Below are positions 1 through 64,000 of a DNA stretch of 64,000 bases, in pieces (positions within the stretch are counted from its first letter, which is position 1; every line of letters starts with the position of its first letter). Source of the stretch: an uncultured Paracoccaceae bacterium (GTDB lineage: Bacteria; Pseudomonadota; Alphaproteobacteria; Rhodobacterales; Rhodobacteraceae); assembly GCA_947502145.1 (NCBI GenBank), contig CANMYO010000001.1, positions 744,001-808,000 of the forward strand, read 5' to 3'. A program made the position numbers and the translations under genes. Below the pieces are notes generated by a model. The model was not told the DNA's origin. It ran no database searches and saw nothing but the letters and a program-made list of their open reading frames with translations.

Positions 1-1
1 A

Positions 2-826
2 CTTATCCGGGTTGCTGATCTTCCCGCGCGGTTGGCGCATATCGCCCTAAGGGATATCCCCGGCATTTCAGAGGGCATGGAATCGCGGCTGAGCGCCGCT
101 GGCATCTTTGATTTTCGCGCACTTTGGGCGATCGCGCCGAAACAGGCGCGAGCGATATGGCACAGCGTTGAAGGCGAACGGTTCTGGAATGAATTGCACG
201 GGCAACATGCCGAACGGGAGCCCACACAAAAGCGCATGTTTGGCCATAGCCGCATGTTGCTTGCCGATTGGCGCACTCCGGAAAAGGTCGCCATGTGCGC
301 CCGACAGCTGACGATGGGGGCTGCGCGGCGTTTGCGCCGGGCTGACATGCGCGCCACAAAGATGACGCTGGGGTTCAAGGGCGGTGGATATGGACGTCGC
401 GCGCGCAGCAAGAAGGATGTTCTGCGGTGGCAATGGGATAGATCTTTCCTGCCTGCCCGCGATGATCACACGTTTCTGGCGGCATTGGCGCAGGGCCTGG
501 ACGCAGCGCGGAGCGCTGTGGGGTTTGCCCCGCGATCCGTCAGCGTGATGCTGCACGGGCTCACGGACGATTTTCAGATCACCCATGATCTGTTTCGCAC
601 GCCTTCGGCCCCCGATCAGATCGCCACAACCAAGTGGGAGGCGGTCAGTGATGTGATGGACAGTTTACGCAGGCAACATGGGCCGGAGGCGATTACTCTG
701 GGTGTGCAGGATGATGTTCCGGGGGGTTATCTTGGGGCCAAGATCGCGTTTGGGCGAATCCCGGATCAGGCTGATTTTGGCAATGATCCCGTGGCGGATG
801 CGGATACGCATTTCTGTTCGCTGTAA
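2..826 (+). CDS. Y-family DNA polymerase (DinB/UmuC-like), C-terminal part, 5' end outside window
   Basis: Frame stays open to the window edge (LIRVADLPARLAHIALRDIPGISEGMESRLSAAGI, HhH-like) followed by a little-finger-like region (KRMFGHSRMLLADWRTPEKV...RRLRRADMRATKMTL). Confidence 0.75.
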   Translation, partial: LIRVADLPARLAHIALRDIPGISEGMESRLSAAGIFDFRALWAIAPKQARAIWHSVEGERFWNELHGQHAEREPTQKRMFGHSRMLLADWRTPEKVAMCARQLTMGAARRLRRADMRATKMTLGFKGGGYGRRARSKKDVLRWQWDRSFLPARDDHTFLAALAQGLDAARSAVGFAPRSVSVMLHGLTDDFQITHDLFRTPSAPDQIATTKWEAVSDVMDSLRRQHGPEAITLGVQDDVPGGYLGAKIAFGRIPDQADFGNDPVADADTHFCSL

Positions 827-1024
827 TCAGCGGGTCTGCTGCAACTGCGGGGCGTTGGATCGCACGTTCACCCCCAACCGCCCCATGTGCCGTGGCCGAT
901 GTCGGTTGAGGTCTTGCCAACGCCGACCCGGCTGCCACGATGAACGGCTGACGTGGTGTTGAGCGTGCCACTGTCAGGCCTTTCAGAATGAAAGCCCCGA
1001 CAGCTGTGAGACGTTATCCCGCGA

Positions 1025-1050
1025 ACCGCGCCAGTCCTAGTTGGCGCGGT
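1025..1050. terminator. Possible hairpin between the polymerase gene and the TRAP operon
   Basis: ACCGCGCCA (1025-1033) / TGGCGCGGT (1042-1050), a perfect 9-bp inverted repeat; no clear T-tract. Confidence 0.4.
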
Positions 1051-1092
1051 CATTTACTGGCAGGTTCCTTTGCAACAGGCACCTCGCTGCCT

Positions 1093-2397
1093 TTACGAAA
1101 ACGCCATCTCGGGCAGGAACGTAGCGATCGCGGGAATGAACAGGATCATGATCAATGTGATGACCTCGACCTGCAGGAACCACCAGATGCCGCCGAAGAT
1201 CTCTTTCAAAGAGAACGATGGCGCGACGCCTTTCAGGACAAAGGCGTTCAGCCCGACAGGAGGTGTGATCAGGCCGATCTCAAGCGTCTTGACGACAACA
1301 ATCGCAAGCCAGATGGGATGCGCACCAAGTGCGATCAGTGGCGGCACGAAAATCGGAACCGTCAGGAACATCACGGACACCGGGTCAACCATACAGCCCA
1401 GCACCAGCAACAAGAGCACGTAGATGCAAACGATCCCCATCATGGACATGTCCAGATTGATGATGAAACCCGAAACCGCGCCGGATGCGCCGCTTACCGC
1501 GAGGTAGGACGAGAATATCAGGGCACCCACAAGGATGATGAAGATCACGGATGTCGTTTGAGCCGTATCAAGAAAGACCTCTTTCAGGACAGCAAATGAC
1601 AACCGGTTCCGTAAGAGAGCGATCAGGAAAGCGCCAACTGCGCCAATGGCCCCGGCTTCTGTTGGCGTGATGATACCGGCGTAAATCCCACCGATGACGA
1701 CGCCGCCCAGGGTGAGAAAGCTCCAGACGCCTTTCAGGGACTCAAGGCGCTCTGCCATCGAGGCTTTCGGCAAAGCCGGCGCCATTTCGGGGTTCCGGCT
1801 GACCCGGACGTAGATCATGACCAGATAGGCGACTGCGGTCAGCAAACCGGGCAGAATTCCAGCGACCAGCAGCTTCGGAATCGATTCCCGTGCGATGATC
1901 CCATAAACGATAAGATTGATGCTGGGCGGGATCATCCCCGCCAATGTCCCAACCGTGGCCACACAGCCTGCCGCCAGCTTGCGGTTGACCTTGAGGCGTA
2001 ACATCTCTGGTATCGCGACCCGCCCGAACACCGCCGTTGACGACGTCGTAGAGCCCGAACAGGCCGCAAAGGCGACCGCGGCAACGGTGGTTGCAAACAC
2101 CACACTGCCTTTCAAGTGGCCCAGCCAGGCGCGTGCGGCGCGATAAATGTCCTGTGTGATGCCGGCTTTGGCCGCGACATGCCCCATGAGCAGGAAAAGC
2201 GGCACCGCGCTAAGCGCGTAGCCGGACCCGATGTCGAACAGGCGACCGCCGATGGTATCAAGCGTGATTGTGGTGCCACGAATGAACGCAAAGCCCAAGG
2301 CGCCTGACAAGAGCAGCGAAATCCCGACCGGTACACGCATGACCATAAGAAAGGCCACCATCCCGATCACGATTGGCAACTGAAGGGATTCAATCAT
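1093..2397 (-). CDS. TRAP transporter large permease (DctM family)
   Basis: 434 aa, multi-TM, DctM-like motifs (LLMGHVAAKAGI, GSTTSSTAVFGRVAIPEM, LGCMVDPVSVMFLTVPIFVPP). Confidence 0.93.
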   Translation of the reverse strand: MIESLQLPIVIGMVAFLMVMRVPVGISLLLSGALGFAFIRGTTITLDTIGGRLFDIGSGYALSAVPLFLLMGHVAAKAGITQDIYRAARAWLGHLKGSVVFATTVAAVAFAACSGSTTSSTAVFGRVAIPEMLRLKVNRKLAAGCVATVGTLAGMIPPSINLIVYGIIARESIPKLLVAGILPGLLTAVAYLVMIYVRVSRNPEMAPALPKASMAERLESLKGVWSFLTLGGVVIGGIYAGIITPTEAGAIGAVGAFLIALLRNRLSFAVLKEVFLDTAQTTSVIFIILVGALIFSSYLAVSGASGAVSGFIINLDMSMMGIVCIYVLLLLVLGCMVDPVSVMFLTVPIFVPPLIALGAHPIWLAIVVVKTLEIGLITPPVGLNAFVLKGVAPSFSLKEIFGGIWWFLQVEVITLIMILFIPAIATFLPEMAFS

Positions 2398-2957
2398 TGT
2401 ACAGTCTCATTTTCAGTGGCCTCTAACGGGGCGTTTTCGTCCTTTGCCGCTTCTTCAAGCAGCACATCATTTGTCAGCAGGTTGATCAGCTGGGTCAGAA
2501 AGCGCAGCGCAAACAGCGCCAGCCCGACGGGTATTCCGGCCCGCGCCCACCATGTCTTGACCTCAATGATACCAAGCACCGTGTCGCCCATGGCATAAGC
2601 GCTCCAGGCGGATATGGCGCTTGTCCAGGTCAGTGCTGCGAAAAACGCGAATGCGATCATGAGATAGACCGCCTGCACAAACTTCCGCGCGCTGCGGGGA
2701 ATGTGATCATAAAGGATGCCAACGGTGATATGGGCATCGCGGCGTTGCGAGAACCCCAGCCCTAGGTAGATCAGGTAGACAAACATCAGGCTGACGTATT
2801 CGTACGACCCCGGCACGCTGATTTTGAACAGTGCCCTTGCCAGCACCTCAAGCACGGTGATCGTCATCATCGTTGCGACGGCCATGGCAGAGACGTAGCA
2901 GGCGATTTCCTCTAGCTTTCTTTGCAACCATGAGCCGGTATTGGCTGAGCTTACCAT
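2394..2957 (-). CDS. TRAP transporter small permease (DctQ family)
   Basis: 187 aa; start overlaps the DctM gene by 4 bp; four TM-like segments; VPGSYEYVSLMFVYLIYLGLGFSQRRDAHITV. Confidence 0.9.
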   Translation of the reverse strand: MVSSANTGSWLQRKLEEIACYVSAMAVATMMTITVLEVLARALFKISVPGSYEYVSLMFVYLIYLGLGFSQRRDAHITVGILYDHIPRSARKFVQAVYLMIAFAFFAALTWTSAISAWSAYAMGDTVLGIIEVKTWWARAGIPVGLALFALRFLTQLINLLTNDVLLEEAAKDENAPLEATENETVQ

Positions 2958-3145
2958 CGACGCATCCCTCCCTCGAAAACCTAGCCATTCGGTTAGGTGA
3001 CAGATTTTGCAATCTGCACCGAACTTACCGAATTTCTAAGTTTCTGCAGTGTTTTTATACTGTTGCGCCGCCCACAACCTTACCAGCTGTTACAGGCGGC
3101 GCCTTTGGTGATCAGATTGATCCAAGACCTTGTGAGGTCGGGATC

Positions 3146-4162
3146 TTAGCCACCGTGCTTTTTCAGGATCGTCAGGAAGTCGTCGAGAACGGCTTGACCG
3201 GGCAGCCCATCAGCTTCGCGTGCATCCACCCAGCTCTGCCAGGCAGCGTCGCGCACGCCGTCCATCTCGGCCTGTGCAGCAGGTTCCAGGTTCACAACTT
3301 CTGTCAGTTCGGTCAAGGCGGCATGCGCTTCGACTTCGGCTTCTTCAAGAAGGTTGCGGGCCTGCGCCACAGTTTCGTTGCCAACCTCAACCATCACCTG
3401 CTGGACGTCCTCAGGAAGAGAATTCCAGGTGTCAAGATTGATCGACACGGGCATCGGGAAGTAGAACCAGTCAACATCGTCCCAGTAGCTGAAAATTTCC
3501 CCGAAACCAAATGCATAGGCATCCGCTGGCGCACCGATGATCGCTGCCGTCACAACCTTGCGTTCTGCAGCCGCAGGCAGTTCGCCCCACGGAATACCGT
3601 AAACGGTGATGCCCAGTTCTTTCAGGATTTCAGCAGCACCACCGTGCGCGCGAACTTTTGCGTCCCGCAGATCGTCAATTGTGCGGATTGGGTCATGTGA
3701 CAGCAGCTGAATGGATCCCCACTGACCGGGGAACAGATACTTTTGGTTCATCGCGGTGAATTCAGCTTCGACCGTTGGTGTCTTGAACAGCTCGTGACCG
3801 GCCTGCGCGTGGGCCATCGGGTTGTCTGTCATGAACGGCAGCGATGTCACATTCGCGAGCGGGAAGAGGCCCGGGTTATAGACCGGAGAAAACTCGCCCA
3901 TATCAAACGCGCCAACCTTGATATTCTCAGGTTGACCAGCAAGCTTGCCTAGCGCGCCACCAAAAATCCGGGTGAACGTGACCTGTCCTTCGGTGCGCCG
4001 TTCGACTTCGTCCATGAACCAGCGGGTCGCCAGGTTTGACGGGCCAACACCTGTAAATGCGTGATATTTAATGTCGATCTCTTCTGCCATGGACGTCGCT
4101 GGCATCGTCAGCGTTGTTGCAGCAAGCAAAGCGCTCGCGCATAGCGTTTTTATGAGTTTCAT
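3146..4162 (-). CDS. TRAP transporter substrate-binding protein (DctP family)
   Basis: Signal peptide MKLIKTLCASALLAATTLTMPATSMAEE; DctP-like body; start refined from ORF start 4198 to 4162. Confidence 0.9.
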   Translation of the reverse strand: MKLIKTLCASALLAATTLTMPATSMAEEIDIKYHAFTGVGPSNLATRWFMDEVERRTEGQVTFTRIFGGALGKLAGQPENIKVGAFDMGEFSPVYNPGLFPLANVTSLPFMTDNPMAHAQAGHELFKTPTVEAEFTAMNQKYLFPGQWGSIQLLSHDPIRTIDDLRDAKVRAHGGAAEILKELGITVYGIPWGELPAAAERKVVTAAIIGAPADAYAFGFGEIFSYWDDVDWFYFPMPVSINLDTWNSLPEDVQQVMVEVGNETVAQARNLLEEAEVEAHAALTELTEVVNLEPAAQAEMDGVRDAAWQSWVDAREADGLPGQAVLDDFLTILKKHGG

Positions 4163-4441
4163 TTGAGTTCCTCTCCCTTTTGACACTCTCAATTTCAAGA
4201 ACCGAAGGGCCTTGCCCTTACATGGTGATCAAGCGGCCCCCTGATCTTTTCCTCCGTGCCGCATGTTCACCGACTATTTTCAGCTCCTATTGAAGGATTA
4301 ACTTTGTGTGAACGCGACAGCTACAGGGGATCACGCCCGGAAATTGCGGAAACCCGCACCGTTGGCGAGCACATCCGCACCGCGCTTTCGTATGCGTGCA
4401 AAATATCGCGGACGGTTGCGTATCTGGCTGAGCGGTCATGA

Positions 4442-4897
4442 TCACTTTCTCACCCAGCTTTCCTGGATGTCGCATCCTGCGCGGCGCAGCAAGACGGATA
4501 CCGGGCATTTTTCGCCGGTGATCCGCTGAAGCTCTGCTATTTTTTCGTCACTTGCATCCGTGTCCAATATCACCTTCAGCTCGATCACCGGGAATGGACT
4601 TTCAATCTCTGCCTTCCCGAACACGCCGCGGGTATCGAAGTGGCCACAGATCTCCACCTCCATGCCGCGCAGTTTGATCTTGAGCAGCCCAGCCACGAAA
4701 TTCGCGATCACATTTGTGCAGCCCGAGAAGGAAGACAGCATGGTTTCCAAGGGTGTCGCAAAAAGATCGGTGCCGCCGCGCTCTGGTGGTTCATCGGTCG
4801 TCACGACTTTGCCCCGCGCGACCATCTCGGTGCGCGCATGGGACAGAGAGCGGCCTTTCACATCAATTTTAAACAGATCTGGCATGACATGTGCCAT
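4442..4897 (-). CDS. OsmC family protein
   Basis: 151 aa; DEPPERGGTDLFATPLETMLSSFSGCTNVIA and ...ITGEKCPVSVLLRRA, matching OsmC/Ohr cysteine motifs. Confidence 0.85.
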   Translation of the reverse strand: MAHVMPDLFKIDVKGRSLSHARTEMVARGKVVTTDEPPERGGTDLFATPLETMLSSFSGCTNVIANFVAGLLKIKLRGMEVEICGHFDTRGVFGKAEIESPFPVIELKVILDTDASDEKIAELQRITGEKCPVSVLLRRAGCDIQESWVRK

Positions 4898-5170
4898 TGG
4901 TATCTCCTAAGTGCTTCAGTTCTTTTGAATTCGTAGAAACCTGATTCCGGCGGGATTTGGATTTCTGCTCTCGCCGGCCTTGTGATCAAACCGCAATCGG
5001 CCGCTTTGCATTCACCAGCAACGGGATGTTGAGTCTGCCATAATGGGAGAACGTGGCGCTCAACACCCGTTGCTGACTATCAGGCAATCGCCGGACCATG
5101 TGGTCACAATTGGCCCTGGCGATACCGTCATGCTGCGCGCGCCTAAAGTCCGGCGCAGGGCAGATAGCTG

Positions 5171-6061
5171 TCAAAACAATGGAAGACCCGGTGTTTTGAC
5201 TTTGATGCGGTAAACAGACGTGGATGACGTGAAATAGAGATCTGTCAGATCATCCCCGCCCCAGGCAAAATTCGCGGTGAACTCAGCCATGCGGATCACG
5301 CCCAGCGTGGTCCCGTCGGGCGCAATCACGTGCACGCCCCCCGGTCCGGTGCAATAAACGTTGCCCTTGCTGTCGATCTTCATCCCGTCGGGGTGCCCTT
5401 CGCCCTCCCCTGTTGTGACCTCGACCCAGACGTCGCCGCCCGAAGCAGAGCCATCCGCGGCAATGTCAAACTTGCGGATATGCTTGCGCTCTGTGTCGTT
5501 GACAAAGAGCGTGTTGTGATCAAGCGAGAAACACAGCCCGTTGGGTTGGGCAAAATCATCAGTCAGCTGGGTGATTTCCTTGCCATCAGGTGTCACGCAG
5601 TAGACGCCCTGCGCACCCATTTCGAGCTCTCTCTCGACGCCGAAATAATCCATCCGCCCATAGGTCGGGTCGGTAAAGTAGATCAGCCCGTCATTGCGCA
5701 CGACGATGTCGTTTGGGCTGTTCAATTCCTTGCCGTTGTAGTGGGTCGCAAGGGTTGTGACGGTGCCATCATGCTCGGTCCGGGTGACGGAACTGGTGGC
5801 GTGCTGGCAGGTCAGCATGCGCCCTTCGGCATCGTATGTGTTCCCATTGCCCATGTTGCTGGGTTCGCGGAAAGACGACAGGTTGCCGCCTGAATCCAGG
5901 CGGAACAATTGATTGCCCGGAATGTCGGAGAACGTCAGGTGCTTTTCCTGCGGATGCCAGATGGGGCCTTCCGTAAACAGAAAGTCCCCTGCTACTTTTT
6001 CAAGCGTCGCATCAGGATCCACGATTGCGTGCATCCCGTCTTGGCGAATTTCGATACTCAC
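5171..6061 (-). CDS. SMP-30/gluconolactonase/LRE family protein
   Basis: 296 aa; EGPIWHPQEKHLTFSDIPGNQLFR, NGLCFSLDHNTLFVNDTERKHIRKFD, GHPDGMKIDSKGNVYCTGPGGVHV. Confidence 0.93.
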   Translation of the reverse strand: MSIEIRQDGMHAIVDPDATLEKVAGDFLFTEGPIWHPQEKHLTFSDIPGNQLFRLDSGGNLSSFREPSNMGNGNTYDAEGRMLTCQHATSSVTRTEHDGTVTTLATHYNGKELNSPNDIVVRNDGLIYFTDPTYGRMDYFGVERELEMGAQGVYCVTPDGKEITQLTDDFAQPNGLCFSLDHNTLFVNDTERKHIRKFDIAADGSASGGDVWVEVTTGEGEGHPDGMKIDSKGNVYCTGPGGVHVIAPDGTTLGVIRMAEFTANFAWGGDDLTDLYFTSSTSVYRIKVKTPGLPLF

Positions 6062-6291
6062 GACCCGGCCCTCAGTTCTTTCACCCGCTGCCCGCCCGCA
6101 AACCAGTCGGTTTCGTCGACTTCATCAAAGGTGACCCAGACATTCTCTTTCGGAATGCCCGCCGCCTCTGCAATCGAGTCTGTCACGGCGGTCTGAACCT
6201 TGGCCTTGATCCCTTCCGGATCGTGCTCAATAACCTGTTTCACGAGCCTGATATTCACAAACGGCATCGATTTCCTCCTCTGGGTAAGCAA
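6058..6291 (-). CDS. Tautomerase family protein (4-oxalocrotonate tautomerase-like)
   Basis: 77 aa; MPFVNIRLVKQVIEHDPEGIKAKVQTAVTDSIAEAAGIPKENVWVTFDEV; start overlaps the SMP-30 gene end by 4 bp. The MPFV start is internal to the called ORF. Confidence 0.8.
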   Translation of the reverse strand: MLTQRRKSMPFVNIRLVKQVIEHDPEGIKAKVQTAVTDSIAEAAGIPKENVWVTFDEVDETDWFAGGQRVKELRAGS

Positions 6292-6421
6292 CGTCTTTGC
6301 GACAGCCGCTTGGGTCCTTGTCTGTGCAGGCTAGACCGGTCGGCGGCCCAGAGATGCGTCGGCACACGCAACAAATGCGCGGAGACACACAGCAAATTTT
6401 GCGGCTTCCCGCAACGCAGGT

Positions 6422-7153
6422 TTACCCCTGTTGACGCCCCATCCAGACGCGCAGGTTTTCTTCCTCTTTGCGCAGGGCATCCGCGTTCAGAATCCCCTGC
6501 GTCAGCGCAATCGAAATTGCCCGCGTCCGAGAGTTGAAGGTGGGCCCCCAGGCCCCGGTTGACATGTCGCCCTTGTCCAGCCCAAGCTTTTGATAAAGAT
6601 GCTGTAATCGGCTTTGCGCGCCCCGCAGGGAGACATTGCGCCGCGCCGCCATCGCCTTGTCGGTGAGCCCCAGGCACAGGTCCACGAGCGCTTCGTATTC
6701 CAGTTCACTCAGCCCCAAGAGCCGATCTTCTGCCCTTTGCTGCACGCCGCGCACTTCGCGGTCGATCACGCACTGCTCTGCAACGAAGACCCCCTGAAGG
6801 GCCAGTTGCAATTGTTCAGCCGGCGCGGATTTGAGGATGTAGCCGTAAACAGCAGCACTGGGCACGATCTTGGTGATCCCGCGGATATAGGCCTCTTCGG
6901 TGTAGTTTGACCAAAACAGGATCTTGGTGCTGGGTTTTCTGGCCCAGATTTTCTTGGCCACTTCTACGCCGGTCATACGCGGCATCTGCAAATCCAGCAC
7001 GACAGAATCGTAATCGGCGGTGTCAAATTCGTGGATCGCCTCTGCGCCGTCCTCGGCCATGGTCAAAGCGTCCATATCCGACAGGGTATTGCGCGCCACT
7101 TTCTCAACGAACGCGCGGTGCAATTTGTCATCTTCGGCAATCAATAGTCGCAT
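6422..7153 (-). CDS. Response regulator, NarL/LuxR-type
   Basis: Receiver domain (MRLLIAEDDKLHRAFVEK...SVVLDLQMPRMTGVEVAKK) plus a C-terminal LuxR-like HTH (LSELEYEALVDLCLGLTDKAMAARRNVSLRGAQSRLQHLYQKLG). Confidence 0.88.
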   Translation of the reverse strand: MRLLIAEDDKLHRAFVEKVARNTLSDMDALTMAEDGAEAIHEFDTADYDSVVLDLQMPRMTGVEVAKKIWARKPSTKILFWSNYTEEAYIRGITKIVPSAAVYGYILKSAPAEQLQLALQGVFVAEQCVIDREVRGVQQRAEDRLLGLSELEYEALVDLCLGLTDKAMAARRNVSLRGAQSRLQHLYQKLGLDKGDMSTGAWGPTFNSRTRAISIALTQGILNADALRKEEENLRVWMGRQQG

Positions 7154-7181
7154 TGCGTGTCCTGAAATTTGGGGTTTCTGA

Positions 7182-8648
7182 TCATAGCGCCAAGACCTCG
7201 ACCGCGGTCTTGCCCGCTGATAGGGGCACGGTGATTTCGACGCATGTGCCCTGCGGATTGGTCAGCCGCGCGAACGTCACAGTTGCCGAAATCAAATCAG
7301 CCCGCGTCTTGATGTTGCTGATGCCGCGTTCTGAGCGCAGATCGGACGTGGATATACCCGTGCCGCTGTCGACGATTGTCACAACCATTTCGTCTCCGAC
7401 CCGCGTGATCCGCACGCAAATGGAGTCACATTCTGCGTGTTTCAACGCATTATTCACCGCCTCTTGGACGATCCGGAACATGGCTGTGCGCACCGTGTCC
7501 TGCAAGGCGTCCATCTGGCCGTCTGATTGGTCCTGCACCTGCATCGCTATCTTGCGGCGCATGTGTTTCTGGCAACGCTGCATATGCGCTTCGACCGCTT
7601 CGCAGTAGCCAAACAACTGCAAAACGCCGGGTTTCATGTTTTCAACGATGCCCCGCAGTTCATCGAGGCAATTGTCGAGCTCATCCTGAAGCACGGCAAT
7701 TTCCTTTTGCGCCGCCGCAGAACCACCGTCGATCCGCGACATGCGCCGGCGTATCCGCGCCAGATCTGCCAGCGTTTGATCATGCAGGTCCATACCAAGG
7801 CGCTGGCGTTCCCGTTCCATGCCTTCGGTCAGCCGTAGCGCGCCCAGACGCAACGCCTGTTCGCGCCCCGTAGCCTCCAATTCGGAGACGGCAGAATCCT
7901 TGGCTTCCTTGGCGCGTTCCAGCGCAAACAGAAACGCCGCAACAAGATCGGCTGCCCCTTGCGCCAGTGCCACGAGATCGCCGGTATAAAAATTCGACTT
8001 GTGGCTGGAGATCGCAAGTGACCCGATCAGTTCCCCCTGCACCCGCAGGGGCACGACAATGCGGCTGTGCAAATTGGCATCAAACAACGGCTTGCTGTCT
8101 GACCCTTCGAAATGAAACCGCGGGTCTGTCCAGGCATCATCGGTCAGAATATAGGGCGTGTCCCCGCGCAACACATCGCGGATCGGGCTGTTTGCTGTCG
8201 GCTTGGAAGGGTTTTGCGTTTGCCCCCAATCTGTGTGAATTCGCGCTTCGTAGCACATCTGCGTCCCGGACGGATGCAACAGGACGATGTCCAGATGGTC
8301 GTGCGCGATCAATGCGCGCAGTCGGTTGGCAAAGTTTTCCAACACCAATTCGTAATCCGTTTGCCCGGCAATGGCCTGCGCAATCGACAGGTAACAATCC
8401 AGAGCCTCACCCGCATTTGGCATCAGTGCAGCCACCCCCTCTTCGGGCATTTCCAGGTGAGCATACTCGGTTTTTTGCTTCAAATTCGCCTCTTGCCAAA
8501 ATCCTGGGGTTTGACCCTCAGCGTTGCTGTCGCCCCGATTGAATAGACCAGACACAGAGCCTTGGGGCCTGGGTCGCTGCGCTGTCAGCCTTGCAATGCC
8601 AGGGTCTTGTACCTTGTGATGCGCATGCAGCCCTTGAGTGACACACAC
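7182..8648 (-). CDS. GAF-domain sensor histidine kinase (HisKA_3/HATPase_c)
   Basis: GAF-like region, EGMERERQRLGMDLHDQTLADLARIRRR (HisKA_3), and IVQEAVNNALKHAECD...RGISNIKTRADLI. The true start is probably internal (MPEEGVAALMPNAG). Confidence 0.88.
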   Translation of the reverse strand: MCVTQGLHAHHKVQDPGIARLTAQRPRPQGSVSGLFNRGDSNAEGQTPGFWQEANLKQKTEYAHLEMPEEGVAALMPNAGEALDCYLSIAQAIAGQTDYELVLENFANRLRALIAHDHLDIVLLHPSGTQMCYEARIHTDWGQTQNPSKPTANSPIRDVLRGDTPYILTDDAWTDPRFHFEGSDSKPLFDANLHSRIVVPLRVQGELIGSLAISSHKSNFYTGDLVALAQGAADLVAAFLFALERAKEAKDSAVSELEATGREQALRLGALRLTEGMERERQRLGMDLHDQTLADLARIRRRMSRIDGGSAAAQKEIAVLQDELDNCLDELRGIVENMKPGVLQLFGYCEAVEAHMQRCQKHMRRKIAMQVQDQSDGQMDALQDTVRTAMFRIVQEAVNNALKHAECDSICVRITRVGDEMVVTIVDSGTGISTSDLRSERGISNIKTRADLISATVTFARLTNPQGTCVEITVPLSAGKTAVEVLAL

Positions 8649-9000
8649 GTCCCCGGGTCAGCACAAGTGCCAGCCCTACATCTGATATTTCTCCGCAAGA
8701 GCGGCCCCGCTGCCCAAGTCTGATTTTCGCGCCAAAATGTCTAACGGGATGAAGTTTGCGAGAACCCAACCGATAACCGCAATCGAACGCGTGATCCTCC
8801 GGCTTCTCTCTTTCTTTCAAATCCTTAACGACCTGTTTTGAATAATACGGATGCGGAATGGCCAGAAACTGCCAAGTGCGCAGTATTTTTGCGGGAACCC
8901 GCAAAAGGGCGCTGACGGTGGGACGGATACCGCAGCACCGTGGACTATGCTCTCATGGACAATGGCGCTGACCATTGGCTTATCGTCTTGTTGCCGCAGA

Positions 9001-10026
9001 TTACGTGTCGGCGCGCGGGGCGGCGGTACTGTCGCGGACAATCAATTCCGGTGTGATGATCATCGGGTCTTTTGCACCCGGCTGATCCTCCAGAACGGCG
9101 ATGAGCTTGCGCGCGGCCAGCTTGCCCCATTCCCGGCGCGGCAAGCGGATGGAAGACAGACCCGGATTGAATACGGCCGAATAGGGCATATCGTCATATC
9201 CTATGACAGAAATATCCGTTGGCACGCGCAACCCCGCTTTCCACAGCCCGTGCAACAGGCCGGTTGCAGTTTCGTCGTTGTGTACGAAAACGGCTGTGGG
9301 CAGATTGCCCGACGCAACAAGGTTACGCGCGGCACTTTGTCCAAACTCAATTGATAGGTCGCCAAAAATGCGGCGTTCGTCTTGCGGATCAATGCCGACT
9401 TTCAAGAGCGCATCGCGAAAGCCAAGATAGCGGCGCTCGAACTGGGGTATGTTGAGAGATCCGCAGACCTGCACGATATTGGTGTGCCCCAACCCTATCA
9501 GGTGTTCAGCCGCAAGGCGCCCGCCCAGTTCGTCACCGGTACGCACGGTCGGCAATTCCAGCTCGCGGTGACCGCCGCAGGAGACCAATGGCGGGCCGGA
9601 ATAGATGCCCTGATCGTCGCTGGGCAGCAGGTCTTCGGGAATGCTGAGCGTATTCAGGATCATCCCACCCGCCTGATTCATCAACAGCATGTCGGTATAG
9701 ATGCGCTCCGTCTCCGTATCCCCTGAGGTGTCGCCGATCAGAACGGCATAGCCGTGTAGACGCGCCTCTTCTTCGATGCCCTTAAAGAAGGAGGCAAAGA
9801 AGGCGTTGGTAATATCGGACACCAAGACCAGGAGCGTCTTGGAACTGCCGCGACGCAATTCGGCGGCGGCCTGATTGGCGCGGTAGCCTATCCGTTTCAT
9901 GGCATCAAAAACCGCGTCACGTGTCTGCGGCTTAACGTCGTCAGGTTTGGACATGGCGCGCGAGACAGTTGCGATCGAGACTCCCGCCTCGCGTGCCACG
10001 TCCTTTACCGTCGGTTTCTTTGCCAT
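9001..10026 (-). CDS. LacI family transcriptional regulator
   Basis: MAKKPTVKDVAREAGVSIATVSRAMSKPDDVKPQTRDAVFDAMKRIGYRANQAA plus a periplasmic-binding-like sensor; start refined to 10026. Confidence 0.95.
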   Translation of the reverse strand: MAKKPTVKDVAREAGVSIATVSRAMSKPDDVKPQTRDAVFDAMKRIGYRANQAAAELRRGSSKTLLVLVSDITNAFFASFFKGIEEEARLHGYAVLIGDTSGDTETERIYTDMLLMNQAGGMILNTLSIPEDLLPSDDQGIYSGPPLVSCGGHRELELPTVRTGDELGGRLAAEHLIGLGHTNIVQVCGSLNIPQFERRYLGFRDALLKVGIDPQDERRIFGDLSIEFGQSAARNLVASGNLPTAVFVHNDETATGLLHGLWKAGLRVPTDISVIGYDDMPYSAVFNPGLSSIRLPRREWGKLAARKLIAVLEDQPGAKDPMIITPELIVRDSTAAPRADT

Positions 10027-10045
10027 GCGCATTACATTCAACCGG

Positions 10046-10993
10046 TCATGCCGCCATTGGCCGACCCTCATGATTGCACCTGTGAACACATTGCGGGTCC
10101 GGTTTCAATGAGACGATGTCGCCGACCTTTTGTCCACACTGACCAGTCAGATTGACAGTCAGCGCGCCGGTGCCGTCGACATTCACATAAAGAACCGTGT
10201 CATGGCCCTGCCGCACGATGAAGTGTTCGAGACGCACAGCCAGCGTCGCCGCGCCCGCGGCCACAGCATGGGGGCCGGTAATGAAATTCATCTTGGGTGA
10301 ACCGATAAATCCCGCGAAAAACTCAGACGCCGGGTTGTTATACACGTCCATCGGGCTGCCGATCTGTTCGCCATAGCCGCGATTCAGAACGACAATCCGG
10401 TCGGCCAATGTCATGGCCTCAACCTGATCGTGGAACGTGTAGATCATGGTGGATTGCATGCGTTGGTGCAGGTTGCTGATCTCAACACGGGTTTCAGAAT
10501 GCAGTGCAGCGTTGAGGTTCGACAGCGGTTCGTCAAGCAGGGCCACCTTGGGTTTGCGCACAATGGCAATACGCTGACGCTGCCCACCGGAAAGTTGATC
10601 CGGTTTGCGGTCCGGATATGGCCCAAGCTGCACAGCGTCGGTGGCTTCCTTCACCTTCGCCGCGATTTCAGCTTTGAATTTTCGTAAAAGGCAAAGCGAG
10701 AAACCCAAGTTATCGGCCACCGTCATCTGCGGATAAAATGCGTAGGACTGGAACACCATCGCGATGTGGCGCTGTTTGGGGGACAAGGCATCGCCGCGGA
10801 CCTCTCCGATTTCAAGTTCGCCACACGTCATCTCCTCCAGTCCGGCGAACATCCGTAGCAACGTGGATTTGCCCCGGCCCGACGGACCAACAAAGACGAT
10901 AAGTTCACCGTCCGCGATGGACAGGTTGATGACGTGCAAGACCACAACCTGTCCATAGGATTTCGGCATGTTTTCCAACGCGAGGCCAGCCAT
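10046..10993 (-). pseudogene. Sugar ABC transporter ATP-binding protein (UgpC/MalK-like), probably degenerate
   Basis: Walker A GPSGRGKST and signature LSGGQRQR are present, but 'RIAIVRKPKV' lacks the ~4 residues expected in RVAIGRAIVRxPKV; D-loop SNLNA instead of SNLDA; C-terminal sequence is abnormal. Confidence 0.6.
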
Positions 10994-11004
10994 GATAGCC
11001 TCTC

Positions 11005-12033
11005 TTATCTCGCCACGCGTGGTGCGCGGATGATTTTCTGAACAGTTTCCAGTGACGCCGCCTGTAGCTGACGCTCAGTCCGGCCGGCCTGTATCGCGGC
11101 AATGTCATGCACGATCATGTCGCCGATCGGATGCCGCCCGCCATCAACGGCCGCGGCACGATGGGGCGACCAGATGGTGTTTTCGGCCTGCCGCAGTGGA
11201 TCGCGTTTGGGCACCGGTTCGCTTGGGAAAACATCACTGGCGACGCGCAGCTGTCCCCGTTCGGCGGCCTCTAGCAAGGCTTGAAAATCCACAAGATGGG
11301 CGCGACTGACGACAACAACGAGAGTGCCCACAGGCATCTTTCGTATCAGATCCCGCGACACCAGATGGTAATTCTCGTCAGTTGGCGCTGCCGTGACGAC
11401 GACGCAGCGGCAGGTGGTCACGGCCTCTTCCAACTCACAAAACGTGATGTCATCCGGCGCATTTCCTGAGGTCTCAAGCCATGGGTCAAAGGCTTTGATC
11501 CGCGGCGAGAACGGGGCCAGAAGCCGGGCGACCTCTTTCGCGATGGAGCCATAACCGACAAAGCTGATGGATTGCCCATAAAGCGAGAAATCGGTGCCTG
11601 TGTTGTCAGCCAGCCAGCGTTCCGTACCATTGCGAAACCGCTCGTGTTCTTCAACGATCCCGCGGGCGCCTGCAAGGATGAGGCCCAGGGCCATTTCCGC
11701 GACCGAATAGCGAAACCCGGGTGCGCACGACAGCACCTCGATTCCGCGCGCGAAACAGACTTCGTAATCCAGTCCTGTCTGGAACGTGCCCGAAACCTCG
11801 ACAATGGCGCGCAGGTTCGGGGCCATTGTGATTTCTTCCCGGGTCAATTGCGGCTTTGCCGCGACCACGTATTCTGCCTCTGGCAGGCGTTCCAGAAAGG
11901 TGTCACGCGACATGGGCCAATTCACACCGCCAGTGACGTGGCACATGTCCAGCAGGGCGCTGTAGGCTGCGGGGCGGAACAGCTCTTCGATCTGGCGAAA
12001 GTGCTGGTCCATGATCAGGGACGGTTTGGTCAT
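11005..12033 (-). CDS. D-isomer-specific 2-hydroxyacid dehydrogenase family protein
   Basis: 342 aa; SISFVGYGSIAKEVARLLAPFSPRIKAFDPW, VVVTAAPTDENYHLVSRDLIRKMPVGTLVVVVSRAHLVD, ASDVFPSEPVPKRDPLRQAENTIWSPHRAAA. Confidence 0.88.
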   Translation of the reverse strand: MTKPSLIMDQHFRQIEELFRPAAYSALLDMCHVTGGVNWPMSRDTFLERLPEAEYVVAAKPQLTREEITMAPNLRAIVEVSGTFQTGLDYEVCFARGIEVLSCAPGFRYSVAEMALGLILAGARGIVEEHERFRNGTERWLADNTGTDFSLYGQSISFVGYGSIAKEVARLLAPFSPRIKAFDPWLETSGNAPDDITFCELEEAVTTCRCVVVTAAPTDENYHLVSRDLIRKMPVGTLVVVVSRAHLVDFQALLEAAERGQLRVASDVFPSEPVPKRDPLRQAENTIWSPHRAAAVDGGRHPIGDMIVHDIAAIQAGRTERQLQAASLETVQKIIRAPRVAR

Positions 12034-12821
12034 TTCACCGCCCTCGCCGTCATGCCGCGCGTGAAACTGCGTTGGAACACGAGCAACAGCAGGACCACCG
12101 GGATTGCCATATTCACCGTGCCAGCGGAGAGGCCAGTGGTATCCCAGGTCATCGTGCCCTGGATACTCAACAGCCCAACGGACAATGTCCGCAGCTCGTC
12201 AGGTGTCATCAAGAGCAGGCGCAGCAGCAGGTCGTTCCCGCCCCAGAGGAATTCCAGCAGCGCTGTGGTGACGACCGCAGACGTCACAATGGGCATGAAC
12301 ACGCGCCAGCAGACTTGGAGTTCTGTTGCGCCGTCGATCCACGCAGCATCGAGCAGCGCGTTGGAGACACCTGCAAAATAGGAGGTGAGCATGAAGACAA
12401 ACACCGACAGGGCCAGTGCGAAGTCGGCAAAGATCACACCCAGATGGGTGTTGAGCAAACCCAGCACATGCACGATCTGAAAATGCGGCAGCACCACTGC
12501 CATCACCGGGATCATCCCTTTAGGCTGATACATCCAGCGCCAGGTCGTGGCGACAGCCAAAGGTGAAATGACAACGGGCAGCACGATACAGGTCTGGATC
12601 AACAGGCGCGTTTTCCATACCCGCGCCAACATCGTTGCGATGATAAGTCCCAGCCCGATGTAGTTGCGCTCTGGGCCGATACTTTCCCGACCCGTGAACG
12701 CGTTTTCGATCACTGAATCGGTCGGGTACAGGGCAAAAAGAATGTAAATCGAAATGGCAGGCAGGAGGAACAGAATGGGGTTCAACCGCTGCGCAAGTTT
12801 CGAATTTGGATCAAGAAACAT
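12030..12821 (-). pseudogene. Chimeric MalF-N / MalG-C-like ABC permease, apparently produced by in-frame deletion(s)
   Basis: N-terminus is MalF-like (LNPILFLLPAISIYILFALYPTDSV...ERNYIGL...VLPVVISPLAVATTWRWMYQPKGMIP); C-terminus is MalG-like (VFVFMLTSYFAGVSNALLDAAWIDGATELQVCWRVFMPIVTSAVVTTALLEFLWGGNDLLL). No separate second permease is present. Confidence 0.65.
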
Positions 12822-13804
12822 GTCGTCATCTCCGCAGAGGTGAGGGATTGGGCACGGCCTTTGGGTAGCTGGGAGACTGCCCGGAAACCGCCCCCCTGAG
12901 ATCTGCCGTGGCGATATTCGTCGTTGCCATCAGGCAGCGTGATCTCACTCGCCGCTTTGGCTTTGTCCCAGGCGCTTTGCATTTCAGCCGTATAGTCCTC
13001 GGGGGACATCACGTTGAGCAACCGCCCTTGCAAACCGTCATTGGACACCGTTGTCGGGCCACCGGGCGTTATGGTGTCAAGGAATGCGGGCACAGACCCG
13101 TTGGCGGCATGATCATCTGACGTTTTCCAAATGTCCCGTGCCAGTTGGGATATATCGGCTTGCGCCAGCGCTTCGTTGGTTGGGCCAACGGGGATGGGCC
13201 CCGTGTTCAACAGCGCAACACGACCAACCGTTTTGATGAACATGCCGTTGAGGAAGGCAATCGCCTCGCCTTTCACTTCAGAGCCTTCGCGGATGTACCA
13301 ACCGCTGCCGATCGAATTTGGTGGGCGAATTTGCTGGCTGTCTTCGAAAGGAGGCACGGCAAAAACGTCATAGTCGCTGATCCGGTCGCCAGCGGCCTCG
13401 ATCCCGCCACCGATGACCCAGGGCCCGGTGAGGGTCATGGGCCCTTCACCCACCCAGAAGTAGTCCATCAATTTGCCATACCCGATTGCCGCAGGCGTTG
13501 CGCCGAACCAGCCGACCGGGCCCATTTCCTGCAATTTTGTCGCAGCAGCGACAAATGGCGCATCAGTCCATTCGCCATCACCGAACAGGACATTTTCGAT
13601 TCCGTCAGGACTAGCGTTGTGGCCAAACGTCAAGGAGTGCCAATGGGTTACGAGCCATTTGTCTGCACCGGCAATGCCTATGGGCGTATCATAACCCGCT
13701 TCGTGCAGCGCGGCGACAGTGGCTTCCATGTCTTCCCAGGTTGTCGGGACTGGCAAAATGCTCAGCAATCCAGCGGCCGTTGCTGCGCCAAAAATCTTCC
13801 TCAT
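12782..13804 (-). pseudogene. Sugar ABC substrate-binding protein with N-lobe deletion
   Basis: Signal-like MRKIFGAATAAGLLSILP is joined directly to mid-protein sequence VPTTWEDMEATVAALHEAGYDTPIGIAG; the C-terminus runs past EITLPDG into low-complexity readthrough overlapping the permease start. Confidence 0.65.
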
Positions 13805-13835
13805 CCAAACCTCTTTCTAATGTGGTCAATTGAAA

Positions 13836-13870
13836 TGTATTCGATTACATAAACTCTGTAAACGAATACA
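13836..13870. promoter_or_regulatory. Tandem LacI-family-like operators upstream of the sugar ABC locus
   Basis: TGTATTCGATTACA (13836-13849) and TGTAAACGAATACA (13857-13870), both TGTA-N2-CG-N2-TACA, start positions exactly 21 bp apart. Confidence 0.65.
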
Positions 13871-14599
13871 TATTTCCGGTTAGATCGTTGGTTTCACTTG
13901 TGAATTCTGCAAATTTTCTGAAAACCGGTTAGAGGGCCTGACCTGCTGACCCGAATTCTGATCCGTCCCGACAGGTGATTCTCCGGCATTGGAATGGGCG
14001 ACGCGCGGGGCTAACGCGGGACACGGCAGCCTGCACGGGATAGCGGATTGAAGGCACCGGCCTGTTGTCGTGATGTATCCGTGCACACTGCTGCCTGCAA
14101 AGCCCGGCACGGCAGCTACTGCCCCGGGGGCCTGACGGGTTCGGGTCTAGAACGTCAGATGGAACTCGGACTTATGCTGCGTGATGATCCGCGCTTGCAG
14201 GTCGCTGTCGGATAGGGTCGCCCCGCGCGGCAAATCCATATGGCAAGAAGCCATTGCCACTGAACTGGAGGTACGCTGATTTGCTTGGGCAGAATTTCGC
14301 GTGGATTAAGCGGGGCATTGTTCCGGCTGAACGGGTTGCAAAGGGCGCACCTCTTGTTTGCGCGACCGACGCGCGTCGTGAAAATATATCCCAATCCAAG
14401 TGGGAGACATCGCGTATCATTGACCAGTGCTCACCCTCAGCACGGCTTTCAAGCGGGCGCTGCATGGGGCAGCAAAGTGCCCACCTTTCCTGCGTTCAGG
14501 AATCTTGCGCCATAGCCTTTATGTCCGACACAAAATCGGAGCCGACATTCTCCCAACAGCCAAAACGCATGTTTTCGGCATCATTCCAATCCGGTTAAG

Positions 14600-14760
14600 A
14601 CGACGCCAAATTTACCACAGGCTGACCTGCTTCGCCCGTGAATCCGCGCCAATAAGTTGGCGCTGTTCAGGGTTTGGTCCTCTTCTCACCGTTGGTGAGG
14701 CTCCCGCAGTGTGAGGCCGTCGAGGCTCGAATGCGGGCGGTGATGTTTCCTCCGCCACTG
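14600..14760 (-). mobile_element. IS3-family transposase C-terminal remnant
   Basis: Enolase fragment runs directly into QWRRKHHRPHSSLDGLTLREPHQR*, resembling the IS3 OrfB C-terminal 'RPHSSLGGLTPxE' motif. Outer boundary is approximate. Confidence 0.55.
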
Positions 14761-15152
14761 GCTGACGTCAGCACGAACCGTGTCGCACGCGTCGGCTGCG
14801 ATGGATTGTGCGACACCCCATGCGCCGCCGCGCGTTGTTTCGGTTCCTACGACTTCAACGTCCACGGCAGCACGCAGCCGCGCGTATTTTTTCAGCTTGC
14901 AATCGCGGAAAGGTTCTTCCAGCCCGGGAAAATCCAAGCTCTCGGCGTACGGGCGACACGGATGGCTTTGGGTTTTGAATTTTCAGCAACAGGGTCCGTC
15001 ATCACGATGATGTCCGGTCCTACAACCTGATGCACGGCAGCATGGTTCGCCATGTCCATTTCTGACGGGCCGCAGGGATGAAAATTGTAGGCCTTGAACC
15101 CCCTCACTTTGTATTTCCGGGCTTCCGCGACGTGTTCCTCAAACGTCGTCAA
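14686..15152 (-). pseudogene. Enolase-superfamily (mandelate racemase/muconate lactonizing enzyme-like) fragment, frameshifted and truncated
   Basis: TTFEEHVAEARKYKVRGFKAYNFHPCGPSEMDMA...DPVAENSKPKAIRVAR in one frame continues as DFPGLEEPFRDCKLKKYARLRAAVDVEVVGTETTRGGAWGVAQSIAADACDTVRADVS in another. Confidence 0.7.
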
Positions 15153-15171
15153 CCACAGGCTTGCCGGGGTT

Positions 15172-15303
15172 CAGGGTTCTGATCTGCCTGCTGTCACCGG
15201 GATGGGCCGGTCACACTTTATCGTAACGTTCACCGCCACATTCGGCGCATCGCCACAAGCCTTTATCAGGCGACAAAGGATAGAACGGCTGAAGGCCCAT
15301 TGA
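15172..15303 (+). pseudogene. AraC-family HTH C-terminal fragment
   Basis: GMGRSHFIVTFTATFGASPQAFIRRQRIERLKAH* resembles the AraC second-helix consensus (GMSRSHFSRxFKxxFGxSPxxFIxxxRIERAK); no N-terminal domain found. Confidence 0.5.
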
Positions 15304-15492
15304 TATCGCGGCGGACCTTGAACGCCGTAGCGCTGGTGGAGGTGCTCGAACAATTCGCGCAGAGTTTGAAATCCGGGCTATTTCAGTGGCCAAGGAATAG
15401 AACTATCATGTCAATCTCACTCCCTCGGGTCGGGTCGATAGCATTTGCTGCGGCCCGCCGCGGAAGGCCGTGCTCAAACAGGAATGTGCAAA

Positions 15493-16299
15493 ATGAGTTT
15501 GCCCGAATTTGTCCCATCCGTCGCGTCGGATATTGAAGCTATCGTTCAATCCAAGTTGACGGCTCTCGAAGCGGATCACGGTGTACACATACTATTTGCC
15601 ATCGAAAGCGGCAGTCGCGCCTGGGGATTTCCGTCGCCTGACAGCGATTATGATGTGCGGTTCATCTATGCCCGGCAACCTGACTGGTACTTGAGTATCA
15701 AGCCGGGCCGCGATGTTATTGAACTGCCTATCGAAGGCGACTGGGACATCAACGGCTGGGATATTCGCAAAGCGCTTGGGCTATTGATCAAGCCCAATCC
15801 GGTCATGCTGGAATGGCTGTCGAGCCCGATCCGGTATCGCTGGAATGGTGCGGTCTGTGATCGGTTGATCCGATTTGCGGACAAGACAACATTTGGTGAA
15901 TCATGCCTGCATCACTATCGCAATCTGGCGGTAAAACAGTGGGACAAGCATGTCGGGGACAGCCCTGATGTGTCCTTGAAGAAATATTTCTACATTTTGC
16001 GTCCCGCGCTGGCGATTTCATGGATTCGGCAAAATCCCTTGGTCCAGCCACCAATGAACCTTCAGGCACTTGTTGAGGGGCAGTCTTTGGGGCGGGACCT
16101 TATCGCGCAAATTGAACGGTTGCTGGTCCTGAAATCCGCTGCGAAAGAGATCGGGCGCGGCCCACGCATTCCCATGATTGATACCTTCATCCATGAACAG
16201 ATTGCCTGGGCCGAGGTTGTGGCAAAAGAGGAAAAACGTCCGGGTTTAATGGATGAAGGCGACGCGTTGTTGAGGGCCATTGTGAAGCGAGAATTGTGA
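15493..16299 (+). CDS. Nucleotidyltransferase superfamily protein (COG3541/YcgL-like)
   Basis: FAIESGSRAWGFPSPDSDYDVRFIYARQPDWYLSI, the GS...D.D core of Pol-beta-like nucleotidyltransferases; start refined to 15493. Confidence 0.85.
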   Translation: MSLPEFVPSVASDIEAIVQSKLTALEADHGVHILFAIESGSRAWGFPSPDSDYDVRFIYARQPDWYLSIKPGRDVIELPIEGDWDINGWDIRKALGLLIKPNPVMLEWLSSPIRYRWNGAVCDRLIRFADKTTFGESCLHHYRNLAVKQWDKHVGDSPDVSLKKYFYILRPALAISWIRQNPLVQPPMNLQALVEGQSLGRDLIAQIERLLVLKSAAKEIGRGPRIPMIDTFIHEQIAWAEVVAKEEKRPGLMDEGDALLRAIVKREL

Positions 16300-16517
16300 C
16301 TGGCGCGGAAGCGACCCGTTATTATTGATGGCTGTCAAAGCATGCTGACAGCCCAGCAGCAAAGGGTTTGACCAAAGCCCGCGTGAAGACGTGGATGTGC
16401 GAAACGGGCGCGCGATTGTCCGCTTGGGAGTTGCAACGCGATGCCCGTTATTCGAGAGATTGGTTTTTGGTGCGCTGTCCGATGGGACCGCAACAGTTTT
16501 ACCCTAGTACGAATGAC

Positions 16518-16544
16518 GTAGGCCGCGAATGCTTCGCGACCTAC
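16518..16544. terminator. Hairpin between the nucleotidyltransferase region and the BCCT gene
   Basis: GTAGGCCGCGAA/TTCGCGACCTAC inverted repeat with one mismatch. Confidence 0.45.
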
Positions 16545-16555
16545 TTGTTTGTAAT

Positions 16556-18382
16556 CTAGCCTAGCTTTGCCCTGACACTGTCACGATACAGCGCCTTGGT
16601 CAGAGAAATCATCATGAAGACCATGACAATCGTGAACGGCAAGGCCCCGATGATCATCGCGTTTTGCAACGCTCCGAAGGGGTTGGCCTCTGCACCGCTA
16701 TTGCCCGCAATGATCAGCGCCCCAATCACCGCCGTCAGGATCAATCCCCAGATGATGCGGTGCTTGATGCCGGTTTCCTGTTCACCACCAGACATGATGG
16801 TGTTCATTACAAGAATGCCAGAATCCGCTGACGTAACGAGGAACGTCATGATCAGAACCACACACATGATGGTGATTGCCGACAAGAAACCGCCAGATAT
16901 CATTTGTTCAAGCGTAGCAAACAATTTGGCTGTGTTGGTGGCACCAATCAGGGAACCGGCAGCATCACCGTTCAATTCGAGATCAATCGCCGTTCCGCCC
17001 AGAATGGTCATCCACAAGAAGCACACGATGGCAGGTGCGATAACGCAGCCAAAAATGAACTCGCGCACGGTGCGACCCTTCGAGATACGCGCAAGGAACA
17101 AGCCGACGAAAGGCGAGAACGCGATCCACCAGGCCCAATAGAACGTGGTCCAACCTGCCTGCCATCCAAACTGACGACCCTGTTCACCAGCGGCATAGAC
17201 CGCCTCTGCGTCCAATTCGGCGGCGGCAGCTGGCAATCCTTCAGTGAAGCCCGAAAGCGAACCCCAAGGGGAGGTTGCCGATCCATAGATTGCAGCGACA
17301 TCTTCCGCTGGCAATGCCTGTGCCGCCTCGGGAAGCGCAGCTGCAAATGCTTCTGCGGATTGCGGAGCGTAAGCGCCAAAGGACAACTGAGCAAAGTGCA
17401 GAATAAAGTGCAGAATATAGTCGACCAGACCTGCACCGAACTTTGTCATCGCAAAGAAGAACGAGCCGAACAAGACAAAGGTCAACAGCAAGATCACCGA
17501 CAGCACCAGATTGAGGTTCGACAGATATTTGATCCCGCGGCCCACACCTGACACAGCGGACAGGATGGACAAACCCATGATCACCAGAAGCGCTGCAATC
17601 AGGCCGACGGTGCTGGGTTTGGGGGCTTCTGCATCGCCATTCATCAGCCATTCCATGCCAGACACTGCATAAACCCCGTCAACAAACTGGCTGACACCAA
17701 AACCGATGGTAACGGACACGCCAAGGATCGTCGCCACAACGCCAAGAACGTCGACCAAATGGCCCAGAAAGCCGTTTGCGGCCTTGCCCAATAGGGGCGT
17801 CAAAGCAGACCGGATCGTCAATGGCATCTCGCGGGTGTAGGCATAGTAGGCCAGAGACAAGCCGGTCAGCACATAGATGGCCCAAGCATGGAACCCGTAG
17901 TGCAGAAAGGTGTAGCGATATGCAGACTGCACGGCTTCCGCAGAATTTGCAGCAACTTCACCGGAGAGCACAACAGGGTTGGAGCCCCAAAGTCCAAGCG
18001 GTTCCGCGGTCGCAAAGACCATAAGGCCGACACCCAGACCGGCACCGAACATCATTGAGAACCATGAGAAGTTCGAGAATTCTGGCACCGTGTCCGCGGT
18101 GCCGAGTTTCTTGCTGCCGGTTGCCGGCAAGATAGCCAAGACAAACAGGAAGAAGGCAAAAAATCCGACTGACACAATGTAAAAGCTGTTGAATCCATTC
18201 AACAAACTTCCGTTTACTGCGGAAAGAACGCTACTTGCATTGCCGGGCCAGACAAGCGCCCAGACAACCAGCGCGACCATGATCGTCTTACTGATCAATG
18301 CGATGGGAAGGCTGTAGCCTTCGTAAAAACCGGATGGAGATTTTGCGATCTCCAGCTCGGTAAATGCTGGCTTAATAGACAT
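16556..18382 (-). CDS. BCCT (betaine/carnitine/choline) family transporter
   Basis: 608 aa; NFSWFSMMFGAGLGVGLMVFATAEPLGLWGSNP, YRYTFLHYGFHAWAIYVLTGL, WTTFYWAWWIAFSPFVGLFLARISKGRTVREFI. Confidence 0.97.
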   Translation of the reverse strand: MSIKPAFTELEIAKSPSGFYEGYSLPIALISKTIMVALVVWALVWPGNASSVLSAVNGSLLNGFNSFYIVSVGFFAFFLFVLAILPATGSKKLGTADTVPEFSNFSWFSMMFGAGLGVGLMVFATAEPLGLWGSNPVVLSGEVAANSAEAVQSAYRYTFLHYGFHAWAIYVLTGLSLAYYAYTREMPLTIRSALTPLLGKAANGFLGHLVDVLGVVATILGVSVTIGFGVSQFVDGVYAVSGMEWLMNGDAEAPKPSTVGLIAALLVIMGLSILSAVSGVGRGIKYLSNLNLVLSVILLLTFVLFGSFFFAMTKFGAGLVDYILHFILHFAQLSFGAYAPQSAEAFAAALPEAAQALPAEDVAAIYGSATSPWGSLSGFTEGLPAAAAELDAEAVYAAGEQGRQFGWQAGWTTFYWAWWIAFSPFVGLFLARISKGRTVREFIFGCVIAPAIVCFLWMTILGGTAIDLELNGDAAGSLIGATNTAKLFATLEQMISGGFLSAITIMCVVLIMTFLVTSADSGILVMNTIMSGGEQETGIKHRIIWGLILTAVIGALIIAGNSGAEANPFGALQNAMIIGALPFTIVMVFMMISLTKALYRDSVRAKLG

Positions 18383-18467
18383 TTCAGGTCCCCTGTTTCA
18401 TTTGTTGCGCCATGTATCGATGTCCCGCCGCCGCTTGGCGCTTTGACTTTGGGTTTGTATGGTTCAC

Positions 18468-19103
18468 TCAATCGTTGTCGGTTACGCCTGCGCCTGCTCC
18501 CAGCAAACGGGAGGCTTCTGTCGCGGGCGCGTAGGTGCGCTGCGCAAATGTGTTCAACTTGTCCCAAACCTCTGTGCTGAAAGCGCCGCGCAAGGCGGGT
18601 GCAACAAGAGCGTGATCACCTTGCGCAATGACGCATTGCAACGCACTGGTTTGAGGCGTGTTCAAGTCATCTTCAGACCCCTGGATGTGCAGGTCGTACC
18701 CGTTCGTAGTTGCCCGCACACTGTCCCAAACGACGGTCAGCGGGGCCTTGATATGCAGGGCCGCCCAGGCTGCGAAGGGCACAACCAGCAATGGCTGCGT
18801 GACATCGCGCATCGCTTGCTCATGCATTGCATTCAGGCGATCTGCGCAATCATTTAGGGTGACTCCAGCGGTCAAGGGACACAGCGCACCGGTTGCGCTG
18901 GTCCAGACACCATCCAAAGCCTGGGGCGGGCCATCATGGGCCATTACGCTCAAATGCGTGGCCAATGCCGCTGCGCCGTTCAAGCCATGAGACACAAGCC
19001 ATCGCACAGCTTTTCCGGCCTCCTCAGCAACGCCCCAGTCATACCCGCCGCCGCGTGCTGCTTTCCTGGCATGCGCCTCAATCTCGTTCAGCGAATACAT
19101 CAT
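18468..19103 (-). CDS. DUF3726-like conserved protein
   Basis: 211 aa; MMYSLNEIEAHARKAARGGGYDWGVAEEAGKAVRWL; start overlaps the upstream gene end by 4 bp. Family assignment is from memory. Confidence 0.65.
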   Translation of the reverse strand: MMYSLNEIEAHARKAARGGGYDWGVAEEAGKAVRWLVSHGLNGAAALATHLSVMAHDGPPQALDGVWTSATGALCPLTAGVTLNDCADRLNAMHEQAMRDVTQPLLVVPFAAWAALHIKAPLTVVWDSVRATTNGYDLHIQGSEDDLNTPQTSALQCVIAQGDHALVAPALRGAFSTEVWDKLNTFAQRTYAPATEASRLLGAGAGVTDND

Positions 19104-20794
19104 GGGCGCGCCATGGCTGAGTAAGGCCAGAACTCATCTGAAGTTGCCAGTTCTTCGGGGTACGGCGCATTTCCAAACATGCAAATCCGCACCCAGCGGT
19201 CTGATCTGGGGTCGAAGTGCGTGGCGCCGAAGAATGACAGCTTGCACCGCAACATATCGATGGGCATCAGATCCGACCCAATCGTATTGTCGCGAATTTC
19301 AGCGTAGGGTGCCTGTCCTACGATCTGAGCGCGACGTACGCTGTGACGATGCTGTGGATGCGCCAACAAGAAGGCAGCCAACGTGGCATCTTTGTCCTCG
19401 ACCTTCAGGTCATCAAAAAGCGCAGCCGCATCCCGGCCCGGTGCCAGAGGTTGCTCATATGGCTCAACTGGTTCTTCGAAACGCTCACCCAGACGTGGCT
19501 CCAGTTTCTCAGCTGAGACATACCACGCCCGCGCGCATTGCTGCTGTTGTGACCAATCGATGTCGAGTGCCCAATCATACGCGTTTTCAAGGATCGTATG
19601 CAGTTCGCCTACACGCATGGTGCCATCGATCCGAAATGCCTGGGTATTTCGGTCCGACATCTGATCTGCCAAAGGATCGACAAGGGCGCCGTATGGTTCC
19701 AATAGCAAAGATGCCAGACATTCCTGCGCATCTTCGCCCAACGTGGATTCAGCCCACTGATACAAGCGATCCCAAGGATGTGCCGTTTGCAGATCAGCCA
19801 GCGCAATGTGATCTGCCAATTTACTCAAGTCGCTGCGCAATTCTCTCAGCTTCTCGATCTGGATTGGGTGCTCGGAATGCCAGACGTCGGCGGAGATCAG
19901 TGACCGCGTCAGCAACTCACGAAAGGTTTGAACCGCCGTAGGCGCGGCATCGGGCAAGCTGCGGACAATGGCAATCGCTTGTTCACGGGCGGCAATCCAA
20001 TTGTTGAACAGCATCGGGTGGTTGATCAGAAACGGCGCCATGCCAAGCCCGGTGGAATTGCCAATGCCCAAACTGCGCCCGATGGTCGGGTCCAGTTTTA
20101 CTGAGGCTTCCCCACCTCTGAGATCAGCCACATGCTGGACCAGATCACGCACATAGGTTCGCGTCAGGAAAACGGACAGCATTTCGATCTGGAAAGGAGC
20201 GGCGCACTCTGGGCGATCCGCGATCATTTCATGATCGGCGGCACCCAGTTTACCCGATCCATATACGGCAGTCGTTCGCATCAGATAGCCAACTTTTTCA
20301 ACCTCTTGCCGATCAGGTTGCACCCCCGCCGCAAGAGCTGAGACGACATGGTTCCACAACCTGACTGAGCGGTTGGCGCGCGACACGGACAGTTCTTTTT
20401 CGGTCACCCGGCCTGCTTCTTGCAGGGGGATATTTTGTCGCAGTCGCTGGATGTCAGCCGCATCTGGGACACCGTCAAACAAGGTGAAGGTGCTGTCCCA
20501 GGCTTCTGCAATCACGCGGTCCGAGCGTTGTTCTGCCGGCAGGTCATGACCAAAGGCGACGAGGGAATAGGTGCGGTCCGGTGTATGCGCGCAATAAACC
20601 GCGTAACCCACCCCCTTGTCATCAAATTCAAAAACGGGTCGGGAAAAGGTCCAATTCTCATCGGTCATCCGGCGCGTCAATATGCGCATGAATGACAGGC
20701 GTGATTGATGAAATGATCCAAGGCGTGACAACCGCATGACCGTCGCAGGGTCGCGTTTGGCGATAGAGGTAGAGCGTTTCGTCTGGATCCTCAT
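19100..20794 (-). CDS. Conserved protein of unknown function (564 aa)
   Basis: Long ORF tightly embedded in the operon; RDPATVMRLSRLGSFHQSRLSFMRILTRRM near the N-terminus; no recognised enzymatic motif. Confidence 0.75.
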   Translation of the reverse strand: MRIQTKRSTSIAKRDPATVMRLSRLGSFHQSRLSFMRILTRRMTDENWTFSRPVFEFDDKGVGYAVYCAHTPDRTYSLVAFGHDLPAEQRSDRVIAEAWDSTFTLFDGVPDAADIQRLRQNIPLQEAGRVTEKELSVSRANRSVRLWNHVVSALAAGVQPDRQEVEKVGYLMRTTAVYGSGKLGAADHEMIADRPECAAPFQIEMLSVFLTRTYVRDLVQHVADLRGGEASVKLDPTIGRSLGIGNSTGLGMAPFLINHPMLFNNWIAAREQAIAIVRSLPDAAPTAVQTFRELLTRSLISADVWHSEHPIQIEKLRELRSDLSKLADHIALADLQTAHPWDRLYQWAESTLGEDAQECLASLLLEPYGALVDPLADQMSDRNTQAFRIDGTMRVGELHTILENAYDWALDIDWSQQQQCARAWYVSAEKLEPRLGERFEEPVEPYEQPLAPGRDAAALFDDLKVEDKDATLAAFLLAHPQHRHSVRRAQIVGQAPYAEIRDNTIGSDLMPIDMLRCKLSFFGATHFDPRSDRWVRICMFGNAPYPEELATSDEFWPYSAMARP

Positions 20795-20809
20795 GTCCCT
20801 GTCCCCTCC

Positions 20810-21787
20810 CTAGGTCAGTGGTGTGAAGTTTTCCGCGTAAAACCCGTGCCAGTTGTCCCCCATGATGCCCGCGACCTCCTTGTCGCTAAGCCCTGTGGCG
20901 CGCAGGCCCGCTTCGATGTTGCCAAAGTCGCGATTGTCCTTGAACCAGCTTGGCATCGGCGGAAAGCCCGGTGCGGCGGCTGAGCCTTCGCCATAGTCGA
21001 CCTCCTTGCTCCAGCGACCGACGCGCATCCATTCGACCACGCTGTCTGGCTGATCCTGACACAGGTCCGTCCCGATCCCGAGGTTTTGCGGGCCATATGT
21101 CTCGGCTGTGCGGGCGATCATCTCGCAAAAACTGTCTAGCGTGCAGTCAGATTTCCCTTTGAGGTGATGCGGATAGGTCGAAAATCCCAGCATCCCGCCA
21201 TTCTCTGTTACGGCGCGGATTACATCGTCCGTTTTATTACGCAGTGCTGGCGACCAGTCATAAGGGTTGGCGTGCGTGATCGCGATCGGTCGCTCGGATA
21301 TGTCCGCAGCCTCAATCGTTGAACGACCTGCTGAATGGCTCATATCCACGACAAGGCCGACGCGGTTCATTTCCTTGATAACCTGACGCCCCATGCGGGT
21401 GATGCCAGTATCTTCGGCCTCATAGCATCCAGTCGCCAGCAGGGACTGGTTGTTGTACGTCAATTGCATAAACCGCGCGCCGAGGCTGTGCACGATTTCA
21501 ACAAGCCCGATGTCATCCTCAATGGGGCTGGGGTTTTGAAAGCCAAAGAATATCGCGGTCTTGCCTTCGGCCTTGGCGCGGTCAACGTCGCTGGCCCATT
21601 GGCCCTTCATAATGAGGTCAGGGTATTGTTCGAACCAGCGGTTCCATTGCTCAAAGTTCAGAACCGTCTCGCGGAAATTTTCATGGTAGGCGATGGTTAC
21701 GTGCACCGCATCCACGCCACCCTCATGCATCTGGCGAAAGATCTTTTCCGACCAGTTGGCGTATTGAAGGTTATCAATGCGCATCAT
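20810..21787 (-). CDS. Membrane dipeptidase (peptidase family M19)
   Basis: 325 aa; VDMSHSAGRSTIEAADISERPIAITHANPYDW, LGIGTDLCQDQP; starts 4 bp inside the upstream aldehyde dehydrogenase gene. Confidence 0.92.
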   Translation of the reverse strand: MMRIDNLQYANWSEKIFRQMHEGGVDAVHVTIAYHENFRETVLNFEQWNRWFEQYPDLIMKGQWASDVDRAKAEGKTAIFFGFQNPSPIEDDIGLVEIVHSLGARFMQLTYNNQSLLATGCYEAEDTGITRMGRQVIKEMNRVGLVVDMSHSAGRSTIEAADISERPIAITHANPYDWSPALRNKTDDVIRAVTENGGMLGFSTYPHHLKGKSDCTLDSFCEMIARTAETYGPQNLGIGTDLCQDQPDSVVEWMRVGRWSKEVDYGEGSAAAPGFPPMPSWFKDNRDFGNIEAGLRATGLSDKEVAGIMGDNWHGFYAENFTPLT

Positions 21788-23235
21788 GACGGAATGCCGG
21801 ACGAAATATAGGCGGTTTTCACGATGGTGTAGAAGTCACGCGCTGTTTGCCCCTGTTCGCGCGGACCGTAAGAGCTGTCACCACGCCCGCCAAAGGGCAC
21901 GTGGTAATCGGTGCCGGCCGTGGGCAAGTTGACCATCACACAGCCCGATTGCGCGTTGCGTCGGAAATGGGTGGCGCGGGCAAGATTGGTCGTGACGATG
22001 CCTGCGGTCAGGCCAAAATTTGTGTCGTTCACCACATGCAGCGCCTCGTCATAGCTGGCAACGGGGATCACGCAAGCCAGCGGTGCGAACATTTCCTCGC
22101 GGTTGATACGCATGTCGTTGTTGGTGCCGACAAAGACACCGGGGGACATGTAGTAACCATTTGTCGCCATCTCCAGCCGCTGGCCACCGCAGAGCAGTTC
22201 GGCCCCCTCAGAGGCCGCCAGTTCGACATAGGCGAGGTTCTCTTTCAGTTGCTGTTCAGAAACAACTGGCCCCATCTGCGTGCCCGCTTCCAACGCATGG
22301 CCCACTTTCATGGCGTTGGCGCCGGCGACCAGCTTTTCGACGAATTGATCATGCACCGATTGATGAACAACCAACCGCGAAGAGGCGGTGCATTTCTGAC
22401 CGGATCCGCCAAATGCGCCCCCCAGTGCCAAAGAAACAGCCAGATCCAGATCAGCATCGTCCATCACGGCCAACGCGTTCTTTGATCCCATCTCCATCTG
22501 CACACGCGTCAGGTTCTGAATCGCACCGGCTGCAATCCCCTTGCCCACGGGAACGGAGCCAGTAAAGCTGATCGCGCCCACTTTCGGGCTTTCGACCAGC
22601 CGCTGACCGATAGCGCTGCCTGCGCCCATTACCAGTGAAACAAGGCCCTTGGGGACATCCTGGCGCGCGATAATCTCGACCAGTGCTACGGCAGATGCCG
22701 GGGTCAAATTCGCAGGTTTCCACACGACGGCATTGCCATAGCACAGAGCAGGCGCAATCTTCCAAGACGCAGTTGCGGTTGGAAAATTCCATGGCGAGAT
22801 CACCGCCACAACGCCGACCGCCTCGCGACGCACGTCAATCTCGATCCCGTCCCGCACAGAATCCGCAGCGTCACCCATCTGGCGCAGTGTTTCAGCGGCA
22901 TAGTATGTAAAGAACTGACCAGCGCGGTACACCTCGCCTTCACCCTCTGCCAGCGGCTTGCCCTCTTCGCGCGCCAGCAATGTTCCCAGCTCTTTTGCGC
23001 GGCTCATCATCTCGGTGCCAATGGCCATCAGCACGTTGTATTTGCGTTCGATCCCGTAGGCGGCCCATTCGATCTGCGCGCGTTGCGCCTGTTCCAGCGT
23101 TGCATCCAGTTGATCAGGGGTGGCCTGCGCGAACATCCCGATTAGATCGTCCAGATCAGATGGATTACGGTTTTCAATTTCGGATGCACCCGCCACCCAT
23201 TCTCCGGCGATATAATTCAAATTGGAATCGGGCAT
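21784..23235 (-). CDS. Aldehyde dehydrogenase family protein (2,5-dioxovalerate/ketoglutarate semialdehyde dehydrogenase-like)
   Basis: VAVISPWNFPTATASWKIAPALCYGNAVVWKPAN, SFTGSVPVGKGI, GSGQKCTASSRLVV; start refined to MPDSNLNYIAGEWVAG. Confidence 0.93.
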   Translation of the reverse strand: MPDSNLNYIAGEWVAGASEIENRNPSDLDDLIGMFAQATPDQLDATLEQAQRAQIEWAAYGIERKYNVLMAIGTEMMSRAKELGTLLAREEGKPLAEGEGEVYRAGQFFTYYAAETLRQMGDAADSVRDGIEIDVRREAVGVVAVISPWNFPTATASWKIAPALCYGNAVVWKPANLTPASAVALVEIIARQDVPKGLVSLVMGAGSAIGQRLVESPKVGAISFTGSVPVGKGIAAGAIQNLTRVQMEMGSKNALAVMDDADLDLAVSLALGGAFGGSGQKCTASSRLVVHQSVHDQFVEKLVAGANAMKVGHALEAGTQMGPVVSEQQLKENLAYVELAASEGAELLCGGQRLEMATNGYYMSPGVFVGTNNDMRINREEMFAPLACVIPVASYDEALHVVNDTNFGLTAGIVTTNLARATHFRRNAQSGCVMVNLPTAGTDYHVPFGGRGDSSYGPREQGQTARDFYTIVKTAYISSGIPS

Positions 23236-23343
23236 GACGTATCCTTTCGCGTGAGTGCCGCAGGCGCGCGCACGCAGGGGATACCCCACTTAGTTGATTT
23301 AGGCATTTTGAAAGAATTGTAGTTTACTTCAGAGTCTCTGAAG

Positions 23344-24264
23344 TTAGGGATCCGAAATCAAACTGCCATCGCGATTCATCTCGGTGATCAGCTTTAGAAA
23401 CGCCCGCGCTGCGGGCATCAAGAGATTGTTGGGTCGCGACATCAAATGCACGGTCCTGCGTGTGTGCACATCGTGCAGCGGCAGGAACGCAAACTCATCA
23501 AGGACATTAGCAACCGCCAGTCGCGGTAACACCGTTATCCCAACGCCTTGTCGGACCAATCCCAAAAGGGACGCCGTATTGGGAACCATGAGACGAGACC
23601 TGGCAAGAATGGGCGCAAAGTCCGGATCTGTAATCTGTTCACACAGGCCATTTGCAATGATCGGATGATCCCCCATCGTGCGCCATGACAGCTTATTCCA
23701 GTCTTTTGCCAAGGGATCATCTTTGCGGCAAACCAGCCCAAAGGCATCGCTGAACAACTCCGTCCGGCGCATCCCTTCGACTTCCGAAAGTGAGCCAATC
23801 CCGATATCTGCTCGTTCGCGGTCCAGTTCACGCGCGATGGTCACTGAGTCCATGTCACGCAGGTCGATCTGAACTTTTGGGTACTTCTGCGCAAACCTCA
23901 AAATTACGGGAGGTAGCACAGTCGTTGCCACCGATGGCGTCACAGCCAGCCTCAGATAGCCAAGTTCGGAACGTGATAGCCCCTCGATCACCGAAACCGT
24001 GTTTTCGAAGTGTGCCACCTCGCGGCGTGCCTCGGCCAGAATGAGGTCTCCGAGCGGCGTCAGACGGGATTTTCGGGCTGTCTCAAAAAGAGCAGAACCG
24101 ACATGCTCTTCAAACTGTTTCAGCATCATGGAAACAGCTGATGGCGTACGCCCAAGTGCGTCTGCCGCCTCAGACAGGCTGCCGTGGGTCGCAACGGTCG
24201 TAAAGCATCTGAGCATATCGATCTTGATGGCCAACTTAAGAACCTCTGAATTAGATTCAACCAA
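23344..24264 (-). CDS. LysR family transcriptional regulator
   Basis: 306 aa; KIDMLRCFTTVATHGSLSEAADALGRTPSAVSMMLKQFEEHVGSALFE. Confidence 0.94.
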   Translation of the reverse strand: MVESNSEVLKLAIKIDMLRCFTTVATHGSLSEAADALGRTPSAVSMMLKQFEEHVGSALFETARKSRLTPLGDLILAEARREVAHFENTVSVIEGLSRSELGYLRLAVTPSVATTVLPPVILRFAQKYPKVQIDLRDMDSVTIARELDRERADIGIGSLSEVEGMRRTELFSDAFGLVCRKDDPLAKDWNKLSWRTMGDHPIIANGLCEQITDPDFAPILARSRLMVPNTASLLGLVRQGVGITVLPRLAVANVLDEFAFLPLHDVHTRRTVHLMSRPNNLLMPAARAFLKLITEMNRDGSLISDP

Positions 24265-24355
24265 ATCGAGTTTGCCTTAAATCCTCTCTCATGGCCACAT
24301 GGCAATCATCTGTCCAAATCGGGCTGGTAAGACACTGGAATTGAAGGGGATTCAT

Positions 24356-24697
24356 ATGATTGAGCGTATCGACACTGGAATTCGGTCGTCCAAGATCGTG
24401 AAACACAATGGTGTGGTCTACCTGACCGGACAGGTTGCTGAGGGTGACACGGTTCAAGATCAAGTCCGCACCTGTTTGGAAAACGTTGATGCCCTCCTGA
24501 AACGAGCCGGATCGTCCCGTGAGCACATGCTGCATGTCACCATCTGGCTAGCCGATATGCAGGATTTTGATCGGTTGAACGAGATCTGGAACGCTTGGGT
24601 CCCCTCTGGGCACGCTCCGGCCCGCGCGTGCGGTGAGGCCAAGTTGGCCAGACCCGAGCTGAAGGTGGAGTTCATCGTGGTTGCAGCCTGCTCGTGA
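24356..24697 (+). CDS. RidA family protein
   Basis: [68 protein letters not shown]...[19 protein letters not shown]. Confidence 0.92.
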
Positions 24698-25018
24698 AGA
24701 ATTGGCGTACTGATGAAAGGGATGACGAAACCTTATCGTAGGGAAGTAGATCCAAGCCGCGAAAACCGTCCAGAACGATCCTGAACTTGTCTTCCGATGA
24801 TGCTGCTCGCGCGTTACCCGATTGATATATTAGACGATATTCTCGCCAGGACGATTGGTTGGATGTCTCATGCGCCACCTTCAGCAGTTTCGATGCGCAA
24901 ACTACACGCTCTTATCAAATACCGATACTTGGACCCATATGACCGAAGAAGAACGCGATATTTCCCTCTCGATCCCGACAAGACAGATCGTTGTTAAGTC
25001 GTCGGCACGGTTTACAAG

Positions 25019-26626
25019 CTAGGTGTCAAACCCGCTGTCCACCAATGCCCGCGTAATCCGTTCCCGCATCTGGTGGTCTTCAAAAGGGAAGGCCTCGAAA
25101 AAGCGCGCGGTCGTGATGTCCGGGCGCCTCATCTTTGTGTTTTCGGCCCAAAACCGTGCCTTCTCGGCCTTGCCCGCGAGATTTAGAGACATCGCGGCGA
25201 CCTGACCCATCAGGTAATGCGCACCAGGCGCCTGTGCCGAACGTTGGCCCCATTGCCCTGCGGTCTCAAAGTCTCCATCGTTGCAATACGACAGTGTCTG
25301 AACGCCCAACATCGCATAGTGGAACGGGTCCAGCGGGCTGAGCGCCATGGCAATCTCATTGCCATCACGAACCGATTGGCTTTCTCCGCGCAGCGCGCTG
25401 ATCAGCGACTTTAGGTAATGTCCCTGTGCAAAGTTGGGTGAGATCGCGACACTGCGGTCCAGCCAGCCAACCGAGGCCGCGAGTTCGTTGCTCATCCACT
25501 TTGCCCGGGCCATGCAATAGCTGCAGAACGGGTCCAGCGCATCGAGTTCCAGGCTGCGTTCCGCGTGACTGAGTGCGAGCGCCTTGTCTGCCTCGCGGTC
25601 AGTGCCATAGCCCATGAACGCATTCTGAAATGCAACAAAAGACAAACCGGCATGGGCCCGTGCGAAATTTGGATCGAGTGAGACTGCCTGGGCAAAGTGC
25701 TCTGCCGCGATGAGATTGTCGCGCCGATTGTATCGGTGAATGTGCTGCAGACCGATATGATACTGCGCCCATGCGTCGAGCTGTTCGGGTGCGCGCGCGC
25801 GGGCTGCGTCTGCCTCGCTCTTTGACACTTGCAATTCCAATGCACCGATTACCTCTTTGAGGACAAGCTCGCGAAAAGCATGCATTTCGTCCAAGCTGCC
25901 GGAGTAGCGATCAGACCAGATCACTGTGCTGTCCTTCATGCGTGCAAGCTCGACCGTCACTGACAGTCTGGACCCAGAATGCTCCAGTGTCCCTGACAGG
26001 CAATAGCGCACACCCAGAAGGTTCTGGATTGCAGTGAAGTCGGGGGTTGCTTGCCGGAACCGGAATGATGAACCGCGCGCAATAATCGAGGCGAAACGTA
26101 GCCGTGACAATTCGGAGATCAGTTCGGCGGCGATGGCGTCGCCCAAGGGATCCGCCGTACCTGGAGATTGTAGCGCGATAAGCGGCAGGACAGCTATTGA
26201 GGGTTTACCAAAATGGGGTGAGGCGTGACTGTTGATTTCGGTGGAAAGGCCGTGTGCCTGAACGAAAGCGGGGCCAGACGTTTCCAATTGCACATCCGCA
26301 ACCATCCGAAAGCCTCGCCCGTGAAGGGTGCGAATAACCTTCTGATCCCTTCCTGTGTCACCCACGGCTTGCCGGGCTTCCTTAATCGATGTTGAAATGG
26401 CGGCGTCCGAAATCGCCAGTCCGTCCCAAACCTTCAGCACGATCTCGTCTTTGGAAACGATGCGGTCGGGATTCTCCGCCAGCAGATGCAGCAAGGCGAA
26501 AACCCGAGGCGCGACTTTGACCGGCTGTCCCTGGCAGATCAATTCTCCAGACTTCAAATCGAGCGAACAACTGGCAAAAACCATCTTCATGCCCGCGACC
26601 TTACCCAGTGGCTCAGAACTTTCCAA
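25019..26626 (-). CDS. Winged-helix (OmpR/CadC-type) transcriptional regulator with TolB-like and TPR region
   Basis: N-terminal wHTH (SGELICQGQPVKVAPRVFALLHLLAENPDRIVSKDEIVLKVWDGLAISDAAISTSIKEARQAVGD), KPSIAVLPL, then TPR-like repeats. Confidence 0.9.
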   Translation of the reverse strand: MESSEPLGKVAGMKMVFASCSLDLKSGELICQGQPVKVAPRVFALLHLLAENPDRIVSKDEIVLKVWDGLAISDAAISTSIKEARQAVGDTGRDQKVIRTLHGRGFRMVADVQLETSGPAFVQAHGLSTEINSHASPHFGKPSIAVLPLIALQSPGTADPLGDAIAAELISELSRLRFASIIARGSSFRFRQATPDFTAIQNLLGVRYCLSGTLEHSGSRLSVTVELARMKDSTVIWSDRYSGSLDEMHAFRELVLKEVIGALELQVSKSEADAARARAPEQLDAWAQYHIGLQHIHRYNRRDNLIAAEHFAQAVSLDPNFARAHAGLSFVAFQNAFMGYGTDREADKALALSHAERSLELDALDPFCSYCMARAKWMSNELAASVGWLDRSVAISPNFAQGHYLKSLISALRGESQSVRDGNEIAMALSPLDPFHYAMLGVQTLSYCNDGDFETAGQWGQRSAQAPGAHYLMGQVAAMSLNLAGKAEKARFWAENTKMRRPDITTARFFEAFPFEDHQMRERITRALVDSGFDT

Positions 26627-26745
26627 GAAATGCTCAGACTTGCCTCAAGCTTGGGGCGGGAGATTTCTGCAATTTCCTTTCATCGCAATCACCCGGGCCT
26701 ATCGCGCACAGACGCAAACAGGACCGGAACTATCGAAGAAGGGAA

Positions 26746-27384
26746 ATGAAGATGACACTTTCAATTTTGGGATTGGGGTTCGGACGCACCGGCACCGAAT
26801 CCCTGAAGAAGGCGCTTGAAATCCTGGGCTGTGGACCCTGTTATCACATGTTCGAGGTTCTGCCGCGTCAGGATCGCGTCGATGAGTGGGTCTCGCTGGT
26901 GCAGGGCAAATCACCCGACTGGGACAAGACGTTCGAGGGCTACCATGCAACCGTCGACTGGCCGGGCGCCTATTTCTGGCGCGAACTTTCGGCACATTAC
27001 AGCGATGCAAAGTTCATCCTGACCACGCGGGATCCCGAGCACTGGTACGAGAGTATGGCAAAAACGATCCTGCCTCTGCTGAAAGCTTCCTCCAGCGATC
27101 CGAACTCGCTCGCAAATCAGATGTTTATTACGCGAACTTTCGGTGGCAAGATCGACGACCGGGATCACGTGATCGACGTTTTCAAGCGGCACAACGCGGC
27201 GGTGAAAGCGGCAATTCCGGCCAGTCAGCTTCTGGAGCTTGAGGTCGGGGCAGGCTGGGAGCCACTCTGCGACTTCCTTGGCCTGGACGTGCCCGATGTG
27301 CCCTATCCCTGGGGAAACAGCACCGACGATTTTGACGGCAACATCGACCGCGCCACGGCCAAGCGCGAAGGCGTAGTGGCCTGA
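26746..27384 (+). CDS. Sulfotransferase family protein
   Basis: MKMTLSILGLGFGRTGTESLKKALEILGCGPCYHMFEV...KFILTTRDPEHWYESM; start refined to 26746. Confidence 0.88.
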   Translation: MKMTLSILGLGFGRTGTESLKKALEILGCGPCYHMFEVLPRQDRVDEWVSLVQGKSPDWDKTFEGYHATVDWPGAYFWRELSAHYSDAKFILTTRDPEHWYESMAKTILPLLKASSSDPNSLANQMFITRTFGGKIDDRDHVIDVFKRHNAAVKAAIPASQLLELEVGAGWEPLCDFLGLDVPDVPYPWGNSTDDFDGNIDRATAKREGVVA

Positions 27385-27498
27385 CCTTTCTCAGATCAAC
27401 TTCTGTAGGGCGGCAACGCGCAGCGCTTAATTTTTCGGATCCGATTAAGGGTCCGGCTCAACCCGGTCGTCAACGGCCACACTGAATGGAGAAAAGAC

Positions 27499-28065
27499 AT
27501 GAAAACCGCAACATTGACAAAAGCCGCCGACAATGGCGTTAACGTCGAAGCCCTGTTGGGCGCTCGCGAGGCGCTGAAACAGGCACCTCCTGCTGCCCAG
27601 TTCACCTGGCGCGCGAACTGCCAATGGTTTGAGGGCGCACACAGCCGTTCGACGATCAATGGTTATTTCGGGCTCGGCGAAGAGCAAACTCGCGAAACCG
27701 GCTTTGATATCGAAAGCGACCACCCGGCGCTTTTCGCCGCAACAGACAATGCCGCGACGCCCCTTGAAATCGTCCTGGCTGCGCTCGCAAGTTGCCTTAC
27801 AGGCGGCGTCGCCTCGATCGCGCAGCATCGTGGCGTGCAATTGAACTCGGTTCATGTCGCGGTCGAAGGGGACATGGACATGTCTGGCGTCCTTGGCATC
27901 GATCCCGATGTCCGCAATGGCTTCAGTGCCATTCGCGTCAAATTCCACATTGATGCGGACGCCTCTGCGACCGAGATCGCGGGCATCGTCGCGCAATCTC
28001 AGAAGCGCTCGGCGGTTTACGACATCATCACCAACCCCGGCAACGTCCGCACGACGATTGCCTGA
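27499..28065 (+). CDS. OsmC family protein
   Basis: 188 aa; TPLEIVLAALASCLTGGVASIAQHRGVQL...GIVAQSQKRSAVYDIIT. Confidence 0.88.
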   Translation: MKTATLTKAADNGVNVEALLGAREALKQAPPAAQFTWRANCQWFEGAHSRSTINGYFGLGEEQTRETGFDIESDHPALFAATDNAATPLEIVLAALASCLTGGVASIAQHRGVQLNSVHVAVEGDMDMSGVLGIDPDVRNGFSAIRVKFHIDADASATEIAGIVAQSQKRSAVYDIITNPGNVRTTIA

Positions 28066-28121
28066 ATGCCAAAGCTGCGGTGCCGGGCGACCGGCACCGC
28101 CTTGTCAAAGGAGCATGAACA

Positions 28122-29354
28122 ATGAGACGCACAACCGCCGTTATCATAGGCGCCGGACAATCCGGCCTCGCCATGAGTTTCGAATTGATGCAACGCGGCA
28201 TCGATCACATCGTCCTTGAGCGCGGCGAGGTTGCCAATTCCTGGCGATACGAGCGCTGGGACAGCCTCAAACTGCTTACCCCCAATCGGATGAATACCGT
28301 GCCGGGAATACCTTACGACGGACCCGACCCCGATGGCTTCATGAGTGTGTCGGGGTTGGTGGCGCGTTTCGACACCTGCCTGGCGCGCACATCCTTTCCT
28401 GTAAAGACCGGAACCACTGTACTCTCTGTTGTTCGATTGGACCGGGGCTACCGCATCCAGACCGATCAGGGAGCGCTGGAGGCCGAGGCTGTCGTGATGG
28501 CCACAGGGGCCTGCAATCACCCGAAAGTTCCCACTTTTGCTCAAACTGCCCCAGGCGACATCGTTCAGACTTCGCCCCTGCGCTACAAGCGGCCCTCAGA
28601 CCTGCCGGAGGGCAAATCATTGGTCGTGGGTGCATCTGCTTCCGGATTGCAACTGGCGCGCGAACTTCAGCTCTCCGGGCGTCAGGTCACTTTGGCCGTC
28701 GGAAATCACACCCGCATGCCACGTCGCTATCGAGGCCGCGATATTCTCGAATGGATGGGGCGCATCGGCGTGACCAGCACACTCTATTCGGACGTGCCCG
28801 ATCTCGACCGGGTCCGGCGCCTGCCGTCTCCAACGTTGACCGCCGATGAAACATTGGACATCAACACGCTTCAGACCCTAGGGGTAGAAGTTGTCGGTCG
28901 TTGCGTTGGTCTGGAGGGCGGTGAGGCGCATTTCGCAGGCAGTCTGGCGAATACCTGCGCCTTGGCGGACCTGAAGATGGACCGCTTGCTTGATACCATC
29001 GATGCCTTCACGACCCAAAAGGAATTTGGCGACAGTCCCTCAATTGACGCGCGCCCAGCGCCGACGCAACTTCCCGATGATCCGCGGCTGCGCATCGATC
29101 TGGCTCGGGAGGGATACACCTCGATCCTTTGGGCGACTGGGTTTGCGCCGGACTTCTCCTGGCTTCGGGCGCCGCATTTCGACACCAAAGGTCGGCTCAT
29201 GCACGATGGCGGCATCGTGGCCAAAGGCTTATACGTAATGGGTTTGCCCTACCTCCGCTATCGGCGCTCAACCCTGCTATACGGCGCGAACGACGACGCG
29301 AATGTCCTTGCAAACCATATGCAGCTTGGATTCAAGAGCGTTTGTGCTGCCTAG
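28122..29354 (+). CDS. FAD-dependent oxidoreductase / flavin monooxygenase-like protein
   Basis: GAGQSGLAMSFELMQRGIDHIVLERGEVANSWRYERWDSLKLLTPN and second dinucleotide site VVGASASGLQLARELQLSGRQVTLAVG. Confidence 0.92.
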   Translation: MRRTTAVIIGAGQSGLAMSFELMQRGIDHIVLERGEVANSWRYERWDSLKLLTPNRMNTVPGIPYDGPDPDGFMSVSGLVARFDTCLARTSFPVKTGTTVLSVVRLDRGYRIQTDQGALEAEAVVMATGACNHPKVPTFAQTAPGDIVQTSPLRYKRPSDLPEGKSLVVGASASGLQLARELQLSGRQVTLAVGNHTRMPRRYRGRDILEWMGRIGVTSTLYSDVPDLDRVRRLPSPTLTADETLDINTLQTLGVEVVGRCVGLEGGEAHFAGSLANTCALADLKMDRLLDTIDAFTTQKEFGDSPSIDARPAPTQLPDDPRLRIDLAREGYTSILWATGFAPDFSWLRAPHFDTKGRLMHDGGIVAKGLYVMGLPYLRYRRSTLLYGANDDANVLANHMQLGFKSVCAA

Positions 29355-29850
29355 GATGCCCAATCGAAACCCATCAATTCTCGTCGTCTTGGCGCTCCTA
29401 GCGGTAGCGAGGCCACCCGCTGATAAGGAATGATTTCTTGCAATCGATCAGCTTCAGAACAGAAAGCTACGTTTAGAGGAAGGGAGAATCTGTGTCTCCT
29501 GTGAGGCGACATCGGGGAAATGAGTGACAGTGCGAATGCCCTGCGCGTTCGGCGTCTCGTTGCTGTGAATCGCGTTCTTGCAGCGAAGGCCGGCATTGCG
29601 GGCTGCGACTGCGCCATCCCAGCATATGTTCGAGTGTCCGGTATGGCCTAAAAGAGCGTGAGTTCACTACCCCCGAGATTTAGCGGCGCAGCAAATGGCA
29701 GGTTCCGTTGGCCGCACCGTAGCATTTTTACCAGTCGCTTAAAGGCAGGCCCGGTTAAGGTGACCCTTCCGATAGGCAATCTTGCCCATCCCATTCAGCG
29801 AGAGCGCCAATAGGCTCTTATCATTGCAATTGGGAAAGGCAGGAAACAGG

Positions 29851-30093
29851 ATGACCTACCGACTCAATACGAATACCAAAGAAAAGTTGAAGCGGACGGC
29901 CATAGTGGCAGCCGCAGCTCTGACGGCCCACTTGGGATACGTGACGGCTGCGCAGGCATTTTCATCATTACCGACCCCCAGCTTTCCACCTGAAGGGACA
30001 TTTTCGAGTGAGAATGGTGATCCTTGCGATCTGATTTGCACGATCGGAACCGCGCAGTCTGACGGCCATGGGCGGCGGGGGGCTGAAGAATGA
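29851..30093 (+). CDS. Small predicted secreted protein (80 aa)
   Basis: MTYRLNTNTKEKLKRTAIVAAAALTAHLGYVTAAQAFSS has signal-peptide-like character; GGGAAAGGCAGGAAACAGG lies upstream. Confidence 0.45.
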   Translation: MTYRLNTNTKEKLKRTAIVAAAALTAHLGYVTAAQAFSSLPTPSFPPEGTFSSENGDPCDLICTIGTAQSDGHGRRGAEE

Positions 30094-30373
30094 GTGTGCG
30101 ATCATGGAAACCTTTCAGCGCGCATGAATGCATCCGTGGTCCGTTGCGGCCCGTCTTCGTTTCGGACATTGAGTCAATCGCATTCAGTCCGAATGCGCAT
30201 TGTCCAAATGCCTTGTCGATCGCGGTGCAGACCCGACGTGCGCGGAGCATTCGCACAAATTGCCATACGAAAAAATCCACCGGCATCATCGAAATGGGGC
30301 CAGCGTCAGAGCCGGTGTGGTCGCCGTGAGACATGTCGCATTGAAATACGAAGCGTCACTTCACCACCATGTT

Positions 30374-31706
30374 TCAGAGGTCGTCGATAGCACTGATGAA
30401 CTTTGGATCGGGGCCCTCAAATATCGAACTGCTCGTCTGAAATACGGCCAAAGCATCCGTCAATGCACGAACGGAACTGACACCGACCTTCTCAAAAATG
30501 ACCCGGATCTGATTTCGGACTGTCTTTTCAGATCTACGCGACGCGATGGCGATTTCTCGTGGTATTTGCCCTGCGACAAGCAACCGGACGAATTTCGGCT
30601 TCGCGCGCGCTCAAATCAAAGACATCCTGAATCATCTCTTTATTGATGCCTGCGTTTTCGTTCGCGCCCACAAAGATCGCCAGCAGCGGTCGGTCCTCGA
30701 ACACGTCCTGATCGACCGCAAAGTCCGACCGCATCGCCGCGCGGAATGGTACAAGGCAAAGCGACACCGGATCACCCGACGTTTCAACGCGCAGCCCGCG
30801 CGGCGTCTGGTCGGCCATCGTCTCCCGCAGGCAGCCAAGGAATATATCACGACTGGACTCGCAGGTCAGCGACAGCCGCTCCATGCCAGCGCGAAAAATA
30901 AAGCCCCGATCCAGCATTTTCTGGCCTGCATTGTTGGCAAATTGGAGCCGCGCCGCACCATCGGTTATCAAGGTTGGCAGCGCAATCGCATCCATGAAGC
31001 CCGAGCAGGTCTCGGCCGCGTCGCGTGCAATCGCCAGAGCCCGAGCAAAACGGGCTGCGCGCACGATATGGGGCGACAGGAACTGCAATGCAGAAGCCAA
31101 CCCGTCGGAATCCTTCTCGACCGGGTCGCGCTCGTTTTCCATGAAGATCATCACTGCGGCACGGCTGCCGTTCTTGGCAAACCGCAAGGTCGTCCAATGT
31201 CCAAGACCAATAGGACGACAGTAAAGCCGATAGGTTCCGCCGCTTCGGAATTCCTCTTCCGTGAGCAAGTCACGCGACTGCAGAACGACGGTGTTTCGAC
31301 CCTGGGCGCGCCGATGGACCAGCCGTCGATTGGCGCGATTTTCATCGGCCTGTTCGAGCAATCGACCGTCGTCGGAGGCCAATTTGCGGAAGAACCGAAG
31401 TTGAAAGTCATCAAACCCGACATGCGCATACCTACCAAAAATGTTTTCGTTTTCGTAAGTCTGGATGCCGCCAACAAAGCCGGGAAAGGCATCAACGACA
31501 TAGGCCATGAAACGCGACCACGGTTCTTTCTCCAGTGCGGAATCGTAGACAAGGCCGATAACTTCGCTCACGTTTTCGGGGTCGTTCACGTTCCATCGCA
31601 TCCAGGTTCCCCCACGGCCAATTGCTGGCAGGTGCACTCCCCCATCTCCAATCGCGCGGGATGAACCCGACGCCAGAACGAGGTTTGACACATGGCCACA
31701 GCCCAT
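30374..31706 (-). pseudogene. LuxR-family regulator split by one extra base in the HTH region
   Basis: ORF 30534..31706 ends in ...FDLSAREAE then shifts; ORF 30374..30583 continues VRLLVAGQIPREIAIASRRSEKTVRNQIRVIFEKVGVSSVRALTDAL. Removing one T from plus-strand 30593-30595 restores AREAEFVRLLVAGQ. Confidence 0.8.
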
Positions 31707-32119
31707 TCCCTGACACCACTCTATACCACACCGACAAGGGTTCTTGTCAGTCTCAGACGGACGCCGCTCTGGGTGCAGCTATGGATGACGCTGATCCTGA
31801 ACCCAACCAATCTCGGTACGTTGTTCTTTCCGGATCAACCGCTGCCCTGTCGATTTTCCTGATCGGCAATCTGGCAATGGTCATCGTGGGCATCTGGGTC
31901 GCATGCATTGGAGGGACGACGAAGCTCATGTCATTGCCGCGTCTGCCGTGCCGCGTTGTGTTGTTTGGGCTTATCCGGGTGGCCTTGAACCGGTTCGGAT
32001 CGTCGTTCACGCCCTACGCGATGTATCTGGCACTGCTGTTTGCAGTCAATCTCGTGGGATTCGCGCTGGATGCTTGTGCATGCTTGTCGTGGTGGAAGGG
32101 TGACCGGGCCGTCCTTTGA
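31692..32119 (+). pseudogene. Small multi-TM membrane protein, frameshifted
   Basis: MATAHSLTPLYTTPTRVLVSLRRTPLWVQLWMTLILNPTNLGTLFFPDQPL in one frame, continuing AALSIFLIGNLAMVIVGIWVACIGGTTKLMSLPRLPCRVVLFGLI...LSWWKGDRAVL in another; the lesion is near 31838-31848. Confidence 0.65.
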
Positions 32120-32153
32120 TTGACGCAATACTTAGAAAAAGAAAGGATATGAC

Positions 32154-32300
32154 ATGGAAAGGGTACTGAAATTTTCATGCCGGTGCGGCCAGATTCGTGC
32201 GCAAGTGCGCGCAAATCGGCGATCAGGTATTCGTACGCGGTGCCATTGCATCCTTTGTCATCAGGCCATGACTCACTTCGGCCTATGTTCGGACCTGTCC
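32154..32300 (+). pseudogene. DUF6151/GFA-like zinc-binding protein, N-terminal fragment truncated by an IS
   Basis: MERVLKFSCRCGQIRAQVRANRRSGIRTRCHCILCHQAMTHFGLCSD, with Cys motifs CRCG and CHCxxC, then runs into IS sequence. Confidence 0.65.
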
Positions 32301-32303
32301 CTT

Positions 32304-33459
32304 TTTTATGCCGCTCCGAGTGCTCGATTGGGTCACTTGCCGCTCGAATGCGACGGGGCTTTCCTGCCCAAGGCTGAGTGGCGTCGGTGTGGACTGTGGA
32401 AGCCGTTGATGTATTCGAAAATCGCCATCTTAGCCTGCCGCCGTGTTTCCCGTGACCTTTCCCAGATCAGCTCTGCCTTGATGGGTTTGAAGGAGGTTTC
32501 GACGGCGGTGTTGTCGCAGCAATTGCCCTTGCCGCGCGTCGACAAGCTGAACCCGTGCTGGCGCAAGATCTTCTGATATCGTGTGAACAACATTGGCTGC
32601 CGCGATCCGCATGGTGGATGCAGTCTTGCGGCGGTGACCGGAATGCAATCGCCATCTTCGGCGCCCTGATCGCCAGATCGCGTTTCATGCGGTTACTGAC
32701 AGCCCAACCAATGACGCGCCTTGAATGCAGGTCGATGATGACAGCCAGATAAAGCCAGCCCGCACGGGTCCAGACATAGCTGATGTCGCCCGCCCATTTC
32801 TGGTTTGGTGCATCTGCCATGAAGTCACGATCCATCAGATTTGGCGCGATGTTGAACTTGTGATCGCTATCGGTTGTCACCTTGTGTTTGCGGGTTCTGA
32901 CAACAGATATGCCGTTCTGGCGCATCAGACGGCCAACGCGGCGATGGTCCACATCCACTGCCCAGGCTGAGGCGCGACCGTTCTTTGACATGCGCCAGTG
33001 TGACCAGATCAGATCGCTGTTTGCGGCTGGCTGGGCGGCTTTGAATTGCACGTCATCCACATGTGCTGACGCCAACGACATCACACAGCCGATTGGCTGG
33101 GAAATCGGTCCCATGTTCTTCGACAAACCCAAATCTCACTGTTTTGGACCCGCGAAGAACTGGGTCGCCATTCCTAAGATCGCCCTCTGCTGCTTCAGGA
33201 GCCAGTTCTCCCGTCGAAGTCGGCCATTCTCGCGAGCCGGGCCAAAACTTCCTTCGACACCACATCCGTGTCTCAGTGAGCTGTGATCCATGTGTTCAAC
33301 GTCGACATCCCGACGTCTGGATCATCAGCCACCTGCTGACAGGTCAGCCCGCTGGTCAGCGCGATCCGCACCGCATCTTTGCGAAATTCTTCCGTCCGGT
33401 TCATCCCCATAGCTCGCCTCCTTTGATGCAATAAATGCTATCAACGGAACGGCATCAAA
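32304..33459 (-). mobile_element. IS3-family insertion sequence with defective orfA and orfB
   Basis: orfA start MNRTEEFRKDAVRIALTSGLTCQQVADDPDVGMSTLNTWITAH*; orfB integrase core NGISVVRTRKHKVTTDSDHKFNIAPNLMDRDFMADAPNQKWAGDISYVWTRAGWLYLAVIIDLHSRRVIGWAVSNRM. Candidate ends: TTTTATGCCGCTCCG (left) and TTTGATGCCGTTCCG (reverse complement, right). Confidence 0.8.
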
Positions 33460-33663
33460 CCGCGACACGTCCGACGATTATCCCACAAGAGACATCTCTC
33501 ATTTCTACATTCGGCTAAGAGGACAGCCAAATAGCCCAGTTTAAAGGGCGACTTTCATTCAACGCTTTTATTTTGAAGTTGAATTATCGGTGGAAGGCGC
33601 AAGAAACGGTATGACACGGGCGCCGTTGCGCGCTCAATTTGCGCTCAAAATTTGGAGCGCTAC

Positions 33664-34383
33664 ATGACACATTTCTTGTTGATACACGGCAGTTGGCACG
33701 GGGCATGGTGCTGGCATAAAATCGCACCACGTCTGACCGGGTTCGGGCATTCCGTGACTGTGCCGGACCTTCTGGGACGAGGCGCTCGCCGGCGGCCAGC
33801 TCAGCTGATCAGCCTCAGGGCGATGGCGCACGACATCGGCAAACATCTTCGAACGGATCAGAAAACAACCCTTGTGGTGCACAGCCGTTATGGCATTTTG
33901 GCATCGACCCTGTCGGATATGTTTCCCGACCGGATCGAGCGGGTCGTCTATCTGGCCTCGTTCATGATCGCGGACCGGCAGAGGGCGGCGGGATATTTCC
34001 GGGCAGACAAAGCGTCGGTCCTGACGCCGTATGTATCGATCAGCAAATCAGGAATGTGGGATGCGCTTCACCCCGACATCTATCGAGAAGGCTTGTACCA
34101 CGACTGCTCTGACGACGATGTTGCGCTTGCCAGCAGCCTACTGTGCCGCGAACCGCTGCGCCCGGCGCTGACAAGGCTCAGACTGTCGAAGGAGCGATAT
34201 GGGACCGTTCCGCGCGCCTATATCCGCCTGACAGAAGACCGGGCGGTCACGATTGGGCTCCAGGACAAGTGCATTGATTTTGTCGGGGTTGATCGCGTCG
34301 AGAGCCTCCAGGCGAGCCATTCGGCCTATTTTTCGAAGCCGGACGCGCTGTGCCAGAAGATCTTGGCCGTGTGCAGGCCGTAA
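33664..34383 (+). CDS. Alpha/beta-hydrolase fold protein with atypical nucleophile elbow
   Basis: MTHFLLIHGSWHGAWCWHKIAPRLTGFGHSVTVPDLLGRG; elbow is VVHSRYGILAS instead of GHSxGG; His-containing ASHSAYFSKPD near the C-terminus. Confidence 0.8.
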   Translation: MTHFLLIHGSWHGAWCWHKIAPRLTGFGHSVTVPDLLGRGARRRPAQLISLRAMAHDIGKHLRTDQKTTLVVHSRYGILASTLSDMFPDRIERVVYLASFMIADRQRAAGYFRADKASVLTPYVSISKSGMWDALHPDIYREGLYHDCSDDDVALASSLLCREPLRPALTRLRLSKERYGTVPRAYIRLTEDRAVTIGLQDKCIDFVGVDRVESLQASHSAYFSKPDALCQKILAVCRP

Positions 34384-34401
34384 AGTTGCGCAATGAGCTT
34401 T

Positions 34402-34908
34402 CTATTTTGGAGCAAGCGCTGACAGGTTCTTGTCCAGAATAGAGTTCATCATGCGCAGTTCCTCGTCCGACAGCGCTTTGACCAGCTGCTGCTGAACCAC
34501 GACATGATCCGTGACCGCAGCATCAATGATGTGCCGCCCCGTTTCCGTGAGCCGCACGTGCACGCTGCGTTTGTCATCAGGGTTAGGGACGCGCGCCACC
34601 AAACCGTCCTTTTCAAGTTGGTCGATCCGGTGCGTCATTGTCCCGGAGGTCACCATCATCGTGGCCAGCAGTTCATTGGGTGACAGCGCATGAGGCGGCC
34701 CGGACCGCAACAGCGTGGCCAGAACGTCAAAGCTTGCCGCGCTCAACCCATGTTTCACAAAGGTCGTGTTCATCGCCTCGCTGAAAAGGGCTGATAGCCT
34801 GACTATCCGGCCAATCGTTGCCATTGGCCTGGTGTCGATATCGGGCCGCTGTTTGGCCCACTGCGCTCGGATATCATCAATATCAAACATCATGTCACAA
34901 TGCGGCAC
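34402..34908 (-). CDS. MarR family transcriptional regulator
   Basis: 168 aa; GLSAASFDVLATLLRSGPPHALSPNELLATMMVTSGTMTHRIDQLEKDGLVARVPNPDDKRSVHVRLTETG. Confidence 0.95.
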   Translation of the reverse strand: MPHCDMMFDIDDIRAQWAKQRPDIDTRPMATIGRIVRLSALFSEAMNTTFVKHGLSAASFDVLATLLRSGPPHALSPNELLATMMVTSGTMTHRIDQLEKDGLVARVPNPDDKRSVHVRLTETGRHIIDAAVTDHVVVQQQLVKALSDEELRMMNSILDKNLSALAPK

Positions 34909-34911
34909 CGT

Positions 34912-34958
34912 TTATCTTGACGTCAAGGCAAACTCAATTTATCTCGACATCAAGATAA
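34912..34958. promoter_or_regulatory. Two MarR-like operators in the MarR/EamA divergent promoter
   Basis: TTATCTTGACGTCAAG (34912-34927) and TTATCTCGACATCAAGATAA (34939-34958), related palindromic elements. Confidence 0.7.
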
Positions 34959-34970
34959 ATTGGAGATCTC

Positions 34971-35825
34971 ATGCCCCGCATTCAGGACCTGGTCATCACA
35001 GCATCGGCCCCGCTTGTCTGGGGCAGCAGCTATATCGTCACGACGCAATTCCTTCCCAATCTCGATCCTCTCACAGTTTCCGTCTTGCGGGCGTTGCCGG
35101 CGGGCTTGATCCTGTTGGCTCTGGTGCGCCAATTTCCCGAAGGTATTTGGATCGTGAAGATGTTTGTGCTAGGCGCGCTGAACTTCGCGATTTTCTGGAC
35201 GTTGCTGTTTTTTGCCGCATACCGGTTGCCGGGCGGGGTGGCGGCGATCATGGGCGCCTTGCAACCGTTTGTGGTCATTTTCGCATCGCGCCTGTTGCTG
35301 GGATCCCCAATCAAGACGCTCTCACTGGTATCTGTGGCGGCAGGTGTTGCCGGGGTTGGCCTTTTGGTGCTCACGCCCCAGGCCAGCCTAGATTTGTGGG
35401 GGGTCGTTGCCGGAATTGCCGGGTCGACATCGATGGCGCTTGGCACGGTGCTAAGCCGCAAATGGCAACCGCCGGTCTCCGCGCTCACCTTCACAAGCTG
35501 GCAATTGACGGCGGGGGGCTTGTTGCTTTTGCCTGTCGTCCCCTTCGCACCAACCGATTGGTCGACAATCACTGGTACAAACGTGGTAGGTCTGGCCTAT
35601 CTGGGGCTGATCGGGGCAGCACTGACCTATATTATCTGGCTGCGCGGCATTCGGATCATTCAGCCCTCGGCGGCTTCGATCCTTGGCCTACTGAGCCCTC
35701 TCAGCGCGACACTGCTTGGTTGGGTCATCCTGAACGAAACGCTCAATGTGGTGCAGGGGATTGGAATGACCGTAGTTCTAGCAAGCGTGTTCGTCGGTCA
35801 ATATGCGCTGAGGTCGAACACCTGA
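34971..35825 (+). CDS. EamA/DMT family transporter
   Basis: 284 aa, ten TM-like segments; WGSSYIVTTQFLPNLDPLTVSVLRALPAGLILL, YLGLIGAALTYIIWLRGI...SPLSATLLGWVILNE. Confidence 0.93.
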   Translation: MPRIQDLVITASAPLVWGSSYIVTTQFLPNLDPLTVSVLRALPAGLILLALVRQFPEGIWIVKMFVLGALNFAIFWTLLFFAAYRLPGGVAAIMGALQPFVVIFASRLLLGSPIKTLSLVSVAAGVAGVGLLVLTPQASLDLWGVVAGIAGSTSMALGTVLSRKWQPPVSALTFTSWQLTAGGLLLLPVVPFAPTDWSTITGTNVVGLAYLGLIGAALTYIIWLRGIRIIQPSAASILGLLSPLSATLLGWVILNETLNVVQGIGMTVVLASVFVGQYALRSNT

Positions 35826-35928
35826 ATGGACGAAGTTGCCGTCAAACCCAAACTCCCTCATGTCAGCTTCGCGGCACGAAGCGGACTTTCGATCAAGTTG
35901 CTTGAACGACCGCGATTGCGTTATCGCC

Positions 35929-36417
35929 TCAAAGCTCTTTGAAATACCGGGCTACTGGCCAACGCTCGAAACCAAAAGCTTCATAGGCACGACGCGCCCG
36001 TTCATGCCCGCTGTCGCCGATCGTCTCCACCATCATCATCTTCGCGCCAGCCGCACGGATCATGTCTTCTGCGTGTTTCATGAGCACTGTCGAAATTCCC
36101 ATTCGCTGATGACTTGGCGAAACTGCGATGATGTAAATCTCGCCCATCTGATCGTCTGGATGGAGCCTCAGCCCGACGAAACCAACAAGAGTATTTTTCA
36201 AAAATGCGAGCCAGATGTTCTCGGGCTCGCTTTGTAAGAGGTCATCGACTTCCGAGGTCTGCCGCAACTGCCAACCATTTGGATAGAAGGCCTCAAGGAC
36301 GAAACGTGGCACATCCTTCTGGGTCTTCGAAAAGACCGGTGTCCATGCATCGACTGTCAATGCTAACACCGCATCTTTGTGTGCTGCCGCATATGGAAGG
36401 ATCTCAATATTAATCAT
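35929..36417 (-). CDS. GNAT family N-acetyltransferase
   Basis: IWLAFLKNTLVGFVGLRLHPDDQMGEIYIIAVSPSHQRMGISTVLMKHAEDMIRAAGAKMMMVET...ARRAYEAFGFE; start refined to MINIEILP. Confidence 0.9.
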   Translation of the reverse strand: MINIEILPYAAAHKDAVLALTVDAWTPVFSKTQKDVPRFVLEAFYPNGWQLRQTSEVDDLLQSEPENIWLAFLKNTLVGFVGLRLHPDDQMGEIYIIAVSPSHQRMGISTVLMKHAEDMIRAAGAKMMMVETIGDSGHERARRAYEAFGFERWPVARYFKEL

Positions 36418-36509
36418 AATGGCGGTATAACGTTGCCTAAGATGAATGTCAGCTTTGCGGACAAAGCGGACCTTGTCGGCAACTAAGTGAGCATCAGGCT
36501 TAGGCGCAC

Positions 36510-37055
36510 TTAGGTATCGTAGTTGCACAAGTTCCAAGGGCCATAGAACATCAATGTGTGTCCAGGCATCGCATCGATAAGCGTTTCCTCAAAGGGCTCT
36601 TCGCCACCTTCTGCTTCACGAACTACTAGGCCGAAAGTATGTCCATAGAACGATACAGCAAACGGCTTCACAACTATTTCGGTGACGTCCTTGGCATCGA
36701 TTTTTTTCTTTAGTTTCACAATGATCTCGTCGAGCGTCTGAGCCGTTTTGTCGTCCCGAAGCCCACGGTCAACCACTTCAGAAGAAATCAGATTTCCCTC
36801 TCTATCAAAGACATAGGCAGCAACGAAATCGCGTGTGCCCTCTTCTTCAGTAGCGAGTTGAACGTCGATCCAATACCCATTCCCCTGCACAGTTTTGCCG
36901 ACATGATGGAGGTGATAATCGTCCGGCACTAATGGGAAACCGGAAACTTTTACTTCACCTTCATCGGATGCGGAAGCCGTCACGTCACTCGCTTCGTTGA
37001 AATCATTTCTTTGTTCTCCTTGCTTCCTAAAGAAGCGATTAAAAACTGATTTCAA
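36510..37055 (-). CDS. Hypothetical protein (181 aa)
   Basis: Acidic soluble ORF (MKSVFNRFFRKQGEQRNDFNEASDVTASASDEGEVKVSGFPLVPDDYHLHHVGKTVQGNGYW); family not recognised. Confidence 0.6.
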   Translation of the reverse strand: MKSVFNRFFRKQGEQRNDFNEASDVTASASDEGEVKVSGFPLVPDDYHLHHVGKTVQGNGYWIDVQLATEEEGTRDFVAAYVFDREGNLISSEVVDRGLRDDKTAQTLDEIIVKLKKKIDAKDVTEIVVKPFAVSFYGHTFGLVVREAEGGEEPFEETLIDAMPGHTLMFYGPWNLCNYDT

Positions 37056-37461
37056 AGCGACTACTTCTCTCGCACATCAAACTTGAAGGGGGAGCATAAC
37101 AGCCAGTCAAATCCGGTCAATATGGGCTCTAACCAGCCGTTCAGGAAGGCCAGAATCGAGAAGTTCCAAAACGCCCATTTGTTGCGCAAGGGGTCGACAA
37201 GCAATTTCATGACCCAGCCTGCTTGAAAAGTCGTGTGCGCTTTTCGTACGACAAGGCGCTTCTTGTTCCAAGCTCAGCGTTTCGGGGTGACGGTGGGAAG
37301 TCGAAATCTCGACATGAACTGCCTTGGGTCCACCCCAAACATCAAACCGAGGGCGGCGCCGCTCTAGCTTGTTTAAGAACGATCATTCTCGCGTCAAAAG
37401 TAAGCCGGTCTTCATCAGAAATTGGTGTGATCGATGATTCTTCTAAACGACCCAAGGCATG

Positions 37462-38394
37462 TCACGTTTTCTGATGCTCATCGCGAAGCAGCTGAAGAAA
37501 GTCCTGCAAAACAAGCGAGCGCTTCCGGTCCGCTCTCCAAACCGCGCAAATGGGTGTTGAATACCGGAAAACTTCGGGGAGGAGTTCGAAGAATTCGCCG
37601 CGCATCAAGCTTTGGCAATGGGTTGGAAAGTAACCCAATTGCACGCCACTTCGTACAAGCGCGAGGACTGCTTCTGTCTGATAGACAGTGCTGCCGACGG
37701 GAAATCTCTGTTTTCGCTGTCGCAGGCGATCGCTCTCGAAATATGCGCGATGAACCAACTGGTGCTGACAAATGTCTTCTTCGGTTAGTTCAGTGTTTTG
37801 ACGGATGGCATCGACCAAAGGGTGATCTCCGCCACAAAACAGCCCGACGTCTTCTTCATAAAGCGCGGTGTAGTCCAGACTGGGGTGGCGTTGATAATCG
37901 GGAACAATACCGAGGTGTAAATTGCCGTCGATGATGCCCCGCTCAACCTCGTTAGGTGAGCCGGTCATCAAGTTGATCGAAACATTCGGTGCGATCTCTC
38001 GGAACTTTTGCATGGTTGCAATCAAAGGGTTCTTGTCGTCAGACATCGAAAAGTCGATCATGCCGATCTCGACTTTGCCGACCAACTGGTTGCTGATGCT
38101 GGCGATCCGCGATGTGAAATCCTCAGTCGATTCCAAAAACTGGTCGATATATTCGAGCGCCTGTTTCCCCTGCTGGGTAAGATAAAAACCGCTGCGTCCG
38201 CGGTGGCAAAGGCGCAGGCCAAGCCGTGTTTCAAGATCAGAAATCTGGCGCGAAATTGTTGACCGACCGACACCCAATTCCGTTTGCGCCGCCGACAGCC
38301 CGCCGCATTCGATGACGGCCTTGAACACACGAATCAATCGCAGGTCAACATCGTTCACCCGGCCTGAGAACGCCTTTTTTCTGCGCGCCATCAC
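37462..38394 (-). CDS. LysR family transcriptional regulator
   Basis: 310 aa; VNDVDLRLIRVFKAVIECGGLSAAQTELGVGRSTISRQISDLETRLGLRLCHRGRSGFYLTQQG; divergent from the ureohydrolase gene. Confidence 0.94.
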   Translation of the reverse strand: MMARRKKAFSGRVNDVDLRLIRVFKAVIECGGLSAAQTELGVGRSTISRQISDLETRLGLRLCHRGRSGFYLTQQGKQALEYIDQFLESTEDFTSRIASISNQLVGKVEIGMIDFSMSDDKNPLIATMQKFREIAPNVSINLMTGSPNEVERGIIDGNLHLGIVPDYQRHPSLDYTALYEEDVGLFCGGDHPLVDAIRQNTELTEEDICQHQLVHRAYFESDRLRQRKQRFPVGSTVYQTEAVLALVRSGVQLGYFPTHCQSLMRGEFFELLPEVFRYSTPICAVWRADRKRSLVLQDFLQLLRDEHQKT

Positions 38395-38507
38395 TGCAAC
38401 CTATCTGCTCTTAATGTTACAAATATATGAAACAAAAGTTCCAATAGTTCAAATTTAATCACACAAAAATCCTGATCTATTGTGAGGCTCAAACTGGAGA
38501 ACTGCAC

Positions 38508-39572
38508 ATGGCCTGGTCCGATGAAAAACTCGCTAAATTGCAACAAACATTTGCCGGTGCAACGGGCGGTGATCTGCAATATCCGAACTTTCAACGGATA
38601 GCGGAAAAGATTTTTTCCGAGGGCGGGCGCCGGCCTGCGCCCTTTTCCGGCATGCCCACGCTACTGGATGCACCTCACCGTCCCATTGGCGACGATGAGC
38701 TCGGGATCAGCGATCTGGACGTCGCGCTGTTTGGCGTGCCGATGGACTTGGGTGTCACCAACCGCAACGGGTCGCGCTTTGGCCCCCGCGCCCTGCGATC
38801 AATAGAGCGTATCGGTCCATACAACGACGCGCTTGATTGCGCGCCTGTGCATGAAATGGCCGTTGCCGATATTGGCGATGTTCCCATGCAGAGCCGCTTT
38901 GATCTGGCACAAAGTCACGCAGACATCGAAACATTCACCGCCAAGATTGTGTCCGAGGGCGTGATCCCAATGGCGGTGGGCGGGGACCATTCGATCAGCC
39001 ATCCTATTCTAAAAGCAATCGGCGCAAACAGGCCCGTTGGCATGATTCATATCGATGCCCATTGCGACACTGGCGGCTCCTATGAAGGCGAAAAGTTTCA
39101 CCATGGCGGCCCGTTTCGCAACGCCGTTCTTGATGGCGTCCTGGACCCCGAGCGCACAATCCAGATTGGCATTCGCGGCGCCGCCAAATACATCTGGGAG
39201 TTCTCAGAAATGTCCGGCATGACTGTTATCGAAGCCGCCGATATTACCGAAGGGGTGATCCCCGAAATCATTCGCCAAGCCCGCGCCGTCATTGGTGAAG
39301 GCCCAACCTATCTGTCGTTCGATATCGATAGCCTTGATCCGGCCTATGCCCCCGGCACAGGCACCCCTGAAGTGGGCGGTTTAACAACCCGTGAGGCAAT
39401 GGCCCTTATCCGTGGCATGAAGGGTGCAAACCTTGTGGGTGGCGACATTGTCGAAGTCGCGCCGGCCTATGACCCGACAACCAATACCGCACAAAACGGT
39501 GCTCAGATGTACTTCGAAATTCTGAGCTTGATGCAATTCTCCCCCTTTAGAACGTCCAAAACAGGAACTTAG
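38508..39572 (+). CDS. Ureohydrolase (agmatinase/guanidinobutyrase/arginase superfamily)
   Basis: 354 aa; metal-binding motifs GGDHSISHP, HIDAHCDTG and SFDIDSLDPAYAPGTGTPEVGGLTTREA. Confidence 0.95.
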   Translation: MAWSDEKLAKLQQTFAGATGGDLQYPNFQRIAEKIFSEGGRRPAPFSGMPTLLDAPHRPIGDDELGISDLDVALFGVPMDLGVTNRNGSRFGPRALRSIERIGPYNDALDCAPVHEMAVADIGDVPMQSRFDLAQSHADIETFTAKIVSEGVIPMAVGGDHSISHPILKAIGANRPVGMIHIDAHCDTGGSYEGEKFHHGGPFRNAVLDGVLDPERTIQIGIRGAAKYIWEFSEMSGMTVIEAADITEGVIPEIIRQARAVIGEGPTYLSFDIDSLDPAYAPGTGTPEVGGLTTREAMALIRGMKGANLVGGDIVEVAPAYDPTTNTAQNGAQMYFEILSLMQFSPFRTSKTGT

Positions 39573-39575
39573 AAA

Positions 39576-39923
39576 ATGACCATCACACGTACAGAATTAA
39601 GCGCCCGCATGAGTCAGACAGTGGTTCACGGCGACACGATCTATCTTGCCGGACAGATCGGTGAAGGCGCGGATGTTGCCGCGCAGACAACGGATATGCT
39701 GGCCCATGTTGACCGCCTTTTGGCCGAGGCGGGCAGCAACAAATCCCTGATCCTGTCGGCGACGATCTGGATGGCGGATATGGCGCATGTCGACGACATG
39801 AACGCTGTTTGGGACGCTTGGATTGACCCTGTGAACCCGCCAGCACGGGCCTGCGTTGAATCGCGCCTCGTGACACCGGACTTTCTGGTCGAAGTGATGA
39901 TCATCGCGGCAAAAGCGCCCTAA
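39576..39923 (+). CDS. RidA family protein
   Basis: 115 aa; MSQTVVHGDTIYLAGQIGEGADVAAQTTDMLAHVDRLLAEAGSNKSLILSATIWMADM...PPARACVESRLVTPDFLVEV. Confidence 0.92.
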   Translation: MTITRTELSARMSQTVVHGDTIYLAGQIGEGADVAAQTTDMLAHVDRLLAEAGSNKSLILSATIWMADMAHVDDMNAVWDAWIDPVNPPARACVESRLVTPDFLVEVMIIAAKAP

Positions 39924-39926
39924 ACC

Positions 39927-40868
39927 ATGCGGGTATTCTCTGCGGATGTAACCGCAGCCGCCTTGCCATGGGTCGATCTGATCGACGGCATCAGCCAGAT
40001 GTTCAAGCAGGGGTGCGAAATGCCCCTGCGCCATCATCATTCTTTTGCAGTGCCCGGCGAGGACGACGGCACCCTATTGCTCATGCCGGCTTGGTTGCCG
40101 GGGTCCTTTATCGGCGTGAAGATGGTCAACGTTGTCCCGGGCAATTCTGCCCGTGGATTACCCGCGATTGCGGGAGCCTATCTTTTGTCATCTGCTGCGA
40201 CGGGGGCGTTGCTCGCGATCATTGATGGAGCAGAGCTAACCGCACGGCGCACGGCCGCAGCGTCTGCACTGGCGGCACGGTATCTGGCGCGCACAGACGC
40301 CAGCAGGCTGTTGATTGTCGGCGCGGGCAAACTGTCGCTGAACCTGATTGAGGCCCACAGTGAAGTTCGGCAAATCACATCTGTAAAAATCTGGGCGCGA
40401 CGGACCGAACAGGCCGAGGCAATCGCAAATGCCGCAAGGGCCCATGGCTTCAATGCGATCGCCGTTACCGATCTGGAGAAAGAGACCTCGCAGGCCGACA
40501 TTATCAGCTGCTGCACGCTGTCGCGTGAACCGTTGATAAAAGGGGCGTGGTTGCTTCCGGGCACCCATGTTGACCTGATCGGTGCGTTCAAGCCTGACAT
40601 GCGCGAAACCGACAGCGCCGCAGTTGCCCGCGCGTCCGTGTTTGTTGACACATTTGATGGGGTCTTGGGTGAAGGCGGGGACATCGTTCAGGCCATTGCC
40701 GAGGGCGTGATCGGGGAAGGCCATATAAGAAGTGACCTCTTCAACCTGTGCCGTGACCTTCACAAAGGCCGCAGCTCGGATGATGAAATCACCATGTTCA
40801 AATCCGTCGGCGCAGCCCTAGAAGACCTCGCCGGCGCGATTGTCGCTTATCGCAACGCTACGCCCTAA
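39927..40868 (+). CDS. Ornithine cyclodeaminase / mu-crystallin family protein
   Basis: 313 aa; IDGAELTARRTAAASALAARYLARTDASRLLIVGAGKLSLNLIEAHSEVRQITSVKIWARR...GTHVDLIGAFKPDMRETDSAAVARASVFVDT. Confidence 0.93.
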   Translation: MRVFSADVTAAALPWVDLIDGISQMFKQGCEMPLRHHHSFAVPGEDDGTLLLMPAWLPGSFIGVKMVNVVPGNSARGLPAIAGAYLLSSAATGALLAIIDGAELTARRTAAASALAARYLARTDASRLLIVGAGKLSLNLIEAHSEVRQITSVKIWARRTEQAEAIANAARAHGFNAIAVTDLEKETSQADIISCCTLSREPLIKGAWLLPGTHVDLIGAFKPDMRETDSAAVARASVFVDTFDGVLGEGGDIVQAIAEGVIGEGHIRSDLFNLCRDLHKGRSSDDEITMFKSVGAALEDLAGAIVAYRNATP

Positions 40869-41913
40869 AGACCGACAAGCGACTCCCATCCAAGGACAAG
40901 GCAACCTGTGCGCCGATTGAAAGATCGGGCACAGTCGCGTTGTCACAGCGCACCCGCAAATCCTGTCCGTCAACGGAAATCACCAATTCGGTTGCTGGCC
41001 CCAAATCGCGCAGGAATTTCACCGCCCCTACCGGATGGTCCTTGGCCATTGACACAGGAACCAGCCCGATGTGTTCGGCGCGCATCGCCGCGCTTAGGCG
41101 TGTGCCAACGGGTTGGCCCGTGTCGCAGGCGATCTCCTGCCCCATAACAGTGACATGGCCGTCTTTGGACACAGCGGCAGGCACAAGATTGGCCGCACCA
41201 AGGAAATCCGCAACAAAGCTGTTGGCGGGTTTTTGATATACGGTTGCCGGGTCGGCGGATTGGTAGACTTCGCCATCTTTCAGGACAACCAACTCATCCG
41301 CAAGCATCATCGCCTCATGCTGGTCATGGGTCACAAGGATCGTGGTCACACCGAATTTCTGCTGCAACTGACGCAACTCAATCTGCATGTTGTCGCGCAA
41401 CTTTGCGTCAAGTGCTGACAGCGGTTCATCCAATAGGAACAAGGGGGGCTGGATGGCCAATGCGCGGGCGATGGCAACCCGTTGACGTTGCCCACCTGAC
41501 AGCGCCGAAACAGGGCGTTCCGCTATTTCGGGCAACTCGATGACGTTCAGCAACTCTTCAACGCGGTTGCGCTGCTCGGCTTTGCTGATATTGCGCAGCT
41601 TCAGCCCATAGGCGATATTTTTGGCAACGCTCATATGTGGGAACAGCGCCAAAGACTGGAACACCATGCCAAAGCCGCGTTTATGTGGTGGCATTTGAGA
41701 GATATCGATCCCGTCTAACATCAAGTGCCCAGAACTGGCGTTTTCAAACCCTGCTATGATCCGCAGCAGTGTCGTCTTGCCACAGCCCGATGGGCCCAGA
41801 AGGCAGACGAAGGAACCTCGTTTTATTTCCAAATCAACCCCTTTTAGGGCTTGAACGTCACCGAAGGTTTTCGAGACGTTGTCGATATGAAGGTGGGTGT
41901 CGGAAGTGCTCAC
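40858..41913 (-). CDS. ABC transporter ATP-binding protein (PotA-like)
   Basis: 351 aa; LLGPSGCGKTTLLRIIAGFE, LSGGQRQRVAIARALAIQPPLFLLDEPLSALDAKLR, VTHDQHEAM. Confidence 0.95.
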   Translation of the reverse strand: MSTSDTHLHIDNVSKTFGDVQALKGVDLEIKRGSFVCLLGPSGCGKTTLLRIIAGFENASSGHLMLDGIDISQMPPHKRGFGMVFQSLALFPHMSVAKNIAYGLKLRNISKAEQRNRVEELLNVIELPEIAERPVSALSGGQRQRVAIARALAIQPPLFLLDEPLSALDAKLRDNMQIELRQLQQKFGVTTILVTHDQHEAMMLADELVVLKDGEVYQSADPATVYQKPANSFVADFLGAANLVPAAVSKDGHVTVMGQEIACDTGQPVGTRLSAAMRAEHIGLVPVSMAKDHPVGAVKFLRDLGPATELVISVDGQDLRVRCDNATVPDLSIGAQVALSLDGSRLSVFRA

Positions 41914-41926
41914 GAGTGAGGCCCTT

Positions 41927-42769
41927 TCAAAAGAGATTTGCGCGTCCGGCGATCAGCTTGTCAACAAGTACGATCAACACGACATCCGCGACGATAATGA
42001 ATACAGAAAGCGCCAATGTGGACGGATCCAGCGACGATACAGTGCGGCTGTACATCCAGATTGGCAGAGTGCTGACATCAATGGTGTACATAAAGAACGT
42101 GATCGTGAACTCGTTGAAGCTGATGATCAGCGCGAAGATCAAGCCTGCGAGAATACCAGCCCGCATAAGCGGAATGACGACATCCCAGATCGCCCGTAAC
42201 GGCGAGGCACCCAAGGATACCGCCGCCTCTTCTGTCTCAACGCTAATTCCGTTCATCGCGCCGATACAATTGCGAAGGACAAAGGGCAGAACGAGTGCCA
42301 CATGTGGAATTACGATACGCCAGATCCCGATCTCAAGCCGTAAGCTTTCGGCAATCAGTAGAAACGCAATGCCAAGGATTACCAACGGAAATACCAGTGG
42401 CAAAGTGAAAAGCAGTTCCATGCCTTCCCGGATTCGCCTGTCACCACGCGCGAGGGCATAGGCCAGGGGGATACAAACGAGCGTCGAAATCGCCATGACA
42501 ATGAACGCGACCAGCAGGCTAGTGACCGTCGAATCCACAACCGACTGCGCGCTGGAGGCATCTTCCTGCGTGAACATCGCGATGACCTCCCAATACCAGC
42601 GCAAAGATAACTCAGGTGGTGGAAAGCCCGTGTTGTCGGAGGCCGAGAATGACATGATCGTCACCACGACGACCGGCAAGGATGAGATAAGGATACCGAT
42701 CGTTGCCAAGAACAAGACCGTGAACCGATAGGTGCTTTTGCCTTCGGTGGGAAGAAGTCCGACGCGCAT
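41927..42769 (-). CDS. ABC transporter permease (PotC-like)
   Basis: 280 aa; EAAVSLGASPLRAIWDVVIPLMRAGILAGLIFALIISFNEFTITFF. Confidence 0.92.
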   Translation of the reverse strand: MRVGLLPTEGKSTYRFTVLFLATIGILISSLPVVVVTIMSFSASDNTGFPPPELSLRWYWEVIAMFTQEDASSAQSVVDSTVTSLLVAFIVMAISTLVCIPLAYALARGDRRIREGMELLFTLPLVFPLVILGIAFLLIAESLRLEIGIWRIVIPHVALVLPFVLRNCIGAMNGISVETEEAAVSLGASPLRAIWDVVIPLMRAGILAGLIFALIISFNEFTITFFMYTIDVSTLPIWMYSRTVSSLDPSTLALSVFIIVADVVLIVLVDKLIAGRANLF

Positions 42770-42770
42770 A

Positions 42771-43622
42771 TCAGCCCCTCACTTCTTCTGAGGTGACGCG
42801 GACCAACCAAGAGGCAAACACCAGAACGATCAGCGTCAAAGTGATCAGGATCATCCCTGCCGCGGCCGCGCCCGACCAATTGAACAATGGCGAGATCATA
42901 TCCCTGATCGCAACTCCCATCATCTGGACGCGTCGCCCCCCTAGCAACAAAGGAATGGCGAATGCGCTGGCATTAAAGGCGAATACAATCGAGGCCGCCC
43001 CAACCAAACCTGGTCTCAAAAGCGGAACGGTGACGTCGACGAAAGTACGCCAATGGCTTGCGCCGAGTGAACTGGCCGCCTCAAGATGTTCTTGTGACAG
43101 CCCGCGCACAGAGCTTACGATTGGGAACACAGCAAGCGGCAAAGAGGTCTGGATCAACCCCAACAACACGCCTGTTTCGTTAAATAGCAAGAAAATCGGG
43201 CGCTCGATAATACCAAGCCCTTTGAGGGTGGAATTCAGAACGCCGCTGGGCCCAAGCAGCAATATCCAGCCATAAGCCTGAACCAAGAGGTTCAAAATGA
43301 GTGGGAGCAGAATTGTGACGGTCAAGCAGCGCCGCGCAAGCGGACTTTTCAGTGACGTGAGCAAAAATGCTAAGGGTACCGCCAATATCATCGCGATGAT
43401 CGTTGCGACAAACGACAATTTCAATGTTAGCCAAACTGATCGCCCAAAAAACGGCGTCATCAGGTCGACATAGGCTTGGATCGAATATCCGTCGATCACG
43501 CCCTTGTCGGCAGAGATCGAAAACCTGAATATGTAAAAGCAGGCCCCCAAGAACGGAAGTATTGCAATGATCGCCGGCAAGGAGAATGCCAGCGCCCTGG
43601 GTCGGGAAAGAGAAATACTCAC
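42771..43622 (-). CDS. ABC transporter permease (PotB-like)
   Basis: 283 aa; EAASSLGASHWRTFVDVTVPLLRPGLVGAASIVFAFNASAFAIPLLLGG. Confidence 0.92.
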   Translation of the reverse strand: MSISLSRPRALAFSLPAIIAILPFLGACFYIFRFSISADKGVIDGYSIQAYVDLMTPFFGRSVWLTLKLSFVATIIAMILAVPLAFLLTSLKSPLARRCLTVTILLPLILNLLVQAYGWILLLGPSGVLNSTLKGLGIIERPIFLLFNETGVLLGLIQTSLPLAVFPIVSSVRGLSQEHLEAASSLGASHWRTFVDVTVPLLRPGLVGAASIVFAFNASAFAIPLLLGGRRVQMMGVAIRDMISPLFNWSGAAAAGMILITLTLIVLVFASWLVRVTSEEVRG

Positions 43623-43647
43623 GTTTCGAGGGCCTGCTTTCTAAAGG

Positions 43648-44730
43648 TTATGACAAAGTTTGGTTGTACTGGTTAATCCAGTCTTCACGCACTTCCGCAA
43701 TAAACGATTTGTCGTGAACGATGGCTTTATCGCCCATCTGCTCAGGCTTGATGATGAAGGGGCTTGCCTTAGCGGCCTCCGACATCACGGCTTTTTGGTT
43801 CACGGGGCCGTTCAATACAGCTTCTGCCATGATGCCCTGAACTTCGGCGTCCAGCGTGAAGTCGATGAACGCGTGCACAACCTCGTCGTCGCCCGGCTTG
43901 GACTTCGGCGTGATCGTGTACATCAGGTCCGCAAAGAACCCTTCGTCAACGTCATAGGTTGCACCCATGTTCGAATTCGCCGGATCGTTCAGTTCTGCTG
44001 CATAGAACGCAGGTGCATAGACACCACCGATATCCAACGCGTCAGAGCGGAATAGCTCTGACAGTTGTGCAGGATTTTCGCCGAACGTCAGGATGTTGTC
44101 CCGAAGCTCAGCCAGTTTGGCGAATGCTTCTGCCGAGTTAGTGCCATCCCCACCCAGCAACTTGCCGGTAGCAAAAATCGTGTCGAGCGCATCCGTCCAA
44201 GTTGAAGGCGGCAAGAACAAGCGGTTCTTGTGTGTTTCCTCCCACATTTGTGCGTATGAAGTTGGCGGCTCCTGGAAGGTTTTGGTGTTGTAGATCAACC
44301 CGCCCGTCCACAGAAGATAACCAATCCCGTGGCCGTCAGCACCCGTGCGGAAGCGCGGATCGACATCGGCCAAGTTCGGAAGCATGTTCAAGTCAGGTTT
44401 CCCTAAAAGGCCGTCACCCGCCAGTTCAACAGCGCCAACACCTGCAAGTGTGATGACATCATATTGTGGGCGATCACCCGCAGCGCGCAGCTTCGCAACC
44501 ATTTCCGATGTGGATCCAGTTCGGTCTGCAATCACACGTGCGCCAGTGCGTTCCTCGAATGGCTTGGCGATGTGATCCAGAATGGCCAGACCTGTGTTGT
44601 CTGACCATGTCAGCAACCGAAGCTCTTTGCCGGCAAGAGGCTGCGCGCGTACAAGTGATGGCATCGCTAAAGCTGTTGCTAGGCCAGCGCTTGTCGCCAG
44701 AAGGTGGCGTCGAGATATGTTCTTGTTCAT
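43648..44730 (-). CDS. Extracellular solute-binding protein (PotD-like)
   Basis: MNKNISRRHLLATSAGLATALAMPSLVRAQPLAGKELRLLTWSDNTGLAILDHIAKPFEERTGARV; twin-arginine-type leader; start refined. Confidence 0.92.
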   Translation of the reverse strand: MNKNISRRHLLATSAGLATALAMPSLVRAQPLAGKELRLLTWSDNTGLAILDHIAKPFEERTGARVIADRTGSTSEMVAKLRAAGDRPQYDVITLAGVGAVELAGDGLLGKPDLNMLPNLADVDPRFRTGADGHGIGYLLWTGGLIYNTKTFQEPPTSYAQMWEETHKNRLFLPPSTWTDALDTIFATGKLLGGDGTNSAEAFAKLAELRDNILTFGENPAQLSELFRSDALDIGGVYAPAFYAAELNDPANSNMGATYDVDEGFFADLMYTITPKSKPGDDEVVHAFIDFTLDAEVQGIMAEAVLNGPVNQKAVMSEAAKASPFIIKPEQMGDKAIVHDKSFIAEVREDWINQYNQTLS

Positions 44731-44847
44731 TTTGCGTTTCTCCATGATGTCGTCAGCCACTTTCTCGGGCGGTTCATTCATTTTTATCATCGAAGATCGT
44801 GAAGAGACTTAAAGATCGTTAAATCCAAGAATTGTTTCATATCAATG

Positions 44848-44867
44848 CAACAAAAGCAGCTTTGTTG
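44848..44867. promoter_or_regulatory. Palindromic element upstream of the PotD-like gene
   Basis: CAACAAAAGC-A-GCTTTGTTG, imperfect palindrome with one extra A. Confidence 0.45.
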
Positions 44868-45021
44868 GAAATATTGAGGCGCATCAGGTTGTTAGCAAGC
44901 GCTCCAGATCGGTGGCGCAAATGGTGGCCACAAGTGCCCTGATCGATGATGCCCAATTAGAACGAGCCAGCTCCCAAATGCCCAAAAAAACAGCAAATCA
45001 AATTTCCGCTTCGATGAGATT

Positions 45022-45837
45022 GGGACTGTTGCGTTAATGGTGTTGGCACCGATTGTTGCCATTGAAGGCGTTGATCATGCGGCCGCGAACAATTGGACAA
45101 TGAATTTGATCTCGCCCTGAACACTTGGTTGTTTGTGATCGATGTGGCTGCGTTTGATTGTTCTGATGGTTTCGATCCCGCTCAAGGTCGCCATGGCCGA
45201 TCGCAATGAGCGGAAGCTCTGCCGGTATCAAAGCAGCCGCTTCATAGCAGCGTGATCGCTTTCGATGCGATTATTGCGTCACTTTCGGTCAATGTGGCGG
45301 ATGCTGTCAAAATGCGGGTCAAAGCGGTGGTTGATCTCACGAATGACTTGGGCGTAGGCCTGCGATTTGTCCGTGCAAATCGTCACCGGTCGATGCAGGC
45401 GGACCCGCTCAATGGCCTTGTTCAGGAAGGCTTTTGCCGCCTTCGCATCGCGCCATACGGTGAGGCGGAAGTCGATCATTTGTCCGTTAGCATCGACCGC
45501 GCGCCAGAGATATTGCCACTTCCCTCCGACACGAATGTAGGTCTCGTCCACGTGCCAATCGACGCTGGCCCGCCGGAGATGCTTTTCCGTGCGCTTGTTC
45601 AGTTCCGGGCCGCACTTTTGCACCCACCGGTACACATTGGAGCGGTCAACCGCGACATCGCGTTCGGCTAGCAGATCGACGACATCCTGATAGGACAACG
45701 GATATCTCAGATACCAACGCACCGCGCACAGAATGACATCCTTTGGAAAGCGGTGATATTTGAACGGGAATTTGCGCGGCATTGCAAACCTCAAAGGCAT
45801 AAAAATTACCGACGAAGCAGGTTAATGCAACAGTCCC
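45022..45837 (-). mobile_element. IS6-family insertion sequence with decayed transposase
   Basis: Ends GGGACTGTTGCGTTAAT (left) and GGGACTGTTGCATTAAC (reverse complement, right). Transposase PLSYQDVVDLLAERDVAVDRSNVYRWVQKCGPELNKR...WHVDETYIRVGGKWQYLWRAVDANGQMIDFRLT...DSIRHIDRK then continues in the same frame after two TGA codons. Confidence 0.9.
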
Positions 45838-45976
45838 CCCCCTGCCGCCACACGGACAACTGCGAACCCGCCTGGGCCGATTTCGCCCTCGGACAAAGCA
45901 AGCCGATTGAGCAGGGAATTGGCAGCAAAAGCCACCATCGTCAGCGTTGATAGCAAAAAGAGCTTTATGCCCTGTT
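45838..45976 (-). pseudogene. N-terminal fragment of a DMT/EamA-type transporter cut by the IS6 element
   Basis: Frame not in the ORF track: IKLFLLSTLTMVAFAANSLLNRLALSEGEIGPGGFAVVRVAAGG, then the IS end. Confidence 0.65.
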
Positions 45977-46074
45977 CCTTTCTTGGGAAAATGAAACGTT
46001 GCCAAAAGGCTCGGCTGGCCCACTGGCGTGATCATTTGGCGCTGGCGAGAGCCATCCTGGCCCCCGCCACGGCG

Positions 46075-48021
46075 CTAGAGCATTCGCATGGTCGAAAATG
46101 CGTTGCTGATCGCCTCTTGCGGATGGCCCGGCCAGACGCAATCGCCGATCGTGTGGACTTCGGGGATTTCCGAAAGGACACCGAATTCGGCAAGCAAATG
46201 TTCAAGGTCCCGCTCCATCGTCCGCTCGATCGCAAACACAACTTGATCAATTCCCTTCAGTGTCTCCATTGCACCGCCAGATTGAACGACCAGTGAATCG
46301 GCTTCGATACGTTCAACATTGGAGTTGGTCCTAATCGTTATCTGATCGCTCGCTGCAAGGCGTGCGTTCATGACCTGCTGTGCCATGAACTCCAGGTCCT
46401 GTGCGATGGCGTCCGTGGCTTCGATGACCGTGACCTTTGCCCCTGCCTCGGCCAGCGATTCCGCGACCGCCATTCCAAGCCATTGCCCGCCGATCACGGC
46501 AACGGATTCACCAGCATTGACGCGGCCTTGGGTAATTGCGTCGTAATCGGTAACATGTGGCAGGTCCCAGCCAGGAAGATATTTCGGAATAAAGGGACGA
46601 GTACCGGTGGCAAGGATCAACGCGTCGGGCTTTGCATCGGCGATGTCATCAGGCGACACCGTGTGACGCAGGTAAATCGTGGCTCCCGCCTGCACGGCCA
46701 GCTTTTCGCGGTCGGCTGCGGCTTGGCGCCATTGCGACTGGTGATGATGCGACCCCAGCACGTTCAGGTGGCCGCCAAGCCGGTTCGTCATCTCGTAGAG
46801 CGTCACGTCATGACCGCGCGTTGCAGCAACCCGCGCAGCCTCAAGCCCGGCAGGCCCGCCGCCTACGATCATTACTTTCTTTTTCTTTTCGGCAGGATGA
46901 ATCGCGGCCAGCCGTTCCCGACCTGCGGCGGGATTCACAGTGCAGACCGACGGTTTGTTTACAAAAAGCTCCATACAGCATTTGTTGCAGGCGATGCAGC
47001 TGATGACTTCGTCCTGACGGCGCGCCAACGATTTCGACAGGATTTCCGGGTCGGCGTGGAAAGCGCGCCCCATGTGAATGAAATCGCAGTTGCCACCCGC
47101 GACCATGGCATCGGCCCCGGCGATATCGTCGACCCGCCCAGCTCCGATCACCGGGATGTTCACGCCCTCTTTGACTTGCCGTGCGAGTGGCATCAGGACA
47201 CCTGGCACCATGTCCATCGGCTGAATAAGCGACTCGATGTTTTCGTACCGCCCGGTCGAGATATCGGCAAAATCGAGCCCCAGCGTTTCCAGATGCCGGA
47301 CCAGCCGAACGATATAATCGACCTCGTAGCCGCCGTCCAACCCCTCCCGCGCAGAAAGGCGTACGCCGATTGGCATGTCCTTGCCAACCTCAGAGCGCAT
47401 CGCCTGATAGATCTCGATCAGGAACCGCCAGCGGTTCTCGTCGCTACCACCATATTGATCGCTCCTAAGGTTGCTGACGTAGGAAAGGAAACCCGTGATC
47501 AGGTACCCGTGGGCGCCATGGATTGTGATCATGTCATAACCGGCTTCCGCCGCCCGGCGCGCGCCTGCCGCAAACGATTTCACGACGTCCGCGATCTCGT
47601 CAGTGGTCAGGGCATGGAGTTCATGACCACCCACCATCGGAAAGGGCAAGTTCGACGGGCCAACGGGCTGTAAGCCAGTGCGATGCGTATTCGCGTTCCT
47701 GCCTCCGTGATTCAACTCAGCAGAGGTGCGGCACCCATGGGCCTGCACCGCTGCGTTCAACGCTTGGTGCGCCGGGATATTGTCGTCGGACCAAAGCCCA
47801 AGTTGGAACAGATTTCCCCGGCCTCGGGCATCAATATAAGTTGCCTCGAAGTTCATTGTTCCGACGCCGTGTTCGGCCCGCAATGCGTAATAGTCAATAT
47901 AGTTCTGACCCGGATTGCCCAGGCGATCGCACCAGTTCTTTTCCATTGGTGACAGGGATACGCGATTGCGAATTTCGAGCGAACCTATCTGTCCTGGTTG
48001 GGTAATTGCCTCATATGCCAT
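46075..48021 (-). CDS. NADH:flavin oxidoreductase / Old Yellow Enzyme-type FAD-dependent fusion (2,4-dienoyl-CoA reductase/TMADH-like)
   Basis: 648 aa; N-terminal OYE barrel, CIACNKCCMELFVNKPSVCTVNP Fe-S motif, C-terminal VMIVGGGPAGLEAARVAATRGHDVTLYE. Confidence 0.94.
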   Translation of the reverse strand: MAYEAITQPGQIGSLEIRNRVSLSPMEKNWCDRLGNPGQNYIDYYALRAEHGVGTMNFEATYIDARGRGNLFQLGLWSDDNIPAHQALNAAVQAHGCRTSAELNHGGRNANTHRTGLQPVGPSNLPFPMVGGHELHALTTDEIADVVKSFAAGARRAAEAGYDMITIHGAHGYLITGFLSYVSNLRSDQYGGSDENRWRFLIEIYQAMRSEVGKDMPIGVRLSAREGLDGGYEVDYIVRLVRHLETLGLDFADISTGRYENIESLIQPMDMVPGVLMPLARQVKEGVNIPVIGAGRVDDIAGADAMVAGGNCDFIHMGRAFHADPEILSKSLARRQDEVISCIACNKCCMELFVNKPSVCTVNPAAGRERLAAIHPAEKKKKVMIVGGGPAGLEAARVAATRGHDVTLYEMTNRLGGHLNVLGSHHHQSQWRQAAADREKLAVQAGATIYLRHTVSPDDIADAKPDALILATGTRPFIPKYLPGWDLPHVTDYDAITQGRVNAGESVAVIGGQWLGMAVAESLAEAGAKVTVIEATDAIAQDLEFMAQQVMNARLAASDQITIRTNSNVERIEADSLVVQSGGAMETLKGIDQVVFAIERTMERDLEHLLAEFGVLSEIPEVHTIGDCVWPGHPQEAISNAFSTMRML

Positions 48022-48041
48022 GTGCCGTTCCTTGGTGAGTA

Positions 48042-49478
48042 TTAGGTGAAGTCAATGACGTTCAGATGATTTCGGAATGGGCGGCGCGCGAGAACCTCCA
48101 TCCCAGACCACGCAGCGAATTCCGCCAGCAGGTCGCTGTGGTCGCCGGGAAGGGCGACGAAATGATGTTCCAGCCCGTGCGCCATCACGGTTGCCAACAC
48201 GTCTTCAAGCGTTGCACTGTCACCGGCGATCCTGAATTTTTCCATCCAGCCGCGGCAGCCATCGAAACCGGAAGGATTCTGTTGGGCGACCTCGGTCTGC
48301 ATGTAAAAAAGCGCCGTTGCGTCTCGGGCCACACGAAAGACGGAATGCGGACCGGGACGGAAAATGAAATCGGCAACCCCGCCGATCGCCGGGCTGTCCG
48401 GGCTTTCGCGGCCAATCATCGGGTGATTGATCCATGTCGCGCCATCGTCATCTGCCATGTAAAGCGGGCCGCCGCCTCCGTGCCACATCTGCAATCGCCC
48501 GTTCGTCAGGTCCGGTTCCGTTATGTCCAATAGACACCCAAGGCGACCGGAAATCGCCCGCGCCAGAAGTTGCGTCACCGCACCCAGGACGTCTCCCTCG
48601 GAGGAACAGGGAATGCGGTCCACCTCTTCGATCCAGGAGAAAGCGCTTCCCGGGTGCATTCCCGGATTTTCCTGAAGGGCCGGCCAATCGCTTACGGCAA
48701 ATGCATCAAGACCTTCGCGCGACGCCAAGGCCCGCAGCCCAAGTGCACATCGTGCCGTCAATTGCATTTGATGTTCACTGACACCCTTTACCGCTGCGGC
48801 AGAGCACATTTTCTCCAACTCTTTCGCAACATGATCGCCGGGGAAGGATTCCATCAAATTGGTGAGCGCAGGCATGTCGTATTCGACAATTTCCAGGCCC
48901 AGTCGCGCCGAAAGCCCGTCGTTCGATACCGCCATATTGTAAAATGTCTGGGCTAGGCCCCCAACCAGGCCGATGCGGCTATTGCGGACCGACTTCAGCG
49001 CGGACAACGCTCGGATCGTCGTCGAGATCCTTGTCTGAAGAGCCGGATCCTCGGGCGCCCCGTAATACCATTGGATCGGATTCGCGCGCAGATCTCGGAC
49101 GCCGCGTGCGATCGACATGGTCATGTTCAGCGACACAAAATTGTTCAATTGCACGTCGCCGGTATGGGTCGGCTCTGGGATCGCCCAAACACCCAAAGGC
49201 AGATCGCCAGACGCGATTTCGCGCGCCACATCGCCCATAGTAAATCCGCCATGAACGAGCAAAATGAAGTCCACGGCCTCAACCTCGGCCAGCGCCATCA
49301 CCTCTTTTGCGGCCTTGGCGTCGGCGACTTCTCCGGGGAAGATGTTTAGGACACATCCGAGGTTATCCGCCAATTGGCGAAGGGCATTTTCGGCTCGGCT
49401 CCAGACGCAGTGCGGCCCCGGAAAGTAGCGACCCGTGAGGTTCGCCTGAACCACCAAAATGTCTATCTGGTCAGCCAT
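48042..49478 (-). CDS. L-fucose/L-arabinose isomerase superfamily-like protein
   Basis: FILLVHGGFTMGDVAREIA, AFAVSDWPALQ..., and PCSSEGDVLGAVTQLLARAISG resemble FucI/AraA-type domains; start refined to MADQIDIL. Confidence 0.7.
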   Translation of the reverse strand: MADQIDILVVQANLTGRYFPGPHCVWSRAENALRQLADNLGCVLNIFPGEVADAKAAKEVMALAEVEAVDFILLVHGGFTMGDVAREIASGDLPLGVWAIPEPTHTGDVQLNNFVSLNMTMSIARGVRDLRANPIQWYYGAPEDPALQTRISTTIRALSALKSVRNSRIGLVGGLAQTFYNMAVSNDGLSARLGLEIVEYDMPALTNLMESFPGDHVAKELEKMCSAAAVKGVSEHQMQLTARCALGLRALASREGLDAFAVSDWPALQENPGMHPGSAFSWIEEVDRIPCSSEGDVLGAVTQLLARAISGRLGCLLDITEPDLTNGRLQMWHGGGGPLYMADDDGATWINHPMIGRESPDSPAIGGVADFIFRPGPHSVFRVARDATALFYMQTEVAQQNPSGFDGCRGWMEKFRIAGDSATLEDVLATVMAHGLEHHFVALPGDHSDLLAEFAAWSGMEVLARRPFRNHLNVIDFT

Positions 49479-49590
49479 GGGCCGCTCCGGTGGTTTGGCG
49501 TGTCCAACGCGCCGCATAAGGCTTGGTTTTTTGGGCGAATTGCACAGTTTCGTTGACTTTTTGCCCGCAAATCCTCAATACCATTCCCAA

Positions 49591-50211
49591 ATGATGACTG
49601 CGCCAAACGCCAAATATTCCAAGGACACCAGCCGCGCTTCGATGGCGAAGCGCCGGATTATGGACAGCGCGACCGGGCTCTTTGCCGAGCGCGGCTATGG
49701 TAACGTTGGTATCAATGAAGTTGGGGTGACCGCGGGCTTCGGTAAAGGCGCGCTTTATTACCACATTCGATCCAAGGAAGACCTTCTCGTCTCGATTGTT
49801 TACGATCACATGGACCGGCTGACCGCAGAGACAAAATTGGCCGCCGGAAAATGCGTCAAAACGGCGGAGAAGATTTACGCAATGGCCGCGATATTCGTTG
49901 AGCACCTTCTTGAATACGCTGACGCGATGACGGTGAGTTATCGCGACATTCACGCGGTTGCGGCGCCGGAAAACATTCAAGTCGTCGATGATCTGCACAA
50001 CAACTACCGTCAGATTTGGACGGACGTATTTGAAAATGGTGCCCGGTCGGGCGAGCATCGACCAGTATCGGACCAGGAGATCGAGATTTTTCTTGCGATG
50101 ATGTTCTCGTCGGTGTTCTGGGTCGGCCCCGGCTCCGAAACCGATCCCGAGAAGCTGATCGCGACGTTTTCGCATAATGTGATCAGCGCGGTCCAAGCAC
50201 CGGTTGGCTAA
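49591..50211 (+). CDS. TetR family transcriptional regulator
   Basis: AKRRIMDSATGLFAERGYGNVGINEVGVTAGFGKGALYYHIRSKEDLLVSIV; start refined to 49591. Confidence 0.93.
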   Translation: MMTAPNAKYSKDTSRASMAKRRIMDSATGLFAERGYGNVGINEVGVTAGFGKGALYYHIRSKEDLLVSIVYDHMDRLTAETKLAAGKCVKTAEKIYAMAAIFVEHLLEYADAMTVSYRDIHAVAAPENIQVVDDLHNNYRQIWTDVFENGARSGEHRPVSDQEIEIFLAMMFSSVFWVGPGSETDPEKLIATFSHNVISAVQAPVG

Positions 50212-50259
50212 AGAACGCGTTGACACGGTATCATATCGCCAAACCACTTTCATCACGCG

Positions 50260-51759
50260 TTAAAGCGCCTTTCCATTTTCATCCAGACCCAGTTGCGCAC
50301 CCAATTCCCGCTTCAAAGGGATCTCGGCGTACCGCCAAAACAGCGTTTTTACCCAGGCCGCCGCATTTGGATCCGAGTCAGGGCCCGAGATTCGGAACAT
50401 CTCGCCGGTAATCGGGCATTTCGGCAGAATCGTCGCAAGCTCGGTATCGTCACCTGCATCGGGCATGGTGGTGGCCAGTCTGGCGAAACGGACCGCCATT
50501 TCGTGCTGTTCGCGATATCCCGTATGGTGCTCCTGTTCGATGCAATCTTGGACACCCTGACGAAGTTCTGCTTCGGTCGGCGCATCGATACGCCCGCTCC
50601 AGGAATAGGCGATCCAGCGCGCCTGTTGTTCGAGCACGACAGGATAGGGGCCAAGCTGCGCCCAGAGACCCATGAACGCCAATCCCGGCAAGTCGGGATG
50701 AAACGTGAACTGACAAAGGTCCAGGCTCTTCTGCGATACGTTTGTCGTAGCTGCGATTTCTTCCGAAAGAAATGGCAGATGCAGATCAAACCCTGTGCCA
50801 ATGATGATCGCGTCGACCTGAACCGTTGTGCCGTCTTCAAATGTGACCTGATCACCGGAGATGCTTTTTACCCAGGGGCGAACGGCGATACGGTCTTCGG
50901 CAACGAGGTTCAGGTAGTGCTGGCTCCCCGTGACCCCGGCCTTGGCCATGTCGTCATGTGGTGCCGGCGCATCGTAGCGCGCTGGATTGCCGCCCTTGAG
51001 TTCAAGGAATTCCTTTGTTCCGGCCAAGAGATCGTCGGTTTCGATATCGTCTAGGGCCTCTGCGCCTTCCAGAGTGAAGGCATAGAACTCCAGCGGCACC
51101 CCGGCGAACATTTTTGGCATCACATAACGTTGTCGCCGCTGGGACATATAGATTTGTCCACGCCCCATCATCGCCTGATCCGACGCAACCTCCATCGACG
51201 AGATTGAGCCGCCCAAAACGAGAATATTCATGTCCCGAAACTCGTAAGGGTCCTTGTAGCGATGGCTGTGAAGGACGCCTCCTTTGCCAGTGAACCCGTC
51301 CATTCCCGGAACTTTCGGGATTTCCGGCTTGATGAATCTGCCAGAGGCAACAATTGCGCGGTCAAAACTCTTTCGATGATCGCCCGCATTGTCGGTCCAG
51401 CTGACAGCATACCCATCGCCATCACGTTCAAGCTTGGTCACTTCAGCGCCAAGTTTGAAAAGGTCGTTCAATTCGTTGGCATCGACCATGTCCCGTATCA
51501 TGTCCAGCACTTCCCCGTTGCGCGGGAAGATATTCACGCCGGGACGGTATTGAACATCGGAGAGCTTCGTCGCGAAATTCGCCGTGTTGGTCCGCATCGT
51601 AGGCCAAACACCGGAATCCGGATTGGTAAGGTTCCACTGACCGCCAAACTCATCGTGGTTTTCGAATATCGTCGGGGCGAACCCTTCCGAGGCCAAGTAT
51701 CGCGCGGCTGAGATGCCTGCCACGCCACCGCCAATAATTGCGACTGTTTCTTTGCTCAC
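50260..51759 (-). CDS. Flavin-containing monooxygenase (FMO/BVMO-like)
   Basis: 499 aa; GGGVAGISAARYLASEGFAPTIFENHDEFGGQW, FTGKGGVLHSHRYKDP (FxGxxxHxxxY-type), VLGGSISSMEVA. Confidence 0.9.
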   Translation of the reverse strand: MSKETVAIIGGGVAGISAARYLASEGFAPTIFENHDEFGGQWNLTNPDSGVWPTMRTNTANFATKLSDVQYRPGVNIFPRNGEVLDMIRDMVDANELNDLFKLGAEVTKLERDGDGYAVSWTDNAGDHRKSFDRAIVASGRFIKPEIPKVPGMDGFTGKGGVLHSHRYKDPYEFRDMNILVLGGSISSMEVASDQAMMGRGQIYMSQRRQRYVMPKMFAGVPLEFYAFTLEGAEALDDIETDDLLAGTKEFLELKGGNPARYDAPAPHDDMAKAGVTGSQHYLNLVAEDRIAVRPWVKSISGDQVTFEDGTTVQVDAIIIGTGFDLHLPFLSEEIAATTNVSQKSLDLCQFTFHPDLPGLAFMGLWAQLGPYPVVLEQQARWIAYSWSGRIDAPTEAELRQGVQDCIEQEHHTGYREQHEMAVRFARLATTMPDAGDDTELATILPKCPITGEMFRISGPDSDPNAAAWVKTLFWRYAEIPLKRELGAQLGLDENGKAL

Positions 51760-51785
51760 AGGGATCGCCCCCTTTCTTCTTCCAG

Positions 51786-53021
51786 TTAACCTTCGACGTT
51801 TCGGGACGCCGGGGATGCGGTGCGCATATCCAGAAATCTTGCCAGGTGGCCAAAGATCCGCGCGGCAAAATCCGGGTCATTAATGTTCTTGGGCGTGGTT
51901 TCGATTTTGATCGCGCTTGACGCGGTCTCGGACAAGCCCGCGTGAAATGCCTTCACTGCTTTGGGGTCGTAGAAAACCTCGCCCTTGCGATCCATCATCG
52001 AGGTTCCCCCCAGCGGAACACAGACAATGGTCTCGGCTTCGGGCTCGCCAAGCCGCTCGCCCAGCACCTTGCCTATTTTGTGGCATTCGTCAGGGGTAGT
52101 GCGCACCAATGTAACCAAATCATTATGCGCATGGACGACATGATCCTTGAATTTCTTTGGAACTCCGCCCGGTCCAAAGGCAACCATGTCAATTGCGCCT
52201 GGAGCGATGACCTGAGGCAATCCCGCCTTGGCGGCAGAAGACAAGCGATCCGGCCCGGCGGGAAATGCGCCGCCCAGCACCTCGTTGCCAAGCTCGGCCA
52301 GTGTCAGGTCTGCAACGGCATCAATCAGCCACTGTCTTGCGAACCGCTCAATCGTGATTCCGCCGGTTCCGTTGGCGTGAAAAACCAAAGGATCCACGCC
52401 CAGCAGTCTCAGGTGCTTTTCAACATGCTGAACGCAAGGGGTCGTAACGCCATACATGCTTAACGCGACGCGCCGTTCATCGCCGACCACGGTAAGTGGG
52501 CCATTTGACTTGATAACAACCGCAGTGCTCGCAAGGCGTTTTATCATCGCGCGCAGAATGGTATTGTCGCCATCAACATCGACAACAGGGTACATCAAAA
52601 CCGTATCGGCCCCATCTACCAATGCGCGGGTTTCGCCGGACACGAAAGTTGCCATCAGTATTTTCGGAATACCCATGGGAACTTCGGGGACAAGATGGGT
52701 GAAAACGGTTGCTGCGTTGGAGCCGCCCATAAGGACCAGAACACCAACTTCGCCTTTCGAGACCAGTTCACCCAGAATCTTTGCCGCGCCCTGCGCCATG
52801 ACGTGCACAGCCTCTGCGCGGCCACGCGGGCCGAGCGACGCGTGTTTTTCGCCAGCATATTCCGCAACCGCCTCGGCAGAGTAACTAGGTGATGCCTGCG
52901 ACGGAAAGACGCTGACATCGATCGTTATTGGGTCCTCGCCCTGCGCCACCAGCTCTTTTTCAAGGGTCTTGAGTGGCTTTAGCTTGGTGTCAAATGTCCC
53001 AACAACGACGACTCTGGTCAT
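51786..53021 (-). CDS. Tm-1-like ATP-binding domain-containing protein (UPF0261)
   Basis: 411 aa; VVVVGTFDTKLKPLKTLEKEL, VLVLMGGSNAATVFTHLVPEVPMGIPKILMATFVSG, HANGTGGITIERFARQWLIDAVADLTLAELGNEVLGG. Confidence 0.9.
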   Translation of the reverse strand: MTRVVVVGTFDTKLKPLKTLEKELVAQGEDPITIDVSVFPSQASPSYSAEAVAEYAGEKHASLGPRGRAEAVHVMAQGAAKILGELVSKGEVGVLVLMGGSNAATVFTHLVPEVPMGIPKILMATFVSGETRALVDGADTVLMYPVVDVDGDNTILRAMIKRLASTAVVIKSNGPLTVVGDERRVALSMYGVTTPCVQHVEKHLRLLGVDPLVFHANGTGGITIERFARQWLIDAVADLTLAELGNEVLGGAFPAGPDRLSSAAKAGLPQVIAPGAIDMVAFGPGGVPKKFKDHVVHAHNDLVTLVRTTPDECHKIGKVLGERLGEPEAETIVCVPLGGTSMMDRKGEVFYDPKAVKAFHAGLSETASSAIKIETTPKNINDPDFAARIFGHLARFLDMRTASPASRNVEG

Positions 53022-53860
53022 CTTTCGGTTCCCAATTCCATCTCTTTAAAATCGCGGACCGTATTCTCGATTGCAGTCTCGACGGGCAATCGTTCCATCG
53101 TAGACGCACCGACAAAGCCCTCGATTTCGGCGTCGCGTACAAGAACCTGTGCTTGTTCAGCGTTCTCCACCGGACCGCCATGTCCAAGAATAATCACATC
53201 CGGACGCTCTGCCCGACATGCTTCGGCAATGCCCTTTGTCAATTCAACACAATGGTCCACGCTTTTCACATAGGTTCCGGTGGCCCCGATGGTTCCGCCG
53301 GTCGTCAGCCCCATATGGGCGACCACGACATCCACACCAGAACGAACCATGGCCACAGCTTCATCGGGATTGAAACAGTATGACAAGGTGAACAGGTTCT
53401 GCTGATGCGCCTCGGCAATCATCGACACCTCCTGGTCATAGCCAAATCCGGTTTCTTCAAGGCTCCGGCGCCAGGCACCATCAATGATTCCGTGCGACGG
53501 AAAGTTAATGACGCCTGAGAACCCGACCCGCGGCAAATCAGCCAGAAAGCGGGACATCACGCGGGTAGGATCGGTCCCGTTCACACCCGCAATGACGGGT
53601 GTGTCCTTGACCACCGGCAACACGTCACGTTCGCCCATTTCCAGGACGATGGCATTGGCGTCACCAATTGCCAGCAATCCGGCATTTGAGCCAAAACCGT
53701 TCATCCGATACCGGCCCGAATTGTATACTAGGATAAGATCGGCGCCGCCGCGCTCGGCAAATTTTGCCGAGATCCCGGTACCTGCGCCAGCGCCAATAAC
53801 CGGCCGGCCTGTCGCAATCACCGATCGAAGCCGACGAAGCGTTTCCTGTCGATCAAACAT
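53018..53860 (-). CDS. Phosphoenolpyruvate hydrolase-like TIM-barrel protein
   Basis: 280 aa; GAGAGTGISAKFAERGGADLILVYNSGRYRMNG...VVAHMGLTTGGTIGATGTYVKSVDHCVEL...VIILGHGGPVENAEQAQ; ATGA overlap with the Tm-1-like gene. Confidence 0.88.
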   Translation of the reverse strand: MFDRQETLRRLRSVIATGRPVIGAGAGTGISAKFAERGGADLILVYNSGRYRMNGFGSNAGLLAIGDANAIVLEMGERDVLPVVKDTPVIAGVNGTDPTRVMSRFLADLPRVGFSGVINFPSHGIIDGAWRRSLEETGFGYDQEVSMIAEAHQQNLFTLSYCFNPDEAVAMVRSGVDVVVAHMGLTTGGTIGATGTYVKSVDHCVELTKGIAEACRAERPDVIILGHGGPVENAEQAQVLVRDAEIEGFVGASTMERLPVETAIENTVRDFKEMELGTER

Positions 53861-53878
53861 CCAATTTCCCCGTTTACC

Positions 53879-54676
53879 TTAGTCCACCATGATCATCCCG
53901 CCGTTCACATGGATCGTTTGTCCTGTGATGTAGGCGGATGATTCAGAAGCCAGGAAGATCGATGTACCGACAAGGTCTTCGGCAACCGTCATGCGGCCAA
54001 TTGGGATATAGCGTTCATATTCCATCAGGAATTCACGGTGATGGGCATGCATGGGCGTGTCGACTCCGCCCGGCGCAATCGCGTTAATCCGAACGAAATG
54101 CTCAGCCATGAACTGCGCTGCGCCGCGGGTGTAGGATTGCAGCGCCGCCTTCGCCGCGCAGTAATCCACGCCACCGCCCGATTGGTTGAACACCGATGCC
54201 CGCGAAGACCAGGACGAACCGGTATTGATAACTGATCCGCTTTTCTGCTTTTCCATGATCGGTAAAACCGCGCGCATGATCTGTATCGGCGCCTTGAGAT
54301 TGATCTTGATCATCAGATCGAATTCTTCGTCGGTGATCGTGCGCGGATCTGTGTAGGACATGATGCCGGCATTGTTCATCAGGCAATCAACCCGGCCACC
54401 AAGATCCATACACGCATCGACAATCTTCTGCGCGGCATCGTCTGCAGAGACATCCGTTGCGACCGTCGCACAATCCGGCCCTAGATCGTCCAGACCCTTT
54501 TTGGTCTCAGCCAGCAAGTCAGCGTTCAAATCTACGGCGACCACCTTTGCGCCTGCGCTCGCGAACCCTTCGGCAAGCGTGCGCCCGATCCCCTGCCCCG
54601 CGCCTGTTATGGCCACAACTTTGTCGGTGACATCAAAAAGGTTCCCGCGAATATTCGGTACCGGCAATCTGGACAT
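53879..54676 (-). CDS. Short-chain dehydrogenase/reductase
   Basis: 265 aa; VVAITGAGQGIGRTLAEGFASAGAKVVAVDLN, CLMNNAGIM, GGVDYCAAKAALQSYTRGAA. Confidence 0.95.
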   Translation of the reverse strand: MSRLPVPNIRGNLFDVTDKVVAITGAGQGIGRTLAEGFASAGAKVVAVDLNADLLAETKKGLDDLGPDCATVATDVSADDAAQKIVDACMDLGGRVDCLMNNAGIMSYTDPRTITDEEFDLMIKINLKAPIQIMRAVLPIMEKQKSGSVINTGSSWSSRASVFNQSGGGVDYCAAKAALQSYTRGAAQFMAEHFVRINAIAPGGVDTPMHAHHREFLMEYERYIPIGRMTVAEDLVGTSIFLASESSAYITGQTIHVNGGMIMVD

Positions 54677-54696
54677 TTATTTCTCCCTTTTTTCGA

Positions 54697-55731
54697 TTAA
54701 CGCCGCGAGGGGCCAAGTGTGTATGACATCAGAAGCGCAACCACGAGCAGGACACCCTGCACGAAACTTTGCGCGTAATATGGAAAATTGAACATGGTCA
54801 GCCCATTGATAAGCGCAGCCACAAAAACCGCACCGATCAAAGTTCCGAATGCATTGGGCTTGTTGGCACCCAGCACGGCATAGCCGACCAGCGCGGCTGA
54901 GACGGCCTGCAACAGGAAAGGATCACCAACATTGACATCCCCGCGGTTGGAGCGCGCCGCCAGCATCATACCGGCGATGGAGGCGAGACCGCCCGAAATC
55001 AGGTAGGCGGCGATGCGATACCGCGCGACCCGGATGCCCGCAGCGGCAGCCGCCACCGGGTTGCCTCCAACGGCATAAAAGGCCCGGCCCCAGCGGGTGA
55101 AGTTCAAAAGCACCGTGACCAAAATGAAGACGGTCGCGGCAATGACAACGGAAGCCGGAACCGAGAATACGTCACCCGATCCGATCCATTTGAACAAAGG
55201 CGTGAACTCGCCCTGTGTTCGTTCGCCATTGATGACCATGCCTTTGGCAACGGATTGTCCGCCAACACCCATAAGGGTAAGGCCGTTGATCAGGAACAGC
55301 GACGACAGCGTTGCCACAAGATCAGGAATGCGTGCGTAAACGATTAGGATGCTGTTCAACACACCGACAGCAAGCCCGGCACACATACCGATCAAAATGG
55401 CAACTGTTCCACTGAACTCACCAACAACCATTGCGGCAGCAGCAGCCATGATAGACAGGCTCATCGCGGCTCCAACCGACAAATCAAATCCACCGACGGT
55501 CATCGACACGGTGCAACCGAGACCCACCACCGCTACGATTGAGGCGGCCTGAAGAATGAACATCGCGTTAATGAAGGTGCCAAAGAAGGGCTGCGTCACC
55601 GTAAAGTAAACGATCATCAAGCCCAAAACAGCCAAGAGCCCATACCGGTAGACGAATTGTTTGGTTGCTTCGATGCCGCTGCGCTTGGGGGCTTTCAGTG
55701 CAGTTGTTCCCATTAGTGTTTCTTCTTTCAC
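54697..55731 (-). CDS. Sugar-type ABC transporter permease (RbsC-like)
   Basis: 344 aa; GGFDLSVGAAMSLSIMAAA, PDLVATLSSLFLINGLTLMGVGGQ, GYAVLGANKPNAFGTLIGAVFVAALINGLTMF. Confidence 0.94.
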   Translation of the reverse strand: MKEETLMGTTALKAPKRSGIEATKQFVYRYGLLAVLGLMIVYFTVTQPFFGTFINAMFILQAASIVAVVGLGCTVSMTVGGFDLSVGAAMSLSIMAAAAAMVVGEFSGTVAILIGMCAGLAVGVLNSILIVYARIPDLVATLSSLFLINGLTLMGVGGQSVAKGMVINGERTQGEFTPLFKWIGSGDVFSVPASVVIAATVFILVTVLLNFTRWGRAFYAVGGNPVAAAAAGIRVARYRIAAYLISGGLASIAGMMLAARSNRGDVNVGDPFLLQAVSAALVGYAVLGANKPNAFGTLIGAVFVAALINGLTMFNFPYYAQSFVQGVLLVVALLMSYTLGPSRR

Positions 55732-55737
55732 GACTAT

Positions 55738-57312
55738 TTAGGCCACATTGCGGGTGGTCTGCGCTTCGCGCCCCTGCCCCATGATTTGTGCCAATGTTTC
55801 GGCGGTCAGATTGGCCGAATTGTCCTCGTGGACTATGTCCGCCTCAACCATGATCAACGCGCGATCCGCGACCTCGATCACTTCTTCGGGGTCCGAGCTG
55901 CACACAATTACCGGGTATTTTTCCGAATACTGTCGAAGCGCACTTGAAATCAGGCCGCGCGCCCCGATGTCGATCCCACGGAAGGGCTCGTCCAGCACCA
56001 GCAGTTTCCATCCCCGGCTAAGCCACCGGCCCACCAGAAGCTTCTGCTGGTTCCCCCCCGACAGTTCCTCGATCTCGGCCAATGGACCGGGCGCCTTAAC
56101 CTGAAAATCGCGAATAACGTCTTCGGTGAAGGCGATTTCGCGGCGTCGCAACATGAAACCGCTGCGGCTGAAATCCTCTGCAAGACCAATTGTGCTGTGC
56201 TTCCAGAGTGGCTCGTTGGGGAACATGGACTGAAGCGCCCTCTGTTCCGGCACCATGACCACGCCTTTTTTCATCGCGTCGGAAACGTCCTTCGGGTTGT
56301 ATTCCTCGCCCTCGATGGACAATGTCCCGGACAGCAGCGGCCGATGCCCGCAAATCTGCTCCAGCAACTCGGTCTTTCCGGCCCCGATCAGGCCCGTCAG
56401 ACCAAGGATTTCGCCACGCCGGATCTCAACCGAAACCGGCGGGCTTTCCGGAAACGCGCGAAGCCCCTTTGCCTCGATCACCACTTCCTTGCCTGGTCGT
56501 GCCTCGTGTTTTGACGCAAGAACCAATTCGCCGAGGATTGATCCGGCAATTGCGGTCGAATCAAGAGGCTTTTCATGTTCGGACACGATCATGCCATCGC
56601 GCAGAACCACAGCGCGGTCACAAAGCCGTTCGACCTCGCTCATGCTGTGCGAAATAAACAGGATCGTAATCCCGCGACGCTGGAATTCTTCCACCGCCAG
56701 AAACAGTTTTTCGGCCTCACGCTTGGAAAGCGTGGATGTTGGTTCATCAAGGATCAAAAGCTTGGGATTCTTGGAAATCTCTCTTGCAATAGCAACCTCT
56801 TGGCGACCACTTGCCGGCAAGTCCTGGATCAGCGAGTTCAGCGGCAGGTCCAGGTCCAGTTTTTCCTGCACCTCGCGGGCGCGTTCAACAATTGTTCGGT
56901 TTCTAATGAAGAACGAGCTCTGGCTTGTCGCAATTTCGTCCAGCAAGAGGTTTTCGGCGACGGTCATTCCGAAGACGACGCCGTCGTCGATATTTTGATG
57001 GACCGTTGCAATCCCCGCATTTCGGGCATCAACGGGGAACCGGAAATCTTTCTCCTCGCCTTCGATGATAATACGGCCGGAGGTCGGCGGATGGATGCCG
57101 GACAACGTCTTGATTAAAGTGGATTTTCCGGCGCCGTTTGCGCCCAGAAGCCCAACTGTTTCACCGGGCCGGATTTCGAAAGAAACGCCCCGCAAAGCCC
57201 GCGTTGCGCCAAATGTCTTGGTAATCTCTTCGAATGCAACGAAGGCAGACGAAGCCGGACTGGCCGGCGCTGTATTCGCGCCGACCGTCATATTTTCAGT
57301 AACAGGTGTCAC
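55738..57312 (-). CDS. Sugar-type ABC transporter ATP-binding protein with two NBDs (RbsA-like)
   Basis: 524 aa; GLLGANGAGKSTLIKTLSGIHPPTSG, second NBD GLTGLIGAGKTELLEQICGH, LSGGNQQKLLVGRWLSRGWKLLVLDEPFRGIDIGA. Confidence 0.95.
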   Translation of the reverse strand: MTPVTENMTVGANTAPASPASSAFVAFEEITKTFGATRALRGVSFEIRPGETVGLLGANGAGKSTLIKTLSGIHPPTSGRIIIEGEEKDFRFPVDARNAGIATVHQNIDDGVVFGMTVAENLLLDEIATSQSSFFIRNRTIVERAREVQEKLDLDLPLNSLIQDLPASGRQEVAIAREISKNPKLLILDEPTSTLSKREAEKLFLAVEEFQRRGITILFISHSMSEVERLCDRAVVLRDGMIVSEHEKPLDSTAIAGSILGELVLASKHEARPGKEVVIEAKGLRAFPESPPVSVEIRRGEILGLTGLIGAGKTELLEQICGHRPLLSGTLSIEGEEYNPKDVSDAMKKGVVMVPEQRALQSMFPNEPLWKHSTIGLAEDFSRSGFMLRRREIAFTEDVIRDFQVKAPGPLAEIEELSGGNQQKLLVGRWLSRGWKLLVLDEPFRGIDIGARGLISSALRQYSEKYPVIVCSSDPEEVIEVADRALIMVEADIVHEDNSANLTAETLAQIMGQGREAQTTRNVA

Positions 57313-57315
57313 AGC

Positions 57316-58392
57316 TCAGTTCATCCATGGAGCCAGAGCAAGACCCGGGGTTGAGAGACCCGGGAAGGCTTCACCCAACTGGTCAACATTTGTAACGCCG
57401 TTTGAAATGAGATCATCTCGGGTGATGACCAGCGGCGGAATTTCAAGGTTGTTACCCTCATATGCATCCGTCGCTTCGCCAGCGGCCACGCGCAGAGAGA
57501 TTCGGCCAAAATTTTTCATATCCGTCGTAGCAGTTGCGACCCACGGGCTTTTATCGGCGATCATCACCGAAATATCGGCGGTGGAGATATCCATTCCGTA
57601 GGCTTTGACCTTGTCTTCCAGACCAAGCTCCTGAATGGCCAGCGTCGCGCCTTTTGTGAACTCGTCGTAAGGTGCGACAATGGCAACCGTATCGGGATTC
57701 GCCTGAAGCGCCGCGATAGCTTGGTTGGCTGTCTCCGCAGCCGTGTTCGCGTTCACCACGCCAATTTGGGCGACTTCGTTGATGCCCGGATTCGCATCTT
57801 TCCACTTCCGCCAGATTTCATCGCGAAGGTCGAGCGGGCGATAACCGGCGACGTAGACATAAATCATGTCGCCAGCAACGGCTCCACCCATGTCACTCTG
57901 CATCTGCTGCATGATACCTTCCATCATCAAGTGCTCTGACTGGTTGACCAGGGTCACGCTGTCAGAGGCCTCGATCGAGGCGTTGGACGCGACGACCGGG
58001 ATCCCGGCTGCGCTTGCGGCTTCCAGACCTGCCTGAAGGCTGTCGCCAAACCCCCACCCAATGACAATTGCGTCCGGGCCCTCGGCAACAGCCTGCTGAA
58101 GTTGCAATGCCTGCTTGGCGTTGTCCCCGTCGGCGTTGAAGATCGACAGTTCGACTCCAAGCTTTTCTGCCTCTTCTTGAACACCGGTGATCCAGGCCTG
58201 ATAGACATCGCCCACGTTCAATTGACGAACGACCGCGATTTTGAAGCCTCCGTCAGAAACAGAAGCCGGGACTTCACTTGGTGCGCTTGCCGAAACGGTC
58301 AGTGGAATCTGATCCGCCCAGGCGGCCGAAGCCATCAATGCACCGACAAGCGGCGCTAGGGCTACATTTTTGATTTTTTCTTGAATAGACAA
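57316..58392 (-). CDS. Sugar-type ABC substrate-binding protein (RbsB/TorT-like)
   Basis: 358 aa; signal peptide then FKIAVVRQLNVGDVYQAWITGVQEEAEKLGVELSIFNADGDNAKQALQLQQAVAEGPDAIVIGW. Confidence 0.9.
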   Translation of the reverse strand: MSIQEKIKNVALAPLVGALMASAAWADQIPLTVSASAPSEVPASVSDGGFKIAVVRQLNVGDVYQAWITGVQEEAEKLGVELSIFNADGDNAKQALQLQQAVAEGPDAIVIGWGFGDSLQAGLEAASAAGIPVVASNASIEASDSVTLVNQSEHLMMEGIMQQMQSDMGGAVAGDMIYVYVAGYRPLDLRDEIWRKWKDANPGINEVAQIGVVNANTAAETANQAIAALQANPDTVAIVAPYDEFTKGATLAIQELGLEDKVKAYGMDISTADISVMIADKSPWVATATTDMKNFGRISLRVAAGEATDAYEGNNLEIPPLVITRDDLISNGVTNVDQLGEAFPGLSTPGLALAPWMN

Positions 58393-58486
58393 TTTTTCCT
58401 CCTCTGCGTTGGTAATGCCTGGCGTGCTCGCCGATTCGACTTCTTTTGCCTTTAGCCGCTTGGACGCCGAATAGAGCTATCGCAAA

Positions 58487-58630
58487 TACCGACCGAACGG
58501 TACAAAGTCACTGGCGACATGTCAAATAATGAATTCAATTGCGCGCTGCCCCCCTATTCATTGGCAGAAACGGCCCTGGCGAGGTGGAAAAAGCTGCCCA
58601 GGAAACAAAGCAGTTGTACTGATCGGTACA
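58487..58630. promoter_or_regulatory. Divergent promoter region with TACCGA/TCGGTA palindromes
   Basis: TACCGACCGAACGGTA (58487-58502) and near-perfect 16-bp palindrome TGTACTGATCGGTACA (58615-58630). Confidence 0.55.
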
Positions 58631-58769
58631 TTTCGTGCATATTGGCTTGAACCGATTAGTCCAATTGAATGGTCCAGAACGGAGGGCGTGATTCAGTGCT
58701 TCAGGATCGCAACAGAGCCGACATGCAAACCGATCAAGCGCATGGCGGTTTTCCAGGGGATGGCATGGA

Positions 58770-60701
58770 ATGAGCGAAATCCTTTGGCAGCCAAACCCCG
58801 AAGCAGCCGCGACCACAGCGCTTGTACGTTTTGCCAGACAGGCCGGTTTTGAACCGGACGACTACGAGGCGTTGCACCGATGGTCGGTTTCGGACAAAGG
58901 TGCGTTCTGGTCGCTGGTCTGGGATTTCTGCGAAGTCATTGGCGACAAAGGCAACGTTGCGTTCCGCCCGGATGAAGGCAACTGGATGACCGGTGCGCGG
59001 TTCTTTCCGGAAGCGAATCTGAATCTGGCGGAAAACCTTCTTTTGCGAGGTGGCGACGCGGACGTTGCAATCATTGCCTCTGACGAATCGGGTGCCGTGA
59101 ACACGTTGACGCGTCGCGAATTGCGCGGACGCGTGGCAAGGGTGGCGGATGGTCTAAGACGCTGCGGTGTAGTTCCCGGCGACAGGGTGGCAGGTGTTCA
59201 GGGTAACACGCCCGACGCGCTGGTTGCGACGCTCGCAACACTCAGCCTTGGGGCTGTCTGGACGTCATGCTCGCCGGATTTTGGGTTGGCGGCAATTCTG
59301 GACAGAATCGGGCAGGTACAGCCAAAAGTACTTTTCGTGTCACCGGAATACCGCTATGGCGGCAAAACCCACGACATCTCTGAGCGCATCGCAAAGGTTG
59401 TTGAGGAACTGCCTGATTTAGCGCAAGTGGTGTCAAGCGGCGCCACGTTGCCGGGCGCGGCAAACCAAAGCGAATTTGGCGAAACAGCGGAGCTGAGCTT
59501 CACGCGCGTTCCGTTCGACCACCCCGCATACATCCTATACACGTCCGGCACGACTGGAGCCCCCAAGGCCATCGTCCACAGAACCGGCGGCGTTATTCTT
59601 CAACACTTGAAAGAGCACATTCTTCATGGTGATGTGCGCCCGCCCGACCGGGTGATTTGGTACACGAACACGGCCTGGATGATGTATCATTGGCAGATTT
59701 CGGCATTGGCAACCGGTGCGGCTGTTGTGCTGTACGATGGTGCGCCCGTGATCAAATCCGAAAACGGGCTGGATTGCAGCCCATTGTGGCGTCTCGTCAG
59801 CAATGCATCTGTCACCCATCTGGGTGTCTCGCCAAAGTATTTGTCCGTTCTTGCCGCGGAAGGGTTTCTCCCCGGGGAGCGCCACACGCTTGACTCGCTT
59901 CGCGCGCTTCTTGTGTGTGGCGCACCTTGTTTACCCCATCAGTTTGACTGGGTTTTTGACTCGGTCAAACGCGACATGATGTTCGCGTCGATCTCGGGTG
60001 GGACAGAGATTTTGGGATCGTTCCTGATCGGCTCACCGATCCATCCGGTCCGGCGCGGTGAACTGTCCGTTCAGGCACTTGGCCATGCAATGAGCGTTCT
60101 GGACGAAAGAAACGCGCCCGTGACCGGAAAGCGGGGCGAGCTGGTTTGTACAGAGCCCTTTCCGTCCATGCCCCTGACTTTCTGGGGCGAGGATGGCAAA
60201 AAGCGCTTTCATGACACCTATTTTTCTGAGCGCACCGAAATCTGGACACATGGCGACATCGCGGAAATGACCATTTCCGGAGGTGCCTATGTCCACGGCA
60301 GATCCGACAGCACGTTGAATCCCGGCGGGGTCCGGATTGGCATCTCAGAGATATACGCCGTTTGCGAGCGCCACCCCGAGATCGAGGATTATGTCGTATT
60401 CGGAGCGAGAACGGCAGATGATGAAGAGATTGTCCTGGCGCTGAAACCGGCTGAGGCGGCGAACATTGACGCTGAACTGGTGCGGCGCCTGCGCGCCGAC
60501 ATTCGCCGGGACGCCTCGCCACGGCATGTTCCCGCGCGTATCCATGTGGTTTCCGCGATCCCCTACACGATCAACGGCAAGCGCGTCGAAAGCGCTGCGC
60601 GAATGGCAGCGAACGGCGACGCGGTCAGGAACCTCGGCTCACTGGCAAACCCGGAATGCCTGGATGAGTTTGCTGGTCTGTCACGGAAGGGAGCATTGTG
60701 A
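58770..60701 (+). CDS. Acetoacetyl-CoA synthetase-like acyl-CoA ligase
   Basis: 643 aa; AYILYTSGTTGAPKAIVHRTGGVILQHLKEH, TNTAWMMYHWQISALATGAAVVLYDGAP, ISGGTEILGSFLIGSP, PYTINGKRVESAAR. Confidence 0.92.
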   Translation: MSEILWQPNPEAAATTALVRFARQAGFEPDDYEALHRWSVSDKGAFWSLVWDFCEVIGDKGNVAFRPDEGNWMTGARFFPEANLNLAENLLLRGGDADVAIIASDESGAVNTLTRRELRGRVARVADGLRRCGVVPGDRVAGVQGNTPDALVATLATLSLGAVWTSCSPDFGLAAILDRIGQVQPKVLFVSPEYRYGGKTHDISERIAKVVEELPDLAQVVSSGATLPGAANQSEFGETAELSFTRVPFDHPAYILYTSGTTGAPKAIVHRTGGVILQHLKEHILHGDVRPPDRVIWYTNTAWMMYHWQISALATGAAVVLYDGAPVIKSENGLDCSPLWRLVSNASVTHLGVSPKYLSVLAAEGFLPGERHTLDSLRALLVCGAPCLPHQFDWVFDSVKRDMMFASISGGTEILGSFLIGSPIHPVRRGELSVQALGHAMSVLDERNAPVTGKRGELVCTEPFPSMPLTFWGEDGKKRFHDTYFSERTEIWTHGDIAEMTISGGAYVHGRSDSTLNPGGVRIGISEIYAVCERHPEIEDYVVFGARTADDEEIVLALKPAEAANIDAELVRRLRADIRRDASPRHVPARIHVVSAIPYTINGKRVESAARMAANGDAVRNLGSLANPECLDEFAGLSRKGAL

Positions 60702-61858
60702 GACATCTGGCGCCCCAATCTGCCATTAGCGGGATCGGAGAACTAAAGCCGGTACGCCGAACAAATGGCGTCTCCACAATGGAGCTTTTGATCGAGGTTT
60801 CGGCGCTTGCCGCCGGGGATGCGGGAATCTCACCACAAGAAATCGACGGCTTGCTGGTCGGACCGCAGGTCGGCGAAACGCCCCAGCATGTTCCCGCGAC
60901 GGTGGCTGAGTATTTCGGCATGCAACCGACCATGTCCAACGTGGTTGACCTTGGCGGCGCATCCGGACCGGGCATGATCTGGCGCGCGGCAGCCGCGATC
61001 GCCGCCGGACAGTGCGAAACGGTTCTGTGTGTTTTGGGCAATCATCGCAATGACGAGCCGCCATTCGCCCGAAACCGCAATCCGATACGCGAATTCGACG
61101 TGCCGTTTGGTGCTTCGGGCGCAAACCTGTCTTATGCATTGATTATGCAGGCACATATGGCGGCCTATGGGTGCAGCCCCGAGGATTATGCGATGATCGC
61201 CGCCGGTGCACGCGCCAACGCGCAGCTTAATCCGGATGCAATCTTTTACGGAAAGCCCGCGTCAGTTAACGACATTCTGGCCTCGCCAATGGTGACTTCG
61301 CCCCTGCACCTGCTGGAAATCGTTATGCCCGTGGCCGGTGGTGACGCGGTGATTGTGACGACAATGAAAAACGCAAAACGCGGTTCGCACCGGCCTGTTG
61401 AGCTTTGGGGTGCTGGTGAAAAACTCACCCATCGCGCCGTTAGCCAGGCGCCATCGCTTACATCCGGTCCGTTGAAACCATCGATAGAACGTGCGCTTGA
61501 CCAGGCTGGAATAAGTGCGGGCGGAATTGACTTTCTGTCGCTCTATGATTGTTACACGATCATGGTCGCGGCGACGATCGAAGATGCAGGCCTTTGCGCC
61601 CCCGGTGGGTTTGCCGACTGGCTGCGCGAAAATGGCGGCATGGGCCCCGACGCCCGGCAGCCCGTCAACACGCATGGCGGTCAGCTGGGTTTTGGCCAAC
61701 CTGATCTGGCCGGTGGCATGACCCATGTTGTCGAAGCTGTTCGCCAGCTTCGCGGCGACACGCCAGAGCGGCAAATCAATGATTGCCGCTCGGCGTTGAT
61801 AACCGGTAACGGCGCAACCATGAGCGAAGCCGTTGCACTGGTTCTGGGAGTAACCTGA
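60698..61858 (+). CDS. Thiolase-superfamily (SCP2/Ltp2-like) protein lacking the catalytic cysteines
   Basis: 386 aa; DLGGASGPGMIWRAAAAIAAG, SLYDCYTIMVAATIEDAGL, NTHGGQLGFGQPDLAGGMTHVVEAVRQLRG; GTG start overlaps the ligase stop. Confidence 0.85.
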   Translation: MRHLAPQSAISGIGELKPVRRTNGVSTMELLIEVSALAAGDAGISPQEIDGLLVGPQVGETPQHVPATVAEYFGMQPTMSNVVDLGGASGPGMIWRAAAAIAAGQCETVLCVLGNHRNDEPPFARNRNPIREFDVPFGASGANLSYALIMQAHMAAYGCSPEDYAMIAAGARANAQLNPDAIFYGKPASVNDILASPMVTSPLHLLEIVMPVAGGDAVIVTTMKNAKRGSHRPVELWGAGEKLTHRAVSQAPSLTSGPLKPSIERALDQAGISAGGIDFLSLYDCYTIMVAATIEDAGLCAPGGFADWLRENGGMGPDARQPVNTHGGQLGFGQPDLAGGMTHVVEAVRQLRGDTPERQINDCRSALITGNGATMSEAVALVLGVT

Positions 61859-62739
61859 TGGTTGAAAAACTTGCGTCTATCTCTGTTCCGGGCCCTACAC
61901 CGATCCCTTTGACACAGGAATTCTGGACAAGTGCCAAAAATGGGGTGCTTGTTACACAGATATGTGGCGATTGCGGCCAACATGTTTTTTATCCTCGCGG
62001 GCGGTGTCCTTTCTGTTGGTCAGGCGATCTCGAATGGGCGCCAGTTTCCGGAAAAGGCCGCCTTAAGTCCTATAGTCAGGTCTGGAAACCCGGAAACAAG
62101 TCCTGGATTCCGGCCACGCCGTACATAGTGGGATTGGTCGAACTGGACGAAGGGCCGAAGATGCTGACCACGGTTCTCTGCGCCGACCTTCCGGAGGTTG
62201 GCGACCGGCTCACTTTTGTACCCTTTAACATCGGAGGCCGCGTGCTTCCCTGTTTTCATGCATTCACAGAAGAGGAGGCCCAGGCGATGGGAGCAATGGA
62301 AAAGGACGGGTGGCAAGGAGTCATCAACGGCAAACCGAAAATCGGCGACACTGTGGAACGGGTTCGGACCACCAAACTGGAAGATATCCATGCGTTCACC
62401 GAAATGACCGGCGATCGTAACCCGGTCCACTATGACGAGGAGCTGGCCAAAAAGACACCGTTTGGCAAACTGATCGTTCAGGGCGGCGTCACGACAGGCA
62501 TGCTCAATGCCTGTGTTGCCGAAGATTTGCCGGGCCCCGGTACGGTCTTCCTGAATACCAACCTGAACTTTCTGAAAGCGGTCGGTGTCGGCGAAAAGAT
62601 TACAGCGCGGGTAGAAGTCGAAACCGTGCGCGACGACAAACCGATTTGCGGGCTCAAAGTGCTGATTTCTGACAGCCAGGGCGATGCTTGCGTTGAAGGC
62701 GAAGCAACGACTTACACGATGGCGCTGAAGGGACTTTAA
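61858..62739 (+). CDS. DUF35 (rubredoxin-like Zn ribbon + OB fold) - MaoC hydratase fusion protein
   Basis: 293 aa; N-terminal CGDCGQHVFYPRGRCPFCWSGDLEWAPVSGKGRLKSYSQV; C-terminal FTEMTGDRNPVHYDEELAKKTPFGKLIVQGGVTTGMLN (MaoC hot-dog). Confidence 0.88.
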   Translation: MVEKLASISVPGPTPIPLTQEFWTSAKNGVLVTQICGDCGQHVFYPRGRCPFCWSGDLEWAPVSGKGRLKSYSQVWKPGNKSWIPATPYIVGLVELDEGPKMLTTVLCADLPEVGDRLTFVPFNIGGRVLPCFHAFTEEEAQAMGAMEKDGWQGVINGKPKIGDTVERVRTTKLEDIHAFTEMTGDRNPVHYDEELAKKTPFGKLIVQGGVTTGMLNACVAEDLPGPGTVFLNTNLNFLKAVGVGEKITARVEVETVRDDKPICGLKVLISDSQGDACVEGEATTYTMALKGL

Positions 62740-62745
62740 GGGGGC

Positions 62746-63411
62746 ATGGCGAGAATGAAGAAAGCTGAACTGGCAAAGCGGCAGGCGTTGATTTCTCACT
62801 GCCTCGAACTGAACGAGTCTGGTCTGAACCGCGGCACGTCCGGCAATATTTCAATACGTCACGATGATGGCTTCCTGATTTCGCCCACGTCCACGTCCTA
62901 TCGTTCGCTGACGCCCGAAATGGTCAGTTTTGTTCATTTGGATGGAACATGGACCGGCCCGATTGAACCGTCATCCGAGTGGCGGTTTCACCGAGACATC
63001 TATCGCGCTAAATGCGAAACAAATGCGATTGTTCATGCGCATCCGGATTTTTGCACGATTCTGGCGATCCACGGCAAAGAAATCCCCGCTATTCACTACA
63101 TGATCGCGATCTTTGGTGGCCCCGCGATCCGCGTTGCACCCTATGCAATCTTCGGAAGCCAGGCTCTTTCGGATCATGTCGTGGCCGCACTCAGGGACCG
63201 TCAGGGATGTTTGCTGGATCACCACGGCGCCATCGCGATTGGCACGACCATTGAGCAGGCGTTTTGGCGCGCAGAGGAGTTGGAAACGCTGGCGCGGCAG
63301 TATCACGGGGCGCTGCTCTTGGGTGATCCGCCGCTTCTGAGCGATCGGCAAGTCCAGGAGGTTATCGACAAAATGTCCGGGTACGGACTGAGCAGAAAGG
63401 AAGAATTGTGA
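62746..63411 (+). CDS. Class II aldolase/adducin family protein (FucA-like)
   Basis: 221 aa; GLNRGTSGNISIRHDDGFLISPTSTSYRSL, SSEWRFHRDIY, AIVHAHPDFCTILA, LLDHHGAIAIGTTIEQAFWRAEELETLARQY. Confidence 0.92.
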   Translation: MARMKKAELAKRQALISHCLELNESGLNRGTSGNISIRHDDGFLISPTSTSYRSLTPEMVSFVHLDGTWTGPIEPSSEWRFHRDIYRAKCETNAIVHAHPDFCTILAIHGKEIPAIHYMIAIFGGPAIRVAPYAIFGSQALSDHVVAALRDRQGCLLDHHGAIAIGTTIEQAFWRAEELETLARQYHGALLLGDPPLLSDRQVQEVIDKMSGYGLSRKEEL

Positions 63412-64000
63412 GCCGGTTTGACCTCTGCGCCGTCGGGTTCACGGTGCTCGATACCCTGTGCACCCCTGCCGACGAAATGCCGCCCAATGGTGGCGCAACA
63501 TTCGTCGACCAGATGACAATGACGGTTGCGGGCACCGCCGGATCAACCGCATATGTCTGCGCAATGCTGGGAATGCAGGTCCGGTTAGCGACCGAGCTTG
63601 GCGCTGATCCAATGGGCGATTGGCTGGTCAACGCACTGGGCGACGCTGATGTCGACACGTCTTTGATTACTCGGAACAAAGAGGTGCAGACACCGATGTC
63701 AATGCTCCCTATCGGCCAAGATGGTGCCAGGCGGGCGTTTTTCACTCCTGGAACGGCCAGCACCTTCACGATGAGTGACGACGCGATCGAGCGCGCCACG
63801 GATGCCCGTTTCGTTCACCTTGGCGGCATCGGGCTGCTCACGTCGTTCGACGGCGAGCGCTCGGAAGCGCTTCTCCGGCGTGCCAAGGAAAAAGGCAGGA
63901 CCACAACTCTCGACCTGATCCTTGCGGACGAGCGTGCATTCGACAAGGTCAAGCCTCTGCTGCCTTTCGTCGACTATTTCATCCCCTCCATCGACGAGGC
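63408..64000 (+). CDS. PfkB family carbohydrate kinase, 3' end outside window
   Basis: Not in the ORF track (GTG start at 63408, no stop before the window end). Reads MSRFDLCAVGFTVLDTLCTPADEMPPNGGATFVDQMTMTVAGTAGSTAYVCAMLGMQVRLATELGADPMGDWL...FVHLGGIGLLTSFDGE. Confidence 0.88.
   Translation, partial: MSRFDLCAVGFTVLDTLCTPADEMPPNGGATFVDQMTMTVAGTAGSTAYVCAMLGMQVRLATELGADPMGDWLVNALGDADVDTSLITRNKEVQTPMSMLPIGQDGARRAFFTPGTASTFTMSDDAIERATDARFVHLGGIGLLTSFDGERSEALLRRAKEKGRTTTLDLILADERAFDKVKPLLPFVDYFIPSIDE

Follow-up and report, generated by a model that had tools for sequence, protein, structure and literature searches.

Two adjacent genes in the analysed window, a 64,000-nucleotide stretch of DNA from an uncultured Paracoccaceae bacterium, encode a thiolase-fold protein (60698..61858, forward strand) and a DUF35-MaoC fusion protein (61858..62739, forward strand) that together quite probably constitute a DUF35-bridged hydratase-aldolase of the Sal/Shy type, belonging to a distinct clade and acting on a small polar acyl-CoA. 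Hydration followed by retro-aldol cleavage is the likely chemistry of the pair, and the substrate, which is not a steroid, is probably a short polar acid fed by sugar/polyol or other upstream modules.

The thiolase-fold protein

The original prediction of a thiolase-like reading frame beside a DUF35-MaoC fusion was borne out at these positions, and the motifs that it quoted (DLGGASGPGM, SLYDCYTI, and ITGNGATM) are all found in the 386-aa product of 60698..61858, whose GTG start overlaps the stop codon (TGA) of the ligase gene that precedes it. The best match in the PDB by sequence is 9myr_A (E = 1.5e-81, 40.6% identity), the bile-acid side-chain aldolase Sal of Comamonas testosteroni (CtSal), and 9myr is also the top fold match of the predicted model (pLDDT 76; E = 5.9e-36). 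A conserved Cys at the nucleophile position had been named as the finding that would refute the hydratase/retro-aldolase proposal; in a structure-anchored alignment Gly87 occupies the column of the nucleophilic Cys of Pyrococcus thiolase 7yvy, and the residue is Gly in 77 of 77 relatives, so the loss is confirmed. Calling the protein cysteine-less was however incorrect, as it contains six Cys, four of them conserved (residues 106, 111, 285, and 300), and Cys285 lies at a catalytic position by its match to CtSal. Likewise, the absence of a C-terminal CxG, which had been read as a second sign, is not diagnostic because 7yvy keeps its nucleophile and also has no CxG at the aligned position.

Mutagenesis of CtSal identified a Tyr302/Cys304 dyad, with trace activity left in Y302F and none in C304A, C304S, or C304H (PMC12329534). 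In the alignment Y302, C304, Q347, Q352, and G89 of CtSal correspond to Y283, C285, Q329, Q334, and G87, which are invariant in the 77 relatives. Tyr283/Cys285 is therefore the catalytic dyad predicted from sequence, together with Gln329/Gln334 and Gly87, instead of two tyrosines; those of SLYDCYTI had been noted as retained. It is highly improbable that the protein works as a true thiolase or acyltransferase through some other catalytic residue. The thiolase fold and the four conserved Cys would allow it, and DUF35-thiolase acyltransferases such as PhlABC exist, but the nucleophile position is invariably Gly, YDC (Y283-D-C) stands where thiolases have HDx, and a Cys-bearing thiolase is already present in the operon in most loci. 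A canonical thiolase was rejected at the residue level, with Gly87 and YDC standing in place of the nucleophilic Cys and the HDC/HDx motif of SCP2-type thiolases.

The actinobacterial steroid aldolase Ltp2-ChsH2 (6ok1), which had been proposed as the model, is more distant than Sal/Shy, the closest characterised pair (30% against 40.6% identity). It shares a DUF35-bound, thiolase-fold aldolase without the nucleophile and a C4 zinc ribbon, whereas Ltp2 has YDHF and Tyr344 instead of YDCY and Gln334; Ltp2 Tyr344 corresponds to CtSal Gln352 (PMC12329534), and this position is Gln334 here. The His of YDHF and Tyr344 are absent, and an Ltp2-type mechanism was rejected at the residue level; in the tree Ltp2 falls outside the group formed by CtSal and the clade of the pair. 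Trypanosoma brucei SLP (5ab4-5ab7), which has been proposed to be an aldolase (PMC12329534), also has a YDC motif and Gly at the nucleophile position, but it shows 28% identity and has no DUF35 partner.

The DUF35-MaoC partner and the proposed reaction

The 293-aa product of 61858..62739 carries DUF35 (zinc ribbon and OB fold, residues 23–119; PF12172, PF01796) N-terminal to a MaoC/PhaJ-type hydratase domain (PF01575), in the order zf-ChsH2 (23–59), OB_ChsH2_C (60–119), and MaoC (166–260). This arrangement is opposite to that of ChsH2, where an inert MaoC domain is N-terminal and DUF35 C-terminal, and the reversed order noted earlier thus holds, but it is not new, being known from Shy, the partner hydratase of Sal (PMC11321319, PMC12329534). 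The hydratase motif GD186RNPVH191 is intact, and the MaoC catalytic motif is kept in 68 of the 69 loci that carry MaoC. The nearest solved MaoC structures are 3-hydroxyacyl-thioester dehydratase 2 and PhaJ-type hydratases, and the best PDB relative of the DUF35 part is 9myr_B (3.8e-12). The zinc motif is a canonical C4 (C36-x2-C39-x10-C50-x2-C53), found in 89 of 90 related loci, and the protein is the single DUF35 protein of the genome.

The resemblance to Sal-Shy thus comprises a thiolase fold with Gly in place of the nucleophilic Cys, the YDCY motif with the equivalents of Gln347/Gln352, and a partner encoded just downstream with N-terminal DUF35 and a C-terminal MaoC bearing the Asp/His dyad. 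The differences are nevertheless considerable. The substrate loop region (beta4-alpha4) is 16–17 residues shorter, with 39–40 residues (39 in the protein studied here) against 56 in CtSal, and the CoA-binding Arg216 of CtSal is Pro in 77 of 77 relatives (Pro197 here). Gln161, of the oxyanion hole, and Gly391 are likewise both replaced by Ala in all 77, so that both the oxyanion hole and the way CoA is bound must differ from those of CtSal. QVGETPQHVP and NRNPxREFD are invariant loops. That the pair is a Sal/Shy system proper, dedicated to bile acids or steroids, is exceedingly unlikely; the 40.6% identity to CtSal and the Shy-like domain order agree with it, but Shy has a C3H1 zinc finger instead of the C4 ribbon, the loop is shorter, MaoC is closest to PhaJ-type hydratases, an AACS-type ligase replaces a steroid ligase, the neighbours are sugar genes, and the genome has one DUF35 protein. 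The strict version was rejected at the residue level, as the pair has neither the C3H1 finger nor Arg216 and its substrate loop is short; the loop length and the single DUF35 protein support the non-steroid reading.

As a DUF35-bridged hydratase-aldolase, the pair would act as follows. The AACS-type ligase of the operon would make the CoA thioester of the acid, and the MaoC domain (Asp186/His191) would hydrate the 2-enoyl-CoA to a 3-hydroxyacyl-CoA. The DUF35 domain may hold the Sal-like protein, in which Tyr283 could act on the beta-hydroxyl as the base and Cys285 could supply the acid for the acetyl-CoA enolate, so that acetyl-CoA and an aldehyde or ketone would be released without thiolysis. 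The analysis establishes the genes, their domains, the conservation of residues, the clade, and the linkage of the genes, whereas we infer complex formation, catalysis, direction, and substrate. The earlier proposal of a hydratase and retro-aldolase instead of a thiolase is supported.

Operon, neighbours and related loci

The first gene of the operon (58770..60701, forward strand) encodes a 643-aa AMP-forming acyl-CoA ligase of the acetoacetate-CoA-ligase type (TIGR01217, 672 bits against a cut-off of 521; NF002937, 730 bits against 639), which is the only AACS-type ligase in the genome and presumably activates the pathway acid. Downstream, a class II (FucA-like) aldolase (62746..63411, forward strand; PF00596, 1.6e-50; PRK08087, 225 bits, under the cut-off of 264) starts 7 bp after the DUF35-MaoC gene and is followed by a PfkB-family sugar kinase (63408..63998, forward strand; PF00294, 1.8e-15 over the portion that lies inside the window) that extends past the window and is complete as L009:9408-10349. 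On the reverse strand are genes for a divergently oriented sugar-type periplasmic binding protein (57316..58392; PF13407, 5e-29), a sugar-type ABC transporter ATPase (55738..57312; AraG/XylG-like, under the equivalog cut-offs), a sugar-type permease (54697..55731; PF02653, 2.3e-37), and an SDR oxidoreductase that is probably a polyol/sugar dehydrogenase (53879..54676; PF13561, 2.1e-54).

The clade of the pair occurs in Proteobacteria, Bacilli, and Rhodococcus and is absent from five congeners. It is well supported (1.0) and is sister (0.98) to CtSal, the sole characterised Sal in the tree. A ligase homologue is encoded by overlapping or abutting genes in 78 of 81 loci; the ligases linked to Sal fall into a single clade with support of 0.997, and Sal and ligase distances are correlated (r = 0.88; 0 of 2000 permutations). 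A transporter usually travels with the clade, while the remaining neighbours vary by group and comprise the sugar module, GMC/ETF/ALDH genes, quaternary-amine genes, or a transporter alone. The sugar-associated, non-steroid context that had been predicted is seen in the window, as it is at 32 of the 49 non-Bacilli loci that are full-length, but the sugar link is absent from the Bacilli and Rhodococcus loci, which have only transporter, ligase, aldolase, DUF35 (with MaoC in Rhodococcus), and thiolase. In 18 Bacilli loci no MaoC gene was found nearby, and hydration therefore does not always belong to the module. A true thiolase is linked in 53 of 67 full-length loci, a linkage that the two-step scheme alone does not account for.

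This thiolase, an acetyl-CoA acetyltransferase, is accommodated by a more specific version of the hydratase-aldolase reading, which we consider unlikely, in which MaoC hydrates a 3-methylglutaconyl-CoA-like substrate to an HMG-CoA-like intermediate, from which the Sal-like enzyme releases acetyl-CoA and acetoacetate. The AACS-type ligase would then activate the acetoacetate, and the thiolase would split the resulting acetoacetyl-CoA. It explains why ligase and thiolase travel with the aldolase, and in Sulfitobacter an AtoE-like TIGR00366 transporter adjoins the ligase/aldolase/thiolase genes. However, genes of the leucine or mevalonate pathways were not seen next to the pair, the ligase from Rhodococcus falls between acetate and acetoacetate ligases, under the cut-offs for both, the sugar module has no obvious place, and the substrate would need a CoA activation of its own.

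The downstream aldolase and kinase could instead suggest synthesis, i.e., that acetyl-CoA is condensed with an aldehyde from the class II aldolase and MaoC dehydrates the resulting 3-hydroxyacyl-CoA. Aldehyde dehydrogenase (9 loci) and the sugar module (32 loci) never share a locus, which would fit two alternative outcomes for a single aldehyde. Such a direction is distinctly unlikely, as characterised Sal and Ltp2 cleave (PMC12329534), the ligase would be left without a clear role, and Bacilli loci lack the class II aldolase and kinase. Of the 67 full-length related loci, 35 carry a homologue of this class II aldolase. It is also quite improbable that the substrate is a quaternary-amine 3-hydroxyacid, e.g., carnitine (or crotonobetaine), from which cleavage would give betaine aldehyde and acetyl-CoA. 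The idea comes from three Rhodobacterales loci (L011, L013, L032) in which the module lies by genes for GcvT/DmdA-like proteins, MTHFR, a GbdR-like regulator, or a ProXWV-type ABC transporter, and from BADH being the best-scoring model for the linked ALDH, but that score reaches 418 bits where the cut-off is 669, the regulator scores 158 against 480, the association is confined to those loci, and the window and the Rhizobiales contain no betaine pointer.

Implications of a probable acyl-CoA retro-aldolase

Despite its resemblance to the bile-acid side-chain hydratase/aldolase, the pair belongs to a separate and widely shared gene set, which probably cleaves a small polar acid, sugar-like or of another kind. 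A broader formulation, the chances of which we regard as evenly balanced, is a widespread, horizontally spread pathway in which a ligase of its own, resembling acetoacetate ligases, hydration, and a DUF35-bound Cys/Tyr retro-aldolase convert a small polar acid, sugar- or polyol-derived and perhaps sulfated, to acetyl-CoA and an aldehyde or ketone. The oxidative deoxyribonate pathway of Klebsiella michiganensis, which has acyl-CoA intermediates, is similar in that a sugar acid is CoA-activated and split at an acetyl unit, with a cluster containing ligase, thiolase, and MFS transporters (PMC6365646); the likeness is one of pathway description. That pathway was considered as a lead to the substrate, but it uses a dehydrogenase and thiolase, whereas hydratase and retro-aldolase are predicted here. 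The literature searched contained no characterised non-steroid Sal/DUF35 system, no retro-aldolase acting on carnitine, and no RB-TnSeq results for genes of this kind.

Databases name these genes thiolase, zinc-ribbon/OB-fold protein, MaoC dehydratase, and acetoacetate-CoA ligase, and annotation would thus predict the wrong chemistry. If the proposed function is correct, Sal/Ltp2 chemistry, described in the literature consulted for steroid side chains only, would extend to general carbon catabolism, and the pair would provide enzymes for acetyl-CoA aldol chemistry that are small and soluble. It would also allow the suggested aldolase function of trypanosomal SLPs to be tested. Acyl-CoA retro-aldol cleavage would then be a general catabolic step common to marine bacteria, rhizobia, halophilic bacilli, and rhodococci.

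Predicted catalytic residues and relation to Sal and Shy

The thiolase-like protein (60698–61858, forward strand; PF22691, 1.1e-39) and the DUF35-MaoC fusion (61858–62739, forward) belong to an operon that begins with an acyl-CoA ligase (58770–60701, forward) and continues with a class II aldolase (62746–63411, forward) and a PfkB kinase (from 63408, forward; completed in L009, the stretch beyond the window's end); neighbouring genes overlap at their start and stop codons or are separated by a few bases. Divergent from it, on the reverse strand, are genes for a sugar-type binding protein, an ATPase, a permease and an SDR oxidoreductase.

In a sequence search against solved structures the thiolase-like protein matched 9myr_A first (E=1.5e-81) and Ltp2 of actinobacterial steroid degradation (6ok1_A) third (E=1.4e-38). 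9myr is the Sal-Shy(DUF35) complex of Comamonas testosteroni (PMC12329534), and 9myr_A was again the best PDB fold match (E=5.9e-36) of an AlphaFold model built from 22 sequences (pLDDT 76, pTM 0.83). For the DUF35 part of the fusion the match is 9myr_B (3.8e-12), for the MaoC part 3-hydroxyacyl-thioester dehydratase 2 (3ir3) and PhaJ-type hydratases (1iq6, 5cpg). Sal/Shy, with the closest match and 40.6% identity to C. testosteroni Sal (CtSal) as compared to 30% to Ltp2 (28% to Trypanosoma brucei SLP), thus replaces Ltp2/ChsH2, originally proposed as the model enzyme. Shy itself has an N-terminal DUF35 and a C-terminal MaoC domain (PMC11321319, PMC12329534), so the domain order in the window is not novel and the argument built on it is withdrawn. 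In most relatives the two are separate adjacent genes, and about 9 of 69 MaoC-bearing loci score as fused.

The protein falls short of the cut-off for the classical thiolase N-terminal model, and the motifs first read in it (DLGGASGPGM at the nucleophile, ITGNGATM near the C-terminus, SLYDCYTI) were read correctly. In a MAFFT alignment that included solved structures, the nucleophilic Cys of the Pyrococcus furiosus thiolase 7yvy aligns with Gly87, which is Gly in 77/77 relatives, and the noted absence of Cys at this position therefore holds. "Cysteine-less" is however a misnomer, as there are six cysteines, of which Cys106, 111, 285 and 300 are conserved. The C-terminal CxG is indeed absent, but this is not informative because 7yvy lacks it too. 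In CtSal, Tyr302 of the YDCY motif is the base and Cys304 the acid; Y302F retains trace activity only, C304A/S/H none, a role in tuning the Cys is proposed for Gln347 and Gln352, and Gly89 touches the hydroxyl (PMC12329534). These residues correspond to Tyr283, Cys285, Gln329, Gln334 and Gly87 (for Gly89), invariant in 77/77 relatives, whereas the His and Tyr344 of Ltp2 are absent. In the MaoC domain, GD186RNPVH191 carries the Asp/His hydratase dyad, a motif retained in 68/69 MaoC-bearing loci. The genes, their domains, the residue conservation and the gene linkage are established; beyond these, homology strongly argues for a DUF35-mediated complex with hydratase chemistry and aldol chemistry without thiolysis, and the original prediction of a hydratase and retro-aldolase is probably right with this change of model. 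Cleavage as the direction, a small polar substrate and the ligase as first step are tentative.

Separation from the steroid systems

Across the whole clade, Pro, Ala and Ala stand in place of Arg216, Gln161 and Gly391 of CtSal, respectively, and the clade must therefore bind CoA and build its oxyanion hole in another way than CtSal. The beta4-alpha4 region, which walls the steroid pocket, has 39–40 residues in the clade as compared to 56 in CtSal. A plain C4 ribbon, and not the C3H1 zinc finger of Shy, is found in the DUF35 domain of the window, the only DUF35 protein of the genome, and in 89/90 loci. In a FastTree phylogeny of 50 proteins the clade (support 1.0) is sister to CtSal (0.98) with Ltp2 outside, a placement relative to steroid Sals that rests on a single characterised Sal.

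Linked genes and the substrate

Scanning genomes at the species level yielded 80 loci in alpha-, beta- and gammaproteobacteria and Bacilli, with proteins 65–86% identical. Homologues of the ligase and of the aldolase were each assigned in 78/81 loci, almost always overlapping or abutting, and their distances correlate (r=0.88; 0/2000 permutations). The Sal-linked ligases form one clade (0.997), apart from 23/24 other sampled alphaproteobacterial acetoacetate-CoA ligases. One ligase of this clade (L139, genome G086; about 55% identical) has no aldolase gene in the 4.9 kb examined, the lone exception to the linkage among sampled ligases. The window ligase scores above curated cut-offs for acetoacetate-CoA ligase; the genome has no other enzyme of this kind, the next matches being 27–29% identical. 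A canonical thiolase is linked in 53/67 full-length loci, and a less likely rival reading, an HMG-CoA-like lyase producing acetoacetate, would best account for the ligase-thiolase pairing. An MFS, MHS or SSS transporter is linked in nearly all loci, and a MaoC gene is absent from 18/18 Bacilli loci.

Both a class II aldolase and a sugar ABC ATPase are found in 32/49 full-length non-Bacilli loci, usually with GntR, SDR and PfkB genes as well. Nine loci have an aldehyde dehydrogenase instead and none has both; the two may be alternative ways of handling one intermediate. In three Rhodobacterales loci (L011, L013, L032) the module adjoins quaternary-amine or methyl-transfer genes (a GcvT/DmdA-like protein, MTHFR, a GbdR-like regulator or a ProXWV-type ABC), which points to a methylated quaternary compound in these hosts. 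Two further unlikely rivals, a carnitine-type substrate, i.e., a quaternary-amine 3-hydroxyacid, and aldol synthesis, i.e., the reverse reaction, would each account for part of the neighbourhoods. Directly past the window (L009:12208–17585) lie genes for a sulfatase, a formylglycine-generating-type protein and an SsuA/taurine-type ABC; sulfatase and SsuA-type ABC genes recur near the module in L010 and, judging from gene-cluster membership, also in L014, hinting at a sulfated substrate. L009 also encodes another class II aldolase (L009:18459–19127), of L-ribulose-5-phosphate 4-epimerase type, together with a DeoR/LsrR-like sugar-binding regulator (L009:17482–18519). The sugar, quaternary-amine and sulfatase clues do not agree on the substrate.

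Mobility and distribution

The cluster resembles an accessory island gained by horizontal transfer. It is flanked by an IS240-type DDE transposase protein (45279–45800) and an IS110-type transposase protein (L009:11071–11580). A search for the aldolase at E ≤ 1e-60 in 60 relatives, including five congeners, found none; in these five the flavin monooxygenase was not found either, and the ABC ATPase has only 29–36% identical matches. On the reverse strand, 46075–53860 encodes an OYE-family flavin oxidoreductase, a 491-aa protein that matches no Pfam family, an FMO-like monooxygenase, a UPF0261 protein and a PEP-hydrolase-like protein, with a regulator, TetR-type by eye, on the forward strand (49459–50211). 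In L015 and L023, too, several of these genes lie next to the ligase-aldolase module.

Plasmid records extend the set to Rhizobium, Shinella, Sulfitobacter and Mesorhizobium and also, with 60% identity, to Rhodococcus jostii RHA1 pRHL1 and R. opacus; the Rhodococcus ligase is intermediate between the acetate and acetoacetate families. Distant homologues (L092–L120; 32–41%) occur in many alphaproteobacteria, with Gly in place of the nucleophile and YDSF, YDAF or YDCF as the motif; DUF35-type thiolases that lack the nucleophile thus form a large group, most of it uncharacterised. The finding is real: the pair extends the already known Sal/Shy kind as a separate, non-steroid clade of predicted hydratase-aldolase pairs.
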